64,000 bases of DNA from Closterium sp. NIES-65 (lineage: Eukaryota > Streptophyta > Zygnematophyceae > Desmidiales > Closteriaceae). The position numbers and the translations under genes were made by a program. The notes under the pieces are model-generated. The model saw only the letters and a program-made list of their open reading frames with translations. It did not search any database and was not told where the DNA came from. Shown piece after piece: positions 1 to 64,000 of this stretch (positions within the stretch are counted from its first letter, which is position 1; every line of letters starts with the position of its first letter). The DNA lies in the NCBI GenBank assembly GCA_948144175.1, contig CANXME010000222.1, positions 744,001 to 808,000 on the forward strand, written 5' to 3'.

Positions 1-49
1 AACGGCAAGGTTCGCGGGAGGCCTAACACAAGACGCTGACTGGACATAG

Positions 50-695
50 TGCATAGGCGGGGAAGGGACAGGTGACCAAGTCGGTGGTGCCTCAGGACGG
101 TAGGGTGGGCAAGCGACCGACATGAGCACGACGCAGCAACTTGACCGGACGCCGTAACTTGACCAGACACAGCTACCAGGCGGGACATTGGGACCTGATG
201 GGGGGCAGTGACAGGGGTCGAAGGAGGACGCTGCTGCCAGTGCTACTGCTGGTCAAGCTGAAGCCTCTCTTGGGGGCCAGTGCGGAGCGTGTAGAGACCA
301 GAACCCGGCTCGAAAGGTGGCCAGAGGGGCGAACGTGTCACCGTTTACATAGCTCACAAATTCCCCAGAAGGCTCAAACCAGACACCAACGTACTGACTC
401 ACAAGAGGCCTCACGCCCACCAAGTTCCTAGCGAACGAGGGGACGTGGAGGCCTATCAGGGAACCTGAAGGGTGGCCGTGCACGGAAGCGGAGTAAAGTG
501 GCGAGCAATGACTGGTCTCAAAGTGGGATCAGCCAATGCTATAGAGACCGATGCAGGAAGCGGAGTAAGAGTCGTATGGTCGCGGAAGAAACACTGCGAT
601 GCACCAGAGTCCAGTGTAAAAGACAGCGACGCGTCCGCCGAAGTGGCACCTGGACTAGCACCTATACAAACACCTACAGTAGCAACGGGCACAAG
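50..695 (-). pseudogene. Copia protease and GAG-pre-integrase block of element A
   Basis: The minus strand shows the aspartic protease active-site trace FTLDSGAS (about 600-640), the downstream LHVPSFARNLVG stretch (LYLPSFSTNLVS in C) and a GAG-pre-integrase His motif near the left edge. The order is that of Ty1/copia pol. The copy is decayed and continues outside the window. Confidence 0.75.
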
Positions 696-1099
696 AACAA
701 CAATAGCACATTAGCTATGAACATGGGAGCAAACAGATCTAGGGGCACTATAGTCAACATCAGCATACACAGCGTGCACAGATCCTAACAGATCAAGCAA
801 CTGAGATGCAGACATATTCTACAAAGTGGGACCGTGCAAGTGAACAAGATAGAGCCACTCAGGCGCAGGGTTGTCTGCACCGTACGACGCACAAAGACGG
901 TCATTGCGCTGAGCAAAGCAGTGACCCGGTGGGTGACGGCGGCCACAGTGGTAGCCACTACGAGTTCCGGTCTGAACGAAGTACAGGCAGGGCGGGTGGG
1001 CGTCGCCACGTGACAGCGGACGCTGGCCTAGACGCTGCTGCTATATCTGCTGCTGTTGTGGCTGCTGCGAGCGCGAGGGGTACTGCTGCTGCTGCTACC

Positions 1100-2134
1100 G
1101 ATGAGCGAGGTACTAGGCTACCACTCCTGCGCCTACGGGTGGCAACCCTGCAGGTCCTTGACCACCCCTAGTGTCACCTTCACCAGCCGCATCACGCGAG
1201 CCACTAGTGGTTGCACTAGGTTCGTCACCAGCTCCTCCGCTCCCTCCACCATCGCTGGCCGCCCCACCTCCGCCGCCTCCGCTACCTCCGCTACTGCTCG
1301 CACCCTTGCCGCCCCTCCTGCCACCCCTGTCTCTGGACATTGCAGAGGTTGTGGCAGGGGCCGCGGTCTCGTCGATCGCGGTAGATGCAATGGAGGCAGT
1401 AAAGGTGGGCACCTATGGGACAGTGCACCGCTGAAACCGTAAGGGGGGCACAACGCCCAAGGCGGAAGCTACCGAGCGGAAGTTGCTCTCACCGTCCTTG
1501 AACACAGTCTCAAGTACATCGATAGTGAGCTCGTTAGGGTGCTTCAGCAGAAGCGCGTCGCGAATAGTGGCAAGGTGGTCAGGGAGGCTAGTGAGGATAA
1601 AATACATAGTGATCGCCATAGGGGGGGGGGGAGCAGTGCAAGCTGTGCATCGGCAAGGCAGCGCGGTAGCTCAAGTCTAGTGAACGCAGGTGAGTGATGA
1701 AGTCAGCAGAGCGCTCAAAGGAGGTCAGGAAACAGGAATGGGAGGAACAGGCGACCAAGTGAGACAGTGGTGGGAGTGGAGCAGCGGGCCTTAACCAAAG
1801 TGGTGAACTCGTTAGCAGAGCGAACCTGAGTGAAGTGCGCCTCCTTAGACTCAGGGAAGAGGCTGCTGAGAGTGATGCAAGCCACTGCGTTGCAGGACTT
1901 CCAAGGTGTAAGGGCAGCCCGCTCCTTTGCAAAGCGCTCTCTGTCTGCAACAGTGGGATCAGCGCCTAGTGCAACTGAGGCAGGCGGCGCAAGGAGGTCA
2001 CCGGAGGCGTGTGCCCAGAGGGTCTCGTGAGCCTGACACTGACTCTCTAATAGGCGCTGCGCATGAAGAAGCTAGACCAAGAACTCCATTGGTCTACCCT
2101 CAGCATCGAAGCGGAGAACTCTAGTGTTCCCCAT
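1100..2134 (-). pseudogene. Copia gag block of element A
   Basis: The minus-strand gag begins at 2134 with MGNTRVLRFDAEGRP, matching the MATPSVLAFDAEGRA start of element C. Further left it shows the SYRAALP and LTSLPDHL stretches (RYRAALP and VTRLPDSL in C) and a low-complexity segment. This is the capsid-type UBN2/gag domain of Ty1/copia. It is broken in several places and is a fossil. Confidence 0.75.
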
Positions 2135-2139
2135 AGCTG

Positions 2140-2853
2140 ACTAGGTAGTGGGGGAGGATGCGGCTGCCATCTGCCGAGAAAGCCTGAGCATAGTAGGTAG
2201 GCTGCGCAGGACGGGCAAGTCGAAAGGCAGAACGCGACCGGTAGGGCGCAGAGCGCGACGGCAGGGTGCAGGGTGTGACGGCAAGGCGCGACAGCAGGGC
2301 GCGACGGTAGGGCGCGATGGCAGGGCGCGATGGCAGGGGGCAGCCGGGACTGGCGCAACACGGTGGTGCACGGGCGCAGGCGCAGGCGCGGACACGATGG
2401 GCAGGGCGCTGGACACGGGCGGAATGGGCAGGGCGCTAAGGGCGCGGACGTGCAGGGCACAACAGGCAGGGCACAAGGGGCACGGACGCGCAGGGCTCGA
2501 GGGGCGCGGACGCTTAGGGCGCTGATGGGCAGGGCGCAGGGTGTGGCGGGCAGGGCGATACGGGCGCGACGGGCGGGGAGCAACTGGCGTGACGAGCAAG
2601 GCGCTACGGACGCATACGGGCAGGGCGCAGGGAGCGCGGACGCGCAGAGCACAGGGCACGACAGTCAGGGCTCTATGGGCGCGACGGGCAAGGCACTACA
2701 AGGAGGGACTGGCGGGGCACGACGGGAGGGACCGGCGGGGCGCAACAGGCGCGACAGGCAGGGCGCTACGAGCTGGGCGCGACGGGCGCTACGGGCGCAT
2801 CGGGTGATGAAAGCGCTACGGGCGCATCGGGTGCTAAAGATGCTACGGGCGTG
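2140..2853 (-). repeat. GC-rich degenerate minisatellite leader of element A
   Basis: Between the LTR/TRIM and the gag start lies about 700 bp built from variants of a short unit such as gggcgcgacgggcagggc. Open frames on both strands here are low-complexity shadows. Elements B, C and F have a leader of the same type in the same place but with different repeat units. Confidence 0.75.
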
Positions 2854-2858
2854 GATCC

Positions 2859-3217
2859 TATCAGAATCCCAACCACTAGACCATTGGGATAAATGTGTTT
2901 GTTTGTGTAGTAGGTCCGTGCGCCCCTAACCCCCTAGATGAACGCGCATGTAACTCCTCTAGGATCAATCAGGGATCTTATAGTGCAGCTCTACTGACAC
3001 CCGCCCAAACTGAGCACATCGGCAACGGCCTTAAGTGCATACACTAGGATTGGAACCCGAGACCGCTCTAATACCATGTTAGAATCCCAACCACTAGAGC
3101 ATCGGGATGAAAGAGCTTGTTTGTGTAGCGGATCCGTGCGCCTATAACCCACAACGCGAACGCGCATGTAACCCCCCTATGATTGATCGAGGATCTCACA
3201 CTACAGCTCCACTGACA
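2859..3217 (-). mobile_element. TRIM (miniature LTR element), copy 1
   Basis: Two 141-bp direct repeats (2859-2999 and 3077-3217) flank a 77-bp internal segment, and GATCC is duplicated exactly on both sides (2854-2858 and 3218-3222). On the minus strand the LTRs run from TGTCAG to TCTGATA/TCTAACA, followed by a TGGTAT primer-site start. There is no coding capacity. tRNA-like A-box and B-box sequences lie across the LTR/internal boundary. The LTRs differ at roughly a sixth of positions, so this is an old insertion, made into the leader of element A. It belongs to the same family as 19667-20428 and 57631-57975. Confidence 0.85.
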
Positions 3218-3230
3218 GATCCTAGTCTCA

Positions 3231-3244
3231 CCTAACTGATACCA
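3231..3244 (-). other. Primer-binding site of element A
   Basis: The minus-strand sequence TGGTATCAGTTAGG lies next to the inner end of the LTR. Plant Ty1/copia elements are typically primed by initiator-Met tRNA through TGGTATCAGAGC-like sites. The first nine bases fit and the rest have drifted. Confidence 0.6.
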
Positions 3245-3354
3245 TCTCATAGTGGGAAAGGATATTGTCATTGGAATCAATTTGGGCACATATAACAAAC
3301 CCTAATGTTTGTACCTTACATAACATGCCTCACTACTGTCTGTCATATTTGACA
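3245..3354 (-). repeat. 5' LTR of element A
   Basis: Read on the minus strand the 110-bp segment begins TGTCAAATATGACAG and ends CACTATGAGA. A Met-tRNA-type primer site (TGGTATCAGTTAGG) follows at once at 3231-3244. The TGTCA(A/G) start is shared with the LTRs of B and C. The partner LTR is off the left edge, so the ends are inferred from the primer site and the family pattern. Confidence 0.65.
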
Positions 3355-3366
3355 GTTGTTTGCAAC

Positions 3367-3811
3367 TGTTGGAAACAACTAATTCTAAGCGCCTCTGTCG
3401 TGTCGAAACACCAAGGCACAAGCGAAGCACAACATATCGCAGCATCAGCGAGTCAACCCTCGGAGGTTGAGCAACTGCTGGAGGTTACGCGAAAGTCAAA
3501 GGTTAGCGACCTTTGACCTGACAAGTACAACGCGACAGCAAGGACACACAATTGACTCGCTACAGAGCAGTTGCCCAAGTCGTCACTGTATCGAGCCGCA
3601 ACAGCAACAGTAAAGTAGTTATAACCGTATCTCTTCGTATTCCTTGTACTCTTATATAATCCTGTATCTCTTTGTTTCAATCACTCTACTTTGCCCTCAC
3701 ATACTAGCGCAAGGTGGTTCACAACTCTTTATTGAAACGCTTCCGCTATTACATCAGTCCTACCCAGAGTTCACCCCTGCAAAGATCCTAAGGGCTTTTC
3801 TCAGCCCAACA
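3367..3811 (+). repeat. 5' LTR of element D
   Basis: This is a 445-bp LTR with TGTT...AACA ends. It matches 23341-23787 along its whole length, with roughly twenty to twenty-five differences and small indels. A TATA-like tataatcct stretch and CT-rich sequence lie in its second half. The 5-bp duplication GCAAC precedes it. Confidence 0.92.
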
Positions 3812-3824
3812 TCGTATTAGAGCT

Positions 3825-3949
3825 TGTCAAACTTATATGCTATAGTCTGTGTAGGCTGTAGTGGGGTAGACTATATGGGGTACAACACTTCTAGGTTTCC
3901 CTACTTGTACCCACCTGCTTGCTAGTTCATTCATTCCTCATTTTTCACA
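3825..3949 (+). repeat. 5' LTR of element B
   Basis: This is a 125-bp LTR with TG...CA ends and a five-base direct duplication (GAGCT) outside. A primer-binding site follows directly. Confidence 0.92.
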
Positions 3950-3965
3950 TGATATCAGAGCAGGT
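3950..3965 (+). other. Primer-binding site of element B
   Basis: The sequence TGATATCAGAGCAGGT adjoins the LTR and differs at one base from the TGGTATCAGAGCAGG of element C. It is the plant copia site complementary to initiator-Met tRNA. Confidence 0.8.
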
Positions 3966-4019
3966 TCCCTAGTGGGAACGCTTCCTTGGGCCCACCACTG
4001 AAAATTTACTTTCATGACC

Positions 4020-4960
4020 GGAGCGCCAGTCGCTCCTGCCCGAGGCGCACCTTTTTGCCACCCTTTCCAGGCCCCTAGTTGCCCCTAGCGGCCTCGTCGC
4101 CGCACCTCACGCAGCCCCATTACCGCCCCTACGCGGCCTCGTCGTCACCCTTAGCGGCCCCGTTGCCGCCCCTAGCGGCCCAGTCGCCGCCTCACCCTAC
4201 GCGGCCCCGTCGCCGCCCCTACGCGGCCCCGTCGCCGCCCCTCCGCGGCCCCGTTGCCGCCCTTAGCGGCCCCGTCGCCGCCCCTAGCGGCCCCGTCGTC
4301 GCCTCTCACCCTACGCGGCCCCGTCGCCGCCCCTACGCGGCTCCGTCGACGCCCCTAGCGGCCACGTCGCCGCCCCTCGCGGCCCCGTCGCCGCCTCTCA
4401 CCCTACGCGGCCCCGGCGTCGCCCATACGCGGCCCCATCACCGCCCCTAGCGGCCCCGTTGCCGCCCCTACCGGCCCCGTCGCCGCCTCTCACCCTAAGC
4501 GGCCCTGTCACCGCCTCTAACCCTAAGCGGCCCCGTCGCTGCCCCTAATCGGCCCCGTCGCCGCCCCTAAGCGGCCCCGTTGCCGCCCCTACGCGTCCCT
4601 GTCGCCGCCTCTAAGCGGCCCTGTCGCCGCCACTACACGGCCCCGTCGCCCCTCCCCTCCCTAAGCGGCCCCGTCGCCGCCCCTAGCGGCCCCAACGCCG
4701 CCCCTACCGAGCAGCCCAGCAGCTGAGCCGCCCAACAGCAGAGCCGCCGAGCCGTCCAGCAGCCGAGCCGCCCAACAACCGAGCCACCGAGCCGCCCAGC
4801 AGCCGAGCCGCCGAGCCGCCGAGAAGCCGAGCCGTCGAGCCGCCGAGCCGCCCAGCAGCCGAGCCGCTGAGCTGCCCAGAAGCCGAACCGCCGAGCCGCT
4901 TGACAGCCGAGCCGCCCAGCAGCCGAGCCGCCCTGCCGTCGAGCCGCTCCTCGTCCTACC
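4020..4960 (+). repeat. GC-rich minisatellite leader of element B
   Basis: The first part (about 4080-4700) repeats a roughly 20-bp unit of the type gcggccccgtcgccgcc(cta). The second part (about 4700-4945) repeats gccgagccgcccagca. It separates the primer site from the gag start at 5023. Long open frames here come from the repeat and are not genes. Confidence 0.85.
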
Positions 4961-5022
4961 GGTGCGCCCCAGCCCTACTTACTCGGACTGGTGAGCTCAC
5001 TCCTTGCTAGGCCACTGCAGTC

Positions 5023-6270
5023 ATGGCTACCCCCAGTGTTCTTACCTTTGATACTAAGGGTCGTGCTGTTGACTTTGAGGTCTGGGTCGATGACCTCCAG
5101 CTGTTCCTCCAATGCGATAGGGCAGACGGCCTCTCCCTGTTCGACCTCACCTCTAGGTGCCTCCCCTGCCCCGCCTGCTACTGCTGACAGCACTGTTCGC
5201 TCATAGTGGGCAACACGCGATGCTGCTACCACTTACCGACCACTGAGCGTGCGCACTTTAGCCAGTACAAGAGTGCTCAGACCTTGTACAACGCTGTAGT
5301 TGCACGCTACTCTTCCCCTGCCACTGCTGCACTGAGCCGCCTCATGCTACCGTACCTCTTCCCTGACCTTGCTGCCTTTCCCATAGTCGCTGACCTCATT
5401 ACGCACCTCCGCACTAGTGACACTCGCTACCGCGCTGCGCTTCCTACTAAGTTCTGCGCCAAGAACCCCCCCCCCCCATGTACATCACCCTCTACTACAT
5501 AGTCACCCAGCTCCCTGACTCTCTTCGCTTAGTCAGGGACCACTTCCTCTCAGTTTGCCCCACCACACTCACCATTGACCTCCTCGAGGAGCGCCTCCTA
5601 GCAGTAGAGAAGAGCATAGTTGCTGTAGGAGCCTCTCGTGGTAGCCCTCGCACCCTCGTCTTTGAAGGGTGTTCCCCATCCCCCCTCTTGCCCTCTGTTG
5701 CTTCTACTGCTGCCGCCGACCTCGTTGGTTTCTACGGGGTCGGCGCTGCGTCTGCCCCTAGGGAGAGACGCTGCACCGGCAAGGGCAAGGGGGGCAAGGG
5801 AGCTGGACGGGCTAGCGGGGGCGGTGGAGGTGGTGGTGGAGGCAGTGGAGGGGGCGGGGGTGGTGGTGGGAGTGGTGGCGGGGGTGGCGGCGGTGGTGGT
5901 AGCAGTGGAGGCGGAGGAGGCGGCAGTGGTGGCGGAGGGAGCGGAGGCGGCGGAGGTGGCGGAGGCGGCGGAGGTGGCGGAGGCGGCGGAGGCGTCGGCG
6001 GCGGCGGTGGAGCTGGTCGCGACTCTGCGCAGACGAGTGGGTCCGGTGGTGGTCCGCGCCAGCAGCAGCTGCGCAGTCGTGAGACCCTGTCCCCTCAGCA
6101 GCTTCGTGAGTGGTACGCTGCGCGTCAGCGGCGTGGGGGTACTGGTCCCTGCACTTACGTCCTCCGTACCGGCGACCGCGCAGGTGAGCAGTGCGGGGGC
6201 CCGCACTCCACCCAGCGCTGCTTCGGCCACCTGACGGACGCGTGGCGTCACCAGTTCCCTGAGGCGTAAG
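5023..6270 (+). pseudogene. Gag block of element B
   Basis: Gag starts at the ATG at 5023 (MATPSVLTFD). The UBN2-type capsid domain shows YRAALP and VTQLPDSLR, then an arginine/lysine-rich patch (GKGKGGKGAG) and about 80 residues of nearly pure glycine. A Cys/His module follows: C-TYVLRTGDRAGEQ-C-GG-x-H-x4-C, then FGHLTDAW. This module takes the place of the usual CX2CX4HX4C zinc knuckle. The block is broken in a few places. Confidence 0.8.
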
Positions 6271-6347
6271 AGATCCCTTGCTGGGGAGATCTGTCTAGGG
6301 CGGGGGTTGCCATCTTTGATCTTGAATATGATGCTATCCTTGCTGCC

Positions 6348-7850
6348 ATGTATGCTGTGTCTGCTAGTGTTGAGGGTGACTGTTACCTGTGTGTACCGCC
6401 TGACCCAGGCATTGAGGCTACTGCTCTAGGTGCTGGTGAGGCTGCTGCTCTAGGTGCTAGTGCATCTGCTGCCCCAAGTGCTAGTGCGTCTGCTGCCCCA
6501 GGTGCTGGTGAGTCTGCTCTCTCAGGTACTACGTTGGCTCAGGCGTCACACACCTTCACCCTTGACTCGGGTGCTTCCCGCTCCTTTCGAGACCGCACCA
6601 CGCTTGCGCCGCTTAGTCGGCCGATTGCAGTCTCCCTGGCGGACCCCTCTAGGGGTCCTGTCCTTGCTAGCTTCTCCACTGTCTTACCATGCCCGGCAGC
6701 CCCCTCTGGCACCCTGTCACGTCTCTACCTACCCTCGTTCTCTACAAACTTGGTGAGTGGAGCGGACCTACAGGATAGGGGGGTTGACCAGTTCACTCCT
6801 GCGAGTCAGCGGGTGACCCACTGCACGTGTGCTGGTCACCCATTCCTGCCTTGTCTCCGAGAGATGGCCTCCCGTGTCCTTGGTCACCCCTTCCTGCCTC
6901 GTCTCCGAGAGATGGCCTCCCGTGTCCTTGTCTCTGGTCTCCCCCTGTCTCTCCCTCCCCTACCTCCGGGGCCTGCCCCTACATGCGTCCCCTGCGTCGA
7001 GGGGCGACAGCGCGCCGCCCCTCACTCCTCTGAGTTTCCTCCGACAGAGGCTCCGCTGCAGACTCTCCACATGGACGTGTGGGGCCCCGCCCACGTCCGT
7101 GGACAGGGGGACGAGCGTTACTTCCTGTTGGTGGTTGACGACTACTCGCGTTACACCACAGTCTTCCCCTTGCGCAGCAAGGGTGACGTCACTGAGGTGT
7201 TGATTGACTGGATCCGCGCAGCTCGACTCCAGCTGAAGGAGAGTTTCGGCTCGGACTTTCCTGTTCTGCGTCTGCACTCTCACAAAGGCGAGGAGTTTTC
7301 CTCTGCCCGTTTGGGAGCCTTCTGTCGTGCACAGGGCATCCGCCAGACTTTCACGCTTCCGGCCTCTCCTCAGCAAAATGGGATTGCTGAGTGCCGCATT
7401 GGCATGGTCATGGACGTCGCACGTACGTCCATGATCCATGCGGCTGCCCCCCATTTTCTGTGGCTGTTTGCGGTTCAGTACGCAGCGCATCAGCTCAACC
7501 TTCAGCCCCGGGTCTCCTTACCAGAGACCTCCCCCACCTTGCGGTGGACGGGGAAGGTTGGCGATGCATCTGCGTTTTCGGTCTGGGGATCTCGGGCGTT
7601 TGTCCGCGACTTGTCTGCGGACAAGCTGTCCCCCCGTGCTGTTCCCTGCGTCTTCCTTGGCTTCCCTCCTGACGCGCCTGGTTGGCAGTTTTACCACCAC
7701 ACCTCGCGCCGTGTTCTGTCCTCCCAAGACGTCACCTTTGACGAGTCGGTACCTTACTACCGTCTCTTCCCCTACCGCACTGCGCCCCTTCCCCCGCCGC
7801 TGCTCTTCCTTGCGCCAGGTCCTCCCCCGGTAGACCCCCTCCCCCCTTAG
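6348..7850 (+). pseudogene. Protease, GAG-pre-integrase and integrase block of element B
   Basis: Traces in order: FTLDSGAS protease active site, LYLPSFSTNLVS, the C-V-P-C-V-E-G zinc-binding region, MDVWGPAHV (start of the DDE core), VVDDYSRYTTVFPL, QQNGIAE (end of the core), and the integrase C-terminal DAPGWQFYHH region. There is an internal short duplication ahead of the integrase core. It is a fossil. Confidence 0.85.
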
Positions 7851-7979
7851 GGTCCTGCCCGTCAGGTGTGTCCCAGGTAGACGCAGTCGAGCCTGATTGC
7901 CCCTGAGGGAGACTCGGATGCACCAGATATCCCGACTCCTTGATCGTACGCTGAGGCGATCGAGGGTCCCTACTCCTCA

Positions 7980-9380
7980 CAGTGGCAGTCAGCCATGGAC
8001 GCAGAGATGGCTTCCTGGAAGTCCACAGGCACCTACGTCGACAAGGTTCCCCCACCTGGGGCGAACATCGTCAGTGGCATGTGGATTTTCAGGGTGAAGC
8101 GGCCGCCGGGTTCTCCGCTTGTCTTCAAGGCGCGTTTTGTGGCTCGAGGCTTCAGTCGGCGGCAGGGAGTTGACTACTTTCAGACCTTCTCTCCCACCCC
8201 TAAGATGACCACTCTTCGGGTGCTGCTGCACATAGCCGCTCAGGGCGACTACGAGCTTCACTCTCTTGACTTCAGCACAAGCTTTCCTGCAGGGCAGCCT
8301 GCACGAGGAGATCTGGCTGCGCCGCCCACCTGGCTTCACTTGGTCGTTTCCCCTTGGTACCAAGTGGAGCCTCCAGCGGCCAGTCTACGGTCTCCGCCAG
8401 GCGCCCAGTGAGTGGCACGACACACTGAGGACTACACTTGCGGCTCTTGGGTTTGCTCCTTCTACAGCCGACTCGTCGCTGTTTCTGCGCACTGACACCT
8501 CTTTGCCGCCATTCTACATCCTCATGTACGTCGACGACTTTGTCTTTGGCACTGCTGGACTCGCCCACGTTAATTCCGAGCTACAGAAGAGACACACGTG
8601 CACAGACCTGGGTGAACTGCGCAGCTACCTTGGCTTGCAGATCACCCGGGACAGAGCACAGCGCACCATTACCCTGACTCAGTCACACATGGTGCAGCAG
8701 GTCCTTCAGCGCTTCGACTTCACGTACTCCTCGCCTCAGGCCACTCCTCTGTCTACTCGCCACTCACTCTCAGCTCTGCCTTTGGATGAGTCCGTAGAGC
8801 TGAGTGGCCCGTATCCAGAGCTTGTTGGCTGCCTCATGTACCTGATGACCTGCACACGACCTGACCTTGCATACCCTCGTAGCATCTTGGCACGCTATGT
8901 TGCTCCTGGGAGACACCGACCAGAGCACATGGCTGCAGCAAAGAGGGTGTTGCGCTACTTGTGCAGTACGTGAGGCATGGGGCTAGTGCTTGGAGGGCGA
9001 CGTCGAGTGGTCCTCACAGGTCACGCTGACGCTTCTTGGGCTGACTACCAGGCTCTGCAGCGGTCGACACAGGGTTACACCTTCAGCCATGGCACCGGCT
9101 CTGTTTCGTGGCGGTCTACCCGCTCGTCTTCTGTTCTCAGCTCCAGTTGTGAGGCTAAGATCTACGCGGGGGCCATGGCTGCACAGGAGCTACGTTGGCT
9201 CACCTACCTGCTGACTGACCTAGGAGAGCCGCCTGGTTCTCCTCCAGTTCTGTACGTAGACAACAAGGCCATGCTGGCCTTGTGTCGGGAGCACAGACTG
9301 GAGCACAGAACGAAGCACATTGCTCTTCGCTACTTCCTTGCTCGTGAGCTGCAGCAGCGTGGCCAGCTGCGCCTTGCTTA
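7980..9380 (+). pseudogene. Reverse transcriptase and RNase H block of element B
   Basis: Traces in order: MDAEMASWKSTGTY, MWIFRVKRPPGSP, RGFSRRQGVDYFQTFSPT, VYGLRQAPSEWHD, MYVDDF (catalytic YVDD), LGLQITRDRAQR, then the RNase H domain with HADASWAD and TKHIALRYFLAREL. The alga-family spacer rich in Gly/Ala found in C between integrase and RT is largely missing here. The copy is broken. Confidence 0.85.
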
Positions 9381-9688
9381 GGCCAACACTGCTGATATCT
9401 TTACCAAGGCACTTCCGCCTTGTGATCATCAGCGCTTTTGTACGTTGCTAGGTCTTGTGCCTACTTGGCCTCACTTGCTCACTTCTTGACCTTGCTTGTA
9501 CTGTGATTTTTTTATACCTGCACTTGCTTGTTTACCTATATATATTTGATCTTCCATGTGAACTGGCCTTATGGCCTTGCTCTTGTGCTCGGACTGTGTG
9601 GTGACGTTGTGATCCACCCTGAGCTTACTTTGCTTTGCTTGTTTGGTCTTGTGACCTCTTGTTCTCCCCCGCTTTGCCTATGGGGGTG

Positions 9689-9813
9689 TGTCAAACTTAT
9701 ATGCTTTAGTCTGTATAGGCTGTAGTGGGGTAGACTATATGGGGTACAACACTTCTAGGTTTTCCTACTTGTACCCACCTGCTTGCTAGTTCATTCATTC
9801 CTCATTCCTCACA
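9689..9813 (+). repeat. 3' LTR of element B
   Basis: This 125-bp copy has five differences from the 5' LTR. It is preceded by CTATGGGGGTG and followed by GAGCT. Confidence 0.92.
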
Positions 9814-9863
9814 GAGCTATCAGGGGGAATTCAACTATCAAAACACCTACAACATCAGAAGAC

Positions 9864-11020
9864 ATGGCTACTCAGAAGGAAAGGAGTTCCTCTATTGGTT
9901 CTCTTGGCACTACTCCTACTCCACCTCTTGCCTCTGGCCCACAGACAGAGGAGGGTACGGCAACAAGACCAAGGGCAACATCTACCGAGACTCGTGCGAA
10001 TCAACCTGCAGGCTTCGACTTGAGCATGATGGAGAAGTTTTTCTCCTTCATGTCCTTCTACGAACAACACCAGCAATCGGTACCTGCGTAGTCAAACAAC
10101 AGCAACAACAACAACGACGTGACTCCAATGAACCTTGACGGTTCATCCTACGCACGTGGAAATCAACAGCAGCAACCTACCTTTGCTCCGTACGAGCCCC
10201 AGCGCGGCTCCGTCAGCTTTATGCCATGACCGCAGCCTGCACCTGGACAGGAGAAACCACTCGACGCACTTCAAGTTCAGTCGCAGTTCGCGCACGTTTT
10301 AAAACTTTAGTCGTCAAGGCCTTTCGACGGAAAGGACTTCTTCACCTGGTCGTTCAAGTTCGAGTTAATGATGGAAGGCGCGCAAATTCTTGGCTTCTTC
10401 GACGGATCCCTGCCATACCCAACAAACGGCACACAGTACGAGAAGCAGCAGTACACCTATCGGTCAATGATGGCGTATACGATTCTACTGACGAACATCA
10501 CCCCGAACCAGCAGTAGAATATACGGTCTTACCGGGGATACGGCAACTCCGCCGAACTCGCATACAGCCACTTGAAGAGCCTGTATCAAGCAACAGACAG
10601 CGTTAATCAGAGTCGGCTAATGGCGCAATTGACAACAGTGGAAATGAAACCAGGCGAAAAGGGAATAGCGTATATCAGCCGCTGTTGCGAGTTGTGCGTC
10701 AAACTCTTTCGATGCGGAGGGTCGATATCTGAAGACGCCTTCGTGACAGTCATCATCGGCGGCCTCGGCCCTCAATGGCGCGCCACAAAGGCCATTCTCC
10801 GAGCTCATGGAAGAATCTCCGAGGTAGCACTCTGCGCCGAAATACACGCCGAGCAACAAGACATGGACCTGCAAGAGAAACGACACAAGAAGAAAGCATC
10901 AGTACCCGAATTCGCGTTTCACACTCAGCGACGCTACAATAACAACAACAACCAACAACAACCAAAGCCCGTACCTCCGTTCTGCCATCTCTGCAAGACG
11001 TCGAGACACCCGCGCACACC
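9864..11020 (+). pseudogene. Gag block of element D (5' part)
   Basis: The block opens with MATQKERSSSIGSL at 9864 and is followed by low-complexity Asn/Gln-rich coding and a capsid-type gag domain (YISRCCELCVKLFRCGG region) ending in a Cys/His-rich stretch. It matches the TNT1-like UBN2 gag layout. Element C is inserted at its 3' end. The block is broken and a fossil. Confidence 0.7.
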
Positions 11021-11152
11021 TGTCAGAACATTATAGCTTACTTATTTGTGTAGGCTATAGTGGGGTATCCCATAGGGGGTACAACCCAATTAGGGTTTCC
11101 TATTTGTACTCACTTCATTCATAGTCATTCCATTCTCGTTCAATTCTTCTCA
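11021..11152 (+). repeat. 5' LTR of element C
   Basis: This is a 132-bp LTR with TG...CA ends. It is flanked outside by ACACC and inside by the primer site TGGTATCAGAGCAGG. Confidence 0.94.
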
Positions 11153-11168
11153 TGGTATCAGAGCAGGT
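11153..11168 (+). other. Primer-binding site of element C
   Basis: TGGTATCAGAGCAGGT is the classic plant copia site complementary to initiator-Met tRNA, immediately after the LTR. Confidence 0.85.
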
Positions 11169-11239
11169 CCCCTCCTAGGGACTGTTCATAGGGCCTACCG
11201 AAGCGCGCCCCGAGGCGCGCGTTTTTTTTAGCGACCCTT

Positions 11240-12140
11240 CGTGTCGCCCCTAGCGGCCCGTCGAGCCGCCCTTACCTACGCGACCCCGCCGCCCTTTGGT
11301 CGCGGCCCCGTCGCCCTCACATCGCGGCCCCGCCGCCCTCACGTCGCGGCCCCGCCGCCTCACCTAAGCGGCCCCGCCGCCCTCACGTCGCGGCCCCTTC
11401 GCCCTCAAGACGCGGCCCCGCCGCCTTCACGTCGCGGCCCCGCAGCCTCACCTACGCGGCCCCGCCGCCTCACCTACGCGGCCCCGCCGCTCTCACGTCG
11501 CGGCCCCGCCCCCTTACATACGCGGCCCCGCCGCCTCACCTTCGCGGCCCCGCCGCCCTTACCTTGACGGCCCCGCCGCCCTTACCTTGACGGCCCCGCC
11601 GCCCTTACCTTGATGGCCCCGCCGCCCTTACCTTGACGGCCCCGACGCCCTTACCTTGACGGCCCCGCCGCCCTTACCTTGACGGCCCCGCCGCCCTTAC
11701 CTTGACGGCCCCGCCGCCCTTACCTTGACGGCCCCGCCGCCCTTACCTTGACGGCCCCGCCGCTCTTACCTTCGCGGCCTCGCCGCCCTCACCTTCGCGG
11801 CCCCCCACCGCCCTTTACCCTCGCGGCCCCGACGCCTTCACCTACGCGGCCCTGCCGCCTTCACCTACGCGGCCCCGCCGCCTTCACCTTCTCTACTACG
11901 CCGCCCGGTACCGGAGCAGCCGACACGCTCAGCAGCAGCTGCCGAGCCGCAGTCCAGCCGAGCCGCCCAGCAGCAGCCGCCAAGCCGCCGGGCCGCCGAA
12001 CCGCGGTACAGCCGAGCCGCCCAGCAGCAGCCGCCGAGCCGCCCAGTAGCACCCGCCGAGCCGCCGGGCCGCCGAGCCGCAATACAGCCGAGCCACCCTG
12101 CTGCCGAGCCGCCCTACTGCCGAGCCGCCCGACCTGCCCT
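11240..12140 (+). repeat. GC-rich minisatellite leader of element C
   Basis: About 11570-11770 repeats a near-perfect 23-bp unit of the type acggccccgccgcccttacc(ttg). The flanks carry looser versions (gcggccccgccgcctcac). About 11940-12120 carries gccgagccgcccagcagc repeats. The layout (GGCCCCG part, then GCCGAGCCGCC part, then gag) matches element B, but the unit differs. Confidence 0.85.
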
Positions 12141-12209
12141 GTCTGGTGAGCACAGCCCCACTGCTACTGCGTGCTTTTCCCACACTGCTTGCACTGCTAG
12201 TCTGTCGTC

Positions 12210-13490
12210 ATGGCTACCCCTAGTGTCCTAGCTTTTGACGCTGAGGGTCGCGCCATTGACTTTGAGGTCTGGGTAGACGACCTGCAGCTGTTCTTACAGT
12301 GCGATAGGGCAGACGGTCTTTCTCTCTTTAACCTCACCTCTGGCGCCGTCCCTGCCCCTGCTGCTGATGCTGACGCCACTGTTCGCTCACAGTGGGCCAC
12401 GCGCGATGCTGCTGCACGTCTTGCTGTGCGTCCCCACCTGCCTACCGCTGAGCGCGCGCACTTTAGTCAGTACAAGAGTGCCCAAACCTTGTACGACGCT
12501 GTAGTTGCGCGCTACTCCTCCCCTGCCACTGCTGCACTGAGCCGCCTCATGCTTCCCTTCCTCTTCCCTGACCTTGCCGCCTTTCCCACTGTCGCTGATC
12601 TCATTACGCACCTCCGCACTAGTGACACTCGCTACCGCGCTGCGCTCCCTGCTGACTTCTGCGCCAAGAACCCCCCCCCCATGTACATCACTCTCTACTT
12701 TTTAGTCACTCGCCTCCCTGACTCCCTTCGTGTAGTCCGGGACCACTTCCTCGCAGTCTGTCCCACCACCCTCACAGTCGACAGCCTCGAGAAGGCCCTC
12801 CTAGCCTCGGAGAAGAGCATAGTCGCTGTAGGAGCCTCTCGAGGTGACCCCCGCGCCCCCATCTTTGAGGGGTGTTCTCCTTCCCCTCTCTTGCCCTCTG
12901 TCGCCTCTGCCGCTGCGGCCGACCTTGTTGGTCTTGAGTCGGTCGCTGCGGCGTCTACCCGTAGCGGGAGACGCCGCTCTGGCAAGGGCAAGGGGGGCAA
13001 GGGAGCGGGTGGAGCCAGCGGGGGCGGTGGAGGTGGAGGTGGAGGCGGCGGAGGGAGTGGGGGTGGCGGTGGAGGTGGTGGCAGGGGTGGGGGTGCTAGT
13101 GACGGCGGTGGAGGCGGGGGTGGCGGCGGCGGTGGTGGTGGGAGCGGACGTGGCGGAGGCGGAGGCGGTGGAGGCGGAGGTGGGGGTAGCGGTGGTGGAG
13201 GTGGTCGGAGTGGCGCTTCGCAGCGGAGCAGCACTGGGGGTGGTCAGCGCCAGCAGCAGTAGCAGCAGCGTTCTCGCGACGTCCCCACCCCTCAGCAGCT
13301 CCGTGAGTGGTACACGCAGCGTCAGCGTGGTGGGGGTTTTGGTCCCTGCACCTACGTTCTTCGCACTGGCGACCGCGCTGGAGAGCAGTGTGGGGGTACC
13401 CACACCGCCCAGCGCTGCTTTGGCCGCCTGACGGACGCTTGGCGCCAGCATGTTCCTGGAGGCTGCGGAGATCCCCCGCTGGGGAGAGCT
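12210..13490 (+). pseudogene. Gag block of element C
   Basis: MATPSVLAFDAEGRA starts at 12210. The capsid domain is followed by a GKGKGGKGAG basic patch, then about 90 residues of glycine with a few Ser/Arg, then the module C-TYVLRTGDRAGEQ-C-GG-THTAQR-C and FGRLTDAWRQ. Of the family members here this is the most readable gag. The element as a whole is still broken. Confidence 0.85.
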
Positions 13491-15190
13491 GTCTAGGGCA
13501 GGTGTAGCTATCTTTGATCTTGACTTTGATGCTATCCTTGCTGCCATGTATGCTGTGACCATTAGTGATGAGGGTGACTGTTACAGGTGTTTCTCGCCCG
13601 ACCCGGGCATTGGTACTGCTGCTCTAGGTGCCAGCGAGGCTTCTGCTCTAGGTGCCAGTGCATCTGTGCTCTCAGGTACTGGTGAGGCTGCTCTCTCAGG
13701 TACTAGTGAGTCTGCGCTCTCAGGTACTGCGTCGGCTTCGGCCTCCCACACCTTCACTCTTGACTCTGGAGCGTCTCGCTCCTTCTTTCGGGACCGCACC
13801 ACACTCACGCCGCTTAGTCGGCCGGTTGCGGTGTCCCTGGCTGACCCCTCTGGGGGTCCTGTCCTGTCTCGCTTCTCCACAGTCCTCCCGTGTCTGGCGG
13901 CTCCCTCTGGCACCCTGTCTGGTCTCTACCTCCCCTCGTTCTCTACGAACTTGGTGAGTGGTGCTGACCTACAGGATGCGGGAGTCCACCAGTTCACCCC
14001 TGCTCGTCAGCGGGTGACGCACTGCACAGAGGCTAGCACAGGTCGTCACCTGGCTACGTTTACACGTCAGCCAGGGTCGAGCCTGTACACACTGACCACT
14101 GCTTCTCCTCTAGTTCCTGAGTTTGGTAGGGTCCCTTTGTCAGGTCAGGTGTTTGCTGCAGCGTCCAGGTCTGGTCCTGAGTCTGCCCCCTGTTCGTGTC
14201 GTCGACTGTCTCACGAGACTCTCCTCTGGCACCACCGCCTGGGTCACCCCTCTCTGCTTTGGCTCAGAGGCATGGCCTCCCTTCTTCTTGTGTCTGGTCT
14301 CCCCCGATCCCTCCCTCCCCTTCCTCAGGGCCCTGGCCCTGCCTGTGTCCCCTGTGTCGAGGGGCGCCAGCGTGCTGCCCCTCACTCCTCCCAGTTTCCT
14401 CCGACAGAGGCTCCGTTGCGGACGCCTCACATGGACGTGTGGGGCCCTGCCCGCGTCCGTGGACTCGGTCACGAGCGCTACTTCCTGTTGGTGGTTGACA
14501 ACTACTTGCGTTACACCACAGTCTTCCCCTTGCGTAGCAAGGATGATGTCACTGAGGTGCTGATCGACTGGATCCGCGCAGCTCGTCTCCAGCTCAGGCA
14601 GAGCTTTGGCTCGGACTTTCCTGTGTTACGTCTGCACTCGGACAGAGGCGGAGAGTTCTCCTCTGGCCTTCTGCGTGCCTACTGTCGTGCGCGAGGCATC
14701 CGTCAGACCTTCACGCTTCTGGACTCACCGCAGCAAAATGGGACTGCAGAGCGCCGCATTGGCATGATCATGGACGTCGCTGTACGTCTATGATGCATGC
14801 GGCTGCCCCCCATTTTCTATAGCCGTTTGCGGTCAGGTACGCGGCGCATCAGATCAACCTCCACCCCAGGGTCTCCAGGCTGGAGACCTCCCCAGCCCTG
14901 CTGTGGACGGGGAAGGTTGGCGATGCATCGGCGTTCCGGGTCTGGGGATCTCGGGCGTTTGTCCGCGACTTGTCTGCGGACAAGCTGTCCCCTCGCGCTG
15001 CTCCCTGCGTCTTCCTGGGGTTCCCCCCCGACGCCCCTGGGTGGTAGTTCTACCACCCCACCTCTTGACGTGTTCTGTCCTCCCAGGACGTCACGTTCGA
15101 CGAGTCGGTACCCTACTACCGCCTCTTCCCCTACCGCACTCCGTCCCTCCCCCCACCCCCGCTCTTCTTGGTACCAGGTCCCCCCCCGGT
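13490..15190 (+). pseudogene. Protease, GAG-pre-integrase and integrase block of element C
   Basis: It shows HTFTLDSGASRSFF (protease), LLWHHRLGHPSL (GAG-pre-integrase HHRLGH motif), MDVWGPARV and VVDNYLRYTTVFPL (integrase core start), LHSDRGGEFSS (core Asp motif), QQNGTAERRIG (core end) and the integrase C-terminal WGSRAFV / RTSCPL region. Domain order and spacing are normal for Ty1/copia. Confidence 0.88.
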
Positions 15191-15239
15191 AGACCCCCTT
15201 CCCCCTCAGGGTCCTGCCCGTTCAAGTGTGTCCCAGGTA

Positions 15240-15860
15240 GACGCGGTCGAGCCTGTCAAGGTCACTGGTGACTCTGGTGCTGCTGTGGGTGCTGAGCCTA
15301 GGGGTGTTGTGACTGGGGGTGCTGTGCCTGGGGGTGCTGAGCCTGGGGGTGCGGAGCTTGGGGGTGCGGAGTCTGGGGGTGCTGAGCCTGGGGGTGCTGA
15401 GCCTGGGGGTGCTGAGCCTGGGGGTGCTGAGCCTGGGGGTACTGAGACTGGAGGTGCTACGCCTGGAGGTGCTTTGCCTGAGGGTCCTGAGCCTGGAGGT
15501 TCTTCGCCTGGAGGTTCTCCGGGTGCTTTGTCTTGCCGAGAGCCACTCTCCCCACAGGAGCTGCGTGAGTGGTTTGCCCGGCGCTGGAGGCGTGCTGCTG
15601 GTGCTGGAGGTTCTTCGGCTACTGAGGGTGCTGCTGCCGCGCGTCCCGGAGGTGCTCGTACTGGGAGTACTGGAGCTGCTGGGCCTGCGGGTTCTACTGG
15701 AGCTGGTGCTGCTGAGCGTGTTGGCGCTAAGACTACCGCTGGCGGTCCGACTGGCAGTGCTCCTGGTGCTGCTGGAGGTTCTGGGGCTGCTGGAGGTGCT
15801 ACTGGGGGTTTTGGAGCTACTGGAGGTGCTGCTGGAGGTGCTGCTGGAGCGGGTACTCCT
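15240..15860 (+). repeat. Gly/Ala-rich coding spacer between integrase and reverse transcriptase, element C
   Basis: 15-bp units (gggggtgctgagcct) encode a run of G-G-A-E-P, followed by Gly/Ala/Thr-rich coding sequence. A similar but differently built Gly/Ala/Leu-rich spacer lies in element F (about 62430-63160). The linker between integrase and RT is known to be variable in Copia. Confidence 0.75.
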
Positions 15861-16569
15861 GCTGGGGGTACTGGTGCTGTCCCTTGCTGTTTCTGGCGTC
15901 GCCACGCGGCCCCGACCGTACTTCGTTCCAATCCTGCCGCAGGTTCTTGGTCTTACACCTTCTCCTGGTCCTCCTCCTCCTCCCTTACAGGGTCCACAGC
16001 CTGTCCAGTCACAGTCACAGCTACTGCCTGCCTCCCCTTTGCCTGCTCCTTCTCCCTATACTGGTCCGACTGGAGGTCTTACTGAGCGTCAAGAGCTTGC
16101 GTCTTGTCCTGCGTCGCCTGTTCGTGCTGCCACACTAGTGGTCGCGGTTCGCGTCAGCGTCCTCCTCCTGTCCCTGGCACGCACCGGATGTCTTTGCGTC
16201 CGTCTACTGCTCCTCTGCGTGCCCCTTTGCCTTCTCCTCCTGCTTCCTCTCTTCCTGCTCTTGCCGACCCAGAGTCGGACTCTCTTCGTGCTGCCAGTCC
16301 TACTGTCACGCGTCTCCTTGCTACTGCCGTCACTTACCCTTCTTTCGAGTCTTCTGCTGCGTCTGCCCTTGTTACTGAGCTCGTCGACTTTGCTGCGCGC
16401 TGTCGTCTAGACTACGCTGCTAGTCTTGTCGCTGAGTCTGAGTCTACTTGTCCTCCGTCCGTCGGGGGTGAGTGTGCCCTTGGCACGGACGTCCTTGAGG
16501 ACGGGCAGGAGGAGTTCCAGTGTCTGGCCGCCGCTTCACCTCATCTCGCGTCTATACTGCTCACCCCTG

Positions 16570-18140
16570 AGGGAGACCCGGATGCACTAGACATCCCGAC
16601 TCCGCGCTCTTACGCGGAGGCGATAGAGGGTCCCTACTCCTCTCAGTGGCAGGCAGCTATGGATGCAGAGATGGCTTCCTGGAAGTCCACAGGCACCTAC
16701 GTTGACGATGTTCCCCCTCTTAGGGCGAACATCGTCAGTGGCATGTGGATCTTCAGGGTGAAGCGGCAGCCGGGTTCTCCGCCTGTTTTCAAGGCGCGTT
16801 ACGTGGCTCGTGGCTTCAGTCAGCGGCAGGGAGCTGACTACTTTCAGACCTTCTCCCCCACCCCGAAGATGACCACTCTTTAGGTACTGCTGCACGTTGC
16901 TGCTCACCGTGACTACGAGCTGCACTCTCTCGACTTCAGCACTGCTTTCTTGCAGGGCAGCCTGCACGAGGAGATCTGGCTGCGTCGCCCACCTGGCTTC
17001 ACTGGGTCTTTCCCTCCTGGTACCCAGTGGAGTCTCCGGCGTCCAGTCTACGGTCTCCGCCAGGCGCCGCGTAAGTGGCACGACACAGTGAGGACTACGC
17101 TGGCGGCACTTGGGTTTGCTCCTTCCACTGCAGACCCCTCACTGTTTCTGCGCACCGACAGCCTCTCTGCCGCCGTTCTACATCCTCGTGTACGTCGACG
17201 ACTTGGTTTTTGCCACAGCTGACATTGTTGGACTCGCCTACGTGAAGTCCGAGCTGCAGAAGAGACACACGTGCACTGACCTGGGTGAACTGCGCAGCTA
17301 CCTTGGCTTGCAGATCACCCGGGACAGAGCACGCCGCACCATTACCCTGACTCAGTCACACATGGTGCAGCATGTCCTTCAGCGCTTCAGCTTCACGTAC
17401 TCCTTACCTCAGGCCACTCCTCTGCCTACTCGCCACTCACTCTCAGCTCTGCCTTCGGATGAGTCCGTAGAGTCGAGTGGCCCGTATGTAGAGCTAGTTG
17501 GCTGCCTCATGTACCTGATGACCTGCACTCGACCTGACCTTGCATACCCTCTTAGCATTCTCGCACGCTATGTTGCTCCTGGGAGACACCGACCAGAGCA
17601 CATGGCTGCAGCGAAGAGGGTGTTGCGCTACTTGTGCAGTACGTCGGGCATGGGGCTAGTGCTTGGAGGGCGTAGTCCAGTGGTCCTCACTAGGCACGCG
17701 GATGCTTCTTGGGCTGACGACCAGGCTACGCAGCGGTCGTCACAGGGTTACACCTTCAGCCTTGGTTCCGGCTCTGTTTCGTGGCGGGCTACCCGCTCGT
17801 CTTCTGTTCTCGGCTACAGTTGTGAGGCTGAGATCTACGCCGGGGCTATGGCTTCCCAGGAGCTTCGCTGGCTCACCTACCTGCTGACCGACCTTGGAGA
17901 GCCGCCTCGTTCTCCTCCAGTCTTGTACGTAGACAACAAGGCCATGCTGGCCTTGTGTCGAGAGCAGCGACTGGAGCACAGGACAAAGCACATTGCTCTT
18001 TGCTACTTTCTTGCTCGTGAGCTACAGTAGCGTGGACAGTTGCGACTTGCGTACGTGGCCGTCTGAGGCCAACACTGCTGATGTCTTCACCAAGGCACTT
18101 GCGCCTTGTGATTATCAGCGCTTCTGCACGCAGCTGGGTC
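16570..18140 (+). pseudogene. Reverse transcriptase and RNase H block of element C
   Basis: RT shows SYAEAIEGPYSSQWQAAMD, MWIFRVKRQPGSPP, RGFSQRQGADYFQTFSPT, VYGLRQAPRKW, VYVDDLVF (catalytic YVDD) and LGLQITRDRARR. RNase H begins at HADASWADDQ and ends near TKHIALCYFLARELQ. It is very similar to the same block of B. The copy is broken. Confidence 0.88.
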
Positions 18141-18387
18141 TTGTGTCTGTCTTGCCTCACTTGCTCACTTCTTGACCTTGCTTGTACCTTCACCTTTATA
18201 TACTCTTGCTCCTGCTTGCTTGACTCTTGTATATCTCTATATGTGATCTTGCATGTGAACTGGCCTTCTGGCCTTTGAACTTGTGCTCGGAATGTGTGGT
18301 GACTTTGTGATCCACCCTGAGCTTTGCTTTGTTTTGCTTGACTGGTCTTGTGACCCCTTGTTCTCCCCCACTTTGCCTATGGGGGTG

Positions 18388-18519
18388 TGTCAGAATATTA
18401 TAGCTTACTTATTTGTATAGGCTATAGTGGGGTATCCCATAGGGGGTACAACCCAATTAGGGTTTCCTATTTGTACTCACTTCATTCATAGTCATTCCAT
18501 TCTCGTTCAATTCTTCTCA
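18388..18519 (+). repeat. 3' LTR of element C
   Basis: This 132-bp copy has two base differences from 11021-11152. It is preceded by CTATGGGGGTG and followed by the duplication ACACC. Confidence 0.94.
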
Positions 18520-18779
18520 ACACCATGCCCGAATCGACAACAGTCAACACTGCCACAACGACAGCTTCGACCCTCAAGCAGTGAAGTCGCCTCCACGCAA
18601 GCGAACCCCACAAGTCAACTGCAGTCCTCAACGACATCGCCGTCAACACAATCTGCACAAGGAACAAGAAACATCGTCTGCTGCATGGCAAGATTGTCAG
18701 ACTCCTGCATCACCGAGTCACCACCACACTACTCACCGGAAGAACAACTCGACAACACCACACCTCGCCGCGAGTCACT

Positions 18780-19250
18780 TCAACCGAATCCAATGTACGC
18801 AGCCATCGCCCAGAGCGAGCCATCTGGGAAAGACACCTGGTTCTTGGACAGTTGCTGCGAACAGCACATGTGCTCTTCAAGACGCTTCGTGCAGCAAGAG
18901 TGCCAACTCCAACGCGAAGTAGTCATCACCGTCGCCAACAACCAGAACCTGCGCACACGACGACAAGGCGTGGTTCAACTTCAGTCAAGAGAGACAAACG
19001 TTATACTACAGATGTCAAAGGTATTAATCGCGGAGGGACTCAGCTACAACTTACTGAGCGTCAGCCAGTTGATGGCAAAAGGCATTCACCTCGAAGCAGA
19101 TAGCACCACCCAGGAGTTCAAGTTGTACCACGGGAGAGGAGGTCTCTACATCAGCAAAGCAGTCTTGAAGAACAATGTCTTCGTTCTCGACTTCGTTCCA
19201 GACCTCGGCACAGCCGACAGCGACGGCATCGTCACCTTCACCTCTTGAAC
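18780..19250 (+). pseudogene. Protease block of element D
   Basis: The stretch DTWFLDSCCEQHMC is the usual copia protease active-site neighbourhood (W.LDSG.. with H at +4). It is followed by LLSVSQLMAKGIHL, the typical segment leading to GAG-pre-integrase. The TRIM array at 19667-20428 separates it from the integrase block. Confidence 0.75.
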
Positions 19251-19666
19251 ACATCCACCGGATCTTGACCCAGACTTCAGCCCCGGCGGTTTCTGGTATT
19301 CACACACGATACGTGAAGCAGAAAGAACAAGAGCGTTAGAGACAACTCAACATTCGGCAGCAGCAGAGACAACATCGGCAGCAGCAGAAACAACATTGGT
19401 AGCAGCAGAGACAACATTGGCAGCAGCAGAGGACAACATTTGCAGCAGCAGAGACAACAACGGCAGCAGCAGAGACAACGGAGACGACAGCAGCAACATC
19501 AACACCAATCGCTGGTCCTTCAATGGCACCGATCTTCGTCGACGACACACCACCGACACCCGCGTAGCAACTGCACCCAGCATCATGAGAAGTTCATCGA
19601 AGCGCCAACCTCACCGCTAGCTTCTATTCCAACTCTGATATGCATCGGCGCTCACTCGGACATTGT

Positions 19667-20428
19667 TCTCAGAATCCCAACCACTAGACCATTGGGATAA
19701 AAGGGCTTGTTTCAGTAGCGGGTCAGTGCGCCCATAACCCCCCAGGCAAACGTGCCTGTAACCCTTCCCTAGGATCGATCGGGGATCACCAGTGGACCTC
19801 TGACACCCCCCCGCACTGGGATGCCCGAAGTGCATACACCGGGATTCGAACCCGAGACCTTCGCTCTGGATACCATCTCAGAATCCCAACCACTAGACCA
19901 TTGGGATAAAAGGGCTTGTTTGTGTAGCGGGTAAGTGCGCCCATAACCCCCCAAGCCAACGTGCCTGTAACCCTTTCTTAGGATCAATCGGGGATCACCA
20001 GTGGACCTCTGACACCCCCCCGCACTGGGATGCCCGAGGTGCACACACCAGGATTCGAACCCGAGACCTTCGCTCTGAATACCATCTCAGAATCCCAGCC
20101 ACTAGACCACTGGGATAAAAGGGCTTGTTTGTGTAGCGGGTAAGTTCGCCCATAACCCCCCAGGCAAATGTGCCTGTAACCCTTCCGTAGGATCGATCGG
20201 GGATCACCAGTGGACCTCTGACACCCCCCCGCACTGGGATGCCCGAAGTGCATACACCGGGATACGAACCCGAGACCACTCTGATACCATCTCAGAATCC
20301 CAACCACTAGACCATTGGGATAAAAGGGCTTGTTTCAGTAGCGGGTCAGTGCGCCCATAACCCCCCAGGCAAACGTGCCTGTAACCCTTCCCTAGGATCG
20401 ATCGGGGATCACCAGTGGACCTCTGACA
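19667..20428 (-). mobile_element. TRIM multimer: four LTRs and three internal segments, inserted in D
   Basis: There are four 139-bp repeats (19667-19805, 19876-20014, 20085-20223, 20290-20428) separated by internal segments of 70, 70 and 66 bp. The whole is flanked by ATTGT (19662-19666 and 20429-20433). On the minus strand each LTR runs TGTCAGAGGTCC...GGATTCTGAGA and is followed by TGGTATCCAGAGC (TGGTATCAGAG in one copy), a Met-tRNA-type primer site. Each internal segment ends in a run of seven G before the next TGTCAG, a polypurine tract. The outermost LTRs are identical base for base; the two inner ones differ from them by several percent. There is no coding capacity. Confidence 0.9.
20224..20323 (-). 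promoter_or_regulatory. tRNA-like Pol III box pair across the LTR/internal junction of the TRIM (representative copy)
   Basis: On the minus strand the LTR end holds TGGTCTAGTGG, a good A box (20304-20320 region), and the internal segment holds a GGTTCGAATCC-type B box about 49 bases further on (drifted to GGTTCGTATCC in this particular copy, exact in the copies at 19840-19860 and 20050-20065). TCCCAATGGTCTAGTGGTTGG reads like the 5' half of a tRNA-Glu, and GGTCTCGGGTTCGAATCCC like a T arm. The primer-binding site lies between them, where the anticodon arm would be. Promoter activity is an inference. Confidence 0.6.
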
Positions 20429-20439
20429 ATTGTGCCACC

Positions 20440-21250
20440 GAAGGCACCTGGCACGCAAGAATGGGACACCCAAGCAACACGGTGTTAAACAACACGATAA
20501 GAGCAAGCGTGCTCGACAAAGACTCTCTACTCCTAACTGACGGCAGAGAACTTCAGCGAGCCCGTGGAACATGCTTCACCTGTCCTGAAGTTGACTTACC
20601 GCATCAACCGTTTGCGTCTCACCACAATCCAGGCGCACCAGCTTACGCACCACTCGAGAAGGTGTACAGCGACATCCTGTACAACCGCGAGCCTGGACAA
20701 AATGCGTACAATTACACCATCACCTTCATCGACGCAGCCACTCGATACGTCTAGCACCTAGATCTTCCAAGCAAGGACATGGTCTTCGAAGCCTTCGTCG
20801 TCTGGCTTCCAGTAGCAGAACAAGAATCGGGCGTAAAACTCAAAAGCTTCCAGTCATACGGAGGGGGAGAATACACCTCACAAAGGTTCAAAGAGTACTT
20901 GGCAGAGAGAGGAATCAAGGGACTCATCTCTCTCCCCTATGCCCATCAACTGCAGGGTGTAGCAGAAAGGATGAACAGGACCCTCTAGAACACCATGCGC
21001 AAGCAGCTACGTGGCATGCACCTGCCCAACCACCAGCGGCCCAAAGCAATGGACCACGCCGTCATGCTGCACAACTTGCTCTCGTCATCATCGTTCCCGA
21101 ACAACGCATCACCGCATCTGCTATGGACAGGAAAACAGGGCAGCACAAAAATGTTAAGAGTCTTCGGCTGCATGGTACAGTACCGGCCTCCATCTGCACG
21201 AGCTGGCCGATTCTCACAACGTGCACAGTGGGGACTACACCTGGGCATCG
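20440..21250 (+). pseudogene. GAG-pre-integrase and integrase block of element D
   Basis: Recognisable traces are the RMGHPSN-type GAG-pre-integrase motif, the YSDILYN start of the integrase core, the QGVAERMNRTL motif near the end of the core, and FGCMVQYRPPSAR from the C-terminal part. The catalytic fold is a DDE integrase. It is a decayed copy. Confidence 0.75.
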
Positions 21251-21769
21251 AAAAACACTACAATGCATGGAAGATTTTCGACGTCGAGACAAAGGAAATA
21301 GTAGCAGCACGTGATGTCATCTTCTACGAAAACCTCGCCCTCCGGTATTACCTTGCCAACTTGCAAGAAGGAAACCCCGATCACTCCGATGGTTTTCTTG
21401 GCACCCGGGCCTTCGCCTCGGTAGACGACGAAGCTGACTGGGACGAGCCGAACGTGGAAGGAGCCTCGGAAGAAGCTGGACCCCTCCCCTACTGCTCCAT
21501 CGACGTGCCAATGGACGACGAAAACCCATGCGAAAGCATCAACGCCGAAACCTATTACCATTTCGCTGACAACGGTTACGTTATACCTGCACAAGTCAAC
21601 ACTGACGAAGCAGAACGCGTAGGACCCAATTTCGCACCTGATCCAGAAGTGGGAGACGAATCTGTTTATCCCGCGGACATGTCACTTCCCCGCTACACAC
21701 AGAGTGGACTCCAGATACTCGGACTCGTCACCGCAGTCCACGGCACGGCCATTCCTAAGGAGCCTGCCA

Positions 21770-23290
21770 CAGTTCAGCAGGCTCTAGGGGGGGAGCATAA
21801 GGAAAAATGGCGCGAGGCCATGGACAGGGAATTAAAGGCACTAGAGGAGCGCAACACCTGGAAAGTCGTCCCTATCAGTGTGGCACGGAACAAAACGATT
21901 CTCACCGGAAAGTGGGTCTTACGAGTGAAAACAAAAGCAGACAGCACCATTGACAAATTCAAAGCACGCTGGGTTGTACGTGGCTTCGACCAGGAAACAC
22001 GGACGTGACTTCACCGAGACATTCGTCCCGGTCAGCCGACACACCCCACTTCGAATCCTTCTCGCGATCGCCGCCATGAAGAAAAAGAAGCTGCGGCAAA
22101 TCGACGTCGCAAATGCATTTCTCTACGCACCTGTTGACGCTGAAATCTTCGTTGAGCTCCCGCACGGCTCCAACGGGGAACCCAACCAAGTCTGTCAACT
22201 GCTGAAGTCGCTCTACGGCATCAAACAAGCTCCGAGGCTGTGGCAACAGTACCTGCACGCAAGACTTATCCGCATAGGATTTCGCCAGCTACCTCACGAC
22301 CAGGGAATGTACCGGGTGACAAAAGGCACTGACTACATCCTACTAATCGTCTAAGTAGACGATCTGCTCTACATCGGGTCGACCGACGGCGTCACTACTT
22401 GGTTCGAAGGGGAGCTGCATGAAGACCTCATGCTCACAGTCTCGTCCACTGTCACACAATACATCGGTCTCAACATACGGGAAGAAGAAGACGCGATCTA
22501 CCTTAGCGCCGCAAAATACGCCAACACCATTGCCAAACGCTTCGCTCTCACACCAACTACCATCTCCACGCCATATCGCTACGCGGTAGGAAACTGCAAG
22601 GAAGAATCCGCTCCACTGAAGCCCGCCGGCATACGTGACTACCAGAGAAAGCTGGGCTGTCTCCTCTTCGCAGCCGTCACTTGCCGTTCGGACCTGTCAT
22701 ACTCCGCAAGTCAGCTCGCGACCTACCTGAAGAAACCTGAAGCACAACACATGGCGGAGCTCGACCGCGCTCTCCACTACCTCGTCAGCACCCCAACAAT
22801 CAGCCTGACCTATCACAAGAACGGGACCACGCCACCTAGGCTAATCGGCTACGTCGACGCCGATCACGCCGGCGACTCCAACAACAGGCGCTCCCGCACC
22901 GGCTACATCTACAGCTTCGAGCCTATCGGCCCTATCTCTTGGCAGTCGAGCAAGCAGGAATTAATTGCTCTCTCCTCAGCTGAAGCAGAATATATCGCAC
23001 TCTGCTCAACCACCAAGGAAGGACTGTACCTTCGCGAACTCCTGGAGGAAGCCAAGCTAGCCCAGTTACCGAACTTCACCCTGTTCTGCGACAACCAGTT
23101 GGCCATTCGCATAGCCAACAAGAACGGCTTCCCGAACGGGACAAAACACATCGCCCTGCGATATTTTTTCGTGAAGGACGAGATCGAGAAGGGGAGACTC
23201 GAGCTGTCATACTGCCCCACGTCCGAGATGGCAGCTGATTACTTGACCAAGAAGCTCGGAAAACAGAAGTTCGAGTACTGCATGCTGCTG
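21770..23290 (+). pseudogene. Reverse transcriptase and RNase H block of element D
   Basis: RT traces include EALEERNTWKVVP, KWVLRVKTK, SLYGIKQAPRLW and YVDADHAGD. The last opens the RNase H domain, which runs on through SSAEAEYIAL, the conserved copia RNase H motif, to TKHIALRYFFVKDE. The block is fairly long and well preserved but broken. Confidence 0.85.
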
Positions 23291-23340
23291 ACTGGACAGA
23301 GCCACGTCACCAGCAGCGACACTCCAGAAGCGAAGGGGAG

Positions 23341-23787
23341 TGTTGGAAACAACTAATTCTAAGTGCCTCTATCGTGTCGAAACACCAAGGCACAAGCGAA
23401 GCACAACATATCGCAGCATCAGCGAATCAACCCTCGGAGGTTGAGCAACTGCTGGAGGTTACGCGAAAGTCAAAGGTCAGCGACCTTTGACCTGACAAGT
23501 ACAGCGCGACAGCAAGGACACACATCTGACTCGCTACAGAGAAGTTGCCCGAGTCGTCACTGTATCGAACCGCAACAGCAACAGTAAAGTAGTTGTAATC
23601 GTATCTCTTCGTATTCCTTGTACTCTTATATAATCCTGTATCTCTTTGCTTTAATCGATCTACTTTGCCCTCACATACTAGCGCAAGGTGGTTCACAGTA
23701 CTCTTCATTAAACGCTTCCGCTATTACATCAGTCCTACCCAGAGTTCACCCCTGCAAAGATCCTAAAGGCTTTTTCTCAGCCCAACA
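23341..23787 (+). repeat. 3' LTR of element D
   Basis: This 447-bp copy of 3367-3811 is preceded by the polypurine tract GAAGGGGAG and followed by the target duplication GCAAC (23788-23792). Confidence 0.92.
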
Positions 23788-23792
23788 GCAAC

Positions 23793-24401
23793 TACCGGTA
23801 CGGATATTGAATCGAAGCCTAGAAAAGATGTAACGAGGGTCCTAGCTATACGAGGACCTCTGAAGACGAGTCAGAAGGGGACGAATGTCAGCTAGAGGTC
23901 ATCGGGCCGAGCCTGATATTTCGAAAAAATGTTGTACTTGTAGAGTAATTTCAGGAAGGAATATATATTCCTTACAAAGAGGCACTTACAAAAGCATGAC
24001 AGTTTGACGACGGGTTCGGCTTGGACTGGTGGTGCCCGTTCGGGGTCAGGTCACACGATAGTTCGTCTGACGCGCACGGTCGGCTAAGGTTTTCAAGTTT
24101 CGACTCTCACCGGTTTAAACCATTGCTCACCAGAACGAACCTTCAAATACAATAGCCCGCCCTCACAAGCGAAGCAACCACAAAGCCAGAAGTGGGTGGA
24201 TGTACCAAATCCAGAAACCATGTAGTGCTCGCCAAGAATCTGGGCAAAGCAAGCTGGTCAACACCATGGAGCAACTTTATCAGTATACTGTGTACTGTCC
24301 ATGCGCCATTGCTCAGCGACACTCGAGAAATCCCTCATCCAAAAGTTCAACTTCCGCCATATCCAAATTCTCACCTGCTACCTCGTTCACCTTGATTAGC
24401 C
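23793..24401. other. Intergenic region between element D and the pyrophosphatase-like gene
   Basis: Apart from a few short unsupported frames nothing coding is seen. It should contain the promoter and 5' untranslated region of the gene starting at 24402. An in-frame stop at 24393 lies just before that start. Confidence 0.5.
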
Positions 24402-27400
24402 ATGTCCCTAAATAGTTCTCCCAGTCGCGACGAATCATGTCGGAACGGCCTCAAGGCAACCTCCTTCCGCTCATCCGCGCGGGCCACGTCGTCTCCATCT
24501 GGCACGACATCGTCCTCTTCTCCCCCGCTCCCGCCGCCGCCAGTCGAACGCTCGTCCCGCAGCAAGCCACCCGCGCCGCTCAACTTCATCTGCACGTCCG
24601 GCAAGTCCTCGTCGTTCGCCGCGTCGCTCTCGGGTCGTCGTCGTCGCCTGTCGCTCGACGGCAGCGTGCGCGTCGACGACGCGGAGCAGCGCCCGTGGAA
24701 CGTCGGCATAATTCCGCAGACCTGCGTCCTCGCGCCCGCTCCCTCCGAACCGACCCCAACCGCTCCCCCCCCAAGCGAACCCGTCGCTACGATCAGGCGT
24801 GATTTTTTCCGCTCGCTTTCCGTGTCCTGCGTCCCCTTCGGCGATCTTCTGGGCGACGCCTCTAGCGACACCTCGGGCGACCCTTTCGCCGAGCCCGACG
24901 CCGCGTTTCCCGTGATTCTGGACAACGCGCCTTTGGAGGCGGTGGAGGTGGGCGCGAGGGAGCGCGACCCGGGCGACGTGTTCCCCGTGCTGCCGCTCCT
25001 CGCGCTGCCCGTGCGCCTGCGCCCGGGCCTGAAGTCGGAGGTTTCGTGGAAGCTGGTAGTGGTAGCGGCGGACGATCCGCAAGTCGAGGGGGGGGAGACG
25101 GCGGCCGTCGCGGCGACGGCGCTGCCGCAAGTGAAGGCGTGGGCCGACGCGGGAGGGTTCACTACAGTCGGGCCGAACCCGTGGCGGATTCTCGAGTCCC
25201 CGCAGCGCAGCGACGCGGACGATTGGGAGAAATCTGCGCGGAAAGCGCAGCGCGTGGTGCGCGAGGCGCACGACGTGTGGAGGCTGCTCGTCGCGACGCT
25301 GCGCCGGCCCTCGCTGCAGCGCGGGCACCGCGTGAGCGAGCGCGCCGTGGAGGGATGGAAGGCGCACGACGGGGTGGACGCGGGCGGGAAGGCCGGCGGC
25401 AGCAGCAGCAGCCGAAGCCACGAGAACAGCAGCCTACTTCAGCTACTTGCGCAACCCGCCGGCAACAGCGGGGTTTTCGGTGGAGAGGCGAACGGCGGGA
25501 GCTGCAGGAGCGGCGGCGGGAGTATCGCCGGCGCAGAGCGCGCGTCGGGGGGAAAGGCGGGGAGTGAGCGGGGCGTGCTGTCCGCCGCCGCCAAGGCGGC
25601 AACGGCGGCCGTGGGGGCGGCTCGTGGGCTTGCGCGACACAAGGAGGCGCGGGCGCTTGGAGGGGGCGACGACGATCCGGTCGAGGAGGATGTCAGAGAC
25701 GACCGCTCCGATTCCACGGAGGGCGTTTCCTCCCAAGATGAGTTTGCCGCCCAAGATGAGCTTGCCACCCAAGATGAGTTTGCCGCCCAAGATTATAACC
25801 CCGCCCAAGATGAATATGCAGGGCAAGTTGAGTATGCAGGGCAAGACGATTACTACGTTACGCTCGCGGGTGACGAGGAGGAGGACGAGGTGGAGGAGGG
25901 GGGCAGGGAACCCGAAGTCACGACGCAGTTTGAACGAGTGGGAAGTGAGGGCAGCGGCGAGAGCAGCAGCAGTGGTGGCGGCAGGCACAGGCCCGCGCCC
26001 CATCACCAGAGTTCGCCTGTGAGACCAGCCGCTTCGCCAAAAGCCTTGCCGCTGATGGGCGCTGCTCCGCGTGCGCTTGTGCGGGGTGCCACGTGGAGTG
26101 CCGGCACGGGCAGCAGCGCTACTGGCGACGGGGGTGGCGGTGGGAGGAACAGTTGGGCGAGTGTGCAAACCAGTCAAAGCTTATCGAGATTTCACAGCGA
26201 ACGCGACGGTTACAGATTAGGGCAGACCAAGAAGGTTTCTGTTAGCCACTCGGTTTCACCGCCTCGTGGCGTTCGGCACTCGCGGTCTTTGGGAGAAAAC
26301 GACGTCCACGTTACTGACAGCATCGGTACAAGGCGAAGCCTCACGACTGGTAGTAGGGGTGCTTCGGCTCTTGCAAGTTTCGACCAGGGAGGCAGATTCG
26401 CTGGTGATCTGGCTGACGCGGACGCGAGTTCTAGTTGCTGTAGCGACACTGGCCAAGTGGAAGATGGTAACAATCTAGTCAGAAGCAAATCGGACCCCCA
26501 TCACTCGTGGAACAGTGGGCGGCTCGAAATTACCTTGCCCTTGAGCAGGAAAAGCAGCACCATCACCACACCCAACTCCTCCACACCCAAGTCCACCACA
26601 CCCAACTCCACCGCTTCCACTCCGAGCAGATTGATCCGGCCAGCGTGGGCCGGGCTGGACTCCATGTTTAGCAGCGCGCCCCTGATAGTGCGGCGCAGCC
26701 GGTCGGGGCTGGAGGGCGATGGCAGTGAGCAGCACATCACTGTGAGAACCCGCAGCCTCGGCTCACAGGGCGGGGCAGCTGGTAGTGGTCGCAGTAGGGG
26801 TGGTGGCTCCCCTCCGTCTCCCGACAGCGACGCTGCTGCTCTTGTGGGGTGCTATGGGGTGGTGATAGGTCGTCGGCCAGACAGGTCGGTGGTGCAAAGA
26901 GAGGGGTTGGGGGAGGAGGACGTGAGAGAGCGGCATGAGGCAGGGCATGGGAGCAGGTGGTCCTTCACTCCTTCTCTGGTTCGGTCACGCACCGACCCTG
27001 CCAGGTTCGGAGCAGGCCAGAGGAGGTACAGCCTGGACTCAGGCAGCAAGGGCAAGGGGTACGGGCGTGCATCAAGCAGCGGGGGGTATGAGCAGGCCCA
27101 GAGGGGGTTGCCCCCTGGTGCGCGCTCTCACAGTTCTGCAGGCCCTGCCTCTCCTCACCAACATGCACCTGCGCTCACTCGCCGATGGAGTGCCGCCGCC
27201 GCCCACCGCATCTCCCTGAAGCACCTGTGGAGCCAGAGCGGGCGGGATGCGTTGTCCTCACCCAGTGGTGCAGAGGGCAGAAGGAGCAGCTCCCAGGGCA
27301 GCCAGAGCTCTCGTAGTGCGCATGCTGGGGGTGACACGGACGCAGGCCAAGGGGGTGTGGCGGGAGAAATGCAGTGGCAGCACCAGGACCATGCCGTGCA

Positions 27401-27935
27401 CCCTCGTGCTTCCTTCACTTCCCACGCTTCCCATGCTGTACCCATTTCCCATGCTTCCCACACTGCATCCATTTCCCATGCTTCCCACACTGCATCCATT
27501 TCCCATGCGTCCCATGCTCCCCACACTTCACCTGCTCCCCATGCTTCCCATGCCTCCCACTCTCCTCACTCTTCCCATACCTCCCACGCTCCTCACTCTC
27601 CCCACGCTTCCCAATCTCTTCACATTGCCCACTCTCCCCACGCTGCCCACACTTCCCATACCATTTTCCATATTTCCCATGCATCTCTTGATTCACACCC
27701 TTTCCGCACTCCCATGCGGACCAAAATTAGGCGCACTTCATCATATGAGCACGCAGGCACTCAGCAGGTAGCAGCATTGAAAGACATGCCACGGGATCCA
27801 GGGAGACCGGTTCTTGTAAAGAGCGTGTCACACAAGGCTGAACGGCCGAGCAGGCCCACTGTGGTCCATAGACCGCATACTACCTCCGGAAGCAGCTGGC
27901 ATATGGGGTTGGAGCCGTCAGGCACCATTGATTAG
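24402..27935 (+). CDS. Large protein with a decayed inorganic pyrophosphatase-like domain and a long disordered tail
   Basis: Single open frame of 1,177 codons; the ATG at 24402 follows an in-frame TGA at 24393. Residues about 95-300 resemble eukaryote-type soluble inorganic pyrophosphatase: PWNVGIIPQT (about 97-106; usual WNYGAIPQT), DNAPLEAVEVG (about 173; usual DNDPIDVCEIG), VSWKLVVVAADDP (about 215-227; usual TDWKVIAINVDDP) and VVREAHDVWRLLV (about 285-297; usual IIKSTHDHWKALV). Two of the three metal-binding Asp of the DNDPID motif and the Asp before WK are replaced, and about 45 extra residues sit between the first two motifs, so enzyme activity is unlikely. The rest is low complexity: QDE/QDY repeats (about 445-490), many R-x-x-S sites, and a His/Ala/Ser run (about 1005-1100). 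It may be a scaffold or regulatory protein; function unknown. Confidence 0.7.
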   Translation: MSLNSSPSRDESCRNGLKATSFRSSARATSSPSGTTSSSSPPLPPPPVERSSRSKPPAPLNFICTSGKSSSFAASLSGRRRRLSLDGSVRVDDAEQRPWNVGIIPQTCVLAPAPSEPTPTAPPPSEPVATIRRDFFRSLSVSCVPFGDLLGDASSDTSGDPFAEPDAAFPVILDNAPLEAVEVGARERDPGDVFPVLPLLALPVRLRPGLKSEVSWKLVVVAADDPQVEGGETAAVAATALPQVKAWADAGGFTTVGPNPWRILESPQRSDADDWEKSARKAQRVVREAHDVWRLLVATLRRPSLQRGHRVSERAVEGWKAHDGVDAGGKAGGSSSSRSHENSSLLQLLAQPAGNSGVFGGEANGGSCRSGGGSIAGAERASGGKAGSERGVLSAAAKAATAAVGAARGLARHKEARALGGGDDDPVEEDVRDDRSDSTEGVSSQDEFAAQDELATQDEFAAQDYNPAQDEYAGQVEYAGQDDYYVTLAGDEEEDEVEEGGREPEVTTQFERVGSEGSGESSSSGGGRHRPAPHHQSSPVRPAASPKALPLMGAAPRALVRGATWSAGTGSSATGDGGGGGRNSWASVQTSQSLSRFHSERDGYRLGQTKKVSVSHSVSPPRGVRHSRSLGENDVHVTDSIGTRRSLTTGSRGASALASFDQGGRFAGDLADADASSSCCSDTGQVEDGNNLVRSKSDPHHSWNSGRLEITLPLSRKSSTITTPNSSTPKSTTPNSTASTPSRLIRPAWAGLDSMFSSAPLIVRRSRSGLEGDGSEQHITVRTRSLGSQGGAAGSGRSRGGGSPPSPDSDAAALVGCYGVVIGRRPDRSVVQREGLGEEDVRERHEAGHGSRWSFTPSLVRSRTDPARFGAGQRRYSLDSGSKGKGYGRASSSGGYEQAQRGLPPGARSHSSAGPASPHQHAPALTRRWSAAAAHRISLKHLWSQSGRDALSSPSGAEGRRSSSQGSQSSRSAHAGGDTDAGQGGVAGEMQWQHQDHAVHPRASFTSHASHAVPISHASHTASISHASHTASISHASHAPHTSPAPHASHASHSPHSSHTSHAPHSPHASQSLHIAHSPHAAHTSHTIFHISHASLDSHPFRTPMRTKIRRTSSYEHAGTQQVAALKDMPRDPGRPVLVKSVSHKAERPSRPTVVHRPHTTSGSSWHMGLEPSGTID
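27410..27705 (+). repeat. His/Ser/Ala-coding degenerate 12-15 bp repeat in the tail of the pyrophosphatase-like gene
   Basis: Units such as tcccatgcttcccacact repeat with drift. In frame they give SHASHTASISHASH-like sequence. Mixed Thr/Phe/Pro frames on the same strand and Gly/Lys frames on the other strand are shadows of this. Confidence 0.75.
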
Positions 27936-28654
27936 GGTTGTTCTGATCCAATCAGATCACCATTGAGTAGGATTCACTTATGTGTACTGCAAAAATCGGG
28001 CTATCCCAATGACTTTTGCACCCTCATAACCAGTTTCTTACCTGCTAGTAATGTGTCAGCAAGTTCCCTATACACCATTGAACTATGGCTGAGGTTTCCA
28101 CTCCGTTCAAACCCTTAAAGTTGTTTCTATATGCTGGTATTACATACACACTCTAACGGCTCATGTATACTTAGTACATACATTGTGTATTTGTAAAACA
28201 GTGCCAGAAATTTGCTTACATTCCACGTCAATTGTGCGTCAATGATGAACTTTACCGACGCGTGTCTGCCTGCCATCGGCGGTCCACCCTATCGTAACCG
28301 CCACGTCAAATCGCCGTTCGCCTTCCAGCTCACATCTATCTTCTAACTTTCCCCCCATCCCCTCACTCCTGTCAGCGGGACTTGCGATTGTGTCACAGAA
28401 GCAACCGCCAATGAGGCCGTCGCCTGCCTCGCAAGGCAACAGCAAGTGCCTCAAACGAGGGGAATCAAATTCGCAAGTACACCATTCCAGCGAGATCCAC
28501 AATGCAAGTCCCTCCCTAGTTTCAACTCAACCCACACACCTCGATTGTTGAGTCAGTTTCTTACTACTAACTCATTTCCGTCGCCTGCTGCCGCCATATC
28601 TCGCGATCCGACGCGAATCGCACCGACTGTTTCCAGTGTCCGCGTCTATCCGTT
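27936..28654. other. Intergenic region between the pyrophosphatase-like and pyruvate kinase genes
   Basis: The base composition is more AT-rich than the genes (about 27940-28240), then CT-rich towards 28650. It presumably holds the 3' end of one gene and the promoter and 5' untranslated region of the next. No convincing gene or repeat was seen. Confidence 0.5.
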
Positions 28655-31600
28655 ATGGCGGCCTTCGCTGCGGTCAGCTTCGCGTCCTTCGCGGGCCTTC
28701 GCGCCCTCCCCGCCTCCCACGGCGACACACAAGGCGCTTCCACCGCCCTTAGCGTCCCTTCGTCGCAGCGACCCGGCAGCGGCACGTGCGTCGTGCGGGC
28801 GGATGCGCGGCGGCGGTTGGGGCGTCGCGCGGGGGATGAGGATGAGGGGACGGGGATCGGCGCGCTGGTGCCCGTGAGTCCCGAGGACGATGCCGTTCAG
28901 ACCAGCGGCTCGGGCAGACGCGCCAGCGGGTGAGGCGGAGAGCGGGATTGAGAATGCGCTGGTTTCGTTGCTCATAGATGGTACCTTTAGGTGGCTGTGG
29001 GGCGACGGCCCTGTGGGAATTGTGCTTGCGACGTTTCTTGAATTTCGTTCCGGAGTTGTTCGTTTCTCTCGTTACGCCGCTGCACTCCAAGGAATCGAAT
29101 GCGCCTGGGTGGCCTCGGGCGTCTCTGAGAGTTTTTGGCGGTCTTGGTCGATGAATTGCGGATCCACAATTTGAAGCTTCGCGGAAGTTTGCGCTTAATT
29201 CGTTACTCTTGTTGCTCTGATTTGTTACTTCGCGGATGATTGCTCCCCGTTTCCGCGCTCGACCTTTGGATCTACGCGCTTTGCGTGAATGCGAATCGCG
29301 CAAACTGACTCAAGTCCGCCTACGTGTTCATGCCCGCCTCACCTCGCCTTCTCACCCGCGCCTCACACACACTGTGCTGCACCCAAACCCCTAGGCCTGT
29401 CTAACTGCTCCAATTTTCCCCTGATCGCAGTCTCCTTGCCTTCCCTTTGCGCCCTCAATCCCTCCACACGCTTTTCTTCCTTTTACACCCCTCTCCCCCC
29501 TCTCTTTCTTTCACGCCATCCCCTTTCTCCTCCGCACCCCTTCGCCTCCCCTTCCCTTCCCCCTCCCGCTCCCCCCCATCTCCCCCCAGCTATTACTCGT
29601 ACCAGGGGCAGCGCGCGGCGGCGGAGCAGGCGGCGTTCGTGCGCGACATGGAGGCGGCGGCGGCGGCGGCGGCGGCGCAGCAGACGGAGCGGCAGGTGCT
29701 GATGGACTCTGACGTGGCGGCCACGCAGCAGTCCACGTACCAGCGGAAGACCAAGATCGTCTGCACCATCGGCCCCACCAGGTGCGCCATCCGCCCCACC
29801 AGGTGCGCCATCCGCCCCACCAGGTGCGCCATCCGCCCCACCAGGTGCGCCATCCGCCCCACCAGGTGCGCCATCCGCCCCACCAGGTCCGCCCTCCCCC
29901 CCGCCACGTGCGGGGCTAGCGGGTGGATAAGCGGGCCCGCCATGTAGGGGGGTGAGACAGAAATTTTCGTCTCACCAGGCGCGCCATCCGCCCCGCCAAG
30001 TGTGTCATCCGCCCCGCCAGGTGCGCTATCCTACCCTCCAGGTGCGCTATCCTACCCGCCAGGTGCGCTATCCTACCCGCCAGGTGCGGTATCCTACCCG
30101 CCAGATGCGCCATTGTCCCTGCCGGGTGCGTCACCGGCCCATGGTGGGTAGCCATGGCAGCGGGCATGGGAGAACTGTGGAAGCTGCGTTTGTTTCCTCC
30201 CCCATGGCTGCAACATGTTCTCTGCACGTCCTTTCCGCCCTCCACCCCCCTCCCCAAATCACTATTTCCCCCCTCTTCCCCCCCTTTCCCTTTCCCCGCC
30301 CCAACTTACCGCTCCTGGCGGCGCAGCAACACGCGCGAGATGCTGTGGAAGCTGGCGGAGACGGGCATGAACGTGGTGCGGCTGAACATGAGCCACGGCG
30401 ACCACCAGTCGCACCGCCGCGTCGTCGACCTCGTGCGCGAGTACAACAAGGGGCAGGCCAGCCAGGGCGCCGGCAACGTGCTCGCCATCATGCTCGACAC
30501 CAAGGTGCGTCGCTCGCTCCCTCCAGGGGGCCTTGCCGCTCAACACTCTTGAGCGTCCTTGCTCACCAATCTCATCTGACTGCCCGCCCTCTCATCCCGC
30601 GCCCTCCGCCCTACCTCTCTCCCCCTCTCGCCCTGCTCTACCCATCCTCCTCCGCGCCCCCCTCCCTCCTCTTTCTTCACCACAGGGCCCCGAGGTGCGG
30701 AGTGGCGACCTGCCGCAGCCGATAGAGCTGGAGCGCGGGGAGAGCTTCACCTTCACCATCCGGCGCGGCGTGGGGTCGCACCGCACCGTCAGCGTCAACT
30801 ACGACGGCTTCATTGATGACGTGGACGTCGATGACATCATCCTCGTCGATGGTGAGCTGGCTGGCAGGGCGTGCTGGCGTCATCCTTGCGGAGCGTGAGA
30901 GCGCATGGTGACGTCAGCCGCAGCAGCGGCTGAGAAGTGGGATTGCACCTTCTGCTGCACCCCTCCTCGCCTCACCATGCCACCTGCTTGCGCTCTTCTG
31001 AACCCCCTCCTGCCAACTATTGCTAACCCTCCCCTCCCGCGTCGCCCGTTCCCACCGACCTCCACCATTCCCTCCCACCTCACCCGTCCCCCGCGTCCTT
31101 GGCGTGTGGGGCAGGCGGCATGATGTCGTTCCAGGTGAAGAGCAAGAGCGCGGAAGACGTGGAGTGCGAGGTGGTGGACGGGGGCGAGCTCAAGTCGCGC
31201 CGCCACCTCAACGTGCGCGGCAAGTCCGCCACGCTGCCCTCCATCACAGGTCCGCGCGCTGCCCTCCATCACAGGTCCGCGCGCTGCCCTCCATCACAGG
31301 TCAGTCGATTTGTCGCCCAGGGTGTGCCGCCCATCACAAGTCAGCTGGTTGCCGGTGAAGGGTAATTGCACCGGTGATGAGGTAATCGCCGTTCTTTCCT
31401 TGGTCGTTGCACTCCCTCACTCTCAGTTAATTTCTTGGTCTCTCTCCGCACTCCTTCCCTCACCTTTGTTCCGTCCCTCGCTCTCCAACAGCCACAAAAG
31501 GACCGGGAGGTTGGCTGGTATGCACTCTCTCACTCTCTCACTTACTCACTCACTCAGTCACACGTGCACTCACGATTCTACCTCTTGATCCCCCTCTCTG

Positions 31601-34600
31601 ATTCTCGCGGTGCAGACAAGGACTGGGAGGACATTCGATTTGGAGTGGAGAACAAGGTGGACTACTACGCGCTCTCCTTCGTCAAGGACGCCCAGGTCGT
31701 GCTGCAGCTCAAGGAGTACCTCAAAGGTGCGCGCTGCACCGCATGGCACCACATGGTACTGCGTGGCATCACATGGCACCACGTGGCTGTTTGTGTCTTC
31801 CACCTGTCTCCCCACCTCACCCCACATTATCCCCACCCCATGCACACTTCACATTTCCACTCCCCCCCAACCCACTGTCGCCCCCTCTCCCACCTCCCAC
31901 CCCCCACGCTCCATGCTGAGTTGCATCCCCCACTCCTTCCCTCTCCATTCTCCCACCCCATGGACTCTTCCCCTTCCTCCTCCTGCCAAGCCAGGGTGCG
32001 GAGATTGGCTGGCGTGACAACCAAGATTGAAGTGCCGACGCCATTCACAACCTCGCTGTTTGCTGCATGCTGTCGCCACCTCCTCTTTCTCGCCCCCCCC
32101 CTCCTCCCTCCCCCCCTTCCCCAACCTTCGCCGCCAGGCCAGGGCGCGGACATCGGGGTGATAGCCAAGATCGAGAGTGCGGACTCCGTGCCCAACCTGC
32201 ACGCCATCCTCGAGGCCTCCGACGGGGTACGCAGGGGCCACGGGACTGCGCGTGGGGCGCGGTGGGAGACAGGGGGGGTTCGGGCGGGGGAGTTGGGGTG
32301 ATGGGGCAGGGGATGAGGTGGGGCAGAGGGACACCAGGGAAACTGGTGGGGAGGGGGGAACCCAGGGGGCCAGGGGGGCCAGGGGGGACATAGTGATGGG
32401 AACAGGGAAGATGGTGTGCAATGGGCATGGGGGCGGTGCAGGCGGGAAAGGGAGGGATGGGACAGGCAGTGGAGGAGAGGGCGATTTCGGTTACTCTGCT
32501 GTATGCGCCGCGCCCCATCCCTTTGAAAGGCTCTCCCCCTCCTCCACATTTCCCCGCCTCTGCTACCCGCGGTCCCTACCTCCGCCCATCGCTACCTGCT
32601 TCCACCCCCCCCCTCCGCCTCCGGCTTACCTTGTTCCTTCAACCCCTCTCATTGTGAATCTCCCCATCCGTTTTAATAAGTCCCCATGCCAGCTGTGCTT
32701 TTCCCCGATTTCCCTTCCCTTCCTCCACCTTTAAGTCTCTCACTGCCTCACCACCCTTTTCTGCCTCTCTGCCTCTCTGTCTGTCTGCCTCTCTTCCTCT
32801 CTGCCTGTCTGCCTCTCTTCCTCTCTGCCTCTCTGCCTCTCTGCCTCTCTGCCTCTCTGCCTCTCTTCCTCTCTGCCTGTCTGCCTCTCTTCCTCTCTGC
32901 CTCTCTGCCTCTCTGCCTCTCTTCCTCTCTGCCTCTCTGCCTCTCTGCCTCTCTTCCTCTCTGCCTCTCTGCCTCTCTGCCCCTCTGCCCAATCTGGCCT
33001 CTCCGCCACTTCCGCCCCCTTTTCCCCCTCTGCTCTGCCCCCTCTGCCCCCCTCTGCCCCCCTCTGCCCCCTCTGCCCCCTCTGCCCCCCTCTGCCCCCC
33101 TCTGCCCCCTCTGCCCCCTCTGCCCCCCTCTGCCCCCTCTGCCCCCTCTGCCCCCTCTGCCCCCTCGGCCCCTCTCGGCCCCCCTGGCGTGTGTGTGCGG
33201 CAGGCCATGGTGGCGCGAGGGGACTTGGGAGCGGAGCTGCCAGTGGAGGAGGTGCCGCTGTTGCAGGTGTGTTCCTGTGAGACCAGGTTGCTGCATTGCT
33301 TGCTGCTCGTGTGCCGCTGCTGCAGGTACGATGCTGGCAGGGAGGCAGGGTGCTGCTTGCGGCGATGCTTGTTCCATGGCCACTGCAAGGCATGCTGTCT
33401 GCTGAAAACACACCGCCCGCTCAGCTGCTGGTTTGACCTGTGCTGCTCGTGTCATGTCATGTGCATGGCTCCTGGCGCATGTCTCTTGGCCTATGGCGCA
33501 TTGCGCATGGCAGCCCACTTCTCACCCTCACTACTCACTCCTCAACCCCTCGCCTGTCCTCACCCCATACACAACTGTCGTGGCAGGGCGAGATCATCCG
33601 GGTGTGTCGCGCGCTGGGCAAGCCGGTGATAGTGGCGACCAACATGCTCGAGTCCATGATCAACCACCCCACGCCCACTCGTGCTGAGGTACCTCCACCT
33701 TTCCTCCCCACCCTCCCCCCTGCAAACACCTTCTCCCCAACAGCCTTACCTTTTGCTCACCATTGCCTCTCCCCCACCCCCACCACCTCTCCTCCTTCCC
33801 CCTTGCCTTTTCTTCATTCCAAGTGTCCGTTGACATGCCTGCATGACATCATTGCCCCCATGCCTGCTGCGCCCTCAATGCTCCTGCCATGCACCCACGG
33901 CTGCCACGTGTCCATCACTGCCACGCGCTCTCAGGTGTCGGACATAGCGATCGCAGTGAGGGAGGGCACGGATGCCATCATGCTGTCGGGGGAGACGGCC
34001 CATGGCAAGTGAGTGCTGTCTGTCGGGGGAGACGGCCCATGGTAAGTGAGTGCTGTCTGTCGGGGGAGACGGCCCATGGTAAGTGAGTGCTGTCTGTCGG
34101 GGGAGACGGCCCATGGTAAGTGAGTGCTGTCTGTCGGGGGAGACGGCCCATGGTAAGTGAGTGCTGTCTGTCGGGGGAGACGGCCCATGGTAAGTGAGTG
34201 CTGTCTGTCGGGGGAGACGGCCCATGGTAAGTGAGTGTTGCTGGCCGTGGCGTGATTGATTTTGACCAGCTGTGGCGATGTACTTGGAGAAACGACAAAA
34301 AATCAGTACTATTCTCCAGAGAGCACTTTTCTCAAGCGCACGCGCATGTCCAGGTCTCATTCAAACAAGCGTTTTTATCATCTCAACAGGCTTATCACAC
34401 AAAGTGCACGGTTCATTAGATTTGCATGCTCGCTGCCTGCGTGTGTACTTGCCTGCCTGCGCGCCTACCGCCCTGCCTGTGTGCATGCATGTGTGCGCCC
34501 ACGTGTGCAGGTTCCCGCTGAAGGCGGTGAGGGTGATGCACACAGTGGCGGTGCGCACAGAGGCTACCATGGCCGTCCCTAACACCCCCGCCAACCTCGG

Positions 34601-35840
34601 CCGCGCTTTCAAGGTACCAGCACTTCTGATGTCCCTTGCACCGTGCGCCATTGCCTTCCCACTTTCCACTTCCTTGCTCTCTTTCTTTCCCCCCTCGCCG
34701 GCAACTCTTTTTCCCTGGTCTCCAGTGGCAAAACTAGTGCATCTAAGCAAGCTCTTTGTCGTCCTTCCCTATGCTTGGCCACTCTCACATTGTCCTCCTC
34801 TCCACCATCTGCCCTCCCTCTTTGTTCCTATTCCCCCCCTCCCCCTCCCTTCACTTCACTCTTCTCCTCTCCTCCCCCTGCCCTCCCCCCTCGCCCAGCG
34901 GCACACGAGTGAGATGTTTGCGTTCCATGCCACCATGATGGCCAACACGCTGGGCGCGTCCGTGCTCGTCTTCACGCGCTCTGGCTTCATGGCCATGCTG
35001 CTCTCGCACTACCGTCCCGCCAGCATCACCTACGCCTTCACCAACGAGTCTGCCCCTTGCCCTGCTCTCCACTCGCCCTGCTCTCCCGTTTGCCATGCTC
35101 TCCCGTTTGCCATGCTCTCCCGTTTGCCATGCTCTCCCGTTTGCCATGCTCTCCCGTTTGCCATGCTCTCCCGTTTGCCATGCTCTCCCGTTTGCCATGC
35201 TCTCCCGTTTGCCATGCTCTCCCGTTTGTCATGCTCTCCCGTTTGCCATGCTCTCCCAGTCGCTATGCTTGCTCGTTTGTACACCACACACACGCACATT
35301 CCTCCACCTTTTCACCTCAAACATTGAAGGTTTTGTCAGGTCACAGTCATTTAATCGGTAGTCAAAGCAGCCTCTCTTCCAATCATCCCTCTGCTTCCGT
35401 ACTTTCCTTCCTCCTGTCTCTCCTCCCCCCTCCATCTCTCTCCCTCACAGCAAGCGCGTGCAGCAGCACCTGGCGCTGTACCACGGGGTGAGGGCGCTCT
35501 ACATGCCATTCTCCGCTGATGCCGAGGACACCTTCAACGAGGCGCTGCGCATCCTCCTCGTCAGTGCCCTCGCACCCTGCCCTCTACCTGCTGCCTCTTT
35601 CTTTGCTTGTTTCTGTCTGTGTATGCCTGTTTGCTTTTCCAGAAATTACCTTCCACAGGTGCACCTCACTATTGTGTTGTTCAAATCTGTGATGCCTCTC
35701 CCCCGGGTGGGCATGAGCAGAAGCGCGGCATGGTGCAGCCGGGGGATGACGTGGCGTTGGTGCAGAGCGGGCGGCAGCCCATCTGGCGGTCGGAGTCCAC
35801 GCACCACATCCAAGTGCGCCGCGTCATGCCGCTCAACTGA
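28655..35840 (+). CDS. Plastid-type pyruvate kinase, beta subunit class
   Basis: Converts phosphoenolpyruvate and ADP to pyruvate and ATP. Exons: 28655-28929, 29590-29781, 30327-30504, 30686-30851, 31115-31249, 31616-31726, 32138-32226, 33204-33266, 33587-33688, 33935-34008, 34511-34613, 34899-35047, 35451-35559, 35721-35840. All introns are GT-AG and phases agree; the sum is 1,866 nt, 621 residues. Motifs: [48 protein letters not shown] (catalytic Lys), [44 protein letters not shown]; the C domain ends [15 protein letters not shown]. These follow plant plastid PKp2/PKp3 rather than the cytosolic enzyme. Exon 1 (about 90 residues, Ala/Ser/Arg-rich) fits a transit peptide, so stromal fatty-acid-precursor supply is the likely role. 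The exon 12 donor (GA|GTCTGC) is the least certain junction. Confidence 0.93.
29776..29895 (+). repeat. 21-bp tandem repeat across the exon 2 splice donor of pyruvate kinase
   Basis: Five near-perfect copies of a unit containing CCACCAG|GTGCGCCATCC follow the exon 2 end, and a sixth is diverged. Each copy repeats the exon end and a usable GT donor. The unit is seven codons long and open in frame (R-C-A-I-R-P-T). Related, more diverged units continue inside the intron to about 30120. Confidence 0.9.
29970..30120 (+). repeat. Degenerate 20-21 bp repeats inside intron 2 of pyruvate kinase
   Basis: Units of the type cgctatcctacccgccaggtg recur about seven times. They resemble the 29776-29895 unit and still carry CCAGGTGCG in most copies. 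Confidence 0.8.
31225..31299 (+). repeat. Three 25-bp copies across the exon 5 donor of pyruvate kinase
   Basis: The exon end CTGCCCTCCATCACAG with its donor GTCC is repeated so that GT donors fall at 31250, 31275 and 31300. Only the first keeps the reading frame into exon 6 (SIT-DKDWED). Further decayed copies seem to follow to about 31350. Confidence 0.9.
31488..31525 (+). repeat. Decayed copy of the exon 6 start inside intron 5 of pyruvate kinase
   Basis: aacagccacaaaaggaccg and the following ggaggttgg resemble the true acceptor and exon 6 start at 31611-31640 (gcagacaaggactgggaggac). It has the look of an old local duplication. Confidence 0.55.
31984..32056 (+). repeat. Decayed copy of exon 7 inside intron 6 of pyruvate kinase
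   Basis: The stretch starting ccaagccagggtgcggaga matches the acceptor and first about 70 bases of exon 7 (from 32134) base by base with many substitutions: gtgacaaccaagattgaag against gtgatagccaagatcgaga. It still reads as a ghost of the KIES segment. Confidence 0.8.
32757..33180 (+). repeat. CT-rich microsatellite in intron 7 of pyruvate kinase
   Basis: About 240 bp of ctctctgc(c) and ctcttcct units is followed by about 180 bp of ccctctgcc units. Long frames on both strands here (Leu/Ser-rich, or Arg/Glu/Gly-rich) are repeat shadows. Confidence 0.9.
33310..33330 (+). repeat. Second copy of the exon 8 end with donor, in intron 8 of pyruvate kinase
   Basis: GTGCCGCTGCTGCAG|GTACG repeats the real exon 8 end GTGCCGCTGTTGCAG|GTGTG (33252-33270) about 59 bases downstream, with one base changed before the junction. 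Confidence 0.75.
34009..34233 (+). repeat. Six 37-bp copies of the exon 10 end and donor in intron 10 of pyruvate kinase
   Basis: The exon end coding LSGETAHGK (tcgggggagacggcccatgg) recurs six times after the true donor at 34009. In the intronic copies GGCAAGTGAG has become GGTAAGTGAG, which adds a GTAAGT donor to each copy. The minus strand gives an open proline/histidine frame that is only a shadow. Confidence 0.92.
35076..35265 (+). repeat. 17-bp tandem repeat in intron 12 of pyruvate kinase
   Basis: About eleven copies of gctctcccgtttgccat lie roughly 30 bases after the exon 12 donor. They are noncoding. Confidence 0.9.
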
Positions 35841-36410
35841 AGCCCTGTGCACCGCGCACCACGTGCTGTAGCCTAGGAGATACCTCCTGCAGAGGGGTGT
35901 GCGCAGAATCTTGAGTGGCCAATGCAGTATGGGTGGATATGGCAAAGGATCAGAGCAGAGGGCCCTTTCAGAATGGGTGGAAATGCTCAAGAATTTGCTC
36001 GTGCCGAGCACTGTGGGGGTTGAGATAGTTGTACAAGCTGTTAGGCTCGCATGGTGGATAGCCATGTGACGGAGTGTATCATGTATGCATGCATGCCCTT
36101 GGATGCACGCTAATAAGGTTACTGTGTGCTTGTACAGCTAATGAAATGTCATGGTAGATGAGCAGTTCATGTACACCTCTTGCATGCGGGATGAAAGTGG
36201 AAAGGCAGGCCTCTGAGTTAGGGATTGCTGTTACCTTTCCAGCAGAGCTCACAATGGTTCCTTGCTGTATGCTGTGATTTGATGTGAGGGGCCCACTGCT
36301 CTAGAATGGGTGCTGACACTGACTGAGGGTTACAACTCAGGAAACATCACTAAATGGAATGGATAACAGCGGGCAGTCATGGCTGAGCGCATGAGAATGG
36401 TATCTGACAC
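35841..36410. other. Region downstream of pyruvate kinase
   Basis: This probably includes the 3' untranslated region. No convincing gene, and no repeat up to the MITE at 36414. Confidence 0.5.
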
Positions 36411-36413
36411 TAA

Positions 36414-36563
36414 GGGCGTGTTCCTACGCTCTTATCAGGCAAACCTCTTGTCAGCCTTGCCTGGTAAAAGTAGCGAGGGTTTTTGGGTTTAGGGAATTTT
36501 CAGGGGGAAAAGTAGCGAGCTTGATAAGAGGTTGCCCTGATAAGGGGCCGTAGGAACACGCCC
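36414..36563. mobile_element. Tourist-like (PIF/Harbinger-type) MITE
   Basis: The 150-bp element has terminal inverted repeats: the first 15 bases, GGGCGTGTTCCTACG, are perfect at both ends, and the similarity extends to about 40 bases through TTATCAGG and AACCTCTT. TAA is duplicated at 36411-36413 and 36564-36566. A 3-bp TWA duplication with a GGG-start inverted repeat is the PIF/Harbinger signature. There is no transposase, so it is non-autonomous. Confidence 0.85.
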
Positions 36564-36566
36564 TAA

Positions 36567-36617
36567 GTACTCCTTGAATATCGACACACACCGCTGCCAC
36601 TGCTTCTCCGCTGCTTG
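36567..36617 (-). CDS. Possible short exon on the minus strand next to the MITE
   Basis: On the minus strand an acceptor-like ...CTCACTCTGTGTGCAG is followed by an open stretch reading QAAEKQWQRCVSIFKEYL, with helix-like composition, which runs into the MITE boundary. It could be an exon of the same gene as 36923-37050, but the phases do not fit without a different acceptor. Assignment is open. Confidence 0.25.
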
Positions 36618-36655
36618 CTGCACACAGAGTGAGAGGGATGAGCGATTGGGTGACA

Positions 36656-36735
36656 CATGCCATGGTGTGACGCATGGCGTGGTGTGACGCATGGCGTGGT
36701 GTGACGCATGGCGTGGTGTGACGCATGGCATGTGA
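36656..36735. repeat. 17-bp tandem repeat
   Basis: Four to five copies of gcatggcgtggtgtgac. Noncoding. Confidence 0.85.
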
Positions 36736-36776
36736 TGCATGCTATGCCATAAACGCTAAACACACTCCTTCCCACA

Positions 36777-36922
36777 TCACACGATGCCTGCACACATCAC
36801 ACCATGCCTGCAAACATCACACCATGCCTGCACACATCACACCGTGCCTGCACACATCACACCATGCCTGCACACATCACACCGTGCCTGCACACATCAC
36901 ACCATGCCTGCACACATCACAC
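36777..36922. repeat. 20-bp tandem repeat
   Basis: About seven copies of acaccatgcctgcacacatc, with accg/acca variants alternating. It ends exactly at the probable donor of the minus-strand exon 36923-37050. Confidence 0.85.
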
Positions 36923-37050
36923 GTTGGGTTGAATGCGGGAGAGCAGGTGGGTGGGGAGGACGAGCAAGCAGCGGTGCCATGGGTGATGTCGTCAAATGGC
37001 AGCTTCCAGTTGTCCGCCACCACCACTCGTATCGCGCCAGCTGTCAGCGC
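36923..37050 (-). CDS. Probable exon of a GT47 (exostosin-like) glycosyltransferase gene
   Basis: The minus-strand segment lies between a C-rich tract plus acceptor (CCAACCAG|GCGCTG) and a donor (CCAAC|GTGTGATG). It encodes LTAGAIRVVVADNWKLPFDDI, close to the exostosin-family signature GAIPVVVxDxWxLPFxD, where the nucleotide-sugar donor is held. Plant GT47 enzymes act in the Golgi on cell-wall polysaccharides. The 21 residues after the motif do not resemble the family. Only this exon is convincing, so the gene may be a remnant or have exons I cannot see. Confidence 0.45.
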
Positions 37051-37413
37051 CTGGTTGGTCGGGGGGGGGGGGGGGGGTGTGGGGGAGGCAGAAGGGAAGG
37101 CACAAGGGGGGGCAGAAGGGAGGGAGGCAGAGGGGAGGAAGAATGGAGGCTGAAGGGAATAACAGGATGGAGGAAAGGGAGAGGGGCAATAAGGCGAACC
37201 GACAATTGACGATGGTCTGATTGATCTTGTTTGCAAACCTAGGATCTTGTACTTATACGATCACTAGGTAGTAGGGATGTTCGAGTCGAACCAAACAGAA
37301 GCTCATTTTCTTTGTTATCCCTACGACCGTCTGTGTATGCAAGCGAGTAGGTGGCTGCCAAGGCTTCAGCGAACCTCTCTGGCTCATGCGGGAAAACGCC
37401 CTGATCGTAACAC
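37051..37413. other. Gap between the GT47-like exon and the unassigned frame
   Basis: The left part is a G-rich run (C-rich on the minus strand, 37060-37160) that would serve as the polypyrimidine tract of the minus-strand acceptor. Nothing else was recognised. Confidence 0.4.
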
Positions 37414-37971
37414 CTAATCCTCGATCAAATATGGTAACGACATCGTTTCCATTGTCATGGGTGTAATGCCGCCCGGCCAGACGTGTCGATGTGTAGGCAC
37501 AAATGACATGCATATCTCAACTCGAATGCCGGAGACGATTTGGGTAAGTCCAGAGCCGGCTTGTTGAGAAGCACGGTGGCCATCCATGTCCACCTTAGCG
37601 ACTTGGCCATCCATGCCCACCTTAGCGACGTGGCCATCCATGTCCACCTTAGCGACGTGAGGACAGAAGACATCGTTAGTAGGCAGCAAGACTGAAAGGT
37701 CTAAGGTTCCAAGGCCACCCAACACGCTTAACATATCCCCATGGCAGATCTGCTGGTAGAATATGGCGTTGATGCGACCGTCCTTCATGACCACGTGGCT
37801 ATGACACGAGAACCTCGTGTTCATCAGGCATGCCTTCTCCTTATCTGGAACGCCGGCTGACGTGCCCGGGTAGTTCTTGGACAGTAATGTGAGGCCATTG
37901 CTATCATGGATGGAGGCGGAGTTCCAAGGCAGCGTCATGCCTGAACACCAGCTCGCGTGCCATGCCTCCAC
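37414..37971 (-). CDS. Unassigned minus-strand open frame with a 9-residue repeat
   Basis: There are 185 codons without obvious low-complexity bias apart from three in-frame copies of VAKV(D/G)MDG(H/Q) from a 27-bp tandem repeat (about 37580-37660). Composition looks protein-like (GDMLSVLGGLGTLDLSVLLP, VEICMSFVPTH). I do not recognise a domain. It may be an exon, a gene fragment, or chance. No neighbour helps. Confidence 0.3.
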   Translation of the reverse strand: MEAWHASWCSGMTLPWNSASIHDSNGLTLLSKNYPGTSAGVPDKEKACLMNTRFSCHSHVVMKDGRINAIFYQQICHGDMLSVLGGLGTLDLSVLLPTNDVFCPHVAKVDMDGHVAKVGMDGQVAKVDMDGHRASQQAGSGLTQIVSGIRVEICMSFVPTHRHVWPGGITPMTMETMSLPYLIED

Positions 37972-38416
37972 ATCTTGTGAGGAGAGATGACGCCAAAGGT
38001 GCTATGTGCGCAGCTTGGTTGAGTTTCGAAGCTGTGGCCTATGGATTGGCTGAACTAGATCAAACCCAACTTGAGCATACATGGAGACACCGATCAGTGC
38101 TGACGACCTGCCTTTGCGGAGGTGATGCCGCCGACATCGTCAATATGTTCCTTTGTCTAGGAGCAATGACTGAGTGTCAAGCCTGGGGCGAACGTCATGA
38201 GCTATGACTCCTGCCCTTGCCAATCAGTTGCACTTGAGGGACGGCTGTGTTAGAAGTGCAAATCTTGGACATCCCTCCGCCTCTGCTGCATTTGTTTCCA
38301 AAGCACCGGTGTTATGGCTAGGAGGGTCAACGTTCGTCCTGGCACGAGTACCGCTGCTTGATGGATAATGCGACCTGACATCTAGATAACGTGACGAGGT
38401 AGCCTGAACTGAACAC
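37972..38416. other. Sequence left of element E with no supported gene
   Basis: A plus-strand frame of 81 codons (37962-38207) exists but has no recognisable feature. The rest is featureless up to the LTR of E. Confidence 0.35.
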
Positions 38417-39386
38417 TGTTAACAGGAATGGAGTGTTGGCCCCGCCCTCGCTTGGGCAACGCCGACGACTTGGTCGGATGCACGGGAGTAGCAACCGACC
38501 GTTCACAGTGGGAGAGCTGCTCGACAGGCTTCGTCGAGCTGCAGGGGACCGCTGTGGTGTTGCTGTCGACTAGGGAGCTCGACAGCTGCAACTGACTAGT
38601 CTGGGCGACGGGTGGGACGTCGACCAGGACCTGCAGTTCGACCGGGAGGTCGACGGAGCAGTCCGTCGACCTGACAAGTGAGCAGCGGTCGACGAGGGGA
38701 GCTCGGCGACAACCGCTGATGGTTTTGGTCGACGGAAGGGGTCCGTCGACCAGAGGGTAGCTCGACGGGAGTTGTGGTCGACCAGAGGGACCTGGTGGTC
38801 GACCGGAAGCACCTGGTGGTCGACCGGGTCGACTGGGTAACCTGCTCGACGAGTTCTGCGGAGGCACGCGAACGTCGTCGAGGTTGCGATGGCGCAGGCG
38901 ACTGCGGGCTGGTATCCCGGAGTCGATGTGGCTCGTCAGGCGCAGACAACAGCCGACGAATGCCCAACGAGGCAAGTCGGGCCAATCGTCTGCGCACACC
39001 TGCGAGCGTGCACACTGCTGTGTTCTACGGGGCAACGCTGGACAGCCGCTCTGCTGCAGCGTTGGCACGCCGTCGACTTGCTCCATTGGCAGGTCACCTT
39101 TCTGCAGTGCTGGCGCGGCTCCTCTACGCAACTCTGGCAGGCGATCGACTGAGCTGTGCTGTCGGTCGACCATGCTAGCAGCAGAGTTGCTAGGTGCCTG
39201 ATGTAGTCATTGTTGTCATTGCTTCTTGTATCATTCTGGAATTCCAACTTTGCTAGTGAAAACTCTTGTCAATTTCTCCCGTGAATGTGCAAGCACTAAG
39301 GAACCAATCAAAGCTACGATCACCTCTAGTAGTTCATGCCAACCCCCGTAGTCTAGCTCACTACCGTTGTAGAGTGAATCTCCGCA
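38417..39386 (+). repeat. 5' LTR of element E
   Basis: This is a long LTR of about 970 bp, unusually rich in GTCGAC, from TGTTAACAGG to TCTCCGCA. The first about 420 bp match 44801-45158. The inner end is set by the CA followed by a tRNA-complementary primer site. Confidence 0.7.
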
Positions 39387-39464
39387 TGGTGCGGTGAGCG
39401 TGGATCGAACACGCGACCTTCAGATAGGAGCCGACTTTTGCACCTACTAAGTCGTTCGTAGGCC
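39387..39464 (-). other. Primer-binding site of element E, extending into an antisense tRNA-like sequence
   Basis: The plus strand begins TGGTGCGGTGAGCGTGGATC directly after the LTR. Its complement ends in a tRNA-like acceptor strand with CCA. Read on the minus strand it also has a perfect T arm (GCGTG-TTCGATC-CACGC) and a D stem (GACT...AGTC) at about the right place. The anticodon arm is too short and the 5' acceptor strand does not pair, so it is not a working tRNA gene. The primer is not initiator-Met tRNA. Confidence 0.6.
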
Positions 39465-39673
39465 GGCAGCAGCGATAGTCGCCATGGTCGACCCCGTAGT
39501 TGATGCGGGCGTAGCGGACACCTTGGAGGCACGTTTGGCTGACGCGAGGAGACGCCACGCGGATGGCGAGTACGGGACGATCCCCTTAGTGATAGCCGAG
39601 TTGGGCATCCGGTCGCAGTGGGCGACGGAACACCCTTCCCGTCCTGCTTCTCCTTGACCGGTGCGCAACGAAG

Positions 39674-41000
39674 GTGGCGTCGACGACGAGCTCGACGGTG
39701 GTGCACGAGTCAGCGGCAGCGAAGGCACGAGGCAAGAGAGGAGTGATCAAGGTCGACGGTGGTGTCGACGGAATCCAGGCGCGAGTGCAGCGGTCGACGG
39801 CGGCTGCAGGCAGCTCGCGTGCCGACGTCGTCGATGTTCGACGCCGTTCTCCTCCACTAAGTGGTGGAGGGCTCTCAGTGACGACACACGTGACGGCGGG
39901 CGGGATTGCACCGGCGTATGGCTACTTCAAGTTCTCGCCGGACCGGATCACCGTCGCACCGCTGCAAGGTCGACGGGACCTCATCACCTGGAGGGAGTCA
40001 ATTGAACCTCAGCTAGAGGTCGCCGGGCTGAAGGGCTTCGCCGATGACACCGTGCCATTTCCGCCCGAGGAGGATGTCGAGCTATGCGGGGAGTTTTGTT
40101 CTGCTCACCTGCTCACCTTCATGGTCATCTCGAGGTGCTGCTCGCCAGTGATGCAGCTAGCGCTCAGGAGCTATCGAGAGCGACTGGATGCTGGTCACCA
40201 GGCATGGCACTTCATCATGTCGACGTACCAGGCCAGGGACGACCTGTACATCGGACAGCTAGAGGAGAAGATGACTCACATTCGAATGGGCGAGCAGGAG
40301 TCGGCGACGGACTACTGCAACCGAGCTCGACGGATCCTAGCTGAGATGAGGATGGCGGGCGCCGAATACTCGACGGCGTCCTACATCACCCATGCCTCAA
40401 GGGCCTACCGCGCAGCTACAACCTCATGAAGAGGTTTACGATGGTGCCCGGCACACGTGAGTCCCTCGACGAGGACTCCCTTACCAGCTACATCCTCCAG
40501 GATGAGGCGATGCAGGAGGCAGAGCAGCCCACGGAGTTCCTTTCGCAGGCGAGTTACGCTGCACCGACGAAGCCCAATTCTCAGCAGGAGCAGCGCGAGA
40601 AGCCAGGCGGAGGTGGTAGCGGAGGTGGGCGGTCGACGAAGGACATCGACGACAAGAGGTCGACGAGGGACAAGGGTCGACGAGGTGGTGGTCGACGGCG
40701 GGAGTGCTGGATCTGCGGCGACCCCGACCATCTCTCCTTCGAGTGCCCCGACCGCGATGACAACGACGAGGACGACAACAAGGGAGGCCGCGGTCGATCG
40801 GCCAGTTGTCGCCCCCGTCGATTTGAGAAGCCGCGCAAGGAGAAGCAAGCGTCGAAGAAGACGTCGTCGACGAAGGACGTCGACAGCTCCAGTGGCAAGA
40901 GCCGAGGCGACGGGGAGGCATCGTGCTCGATGGTCGGCGTGGTGGAGCCGACGGTCTTGCTAGCATCGGAGGCTGGCAAGGACTTCCAGGCGGTGGCACT
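39674..41000 (+). pseudogene. Gag block of element E
   Basis: It starts MASTTSSTVVHES and contains a UBN2-type gag core (TWRESIEPQLEVAG; MSTYQARDDLYIGQLEEKM, the lineage's YQ..D.......L...L..M.M pattern). A basic, Gly-rich stretch and the zinc knuckle CWICGDPDHLSFEC (CX2CX4HX4C) follow. The block is broken. Confidence 0.8.
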
Positions 41001-41019
41001 GGTTGTGCAGGCCAACCCA

Positions 41020-42350
41020 ATGGCGGTGCTACTCGACATCGGGTGCTCCCACCACCTGATGGGGACGAAGTCGGACTTCGTCAACATGGGGCCAAGCGAC
41101 GGAGTGAAGCACGTGCGTGGGTTCAATGGGGCATTACAGTGTGTCGAGGGTCGTGGAACTGTCGCTCTGCAAGGGGAGGCCGGGAAGCGGGTGCTCATCC
41201 CCGACGTGCTCTACGTTCCAGGGTGTTCAGGCAAACCTGCTGTCAGCCGGCCAACTGAAGGAGAGCGGAGTGCAGCTGCAGGGTGACGGCGACGAGATGC
41301 TGCTCGTTGCTACGACCGGGGAGGTGCTCGGTCGAGCACGCTACACCGGACGAGTCCTCTGCACCGACCTTCGCCCGTGCTCGACGCAGTCGCCGTCGAC
41401 CGAGGTGGTGGCTCTGCGGACGATCGTCTCGGCGTCAAAGGCGATCCCTGATCGGCTGCATGCGAGGCTCGCGCACGTCGGTGTCGACACGATCAAGAGC
41501 TTGGCAAAGCATGGAGTTGCTGTTGGGCTCGACATCACGCCGTCGACCGGAGCAGACCCGCCGTGTGTCTCGTGCGTCGGAGGAAAGCTGGCGCGACACA
41601 CCTTCCCTGCCAAGGGCTCGGACGCAACGGAGGTGCTGACTGTCGTGCACATTGACTTGTGCGGGCCATTTTGAGTGGCTGCCAAGGATGGAAACTTGTA
41701 CTTCGTGCTGCTTAAGGATCGCCATACTCGATTTGTATGGGCAATGCCGGTCGCTAGGAAGAGCGACGTGCTGCGGGAGTTCCAGCGGTGGCTGGTGCTG
41801 GTGGAACGGCAGACAAAGAAGTCAGTGCTGTCGCTTCGCTCCGATCGAGGAGGGGAGTTCCTCGGGAAGGCGTTCACCGACTTCGTCGACGGGAAGGGCA
41901 TCGTCCACGACCTGACGTGCCCCTACACTCTGCAGCAGAATGGCATGGCTGAGCGGGAGATGCGCACGGCCGTCGAGTCCGTGGGGACGATGTTGCTGCA
42001 CATGGGCGTGCAGCACCACTGGTGGCACCTTGCACTACGACAAGCTGTCTAGGTGCGCAACTGCTTGGAGCGGTCGACGGCGCCGCCGGGGACGACTCCG
42101 TACCAGCTGCTGACCGGGCAGAAGCCCGACCTTATGCTGGCGCGGGTGTGGGGCTGCATGGTGCAGTTCATGGTTCCCGAGCAGCAACGTGGTGGGAAGC
42201 TGGCGCCGAAGGCTCGTTGGGGACTTCACATGGGTGTGTCGCCAGAGAGCAAGGTCTGGGAGGTGCTCGACCTGACCGACAACAAGGTGGTCACGTCGGT
42301 CGAGGTGATCTTCTACGGGACGCTGTCGCTGGAGGTGTGGAAGGCGAAGT
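41020..42350 (+). pseudogene. Protease and integrase block of element E
   Basis: Protease traces: MAVLLDIGCSHHLMG and VLIPDVLYVPG. GAG-pre-integrase: LHARLAHVGVDTIKSL. Integrase core: HIDLCGPF, RFVWAMPV, LRSDRGGEFLG, QQNGMAEREMRT; C-terminal part WGCMVQFMVPEQQRGGKLAPKARWG. It is a DDE integrase of the Copia type. The copy is broken. Confidence 0.82.
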
Positions 42351-43079
42351 ATGGGCCGGCGTCGGAGCGGACGCAGGCGCAACCGCCAACGGATACATCG
42401 ACAGCGACGGTTCCGTTGCTCGCCGAAGTCGATAAGTCTGGTGATGAGGATGTTGTGGAGGTTCTTTCCCCTCCGCCTGTCTTTGCTCCTCCGTTCCCCG
42501 TCGCAGATCGGCCTGGGTCGGCACCTGCGTCGACCACCGACGATGAGGGGAGCCTTGAGGCGTCGCCTGTGGCGCCGGCCCATGGCATCGCCGGCGGTCG
42601 ACAGGGCGCCAAGCTCGTCGACCAAGATGGCAAGCCGTCGACGACAGGGGAGCACCAGACAGGGGAGCCGGTCGAACAGGAGGCAACGGCAGGGGTACAC
42701 TCGACAGGGGAGCAGAAGCCGGAGCGGTCGAGAGGAGAGTTGTCGAAGGCAGCAGCAGACGAACAGCCGGTCGAAGGGTCGAAGCAGCTGGTCGACGACG
42801 TTCTCGTCGACGAGAAAGGGGAGCAGTCGGCGGGTGAGGAGTCCACCGACAGCGATGTAATGGAAGTGCCGATCACGAAGCCCGAGCTGCGACGCACAGG
42901 TCGAGCTCGACGGCCGCCGGAGCGGTTGAGCTTCCACGCCTGCATACCGCCAGCTGCCTTCACCACGGTGTACGACGAGGTCGACGACGACCTGCCGTAC
43001 GACGATGCCGAGGAGGATGAAGACCTGCTGGAGCTCGACCCTGACGTGCATGCTCGACCCTGCTGGGACATCGCCACGA

Positions 43080-44600
43080 TGACGGTGAAGGAGGCGCTGT
43101 CGAGCTGGAAGGGCGAGGCGGTGAAGGCCGCCATGGAAGAAATCCGTAGCCTCATCGCTATGGGGACTTGGGAGCTGGTCGAACGCCTACGCGGGGTGAA
43201 CATCATGAAGAACCGATGGGTGCTGACGACCAAGTACCGCATCGACGACATCGTCGAGCGCGAGAAGGCGAGGCTAGTCGTGAAGGGCTTCACGCATGTG
43301 TACGGCGCCGACTACGACGAGACGTACTCGCCGGTGAGCAGCTACGTCACGCTGAGGATCTTCCTCAGCATCGTCAGCCGTCCTCGATCTCAACCTGATG
43401 CAGCTCAACATGAAGAACACTTTCCTTCAGAGCAAGCTCGACAGGGTGCTCTACATGTACCAGCCGGACTATTTCAACGATAGGACCGGCCGGGTGTGTA
43501 AGCTGCTGAAGAGCCTATACGGGCTGAAGCAGTCGCCGCTGGTGTGGTACAGGGCTCTCGACGGTGTGCTGCTGGGCGTTGGCTGGAAGAAGAGCCAGGT
43601 CGACGAGGCATTCTACTTCAAGGCCAGCGACTACGGAGTGACCTGCTGGGTGCTGGTCTACGTCGACGACCTGCTTGCCGCTAGCAGCAGCACCGCGATG
43701 CTGAAGGAGCTGAATGAGCTGCTGGAGGCCGCCTTCGAGCTACGTGAGATCTCGCCGGTGGTGAAGTACCTTGGGCTGGAGATCGTGCGCGACAGGCCGG
43801 CCAGGAAGTTGTGGCTGCACCAGCAGGGCTACGCCGACAAGCTGCACAGGCGCTTCATCGACGAGGAGCAGGGCGGTCGAGTCCCGAAGGCACCGGTCTC
43901 GGTCGACGCCTACGCTCAGCTAACGTTCGAAGACGAGGAGGCTCAGGAGCGCGAGGAGGAGGAGTACCGGAAGAAGGTCGGCTCGCTGCAGTTCGCGGCG
44001 ACGACGACAAGGCCGGACATCGCGTTTGCCTGCAGCAAGCTGGGAAGTGGCCTCACGGTGAGGAGCGACCAGCATTGGCGCGAGGTCGACCGCTGCCTCG
44101 CCTACCTTGCCGACACCCGCGATACCGCCTTGGAGTTCGGCGGTGGACCAGAATCATTGGAGCTGATCGGCTATGTCGATGCCGATGACGCGGGCGACAA
44201 GCAGAACCGGACGAGCACGGGAGGCTACGTGTTCGTCTACGGAAGGGGCCACAGTCTCCTGGTCGAGCTCGCGCATCAAGTGCGCGACATTGTCATTCGA
44301 CCGAGTCGGAGTACGTGGCGGCCACGGATGCCGGCAAGGAGGGGCGTCGACTTCGCTTCCTCGCGGAATTCAAGCTCCTCGACGCTGGGAAGCCGACCGT
44401 CCTCCGCGTCGACAACAACTCGGCAATCACGGTCGCTGAGGGCTTGGGGCTGACGGGCAACCTCAAGCACATGGAGCGACGCTACGCCTGGCTGCAACAC
44501 ATGGTGAGGCGCGGGAAATTCGTGCTGAAGTACATCCCGACCACCGAGCAGCCGGCGGACTTCCTGACGAAGGCGCTGCATTTTTCCGGCTTTCAACCGG
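43080..44600 (+). pseudogene. Reverse transcriptase and RNase H block of element E
   Basis: RT traces: AAMEEIRSLIAMGTWELV, NRWVLTTKY, VYGADYDETYSPV, SLYGLKQSPLVWYRAL, VYVDDLLAA (catalytic YVDD), YLGLEIVRDR. RNase H starts at GYVDADDAGDKQNRTSTGGY and ends near the ADFLTKALH motif. It is fairly well kept overall but broken. Confidence 0.85.
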
Positions 44601-44800
44601 TGCTCTGTCACCATCGGCCAAGTTCGTCCATCCGACGTCGGCGACGGCGACGATGAGGTGCAGCAGTAGGTGCCATGCCCTTTTGCATGGCTGGTGCGGT
44701 GACGACGTGCTGTGTGTGGGGTGCACGCCGAGGATGAGTTTTGTCTCCGTGGAGTACTGCCGTGTGGGCTGGAGGCCAAAGCGTGAGCGCGGCAGGGGAG

Positions 44801-45158
44801 TGTTAATAGGAATGGAGTGTTGGCCCCGCCCTCGCTTGAGCAACGCCGACGACTTGGTCGGATGCACGGGAGTAGCAACCGACCATTCACAGTGGGAGAG
44901 CTGTTCGACAGGCTTCGAGCTGCAGGGGACCGATGTGGTGTTGCTGTCGACTAGGGAGCTCGACAGCTGCAACTGACTGGTCTGGGCGACGGGTGGGACG
45001 TCGACCAGGACCTGCAGTTCGACTGGGAGGTCGACGGAGCAGTCCGTCGACCTGACAAGTGAGCAGCGGTCGACGAGGGGAGCTCGGCGAGAGTTGTGGT
45101 CGACCAGAGGGACCTGGTGGTCGACCGGAAGCACCTGGTGGTCGATCGGGTCGACTGC
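44801..45158 (+). repeat. 3' LTR of element E (truncated)
   Basis: It matches 38417-38835 with an internal gap of about 60 bp. Identity ends at GGGTCGACTG, where the 32-bp satellite starts. The remaining about 550 bp of the LTR are absent. Confidence 0.85.
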
Positions 45159-46091
45159 CCTTAGCCAGAGCACACATGTTGACCGACTGCCCTTAGCCAA
45201 AGCACACATGTTGACCGACTGCCCTTAGCCAGAGCACACATGTTGACCGACTGCCCTTAGCCAGAGCACACATGTTGACCGACTGCCCTTAGCTAGAGCA
45301 CACATGTTGACCGACTGCCCTTAGCCAGAGCACACATGTTGACCGACTGCCCTTAGCCAGAGCACACATGTTGACCGACTGCCCTTAGCCAGAGCACACA
45401 TGTTGACCGACTGCCCTTAGCTAGAGCACACATGTTGACCGACTGCCCTTAGCCAGAGCACACATGTTGACCGACTGCCCTTAGCCAGAGCACACATGTT
45501 GACCGACTGCCCTTAGCCAGAGCACACATGTTGACCGACTGCCCTTAGCCAGAGCACACATGTTGACCGACTGCCCTTAGCCAGTGCACACATGTTGACC
45601 GACTGCCCTTAGCCAGAGCACACATGTTGACCGACTGCCCTTAGCCAGTGCACACATGTTGACCGACTGCCCTTAGCCAGAGCACACATGTTGACCGACT
45701 GCCCTTAGCCAGAGCACACATGTTGATCGACTGCCCTTAGCCAGAGCACACATGTTGACCGACTGCCCTTAGCCAGAGCACACATGTTGACCGACTGCCC
45801 TTAGCCAGAGCACACATGTTGACCGACTGCCCTTAGCCAGAGCACACATGTTGACCGACTGCCCTTAGCCAGAGCACACATGTTGACCGACTGCCCTTAG
45901 CCAGAGCACACATGTTGACCGACTGCCTTAGCCAGTGCACACATGTTGACCGACTGCCCTTAGCCAGAGCATACATGTTGACCGACTGCCCTTAGCCAGT
46001 GCACACATGTTGACCGACTGCCCTTAGCCAGAGCACACATGTTGACCGACTGCCCTTAGCCAGTGCACACATGTTGACCGACTGCCCTTGG
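45159..46091. repeat. 32-bp satellite array
   Basis: About 29 copies of a 32-bp unit (ccagagcacacatgttgacc plus gactgcccttag) run without spacers. The only recurrent variants are agAg/agTg and ccag/ctag. The left end abuts the truncated LTR of element E; the right end dissolves into ...gcccttgggtttcaatg. Confidence 0.95.
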
Positions 46092-46493
46092 GTTTCAATG
46101 TACAAGCATGTTGCTGTCACATGAAACACATGATGCGTGTCCCATTATAAGCACACCTCGCCAGAGAAGCACATGTTACCTTACCTTAAACCCACATGCC
46201 ACCTAATCAGCTCCCCACTTGATGACTGCGTGGTTCTGGCTGTCCTCCCCCAGAAGGGCAGGTCGTTGAAATGGCGGGGCTGACCCGCCAACAGGAACAG
46301 AAAGAAGAAGCAAGCTTTGCCCGGGTCGTCCGTCCGTGCGCCACCTGCCGCGTGTGGGTAAGGGTGGGGGGCGTGGAGGGTGCATGTGGGGGCAGCGTAG
46401 TAACGTGTGTGGGGCATAAGATGGTGGTGGTGATGGCAAAGAATAGGGATGATTATAGGAAGGAGGGGATGATGTTGACTCACAGTGACTGGA
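46092..46493. other. Sequence between the satellite and the 21-bp minisatellite
   Basis: On the minus strand a protein-like stretch ends near 46205-46330 (GRTARTTQSSSGELIRW or GEDSQNHAVIKWGAD, depending on frame). It could be the last exon of a small gene starting near 47264, but I cannot fix its frame. Confidence 0.3.
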
Positions 46494-46993
46494 GGTACAA
46501 GATCAGCACATTGTATCAAATCAGCACCCGGTGGTATCAAATCAGCACCCAGTGGTTTGAAATCCTCACCTTGCAGTATCATATCAACACCCTGTGGTAT
46601 CAAATCAACACCTTGTGGTATCATATCAACACCCTGTGGTATCAAATCAACACCTTGTGGTATCATATCAACACCCTGTGGTATCAAATCAACACCTTGT
46701 GGTATCAAATCAGCACCTTGTGGTATCATATCAACACCTTGTGGTATCAAATCAGCACCTTGTGGTATCAAATCAGCACCTTGTGGTATCAAATCAGCAC
46801 CTTGTGGTATCAAATCAGCACCTTGTGGTATCAAATCAGCACCTTGTGGTATCAAATCAGCACCTTGTGGTATCAAATCAACACTTGTGGTATCAAATCA
46901 GCACCTTGTGGTATCAAATCAGCACCTTGTGGTATCAAATCAGCACCTTGTGGTATCAAATCAGCACCTTTTGGTATCAAATCAGCACCTTGC
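46494..46993. repeat. 21-bp minisatellite
   Basis: About 23 copies of cttgtggtatcaaatcagcac, with catatcaacac and ccctgtgg variants on the left half. The period is a multiple of three, so long frames open in every phase (for example I-P-Q-G-A-D-L on the minus strand); these are artefacts of the repeat. Confidence 0.95.
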
Positions 46994-47172
46994 AGCACTT
47001 GGAGCCGGGCCAGTAGGAGTAGACGAGGAGCTCGTGGGCGGGTGGGAGGGACGGTGGGGGTACGGCAGCGCAGAGGGAGAGGGGAGGGGAGGGAAAATGG
47101 GGGGGGCTATCACGAGGCAGGAGACGAGCGAGGAGGGGAGAGGGCAGGGAGAAGGGGAAAGCGCGTAGCACC

Positions 47173-47264
47173 TGGCGGTTGATGAGGCGCATGCAGCGGA
47201 GGAGGAGCAGCGAGGTGGCGGCGACCGCCAGCAGCACCGCAACGCCCATCAGCGCCGCCGCCAT
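47173..47264 (-). CDS. Possible first exon of a small membrane protein
   Basis: On the minus strand, MAAALMGVAVLLAVAATSLL continues with LLRCMRLINRQ, a clear single hydrophobic segment with a basic end, then a possible donor CGCCAG|GTGCTACG. If real, the next exon may lie near 46230-46340 beyond an intron holding the 21-bp minisatellite. It was not recognised as any family. Confidence 0.3.
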
Positions 47265-47464
47265 CGCGCCTCACGTCCACCGCTCGCCCGCCGACCGCCA
47301 CCGCCCGCGCGACAGCGGCTTGGCGACGGGGCTGGGCGCAATGGCGGGCGGCATGGCGGCGTCTGCGGGGCGTCAGAGGCCTGGGCGCTGAGCGGAGATG
47401 GCGACCCATGGCTGGTGCGCTTGGTGAATCATTGCGGCTCCTCATTGACAACTCATGCTGCATA

Positions 47465-48757
47465 CGTGGACGTACAGAAACGCGTTTCGCCTGGGTGACT
47501 GTTGCGAGGATGGGGGGACTGGCAACAATGAACTAATGCGTAAAAGGCAGTCATAGGGGTGCGTTTTATGTAACTGGATTCAACTGCTTCGATCGCGTTT
47601 TATGCATCCGAAGGGAAATGTACAATGGCCAAGTTACAATCCTATGTAGAATGTTTTCCCCTGTGATGCTAAAGAGTGTTGCCTAGTCAGGTTCAGAATA
47701 AAAAAGAACATGGTTCTTACTACGTTGGTGAATTCGTATTTTACACAGGTATGTTGATATAATACGTATAATTACTGTAATTGAGAACAAATTACAGCTA
47801 AGGTAATAATACGTAGCTAATTACTGTTATTTCTGAATATTGCTAGATTGGCGACACCTCCGAGCTGCTTGTATCGGAGCATTACTGATTTGACATCCCC
47901 CTGTCACGGCGACACATCCGATCACTATTGGACTCCCGCCTGCCCTCTCCTCCCCATCGCTCCTCAAGCGCGACGAAGCTTGTCGCATCGTCGTCACTAT
48001 CGAGGCGAACCGGTGCCTTACCCACCAGTCGCCGTCGTGGATTGCGACGGGCCACCAGCGCAGCATGCCCGCCCACACATCTCCCTCATTCGCCTCCCGT
48101 CAGGCGACGGGCAGCCCAACTCCCCGCCAGCCCGCGCCGTTGCTTTCCACGATGTTCCGCCGTTCCGCCTCTGAGTGCGACCGGTGCGCCGTTGGCGGGC
48201 CTCTGACGGGTCAGCGGCGGCGCGTCGCACCGCTAGGCGCTGGTGGGAGCTGGCCAGCCCGGCCCCGTCTGATGTTGATGTTGCCACTCCCTCCCGTCGC
48301 CCTCCATCGCTCTGGCCCTCGCAGATTTTTGCTCTTTGTTGGCGAGAACGGGGGGTATGGGGGGAACGACGGTGAGGAGGGGCGGGTGAATGCGGAGGGC
48401 GCGTGGCACGGATGGCGCGGGACGGCCCTGCTGGCTGCACGCATCGGAAATAGAGAAGCGCTTGTCCGTCGTTTGTGCTGTGCGCGGCTCGACTAGTTGT
48501 CGCGCTCGTGTAGTGTGCTCTTGCTGCTGCGAGACAGATCAAGGCCCTGGAGCATCGCAGCAATCGTCTCCACTTCCCGCCGCTATTGCATTGCTCTTCC
48601 CAATCGAACAGCTCCCTGCCTCAGTGTTTGATCATAATCGGCACGCCGCGCCACGCGGCGCTAGTCGATCGTGTCGTCACCCGCTGTTTGCACGGCCGCG
48701 CCACGCGGCTCTCGCGCCCTCGCAGCGCTGTTGCCTCGCACCCCGCATCTCGCGGCG
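47465..48757. other. Intergenic region upstream of the ABCG gene
   Basis: 47500-47850 is AT-rich with palindromic scraps around TAATACGTA and AATTACTGTAATT, possibly a decayed inverted-repeat element. 47850-48750 is CT/GC-rich with only shadow frames. It should include the promoter and 5' untranslated region of the gene at 48758. Confidence 0.4.
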
Positions 48758-51700
48758 ATGGATACGCGGCACCACTTCCCCGCCGCGCGGCACCTCGCGT
48801 GCTTCGCGTCGTTCGCGTCGCCCACCCCCTCGCTCACCCCGCTCGTCGTCCCCGCCGACCCCGCCGCTCCCACCGCCGACGACCCCTTCCCGTGCGCCGC
48901 GAACGCATCGCCTTACGCGTCGCCTGGCGCGGAGGGCTCTCTTAACGGAGACGGGCATAGCGAGGAAGGCAGCGCTGATGCGGAGAACGTGGGGGATCGC
49001 GCAGGGCGGGTAGGAAGGGGCGCGCGCATGTGCGAGGAGTACGTGGCGGCGTGCGCCGCCGTCATGCGCCACCGCCACGCCCACGACCACCATGCGCCCT
49101 CCGCATCCGCCTCCGCCGCCTCTTCTGCCTCCGCCGTGTCCTCCGCCCCGCCTGTCTCGCCTGTCTCTCCCGCGCACCCGTGGATCGAATTGGCTGCTGA
49201 GACCAGCAGTGACGTCACCACGGACATCAGCAGTGACGTCAGCGCGGAGATACGCAGCGGCATGAGCGTGAGCGCCACCCGGCGGCCCTTTGGCTCGCCC
49301 ATCACCATGACCCCTGCCTCCTCCGCTGCCTCCTCCGCTGCTGCTGCTGCTGAAGATTCTGCTGCTGCGGACCGTTATGGTGGGAAAGCTAGCGATGGTG
49401 CTGCGTGGTGGGGTGGCGGTGGTGGAGAGGATTGCGGGGGTGAGGGGCGGGTGGTGCAGCAGTTCCATGTGCGCACGGAGGGCCTCTCTTACACGGTGAG
49501 TGGGGGGAGTGTGTGGGAAGGAAGGCGAGGGGTGCGTCGGGGCTAAGAGTGAGGTGCATCGTACACACACATTGCCTATTGTCTCCTTCGCCTCCCTCCT
49601 TTCCCACTGCCCTCTCTCTCATCCCCATTGAAGACCCTCCCTCCGCATTCTTCCTTCTCCGTCCTCACCTCTCCCCTTTCCTCTCCCTCCTCCCCTCCCT
49701 GTCCCCTGTCCCCCCCGCCCTCGCCCTTCTTCCCCCTCGCAGGCCGTCAACGGGCGCACCATTCTGAACCGAGTGAGCGTGGCGGCTCATCCCGGGCAGC
49801 TGCTCGCGCTCGCAGGGCCCTCGGGCAGCGGAAAAAACGTCCCTGCTGGACGCCATTGGCTGCCGCATTGATCCGGGCAGCCTGTCGGGGTCCATCCTGG
49901 TGAACGACCGCCCCATGCCGCCCAGCTTCCGCAAGCACTCTGCCTACGTGCTGCAGGTGGGTGCCGCAGTCTGGTGCAGGTGGGTGGGTGCGGTACAGAG
50001 GGGTGGCTGGGTGGACTGCAGGAGGGTGGGTGGGTGCATCCCCTGCCTGTGCCGCGTGCTCCCTGCCTCCTTCCTACCAGCCCCTGCCCCAACTTCTCCC
50101 CCCCCTCCCCCCCCTCCCCCCCCTCTCCCCCCTCTCCCCCCCACCTTGTCAGGACGACGCCCTCTTCGCGCTGCTCTCCGTGCGCGAGACGCTTGACTTT
50201 GCCGCCCGCCTGCGCCTGCCGTCCACCGTGACGCCGGCCGCGCGGCAGCAGCGAGTGCAGCAGCTGGTGCAGCAGCTGGGGCTCACCGCGTGTGCCGACA
50301 CGCCCGTGGGGGACGACCTGGTGAGTGGGCCGACCAGGTGGGTGCCTTGGATGGGGGGGGACCACTGGGTGGGTAATTTCTGGGGCGCCTCAAAAGCAGC
50401 TGCTGCAGCAGTGCGCGGGGTGGGGACGAGATGCGTGCCTTGTGAGGAGGGCGTCCTGCTGGGCTGGGTGTCTTGTGGGTGGGAGGGGCAAGCGTGTCTT
50501 GTGAGGAGGGTGTCTTGTGGGTGGGAGGGGCAAGCGTGTCTTGTGAGGAGGGTGTCTTGTGGGTGGGAGGGGCAAGCGTGTCTTGTGAGGAGGGTGTCTT
50601 GTGGGTGGGAGGGGCAAGCGTGTGGTGCCTCTGGATTCGTGCGCCGCGCGTGTGTAGGTTGACCTGGCGTGTGTGGAGCAGCACCACATCACGTCACCAC
50701 CAACTCATTGTATTTCTTCACCTCTGCTCTCCGTTCCTCTCCACTGCCACAGCCCCTCCGCACCTCGTGCACCACCTGCATGCTTGCTCGCTCCTATGCT
50801 CCTTGCTGTCACATCCACTCCGCCTTCCTTCCCCCCATTCCTACAAACACTGCCTCCTCCATCGTGTGTCCCCACCCCTTCCTCTACTGGACATTTTAGT
50901 CATGAATCACAAGGGGTTTAAGGAAACTGCCTTAGTCATGAATCACAAGGGGTTTAAGGAAACTGCCTTAGTCATGAATCACAAGGGGTTTAAGGAAACT
51001 GCCTTAGTCATGAATCACAAGGGGTTTAAGGAAACTGCCTTAGTCATGAATCACAAGGGGTTTAAGGAAACTGCCTTAGTCATGAATCACAAGGGGTTTA
51101 AGGAAACTGCCTTAGTCATGAATCACAAGGGGTTTAAGGAAACTGCCTTAGTCATGAATCACAAGGGGTTTAAGGAAACTGCCTTGTCCCACACTCCTCT
51201 GCCCCCCTTGCCCCCTTTGCCCCCCATTGCCCCGTATGCCATGGCAGCACCGGGGGGTGTCAGGGGGGGAGAGGAGGCGCACGTCCATCGGGGTGGAGCT
51301 CATTCACAACCATGCCGTGCTGCTGCTCGACGAACCCACCTCAGGTGATGCCTGCTGCTCGATGAACCCACCTCAGGTGATGCCTGCTGCTCGATGAACC
51401 CACCTCAGGTGATGCCTGCTGCTCGATGAACCCACCTCAAGTGATGCCTGCTGCTCGATGAACCCACCTCAGGTGATGCCTGCTGCTCAATGAACCCACC
51501 TCAGGTGATGCCTGCTGCTCGATGAACCCACCTCAGGTGATGCCTGCTGCTCGATGAACCCACCTCAGGTGATGCCTGCTGCTCGATGAACCCACCTCAG
51601 GTGATGCCTGCTGCTCAATGAACCCACCTCAGGTGATGCCTGCTGCTCGATGAACCCACCTCAGGTGATGCCTGCTGCTCGATGAACCCACCTCAGGTGA

Positions 51701-54700
51701 TGCCTGCTGCTCGATGAACCCACCTCAGGTGATGCCTGCTGCTCGATGAACCCACCTCAGGTGATGCCTGCTGCTCGATGAACCCACCTCAGGTGATGCC
51801 TGCTGCTCGATGAACCCACCTCAGGTCCACACCACACACTTCCGCCTCCTATGCTCGTGCTGCCGTTTCTCTGCCCGTTCTCTCGGCCCTCTCTGGGCAT
51901 CGGTGCTTCTCTTTGTGTGCTCAGTCCTTCACTGCGCCCCCTACCCTACGCCTTGCTCACAGCACCACCCAGTCCGCCACCCATACCTGCTCGCGCCTTG
52001 CTCCTTCTGTCATGTGCCTCTCCCTTCTACGCCCAGTCATGTGCCTCTCCCTTCTACGCCCAGTCATGTGCCTCTCCCTTCTACGCCCAGTCATGTGCCT
52101 CTCCCTTCTACGCCCCTCTACCGCCTCCCCTGTGCCTCGCCCCTCACCAAAGCTCACCGCCCCTCCCCGCCCTCACCGCCACTGGTGTGCCCGTGGCAGG
52201 GCTGGACAGCGCGTCGGCGCTCAAGGTGGTGCAGCTGCTGCACAACATGGCCGTTCAGGTGGGCACCACATTCAGTGTGCTCCAAGTGCTTTCTCAGGTG
52301 TTTTTTTTCGTCATGAAGTTGCTGCAGAAGATGGTTGGTGAGGTGGAGAGGAGGGGACAATGCCCCCTTCCAATCGTCAGCTCAACGGCACGCTGCGCTG
52401 ATTATGTGATCCTCATGCAACGGGAAAACTGCCTTAATTGGTTCGATATGGACCTTCACGCTCACTTGTCAAACATGCACTCTGGCTGATCCCCCCATCG
52501 CTCTCTCCTCCTGCTCCCACAGCATCGCAACTCACACCCTTGCTCACTCTTTCCTGCGTGCCTCCCATCCCGCCTCCCATCCCGCCTCGTTCTCTGCTAA
52601 CCCAACTCCACGCGGCAAGGCGCACGTGGCGGTGACCATCCATGCACACCCCGCTACCCCTCCAAGCCCGCCCCCATGGGGGGTGGGTAAACGGTCGTGC
52701 TGACGGTCAACACCATTCCAGCTCCCCTATAGCTTTCCTTCCTCCGTCTCACCGCTTCCTCTTTTCCCTCCTCCCCATCACAGGGCGGGCGAACAGTGGT
52801 GTTGACCATCCACCAGCCGTCGTTCCGCATCACGGCGCTGCTGCACCGCATGGCGCTGCTCATCAGCGGCACCGTTGCCTTCCACGGCGCCACGCCCGCT
52901 CTGCGCTGCCACCTCGCAGTGCTGCACCACCCCGTGCCCCCGCATGTGAGTCGTGAGGGGTGCCTGTGAGCTCTGCCGCATGTAAGCTCTCTCCTCATCA
53001 GCCCCCAGGTCGCCTTCCACTGTGCCACGCCCGCCCTGCCGCAGGTAAGCCCTGCCGCAAATAAGCCCTGCCGCAAATAAGCCCTGCCGCAAATAAGCCC
53101 TGCCGCAAATAAGCCCTGCCGCAATTAAGCCCTGCCTCAAATAAGCCCTGCCGCAAATAAGCCCTGCCGCAAATAAGCCCTGCCGCAAAATAAGCCCTGC
53201 CGCAAAATAAGCCCCTATGCCGTGGCCCCATGTGAATGCACTCGTCCTAGACATGAGCACAAGACGAGTCGAGACAGGCTGTGGCTCGCACTGCCCTTGA
53301 GAGCCCAGCCCAGCCAAGCCATGGTGAGCCCACCAGTGCCGGCACTTGCCTCGTGCTTTGGGAAATATACCCGAGCACCAGTAAAGCACTCGCGTCGAGC
53401 CACAATTGCTCGTGTCGAGCCGAGCCAGGCTCGATTTGAGCTGTCATTTATTGCTTCCCCTCCCTTTCCTATGTGCTCTCACCTCGCCCTCTTGTTGCTG
53501 CTATTTCTCCCGCCACTGGTGCTGCGCGTGCAGGTGTTCCCTGCTCGGAATGAGTGCGGCAGTTCCGTTCCCCGCACTGGGCCGTTTGCTAGCTTTTGGC
53601 ACCATTCCTATTGGACATGAAATTCGTCCGTTACACAAAACCAACCAGACTACGATTTTAAGTCTGACTATTCATGAGCGCACTGATGATCCTGTTGGTA
53701 ATACTGTCACATTCTCATTCTGACGAGTCTCGCCCCTCCCACCACCCACGTACTAAAAGCAGCGTGCCAACACCCCTTTCCTTGTGGCTGGCAGGTGAAC
53801 CTCTTAGAGTTCGCTCTTGACACTCTGCCCCGCATCGCTGCTGCTGCCACTCGTGCCAAGGTGAGTTCTGTTACTCTGCGTTTTACCATGCACACACATG
53901 CACACACATGCACACACATGCACACACATGCACACACATGCACACACCCACACAAACCCATACACCCACATTTACAAGCACAAGTGGCCCCATCATTTCT
54001 CGTTTCTACTTTCACTCCACCGTCTCATATTTCCATGCCTTCCATGTCTCTGCATCGCCTCACGCCCTTCCATGTCTCCATGAATCCCTTGGCGTCTCTC
54101 CTCCTCAGCAGTCAGAGGCCCACACGGACACTCCCCCTGCCGCGCCCTCCCTGGGAGCTGCCCTGAAGCACCAGCTAGGGAAGCTGCTGGGGAGGGGGAA
54201 GGGGTGGTCGGGGGGTGGGGGCAGAGGGGAGGGCAGCGGGGCCAGCGAGGTGGGAGGCGTGGAGAGGGGTGCAGGGGAGAGGGCGGTGGGCGAGTGGGAG
54301 TACGCAACGAGCGCCGTGAGTGAGACGGTGACATTGACACACCGCTGCTGCCTTGTGCTGCTGCGCAGCCCCGACCTGCTGCTCTCGCGCCTCCTCGTCA
54401 TGGTCTGCTCCCCCCTTTAACCCCACTTCTCCTCCCTTGGCACTCACTTCTTCTTCCCAAGCGACTTCTCTCGCTCCCTTTCTCCGCAGACACCTCCTGC
54501 TCTGCTGCCGCTGCTACCTCTCACAGCCCTGCACGCGTTCACGCTGCCGCTCGTGCTTCTCGGGCTCTGCACCATTCCCACAGGCAGCCTCGCCGCCTCT
54601 CCACCACACCCACCCTCCCAGAGCACACCCTCCCCATGCATATGCACATGCGCGCATGGCAGGTGGCGATGGGGGTGATCATGGGGTCGCTGTTCCTGCA

Positions 54701-56176
54701 TGTGGGCTTCGACATGCCTGGCCTGCAGAGCCGCTTTGCCGTGCTCGGCTTCACCATCGCGCTCGTCTTCTACAACTCCCTCGACGCCCTGCCGCTCTTC
54801 TACCTCGTAAGACGCCCTGCCCCTGGTCTGCCTGTCCACGCAACTGTATCCTACTCCTATGGAGTACAAGCTATCCCCTCTTCCCACCCATCTCCCCCTC
54901 CCCTCCTGCTGCCCACACCAAGAAAGCACCACCTTCACACGGGAGACCCCCAAAAGGACATAAAGCACAGCCCCATCCGTGTCTTTGCACTCGCATCACC
55001 TGTATCAGCCACCTCACTCCCACCTTCTATGAACGATCATCCCCTCTCCCCACCCCCCTCCCCCTCCCGTCCCCCATCCCACCCACCAGGAGCGAACCAT
55101 CTTCACGCGGGAGACGTCACGAGGCGCGTACCGCACGGCGCCCTACGTGGTGGCCACCACGCTCACCACGCTGCCGCTCTGCGTGCTGCTGTCGCTCGCC
55201 CTCGCCACGCCGCTCTACTGGATGGTGGGCCTCGCGCCCTCCGCCTCCGCCTTCCTTGTCTTCATCGCCACGCTCTGCCTGGCCTTTGCGCTCGCCAACG
55301 CGTTTGTGACGCTGCTGTCGGCGCTGCTGCCGTCACACATGGTGGCGGCCACCGTGGCCAGCAGCGCCTTCTCCTTCTTCCTCCTCTTCAGCGGCTTCTT
55401 CTTCTCCAAGTCAGCCCCCTCCCCTCGCCGCCTCTCTCCTCACTGCCACTCCCTTGTCCTCACTCTTGTCCTCACTCTTGTCCTCACTCTTGTCCTCACT
55501 CTTGTCCTCACTCTTGCCCTCTCACTGCCACCCACGGCTGCCCTCTCCCTGCTTATTTGCTGCATCCACTTCCCTTCTGTCACCGTGCCAGCAGCGCCTT
55601 CTCCTGCTTCCTCCTCTTCACCGCCTTCTTCTTCTCCAACTCTGCTTCCTTTGCCTCTCTCATGCCCACCCTTCTCCTTGCCGCCCTCTCACTGCCGCCC
55701 TCTCACTGCCGCCCTCTCACTGCCGCCCTCTCACTGCCGCCCTCTCACTGCCGCCCACTTACCGCTGCCTGCTCACGCCTATGTGTAACAGCTACTTTTC
55801 TCTTGCTCATCTTCATTTGCCCCTCCCTCCCTATCGCCCCACCCCTCCCACCAGGGCAGCCATCCCGGGCTACTGGCTGTGGCTGTACTACGTGAGCCTC
55901 ATGCGCTACCCCATGGAGCTGCTGCTCTGGGCCGAGTTCCACCACGGCCTCGGCCCCACCTGCTTCTCCACCTTCTCCCCCGCCGCCGGCGTCGGCTACA
56001 CCGCCTCCGGCACCAACGAGGCCTGTGGGCTCACGGGTGCAGCGTATCTGGACGCGCGGGGGTTCACAGGCTTGAGCCCGTGGCGCAACCTGCTGGTGAT
56101 TCTGGCGTTCATCGCTGCGCTGCGCCTGGCTTTCTACGCAGCTCTCCGCCGACACGCTGCCTCCACCAGGAAGTGA
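48758..56176 (+). CDS. Half-size ABC transporter of the G (WBC) subfamily, with a one-base break in Walker A as sequenced
   Basis: Exons: 48758-49495, 49743-49956, 50153-50320, 51248-51344, 52200-52258, 52784-52945, 53795-53860, 54109-54402, 54663-54806, 55090-55409, 55855-56176; all GT-AG. Domain order is NBD then TMD, as in ABCG. NBD: GPSGSGK Walker [16 protein letters not shown], signature [10 protein letters not shown], Walker [11 protein letters not shown] then [17 protein letters not shown] (H-loop). TMD: about six hydrophobic segments in the last four exons, including [13 protein letters not shown] and [17 protein letters not shown]. Such proteins dimerise in membranes and export lipids or hormones; the substrate is unknown. 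Exon 2 has six A at 49832-49837 where five would keep the frame (G-S-G-K-T-S-L-L-D); without it, phases agree and give 860 residues. Either a sequencing error or a real lesion. An alternative in-frame start lies at 48671. Confidence 0.88.
50445..50625 (+). repeat. 42-bp tandem repeat in intron 3 of the ABCG gene
   Basis: About four copies of a G/T-rich unit (gtgtcttgtgggtgggaggg plus gcaagc...gaggag). The period is a multiple of three, so a Cys/Gly/Trp frame opens in it. Noncoding. Confidence 0.88.
50898..51186 (+). repeat. 36-bp tandem repeat in intron 3 of the ABCG gene
   Basis: Eight practically identical copies of a unit containing catgaatcacaaggggttta. The period is a multiple of three, hence a repeated open frame M-N-H-K-G-F-K-E-T. 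It lies about 60 bases before the exon 4 acceptor. Such uniformity means recent expansion. Confidence 0.92.
51345..51824 (+). repeat. Fifteen 32-bp copies of the Walker B exon end and its donor in intron 4 of the ABCG gene
   Basis: The exon 4 end coding LLLDEPTS (ctgctgctcgacgaacccac plus ctcag) and its donor gtgatg is followed by fifteen further 32-bp copies. Nearly all keep CTCAG|GTGATG; one has CAAGTG, and two read CTCAATGAACCC. The last copy ends CTCAG|GTCCAC. Only the first donor fits exon 5 (phase 1); reading on into the array meets a stop within the second unit. Confidence 0.93.
52008..52115 (+). repeat. 27-bp tandem repeat in intron 4 of the ABCG gene
   Basis: Four copies of tcatgtgcctctcccttctacgcccag-type units, about 90 bases before the exon 5 acceptor. 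Confidence 0.85.
52610..52715 (+). repeat. Two decayed copies of the exon 6 start inside intron 5 of the ABCG gene
   Basis: aaggcgcacgtggcggtgac(catccatg) and gtgggtaaacggtcgtgctg(acggtcaac) both resemble the exon 6 start at 52784 (ggcgggcgaacagtggtgtt plus gaccatccac). Each is diverged and out of use. Confidence 0.55.
53005..53215 (+). repeat. Decayed exon 6 segment followed by a 16-bp repeat in intron 6 of the ABCG gene
   Basis: 53009-53044 (gtcgccttccactgtgccac...ccctgccgcag|gtaag) resembles the GTTGCCTTCCACGGCGCCACGC part of exon 6 and ends in a donor-like site. Then about ten copies of gccctgccgcaaataa follow, in which the donor has changed to AAATAAG. Confidence 0.75.
55440..55530 (+). 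repeat. 12-bp tandem repeat in intron 10 of the ABCG gene
   Basis: Five to six copies of cttgtcctcact close behind the exon 10 donor. Confidence 0.85.
55585..55650 (+). repeat. Decayed copy of the exon 10 end inside intron 10 of the ABCG gene
   Basis: ccagcagcgccttctcctgc(ttcctcctcttcaccgcc) copies 55357-55400 of exon 10 (ccagcagcgccttctccttc ttcctcctcttcagcggc) with few changes and ends ttcttctccaactctg, where the real exon has ttcttctccaagtcag. Confidence 0.85.
55680..55755 (+). repeat. 14-bp tandem repeat in intron 10 of the ABCG gene
   Basis: Five to six copies of ccctctcactgccg. Noncoding. Confidence 0.88.
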
Positions 56177-56460
56177 CCCCATTCTACACCACACCCCACC
56201 ACACCCCACCACGCCACACCCCACCACACCCCTCCACCACGCGGCGCCTCCACCTCCGCCTTGGAGGCGCCTCAAAGGCCACTCTGCCTTCACCAGGAAG
56301 TGAACCACCTTGGTCCGGCCACGCTCCTCGTCCTCCTTTGCTGCATCCGCCTCCTCTGTTCCTCTGCTTCCTCTACTTCCTCTGCTTCCGCACCACCACT
56401 GTGCTGCGTCTTGCTCTCTCCGCCACTACGCCACCTCCTCCAGGAAGTGATGAGACTATC
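56150..56460 (+). repeat. Repeated copies of the ABCG gene end
   Basis: The last coding bases and stop (ctgcctccaccaggaagtga) recur as ctgccttcaccaggaagtga at about 56284 and ccacctcctccaggaagtga at about 56431, each followed by different CT/CA-rich sequence. A compound ccaccacacccc repeat lies between the first two. They lie in the 3' untranslated region or beyond. Confidence 0.75.
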
Positions 56461-56599
56461 CTTTGCTTCCCTCTGACTCTTCAGCTCTGCCACTGTAGCC
56501 ACCCTGCGTTTGCAAGCCATAATATGTATGCGGATCATTTATGAGTGTAGCTGTGTGATCGCGTGGGTATCCATATAGCATGCTATAGCACATTAAAAG

Positions 56600-56658
56600 T
56601 TGTACGGTATTCGGGGGTTTTTAAAACGTTTGCAAGACACACAAAGAATACCGTACAA
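56600..56658. repeat. Short perfect inverted repeat (hairpin)
   Basis: TTGTACGGTATTC (56600-56612) and GAATACCGTACAA (56646-56658) are perfect inverted copies with 33 bases between. The same ACGGTAT core recurs at 56762-56780 and in the element at 56778. It may be a tiny MITE relic. Confidence 0.75.
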
Positions 56659-56777
56659 TAGTCTAGTGAGAGCGTCGCCAAGCGGAGTTGTTGTTCTGCA
56701 CCTCACGTACACGTCAGTTGTTTTCTCAACCCTCGTCGCGCTGACTTGAGCGTGGAACGAAATACGGTATTACTATA

Positions 56778-57426
56778 CCGTATTACCCCGGACACACCAC
56801 CCGCCGAAATAGAGCACCCCCCGGGTGGCTTGTGCGGGGGGGGTGCTATAGCGGGCCTCATTTCTACTATACCCCCCTTTAGGGGCGATCCGATATAGCA
56901 CCCGGGGGGGGTTGTTATGTACGGGTAATATTGCAGTTTTTGCCTAAATAGCACTGGGTTAGCACATTCTGCCGAGCATTGCTCGAGTTCGTGGAATGGA
57001 GCCACTGCACAGAAAGAAGGATGAACTCCTTCTCAGTACAAGGACGTGACCGCCTCAGCGAGGCAGCTGAGGCTGTTGCGGGCGCTCCGCCTTTGTGACT
57101 GCATGAATCCTCGTCGAGCGACGAGGGGGTGTGTTTTCTGTCCAATCAGGGCCTGACTGTGGGCCTTGTTGGAGCTTGCAATGTGGCAGCTAACCCACGA
57201 GACTAACGTTATCGCCCAGTCCTCGGTTTTGCGCACCCAACCAACAATCTACCACCGCGTCAAACATGTACATTTTGTTCTCAACCTTTTGTGCTCTAAA
57301 AAAAATATACATTATGTAACGACCCGGGTGCAATGTAGCTTTTTCCGATGACAAGACCCCCCCCCCCCCCCTTTTTTTTGTGTAGTTATCATAGCACCCT
57401 AGGGTGGTATGTCCGGGGTAATACGG
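56778..57426. mobile_element. Non-autonomous inverted-repeat element with TA duplication (Tc1/mariner type)
   Basis: The 649-bp segment starts CCGTATTACCCCGGACA and ends with its inverted copy TGTCCGGGGTAATACGG. The inverted repeat is about 25 bases long with one mismatch (CACACCACCC against CATACCACCC). TA flanks it on both sides (56776-56777 and 57427-57428). There is no transposase frame. Inside, C/G runs near 56810-56910 form another imperfect inverted structure, and a C-run lies at 57358-57371. Family assignment rests on the TA duplication alone. Confidence 0.7.
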
Positions 57427-57630
57427 TACTCCACAAAAGAGCAGTTCGTATGTCCTTCCTTATCACATCCGAACCAAACAGTTGGAAGGTACGGCAAGCG
57501 CAACCTTGTGTCTAGCCAATCACAGCCCGAAGCCAGGGAGTAGGCCCTTTGTTTATCATGATACATTATCCTAAATTTCTTGAATTCAGGGAGTGAGGTG
57601 CGGTACGTACCACACATTAACTGCAAACTG

Positions 57631-57975
57631 TGTCAGATGTCTACTGGACATCCCCAATCGATCCTAGGGAAGGGTTACAGGCACGTTGGTCTGCGAGGTT
57701 ACGGGCGCACTCACCCGCTACATAAACAAGCCATTTTATCACAATGGTTAGTGGCTAGGATTCTGACATGGTATCAAAGGTAGGTCTCGAGTTCGAATCC
57801 TGGTGTGTGCACCTTGGGCATCTTAGTGTGCGGGGGTGTCAGAGGTCCAATGGAGATCCCCGATTGATTCTAAGGAAGGGTTACTAGCACGTTGTACTTG
57901 AGGGGGTATGGGCGCACTCACTCGCTACACAAACAAGCCATTTTATCCCAATGGTTAGTGGCTGGGATTCTGACA
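57631..57975 (+). mobile_element. TRIM (miniature LTR element), copy 3
   Basis: LTRs at 57631-57768 (138 bp) and 57837-57975 (139 bp) both run TGTCAGA...TCTGACA, a perfect 7-base inverted end. The 68-bp internal segment starts TGGTATCAAAGG (primer site) and ends GCGGGGG (polypurine tract). AACTG is duplicated at 57626-57630 and 57976-57980. The A box in the LTR (AATGGTTAGTGGCT) and B box inside (GAGTTCGAATCCTG) are recognisable. The LTRs differ at roughly 18%, so this is an old copy. It is in the opposite orientation to the other two. Confidence 0.9.
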
Positions 57976-58171
57976 AACTGCTGCGGAGTTGACGAGTCGT
58001 CGGGCTGTCAACAAAACGAAGCTATAAATGGTAGTCGGACTTCCCATCACGGACTATCCTTCCCACCTCCCAATGATAGCGACAGTCTTGTCTCACTACT
58101 ACGTAGATCGTGAACCGCTTCTTGTCACGCACTCGAATCGAAGCCTGCGTCCATACTTGCAGCTCCTAGCT

Positions 58172-58474
58172 ATGGCTTTCAGGCCACTGCTTCTCGTCTG
58201 CTTCGCGCTCCTCGCAGTGATGTCCGCCTTCGCGCAGCGCGGCCCGCCTGGCGGAGGCATGTCCGGCGGTCAGGGGCCGCCATGGGGACCCCGCGGCGGA
58301 GGCCCTGGTGGGCACGGCGGACCTGGCGATGGCCCTGGCGGCGAGCCGCGCGGTCTGCCGCTGAACCTGACGGCTGTTGGCAATCTAACGGCAGACGTTG
58401 GCGCACAGGTGAAGAGCTTCTCGGCGAATCTGACGTTTGTTAACAAACGCTTCCACATCACTGTCTTCAAGTAA
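58172..58474 (+). CDS. Small secreted Gly/Pro-rich protein
   Basis: Start at 58172 gives 100 residues: MAFRPLLLVCFALLAVMSAF-AQ is a clean signal peptide with a likely cut after AFA. A Gly/Pro-rich stretch (about residues 25-60) follows, then a short tail with three N-glycosylation sites (NLTAVGNLT, NLTF). This start is preferred to an upstream in-frame ATG at 58028 because only it puts the signal sequence at the N-terminus. The end CTTCAA|GTAAGG could also be a splice donor, in which case more exons follow. No known family was recognised. Confidence 0.55.
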   Translation: MAFRPLLLVCFALLAVMSAFAQRGPPGGGMSGGQGPPWGPRGGGPGGHGGPGDGPGGEPRGLPLNLTAVGNLTADVGAQVKSFSANLTFVNKRFHITVFK

Positions 58475-58881
58475 GGAGTCGCCTCCACCCCACCCCTGCT
58501 CTCGTTCTTTCCGCGGACTTATCGAGAACAAAAAACAATCATGAGCACGTCACTCAATGCGTGCGGCACAGAGGAGGCACTTTCGTCCCTTATCCTCCCA
58601 CCGTAGTCCGACATCGCAAGTCAGGGGGATCGCGTTTCCAAATCGAAAACCAGTCGCAACTCATTTCTAGCGGTCGATCCCAACTGCATGCAGATATTGC
58701 AGTGCCTGTCTGCAAATGCAAGGCTTGAGTTCGGTACACGTGACCTGGTTTGTTGCTATAAGTATAATAGAATATAGGAATGCACATAATATAGGAAATC
58801 AAACATATATGTGCATGATAAATATAACCGAAGCTAGTAGTAGCAAAATAAAGTACAGGCAAGCTAGCAAAGCCAGCATAA
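58475..58881. other. Sequence between the secreted-protein gene and element F
   Basis: AT-rich from 58740 on. No gene, repeat or known site recognised. Confidence 0.4.
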
Positions 58882-59019
58882 TGTCAAAACATTATATGCA
58901 TTCTATCCCTCTAAAGTGTGTAGGGGTTATCCCTTACCTAATCCATCATACTTCTCACTAGTTTTTAAAAGGGCACACCGTGAAATTTCGCCTACTCGTC
59001 CGTTCTGCCCTGCCCGGCC

Positions 59020-59915
59020 AGTCGCGCTGCCCACATGGTGCCTAGCGCGCAATCTGAGCGCTTACTGCTGCACACGGACTGCCTGCTACTCTAGCGCGAT
59101 CGCGCTGTCCTGCCCCACCCGCAATCGCGCTGCCATGCCCTGCCCTCGATCGCGCTGCCCTACCCTGCCCGTAATCGCGCTGCCTGCTGACTAGCGTATT
59201 GCCCGCCCGCGAGCGCTCTGCCTACCCGCAAGCGTCACTGCGCCCCTGCCCGCAAGCACCACTTTGCCCCTGCCCGCTCGCGCTGCCCGCCAGCAGCCTG
59301 CGCCCTAACCACGCACACCCTTCCTGCGCCATGCCCGTCCGCGCTGCCGCTGCTGTCATTTACGCAGCTGCTACTACTGCATGCGCTGCTACTGCATGCG
59401 CTGTTGCTGTTGCTAAGGGCTGATGCTACTACTGCTGCTACACGCGCTACTGCAGCTGCGCTCTGCCCTGCCAAGCCCCTACCCGCCGTGCTCTGCTCCT
59501 GTTGCTGCCATCTAAGCTGCTGATGCCGCCTGTGCTGCTGCTGCTGCCTATGCTTCTGCTGCTGCTCTGCTACTGTCGCTTGAGCTGCTGCTGCCACTTA
59601 CACAACCGCTGCTGCTGCACGCGCTACTGCTGCTAAGCGCACTGCTGCTACAGCTGTGCTCTGCCCTGCCTGCGCGAGTGCTGCCAGCTCGCAAGCGCCC
59701 CTACCCGCCAGCGCTGCTGCTGGTGCGCAGCTGCTGCCAAACGAGCTGCTGCGCCTGAGCTGCGCTGCCGCGCGCGCTGCTGCTTTGTCCCCTGCCGAGC
59801 CGCACTGCCCTACGCGAGCTGCGCTGCCCTGCCCCTACTGAGCCGCACTGCCCTGCTGCTGCTGGTGCTACTGCTACTGCTGCTACTGTTACTGCCACTG
59901 CTACGGCTGCTCCTG
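59020..59915 (+). repeat. Low-complexity leader of element F
   Basis: The first part (about 59020-59300) repeats gcgctgccc / tgcccgc(aa)gcgc; the second (59340-59915) repeats gctgctact/gctgctgc. As in A, B and C it fills the space before gag with a unit not shared by the others. No gene is supported. Confidence 0.75.
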
Positions 59916-59920
59916 CTACT

Positions 59921-61190
59921 ATGACTACCGTTTCGGTTCTTAGCTTTAATGCGAAGGGTCGCCCGATTAGCTTTGAGGTGTGGCTCGATGATCTTCAGCT
60001 GTACTTGCAGAGCGAGGCTAGGGATGGCGTTTCTTTGTTCACACATACGTCCGGATCCCTCGTAGCCCCAGCTGATACAGCGCACGCGGACCATTCGAAG
60101 TGGCTCATACGTGACGCTACTGCCCATATTGCTGTTTGCAACCACCTTCCAGTAGCTGAGAGAGCGCATTTTAGCAAGAAGAAGACAGCCAAAGCCATAT
60201 ATGACGTCTTTGTTGCTCGTTACTCCTCCCCAGTTACTACTACCCCAGGCCGTCTCATTCTGCCGTACCTCTTCCCTGAGCTCGCAGATTTGCACACTGT
60301 CGCTGACCTCATGACCCACCTTTACTCTAGTGAGACTCGGTACAGCACCGCCCTCAAGCCGACCTTTTCTCTGCGACCCCCCCTGTACTTTCTCGTCACA
60401 CGCCTCCCTGACTCCCTCCGCATTGTTTGGGACCACTTCCTCGCCCTAGACCTTACTGAGCTTTATATCACCCTGTACTTCCTCGTCACACACCTCCCTG
60501 ACTCCCTCCGCACCGTTTGGGACCACTTCCTCGCCCTAGACCCTACTGAGCTCACACTTGCATCGCTGGAGAAGTCCCTCCTCGAGGCTGAGGCCAGTAC
60601 TGTTGCTGTCGCTGCCTCTCGTGGCACTCCCCGCTCCCCCGTTTTTTAGGGGTGTGCTCCCTCCCCTCTCATACCCTCTCGTTCCTTGGTGTTGAGGAAG
60701 TCGGCGCTGCGTTTGCTCCTAGTGGGAAGCACCGCAGCGGCAAGAGCAAGGGGGGTAAGGGTGGTGCGGGTGGCACTAGCGGTGGTGGTAGCGGGGGTGG
60801 TGGTGGCGGGGGCGGAGGCGGGGAGGTGGCACTGGAGGTGGAGGCAGAGGAGGTGGCGGGGGTGGAGGAGGTGGTGGGGGTGGTAGAGGCGGCGGGGGTG
60901 GTGGAGGCGATCGGGGTGGAGCCGGCAAGGGTGGAGGCTATGGGGGTTCAGCTCGTGGCGGAGGAGGCTATGGGAGTGGTCCGCAGCTGCCACGTCTCCT
61001 TAACAACCCCACCCCTCAGCAGCTTCCTGAGTGGGTTGTCCAACGCGGTCCCCCTGGGGGCTCTGTTCGATGCTCCTATGTCTGGTGCACGGGCCTCCGG
61101 AAGGGTGAGACTTGCGGGAAGACTAGGCACATGGAGTATCGCTGCATCGGCCGTCTTAAGGATGCCTGGGTGGCAGAGTATGGTGATGAG
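59921..61190 (+). pseudogene. Gag block of element F
   Basis: It starts MTTVSVLSFNAKGRPISFEV at 59921. The capsid domain includes a direct duplication of about 30 residues around (L)YFLVTxLPDSLR. After a GKSKGGKGG basic patch and Gly-rich coding comes a Cys/His module C-SYVW...GETCGKTRHMEYRC-IGRLKDAW, the counterpart of the C...C...H...C module in B and C. The block is broken. Confidence 0.78.
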
Positions 61191-61269
61191 CAGGCTGTCC
61201 CCAACTGGGCGCAGCTGATGGCGAAGAGAGTAGATGTGTTTGTTCTTAATTTTGTTAAGATCAACCAGG

Positions 61270-62300
61270 CACTCTGTGCTATGTATGTTGATGTTATTAG
61301 TGATGAGGGTACCGGTTACTCGTGTGTGCCTTGCGCTGATGGTATCCCTGCCTCTTCCCCAGGTGCTAGTGCGTCTGCTGCCGCTCTAGGTGCTAGTGCG
61401 TCTGTTGTCACATGTGCTAGCAAGTCTGCTGCCTCATCTGAGGCCTTGCACACCTTTACACTTGACTCGGGTGCGTCTCGTTGCTTTTTTCAAGACTGCA
61501 CCACACTCACACCGCTCGCTGCACCGGTTCCAGTCTTACTGGCTGACCCCTCTGGGGGCCCAGTTGTCGCATGAGCCTCCACTGTCCTTCCGTGTCTGGC
61601 AGTCCCTTCTGGCTCACTTTCAGGTCTCCACCTCCCTTCGTTCTCGACAAACTTGGTGAGCAACGTCGTCCTTCAGGATGTATGGGTTGACACTTTTACT
61701 CCCGGAGGATAGCGTGTGGCGATCTGTATGCGCTCCCGGACTGGCCCTCACTTTGCTACGTTTACTTGTCAGCCTAGGTCCAGTCTGTACATCCTCACCA
61801 CTGCGCCTGCACAGGTGGTTGCGTTGGGTCAGGTGTCTGCGTCTGGTCAGTTCGCTGCATCGTGCTCGTGTCGGGTACTCTCCCACCAGACTCTCCTCTG
61901 GCACCACCAACTCGGTCACCCCTCTCTGCCGCGCCTTCCTAGCATGCACTCGCGTTTGCTTGTCTCTGGCCTTCCCAGGTCCCCGCCCCCCCTCCCGCGC
62001 TTGCCTGCCCCGCCGTGCCTTCCTTGCGTCGAGGGGCGGCAGTGCGCCGCTCCTCACTCCTCCTCATTTCCTCTGACCACTTCTCCTCTGCAGACTCTCC
62101 ACATGGACGTGTGGCGCCTGGCCCGCGTCAGTGGGACGGACCAGGAGCGCTACTTCCTGCTGGTCGTTGATGACTACACGCGCTACACCACGGTCTTCCC
62201 CTTGCGCAGCAAGGCGGCCGTCAGCGGTGTTTTGATCCCCTGGATCTCCTTGCACAGCAAGGCGGCCGTCAGCGGTGTTTTGATCCTCTGGCCTCGCTGA
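61270..62300 (+). pseudogene. Protease and integrase block of element F
   Basis: Traces: MYVDVISDEGTGYSCV, HTFTLDSGASRCFF (protease), LLWHHQLGHPSLPR (GAG-pre-integrase), CLPCVEGRQCAAPHSS (zinc-binding part), MDVWRLARV and VVDDYTRYTTVFPL (integrase core start). The rest of the integrase is missing and the Gly/Ala-rich spacer follows. It is a fossil. Confidence 0.8.
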
Positions 62301-62429
62301 GGTGGGTGACCCTGCCACTGAACACACGGCGACCACTCGGCGCTCTCCGCGCTTGAAGACCCCTCCTGGTTTTCCACCTCGATTGTCTTCGCCGCCTCTG
62401 CAGCCTGTAGCTGTGGACACTGGTGCTGC

Positions 62430-63160
62430 TGGGGGTGGTGACATTAGGGGTGAGGGTTATGGAGGTGATGAGAATAGGGGTGCTGAGATTGGGGGTGAGG
62501 GTTCTGGGGGCTACCTCTGGGGGTGCTGACTCTGGGTGTGCTGACTCTGGGGGTGCTGCGAGTCCTAGTGGTGTTGGGGCCGTGGGTGCTCCTACTGCAG
62601 GTCCTGGCGATGGATGGCACCAGCCGCCTAGTCGCCTCGAGACGCCCTCACCACAGCAGCTTCATGAGTGGGTCGTTCGGCGAGGCCACTCTAGTGCAAG
62701 AGCTTGGAGTTTTACAACTCCTCGAGCTGCTGGTCCTGGAGGTGCTGGGGGTGCTGGAGCTGGCGAAGCTGGAGGTGCTGGTGCTGCTGGAGCTGGAGGT
62801 AGTGGAGGTGCTGGATGGTGCTGGTACTGCTGGCACTGGAGGTGTTGGAGGTGGAGGTACTGGAGCTGCTGGAGCTGGAGGTAATTGACGTGTTGGTGCT
62901 TCTAGTACTGGAGGTCCTGGAGGTGCTACTGGTGCTAGAGGCGCTGGAGCTAGAGGTAGTGGATGTGCTAGAGCAGCTGGTCCTAGAGGTGCTCGTACTA
63001 GAGGTGCTGGAGCTGCCGGAGCTAGTGGTGTTGCTGGTACTGGAGGTGCTGGAGGTACTGCTGGTGCTGGAGGCACTGGTGCTGGAGGAGCTGGAGCTGC
63101 TGGTGCTGGAGGTGCTGGTGCTGCTGGTGCTGGAGGTGCTGGAGCTGCTGACGGTGCTGG
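62430..63160 (+). repeat. ggtgctgga-type coding spacer in element F
   Basis: Degenerate 9-12 bp units (ggtgctggaggtgctggt) open frames in several phases (Gly/Ala, Leu/Val/Glu and, on the other strand, Ser/Thr or Pro/Ala). It sits between integrase and RT like the G-G-A-E-P repeat of element C. Confidence 0.8.
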
Positions 63161-63859
63161 TACTGCTCCGCACCGACCGTATTTCTACCCACAGCCGCAG
63201 TCATCCCTGCTGCCGCCGGACTCTGTCCTTCACCAGGATCTTAGTCTCCCATCTTCCACTGGCCTCACTCCACCTCTCTTTTGTCCACCGAGAGACCAGT
63301 CTCAGCCACAGCTAGTGCCAGGCTCCCCACTGCATGCTCCTGTTCTTCACACTGAGGTGATTGAGTCTGTGATTGAGCGTCGTAAGCTTGAGACTCGTGC
63401 TTCCACACAGTTCGTGCTCGTCGTGTCGCTCGTCCTCGTCCTCCTATTGTCCCAAGCACTCACGTTATGGCACTTCGTCATTCCTCTGTTCCACAGCGTG
63501 TTGCCCTGCCGTCTCCTTCGGCATCCTCTCTTCCTGACGTTCCTGACCCAGAGTCCGAACTTACTCGTGCTGTTAGTCCTACTGTTACTCGTCTCCTCGC
63601 TACTGTTGTCATTGACCTTGACTTTGAGTCCACTTCTGCGTTTGCCCTAGTCACTGAGCTCATTGACTTTGCGCCTAGTAGTCGTCTCGACAACGTCGTG
63701 AGTCTTGTTATTGAGTCTGAGCCTTTCTGTCCTCCGTCCGTCGGGGGTGAGCCTGCCCTTGGCACTGACGTCTTGAGGACAGGCAGTTTGAGCTTGAGTA
63801 TCTCGCGACCACTTTACCTCGATTCACATCCATGCTGCTTTGCCCTGAGGGAGACCCGG

Positions 63860-64000
63860 ATGCACTTGACATCCCTGCCCCACGCTCTTACGCTGAGGCG
63901 ATCGCAGGTGAGTACTCCTCTCAATGGCAGACAACCATGGACGTAGAGATGGCTTCGTGGAAGTCCACAGGTGCCTACGTCGGTGAGGTTCCTCCTTCTG
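63860..64000 (+). pseudogene. Start of the reverse transcriptase block of element F
   Basis: SYAEAIAGEYSSQWQTTMDV and EMASWKSTGAYVGEV match the RT start of elements B and C. The block continues past the window end. Confidence 0.8.

Follow-up and report, generated by a model that had tools for sequence, protein, structure and literature searches.

The closest described relatives of the elements considered here are the Helenus elements, defined by Kojima (2024) as TRIMs with tRNA-derived sequence in their LTRs (PMC10886601). In the account given there, their hosts are fungi, animals and one plant, Selaginella moellendorffii, where the family has an LTR of 120 bp, an internal region of 85 bp and a 5-bp TSD. 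Helenus, Cassandra and Ajax together form the proposed grouping TRIMp3, and Helenus and Cassandra are proposed to have arisen when a SINE inserted into an LTR (PMC10886601). Multi-unit transcripts have been reported for Cassandra, and template switching has been proposed for them (PMC7215508). Among plant TRIMs, tandem arrays are known in 129 subfamilies from 35 of 43 plant genomes (PMC4717578).

Here, we describe a TRIM family of the zygnematophycean alga Closterium sp. NIES-65, based on three loci (A, B and C) in a window of 64,000 nucleotides, the whole stretch of DNA that was analysed. A preliminary description had taken a TRIM whose Pol III promoter derives from a tRNA to be an undescribed combination. 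That claim fails, since the combination was published in 2024 as Helenus/TRIMp3 (PMC10886601). The Closterium family shares with Helenus a tRNA-derived region with A and B boxes, a PBS and a PPT; the 5-bp TSD of the fungal and plant Helenus families, found here at all three loci; tandem arrays, known in one Helenus family (LTR-11_DR) and here at locus B; and the involvement of Copia, a probable helper for fungal Helenus families and a candidate helper in Closterium (PMC10886601). One Helenus resembles its Copia in the internal region and not in the LTRs, which parallels the relation of the Closterium TRIM to the Copia at 11021-18519, and the use of Pol III by Helenus is likewise inferred in PMC10886601. 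By analogy, the Closterium TRIM would work like a TRIMp3 element.

The two differ in where the tRNA-like sequence lies: within the LTRs in Helenus, whereas in Closterium A box, primer site and B box are split across the LTR border. This distinction follows the general description of Helenus, apart from the layout of its sole plant family, Helenus-1_SMo (PMC10886601). Because the border divides the boxes, a definition that places the tRNA sequence in the LTR does not describe the Closterium elements. What looks novel is therefore the splitting of a predicted promoter across the LTR border, not a TRIM with a tRNA promoter as such; among the titles and abstract openings listed in literature searches, such a split finds no mention.

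With Cassandra, the Closterium family shares a Pol III promoter logic (putative in Closterium), the PBS TGGTATCAGAGC, the formation of tandem arrays (PMC7215508) and a short terminal repeat of the RNA, 18 bp in Cassandra (PMC10886601) and about 10 nt as computed for the Closterium TRIM. Cassandra differs in that its promoter is derived from 5S rRNA and lies within the LTR, and in its greater element length of 565-860 bp (PMC10886601). Very small size is shared with SMART and the arrayed plant TRIMs (PMC3281118, PMC4717578), and tandem arrays of LTRs and internal regions between flanking TSDs with the latter (PMC4717578). Neither is described with a tRNA promoter: PMC4717578 makes no mention of tRNA, Pol III or polymerase III, nor PMC3281118 of tRNA or polymerase. 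Finally, tRNA-derived SINEs (SINE2) have a tRNA-derived Pol III head in common with the Closterium TRIM, but are without LTRs, PBS and PPT and are mobilised by non-LTR retrotransposons (PMC10886601).

Anatomy of the family and the tandem array

The three loci are insertions of miniature LTR retrotransposons (TRIMs) belonging to one family (table 1). All eight LTRs are 138-141 bp long and all five internal regions 66-77 bp. A perfect TSD of 5 bp flanks every locus. The internal regions begin with TGGTAT and end in a G-run in every case; the elements fall below 1000 bp, are without coding capacity and have an internal region bounded by PBS and PPT, as TRIMs do. Positions, LTR and internal sizes, the duplications GATCC, ATTGT and AACTG, and the assignment to LTR-retrotransposon insertions of TRIM size thus agree with the preliminary description. 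Its TG...CA-type ends need amending: TGTCAG starts all eight LTRs, but CA ends only three, the remainder having GA (four LTRs of locus B) or TA (one of locus A).

Paired LTRs differ at 30 of 141 positions in locus A and at 22 of 138 in locus C, by which both are old copies. When the window was compared with itself at E up to 1, no additional copies emerged, the matches being of 14-18 bases only. Pattern scans of virus and prokaryote contigs gave 0 matches to relatives, a result that says little because of the kind of contig scanned.

Table 1. Coordinates of the TRIM loci, their putative promoter and terminator signals, and the candidate helper element (positions within the window).
Feature	Position	Strand	Remarks
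Locus A TRIM	2859-3217	-	359 bp; LTR1 3077-3217, internal 3000-3076, LTR2 2859-2999; TSD GATCC
Locus B tandem TRIM array	19667-20428	-	762 bp; 4 LTRs, 3 internals
Locus B TSD ATTGT	19662-19666	.	low-coordinate side; partner 20429-20433
Locus B LTR1 (5' LTR)	20290-20428	-	identical to LTR4
Locus B internal 1	20224-20289	-	primer site TGGTATCAGAG intact over 11 nt
Locus B LTR2	20085-20223	-	
Locus B internal 2	20015-20084	-	extra base in primer site
Locus B LTR3	19876-20014	-	
Locus B internal 3	19806-19875	-	extra base in primer site
Locus B LTR4 (3' LTR)	19667-19805	-	
Locus C TRIM	57631-57975	+	345 bp; LTR1 57631-57768, internal 57769-57836, LTR2 57837-57975; TSD AACTG
A box TGGTCTAGTGG	19890-19900 (LTR3); 19681-19691, 20099-20109, 20304-20314; locus A 2873-2883	-	
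B box GGTTCGAATCC, exact	19842-19852 (internal 3), 20051-20061	-	
B box, one mismatch	20260-20270 (locus B), 3047-3057 (locus A)	-	
B box AGTTCGAATCC, locus C	57790-57800	+	one mismatch to GGTTCGAATCC
tRNA-like stretch, LTR1/internal 1 border	20256-20315	-	Rfam tRNA 14.2 bits
tRNA-like stretch, LTR2/internal 2 border	20040-20124	-	Rfam tRNA 14.5 bits
tRNA-like stretch, LTR3/internal 3 border	19838-19901	-	Rfam tRNA 15.3 bits
TTTT, candidate Pol III terminator, locus B	19908-19911 (LTR3), 19699-19702, 20117-20120, 20322-20325	-	
TTTT, candidate Pol III terminator, locus C	57734-57737, 57941-57944	+	
Copia, candidate helper	11021-18519	+	132-bp LTRs TGTCAGA...TTCTCA; primer site TGGTATCAGAGC; PPT GGGGGTG; TSD ACACC

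Locus B, the focal locus, had been recognized correctly as an LTR-element insertion, but it is a tandem array, in which four LTRs alternate with three internal regions, and not the single element it was taken for. LTR1 and LTR4 are identical over 139 of 139 bases; LTR2 and LTR3 each differ from these outer LTRs at 8 positions and from one another at 9 (Fisher, p = 0.007 for 0 versus 8 and p = 0.003 for 0 versus 9). With identity between the outer LTRs and 8-9 differences in the inner ones, the array was probably integrated as a multimer, its outer LTRs being renewed, on this account, by reverse transcription. The intact first primer site and the extra base in the two inner sites fit such an integration. 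A less likely history is that the array grew where it stands through unequal exchange, in which case the outer LTRs would have diverged as the inner ones have; gene conversion between the outer LTRs may be an alternative source of their identity.

tRNA-Glu likeness across the LTR border

When compared with a panel of 19 human tRNA genes, all five junctions between an LTR and the internal region that follows it aligned best to tRNA-Glu-TTC, and at each of them 0 of 1000 shuffles reached the score. The tRNA-Glu-like context proposed earlier for both boxes is borne out by this panel. The Rfam tRNA model gave a more restricted result: D arm and T arm were placed in register at all three junctions of locus B, with scores of 14.2-15.3 bits that all lie below the gathering score of 29, and no match was obtained at locus A or C at E up to 10. 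The E-values at locus B were 5.2-9.8 over 4227 families, or about 0.001-0.002 when divided by the number of families, and three families had lower values there than tRNA (Six3os1_3, 0.36; Plastid-ycf2, 1.1; snoU13, 1.6). Judging by the arms in register at locus B and by tRNA-Glu as the best match at five of five junctions, the likeness to a tRNA crosses the LTR border; the resemblance is real, with the primer site in the position of the anticodon arm.

A working tRNA gene was considered and rejected, as ARAGORN reported 0 in the window and the Rfam scores were below gathering. Predicted folds of three junctions contained no cloverleaf and were no more stable than those of shuffles (z = -0.33, -0.45 and -1.61). 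Counted over the D stem, 96.2% of pairs were formed, a value as high in 500 of 500 shuffles and hence no covariation signal. Likeness to 5S rRNA was sought as well: none of the Rfam families reached its gathering score in the window, and no 5S family was listed at E up to 10 around the three loci. The Six3os1_3 family also matched in antisense at the same place of the TRIM in two loci (57771-57871 and 19980-20080; 12.5 and 14.8 bits, gathering 40), and these sub-threshold matches are probably due to chance.

The A box, or a damaged homologue of it, lies in the LTR and the B box in the internal region at all five junctions. The A box assigned to the 3' end of the LTR ends 14 bases short of the LTR end and is exact in five of the eight LTRs (4/4 in locus B, 1/2 in locus A); it is damaged by one mismatch in LTR1 of locus A and by a 1-nt deletion in both LTRs of locus C. 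Of the B boxes likewise proposed, two are exact, both in locus B, and the three in the other internal regions have one mismatch each. GWTCRANNC, which we take to be the core consensus of the B box, is retained in three of five internal regions and altered in locus A and in internal 1 of locus B. The spacing between the boxes, given before as about 49 bp, is 44 or 48 from start to start in loci A and B. As a pair, the boxes of locus B score 18 out of 18; of 2000 dinucleotide shuffles, 0 attained this score and the best attained 16. Loci A and C each score 14, reached by 15 and 12 of 2000 shuffles, respectively, and the best pair of locus C is not at the homologous A box.

Between the boxes stands the primer site, whose first bases, TGGTAT at the start of the internal region, are also those of the iMet primer site of plant elements. 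A primer-site-like start had been claimed, and TGGTAT is present in all five internal regions, but the 12 bases of TGGTATCAGAGC are complete in none: there is one mismatch in locus A and in internal 1 of locus B and there are two in locus C, and internals 2 and 3 of locus B have no match within two mismatches.

Conservation between the loci was expressed as the rank of each stretch among windows of its own length. The better-ranked stretches were the T arm (4/192), U5 (12/178), the A box (12/199) and the motif AAACAAG (13/203). The B box (49/199) was not unusual, nor were TTTT (101/206) and the primer site (157/198); for the A and B boxes taken jointly the figure was 827 of 20,000 random window pairs.

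A minimal terminator of Pol III is TTTT. It occurs once per LTR in six of the eight LTRs (4/4 in locus B, 2/2 in locus C), where it abuts the tRNA-like start on its 5' side; the element strand of these two loci contains no other TTTT, and the LTRs of locus A contain none. Within 400 bases downstream of each of the three loci, no runs of four T were found, and TATAWA/TATAT and AATAAA/AATGAA are absent from the element strand of all three. From an assumed start and stop, unit RNAs of 215, 219 and 219 nt were computed for locus B and of 217 nt for locus C; their terminal repeat would be about 10 nt long.

A proposed split promoter and its alternatives

We infer that the family makes use of Pol III, and extend this to the start and stop of transcription, the use of the primer, the helper and the origin of the array. 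At a probability of roughly 0.55, the internal Pol III promoter of the family would be a remodelled tRNA-Glu body that spans the border between LTR and internal region, a model whose scope is three loci of one family in one window. The U5 end of the LTR would correspond to the 5' half of the tRNA, with the D arm and A box; the iMet-type primer site would stand in the place of the anticodon arm; and the T arm, with the B box, would be supplied by the internal region. A whole promoter would then exist only where an LTR is followed by an internal region, and a solo LTR or the last LTR of an element would be without one. Pol III would start close to the conserved AAACAAG, immediately 5' of the tRNA-like body; CAA motifs are a frequent start of plant tRNA genes. 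The transcript would take in the primer site, the B box, the PPT and the following LTR's U3, ending at the TTTT before the next tRNA-like start, and the product would be a unit RNA 215-219 nt long, in which a terminal repeat occupies about 10 nt. A Copia element would provide proteins in trans, iMet tRNA would prime reverse transcription and integrase would generate the 5-bp TSD. Multimers could arise by read-through of a weak TTTT or by template switching, and array B would have been integrated as one of them.

In favour of this model stand the TSDs and LTR anatomy, the tRNA-Glu likeness of all five junctions with D arm and T arm in register at locus B, the box score of that locus, the conservation of T arm, U5, A box and AAACAAG, the placing of TTTT, the lack of TATA-type and AATAAA-type motifs, the absence of the boxes from the Copia stretches searched, the LTR identities of the array and the features shared with the Copia at 11021-18519. 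Several observations count against it, among them the sub-threshold Rfam scores, the ARAGORN result, the folds without a cloverleaf, the ordinary conservation of B box, TTTT and primer site, and the dissimilarity of the LTR bodies of TRIM and short-LTR Copias. An RNA of the length of the array must cross several TTTT, locus A is without TTTT, and boxes are damaged at A, at C and in internal 1 of locus B. Decay of the boxes in loci A and C is expected because these are old copies, and is equally expected if the boxes are not needed. The second expectation leads to the strongest rival, in which an ordinary Pol II TRIM is transcribed by Pol II or by read-through from its neighbourhood and the likeness to tRNA-Glu is a fossil of the source sequence. 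Besides the damaged boxes of A and C, it is favoured by the conservation of the B box, no better than that of many other windows, and elements of such size that use Pol II do exist, given that TATAAAA is present in the small LTRs of SMART in Oryza brachyantha (PMC3281118). We nevertheless consider it unlikely, if a serious contender: the element strand lacks the TATA-type and AATAAA-type motifs named above, the T arm and U5 rank well for conservation between the loci, the LTR mismatches of loci A and C make box decay expected there in any case, and both boxes are exact at two of the three junctions of the focal locus.

A second rival holds that a U5 hairpin (AUCCCAAU / GUUGGGAU) beside the primer site has been kept for reverse transcription or packaging and that the tRNA likeness is secondary. 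The hairpin has 8 bp and appears in the minimum-energy fold of two of three junctions, both in locus B; pairing is found in 92.9% of cells, whereas sliding the partner gives no more than 55.4%, and LTR2 of locus B has one compensatory change from A-U to G-C. Locus C, however, folds otherwise, the covariation is equalled by 211 of 500 shuffles, and the conserved T arm and the match of both halves to the same tRNA are left unexplained, which makes this rival improbable. A third rival is chance. Motifs as short as the A and B boxes are frequent: for the A-box pattern TRGYNNAGYGG by itself, the window has 11 occurrences where 6.15 are expected, a number reached by 5 of 100 shuffles. Chance is nevertheless a very poor account of the box pair of locus B and the whole-junction alignments to tRNA-Glu, which no shuffle matched (0/2000 and, at each of five junctions, 0/1000).

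If the split Pol III promoter is real, Pol III-driven LTR elements can do without a whole promoter in the LTR, and the design would yield promoter-less solo LTRs and promoter-rich arrays. As to its origin, we offer a tentative scheme against which the odds stand somewhat: a SINE-like, tRNA-Glu-derived Pol III transcript could have acquired an iMet primer site within the anticodon arm, its 5' half becoming U5 and its 3' half the leader. A SINE-type RNA would so have turned into an LTR retrotransposon with a promoter found at junctions only, an RNA of about 215-219 nt and a repeat of about 10 nt. Were this true, it would suggest a route from tRNA-derived RNA to LTR retrotransposon, unlike the SINE insertion proposed for Helenus and Cassandra, and the gain by a Pol III-made RNA of the terminal repeat needed for reverse transcription would become directly testable.

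Copia elements and the surrounding sequence

The Copia at 11021-18519 is a plausible helper: its LTR start TGTCAGA, its primer site and the 5-bp length of its TSD recur in the TRIM, and both elements have a G-run as PPT. Its leader resembles all four TRIM internal regions compared, which left out internal 2 of locus B (0, 5, 6 and 11 of 1000 mononucleotide shuffles). Its LTR body is not similar to the three TRIM LTRs compared (153, 740 and 789 of 1000 shuffles). Homology of LTR bodies between the TRIM and the two short-LTR Copias was rejected on six comparisons covering three of the eight LTRs (153-826 of 1000 shuffles). Inheritance of the boxes from Copia was rejected likewise: the 5' LTRs of the two short-LTR Copias contain no A-box pattern, and the first 80 nt of three leaders contain no B-box core (one strand).

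An outer Copia occupies 3367-23787 (LTRs 3367-3811 and 23341-23787, TSD GCAAC); nested within it are a Copia at 3825-9813 (TSD GAGCT), the Copia at 11021-18519 and TRIM array B. Matches to the Pfam families RVT_2, rve, SH3, Pol_BBD and copia gag were found in 7 of 10 frames scanned, some of them below the curated cut-off. Another LTR element is probably present at 38417-45090, where frames that are Copia-like by eye lie between direct repeats that are about 290 bp long and share 96.6% identity.

Arrays with a 32-bp period lie at 44992-46218 and 51192-51922, their middle copies 97-99% alike, and a 21-bp tandem repeat at 46450-47057 lies inside open frames on both strands. G+C in the window is 53-66%, which together with the Copia elements and a pyruvate kinase frame indicates a eukaryote; the primer site of plant type suggests the green lineage. 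A repeat with an 8-bp period (32704-33047) lies within a few hundred bases of that frame; the one frame tested there matched pyruvate kinase (Pfam), and adjoining frames, inspected by eye, suggest introns.
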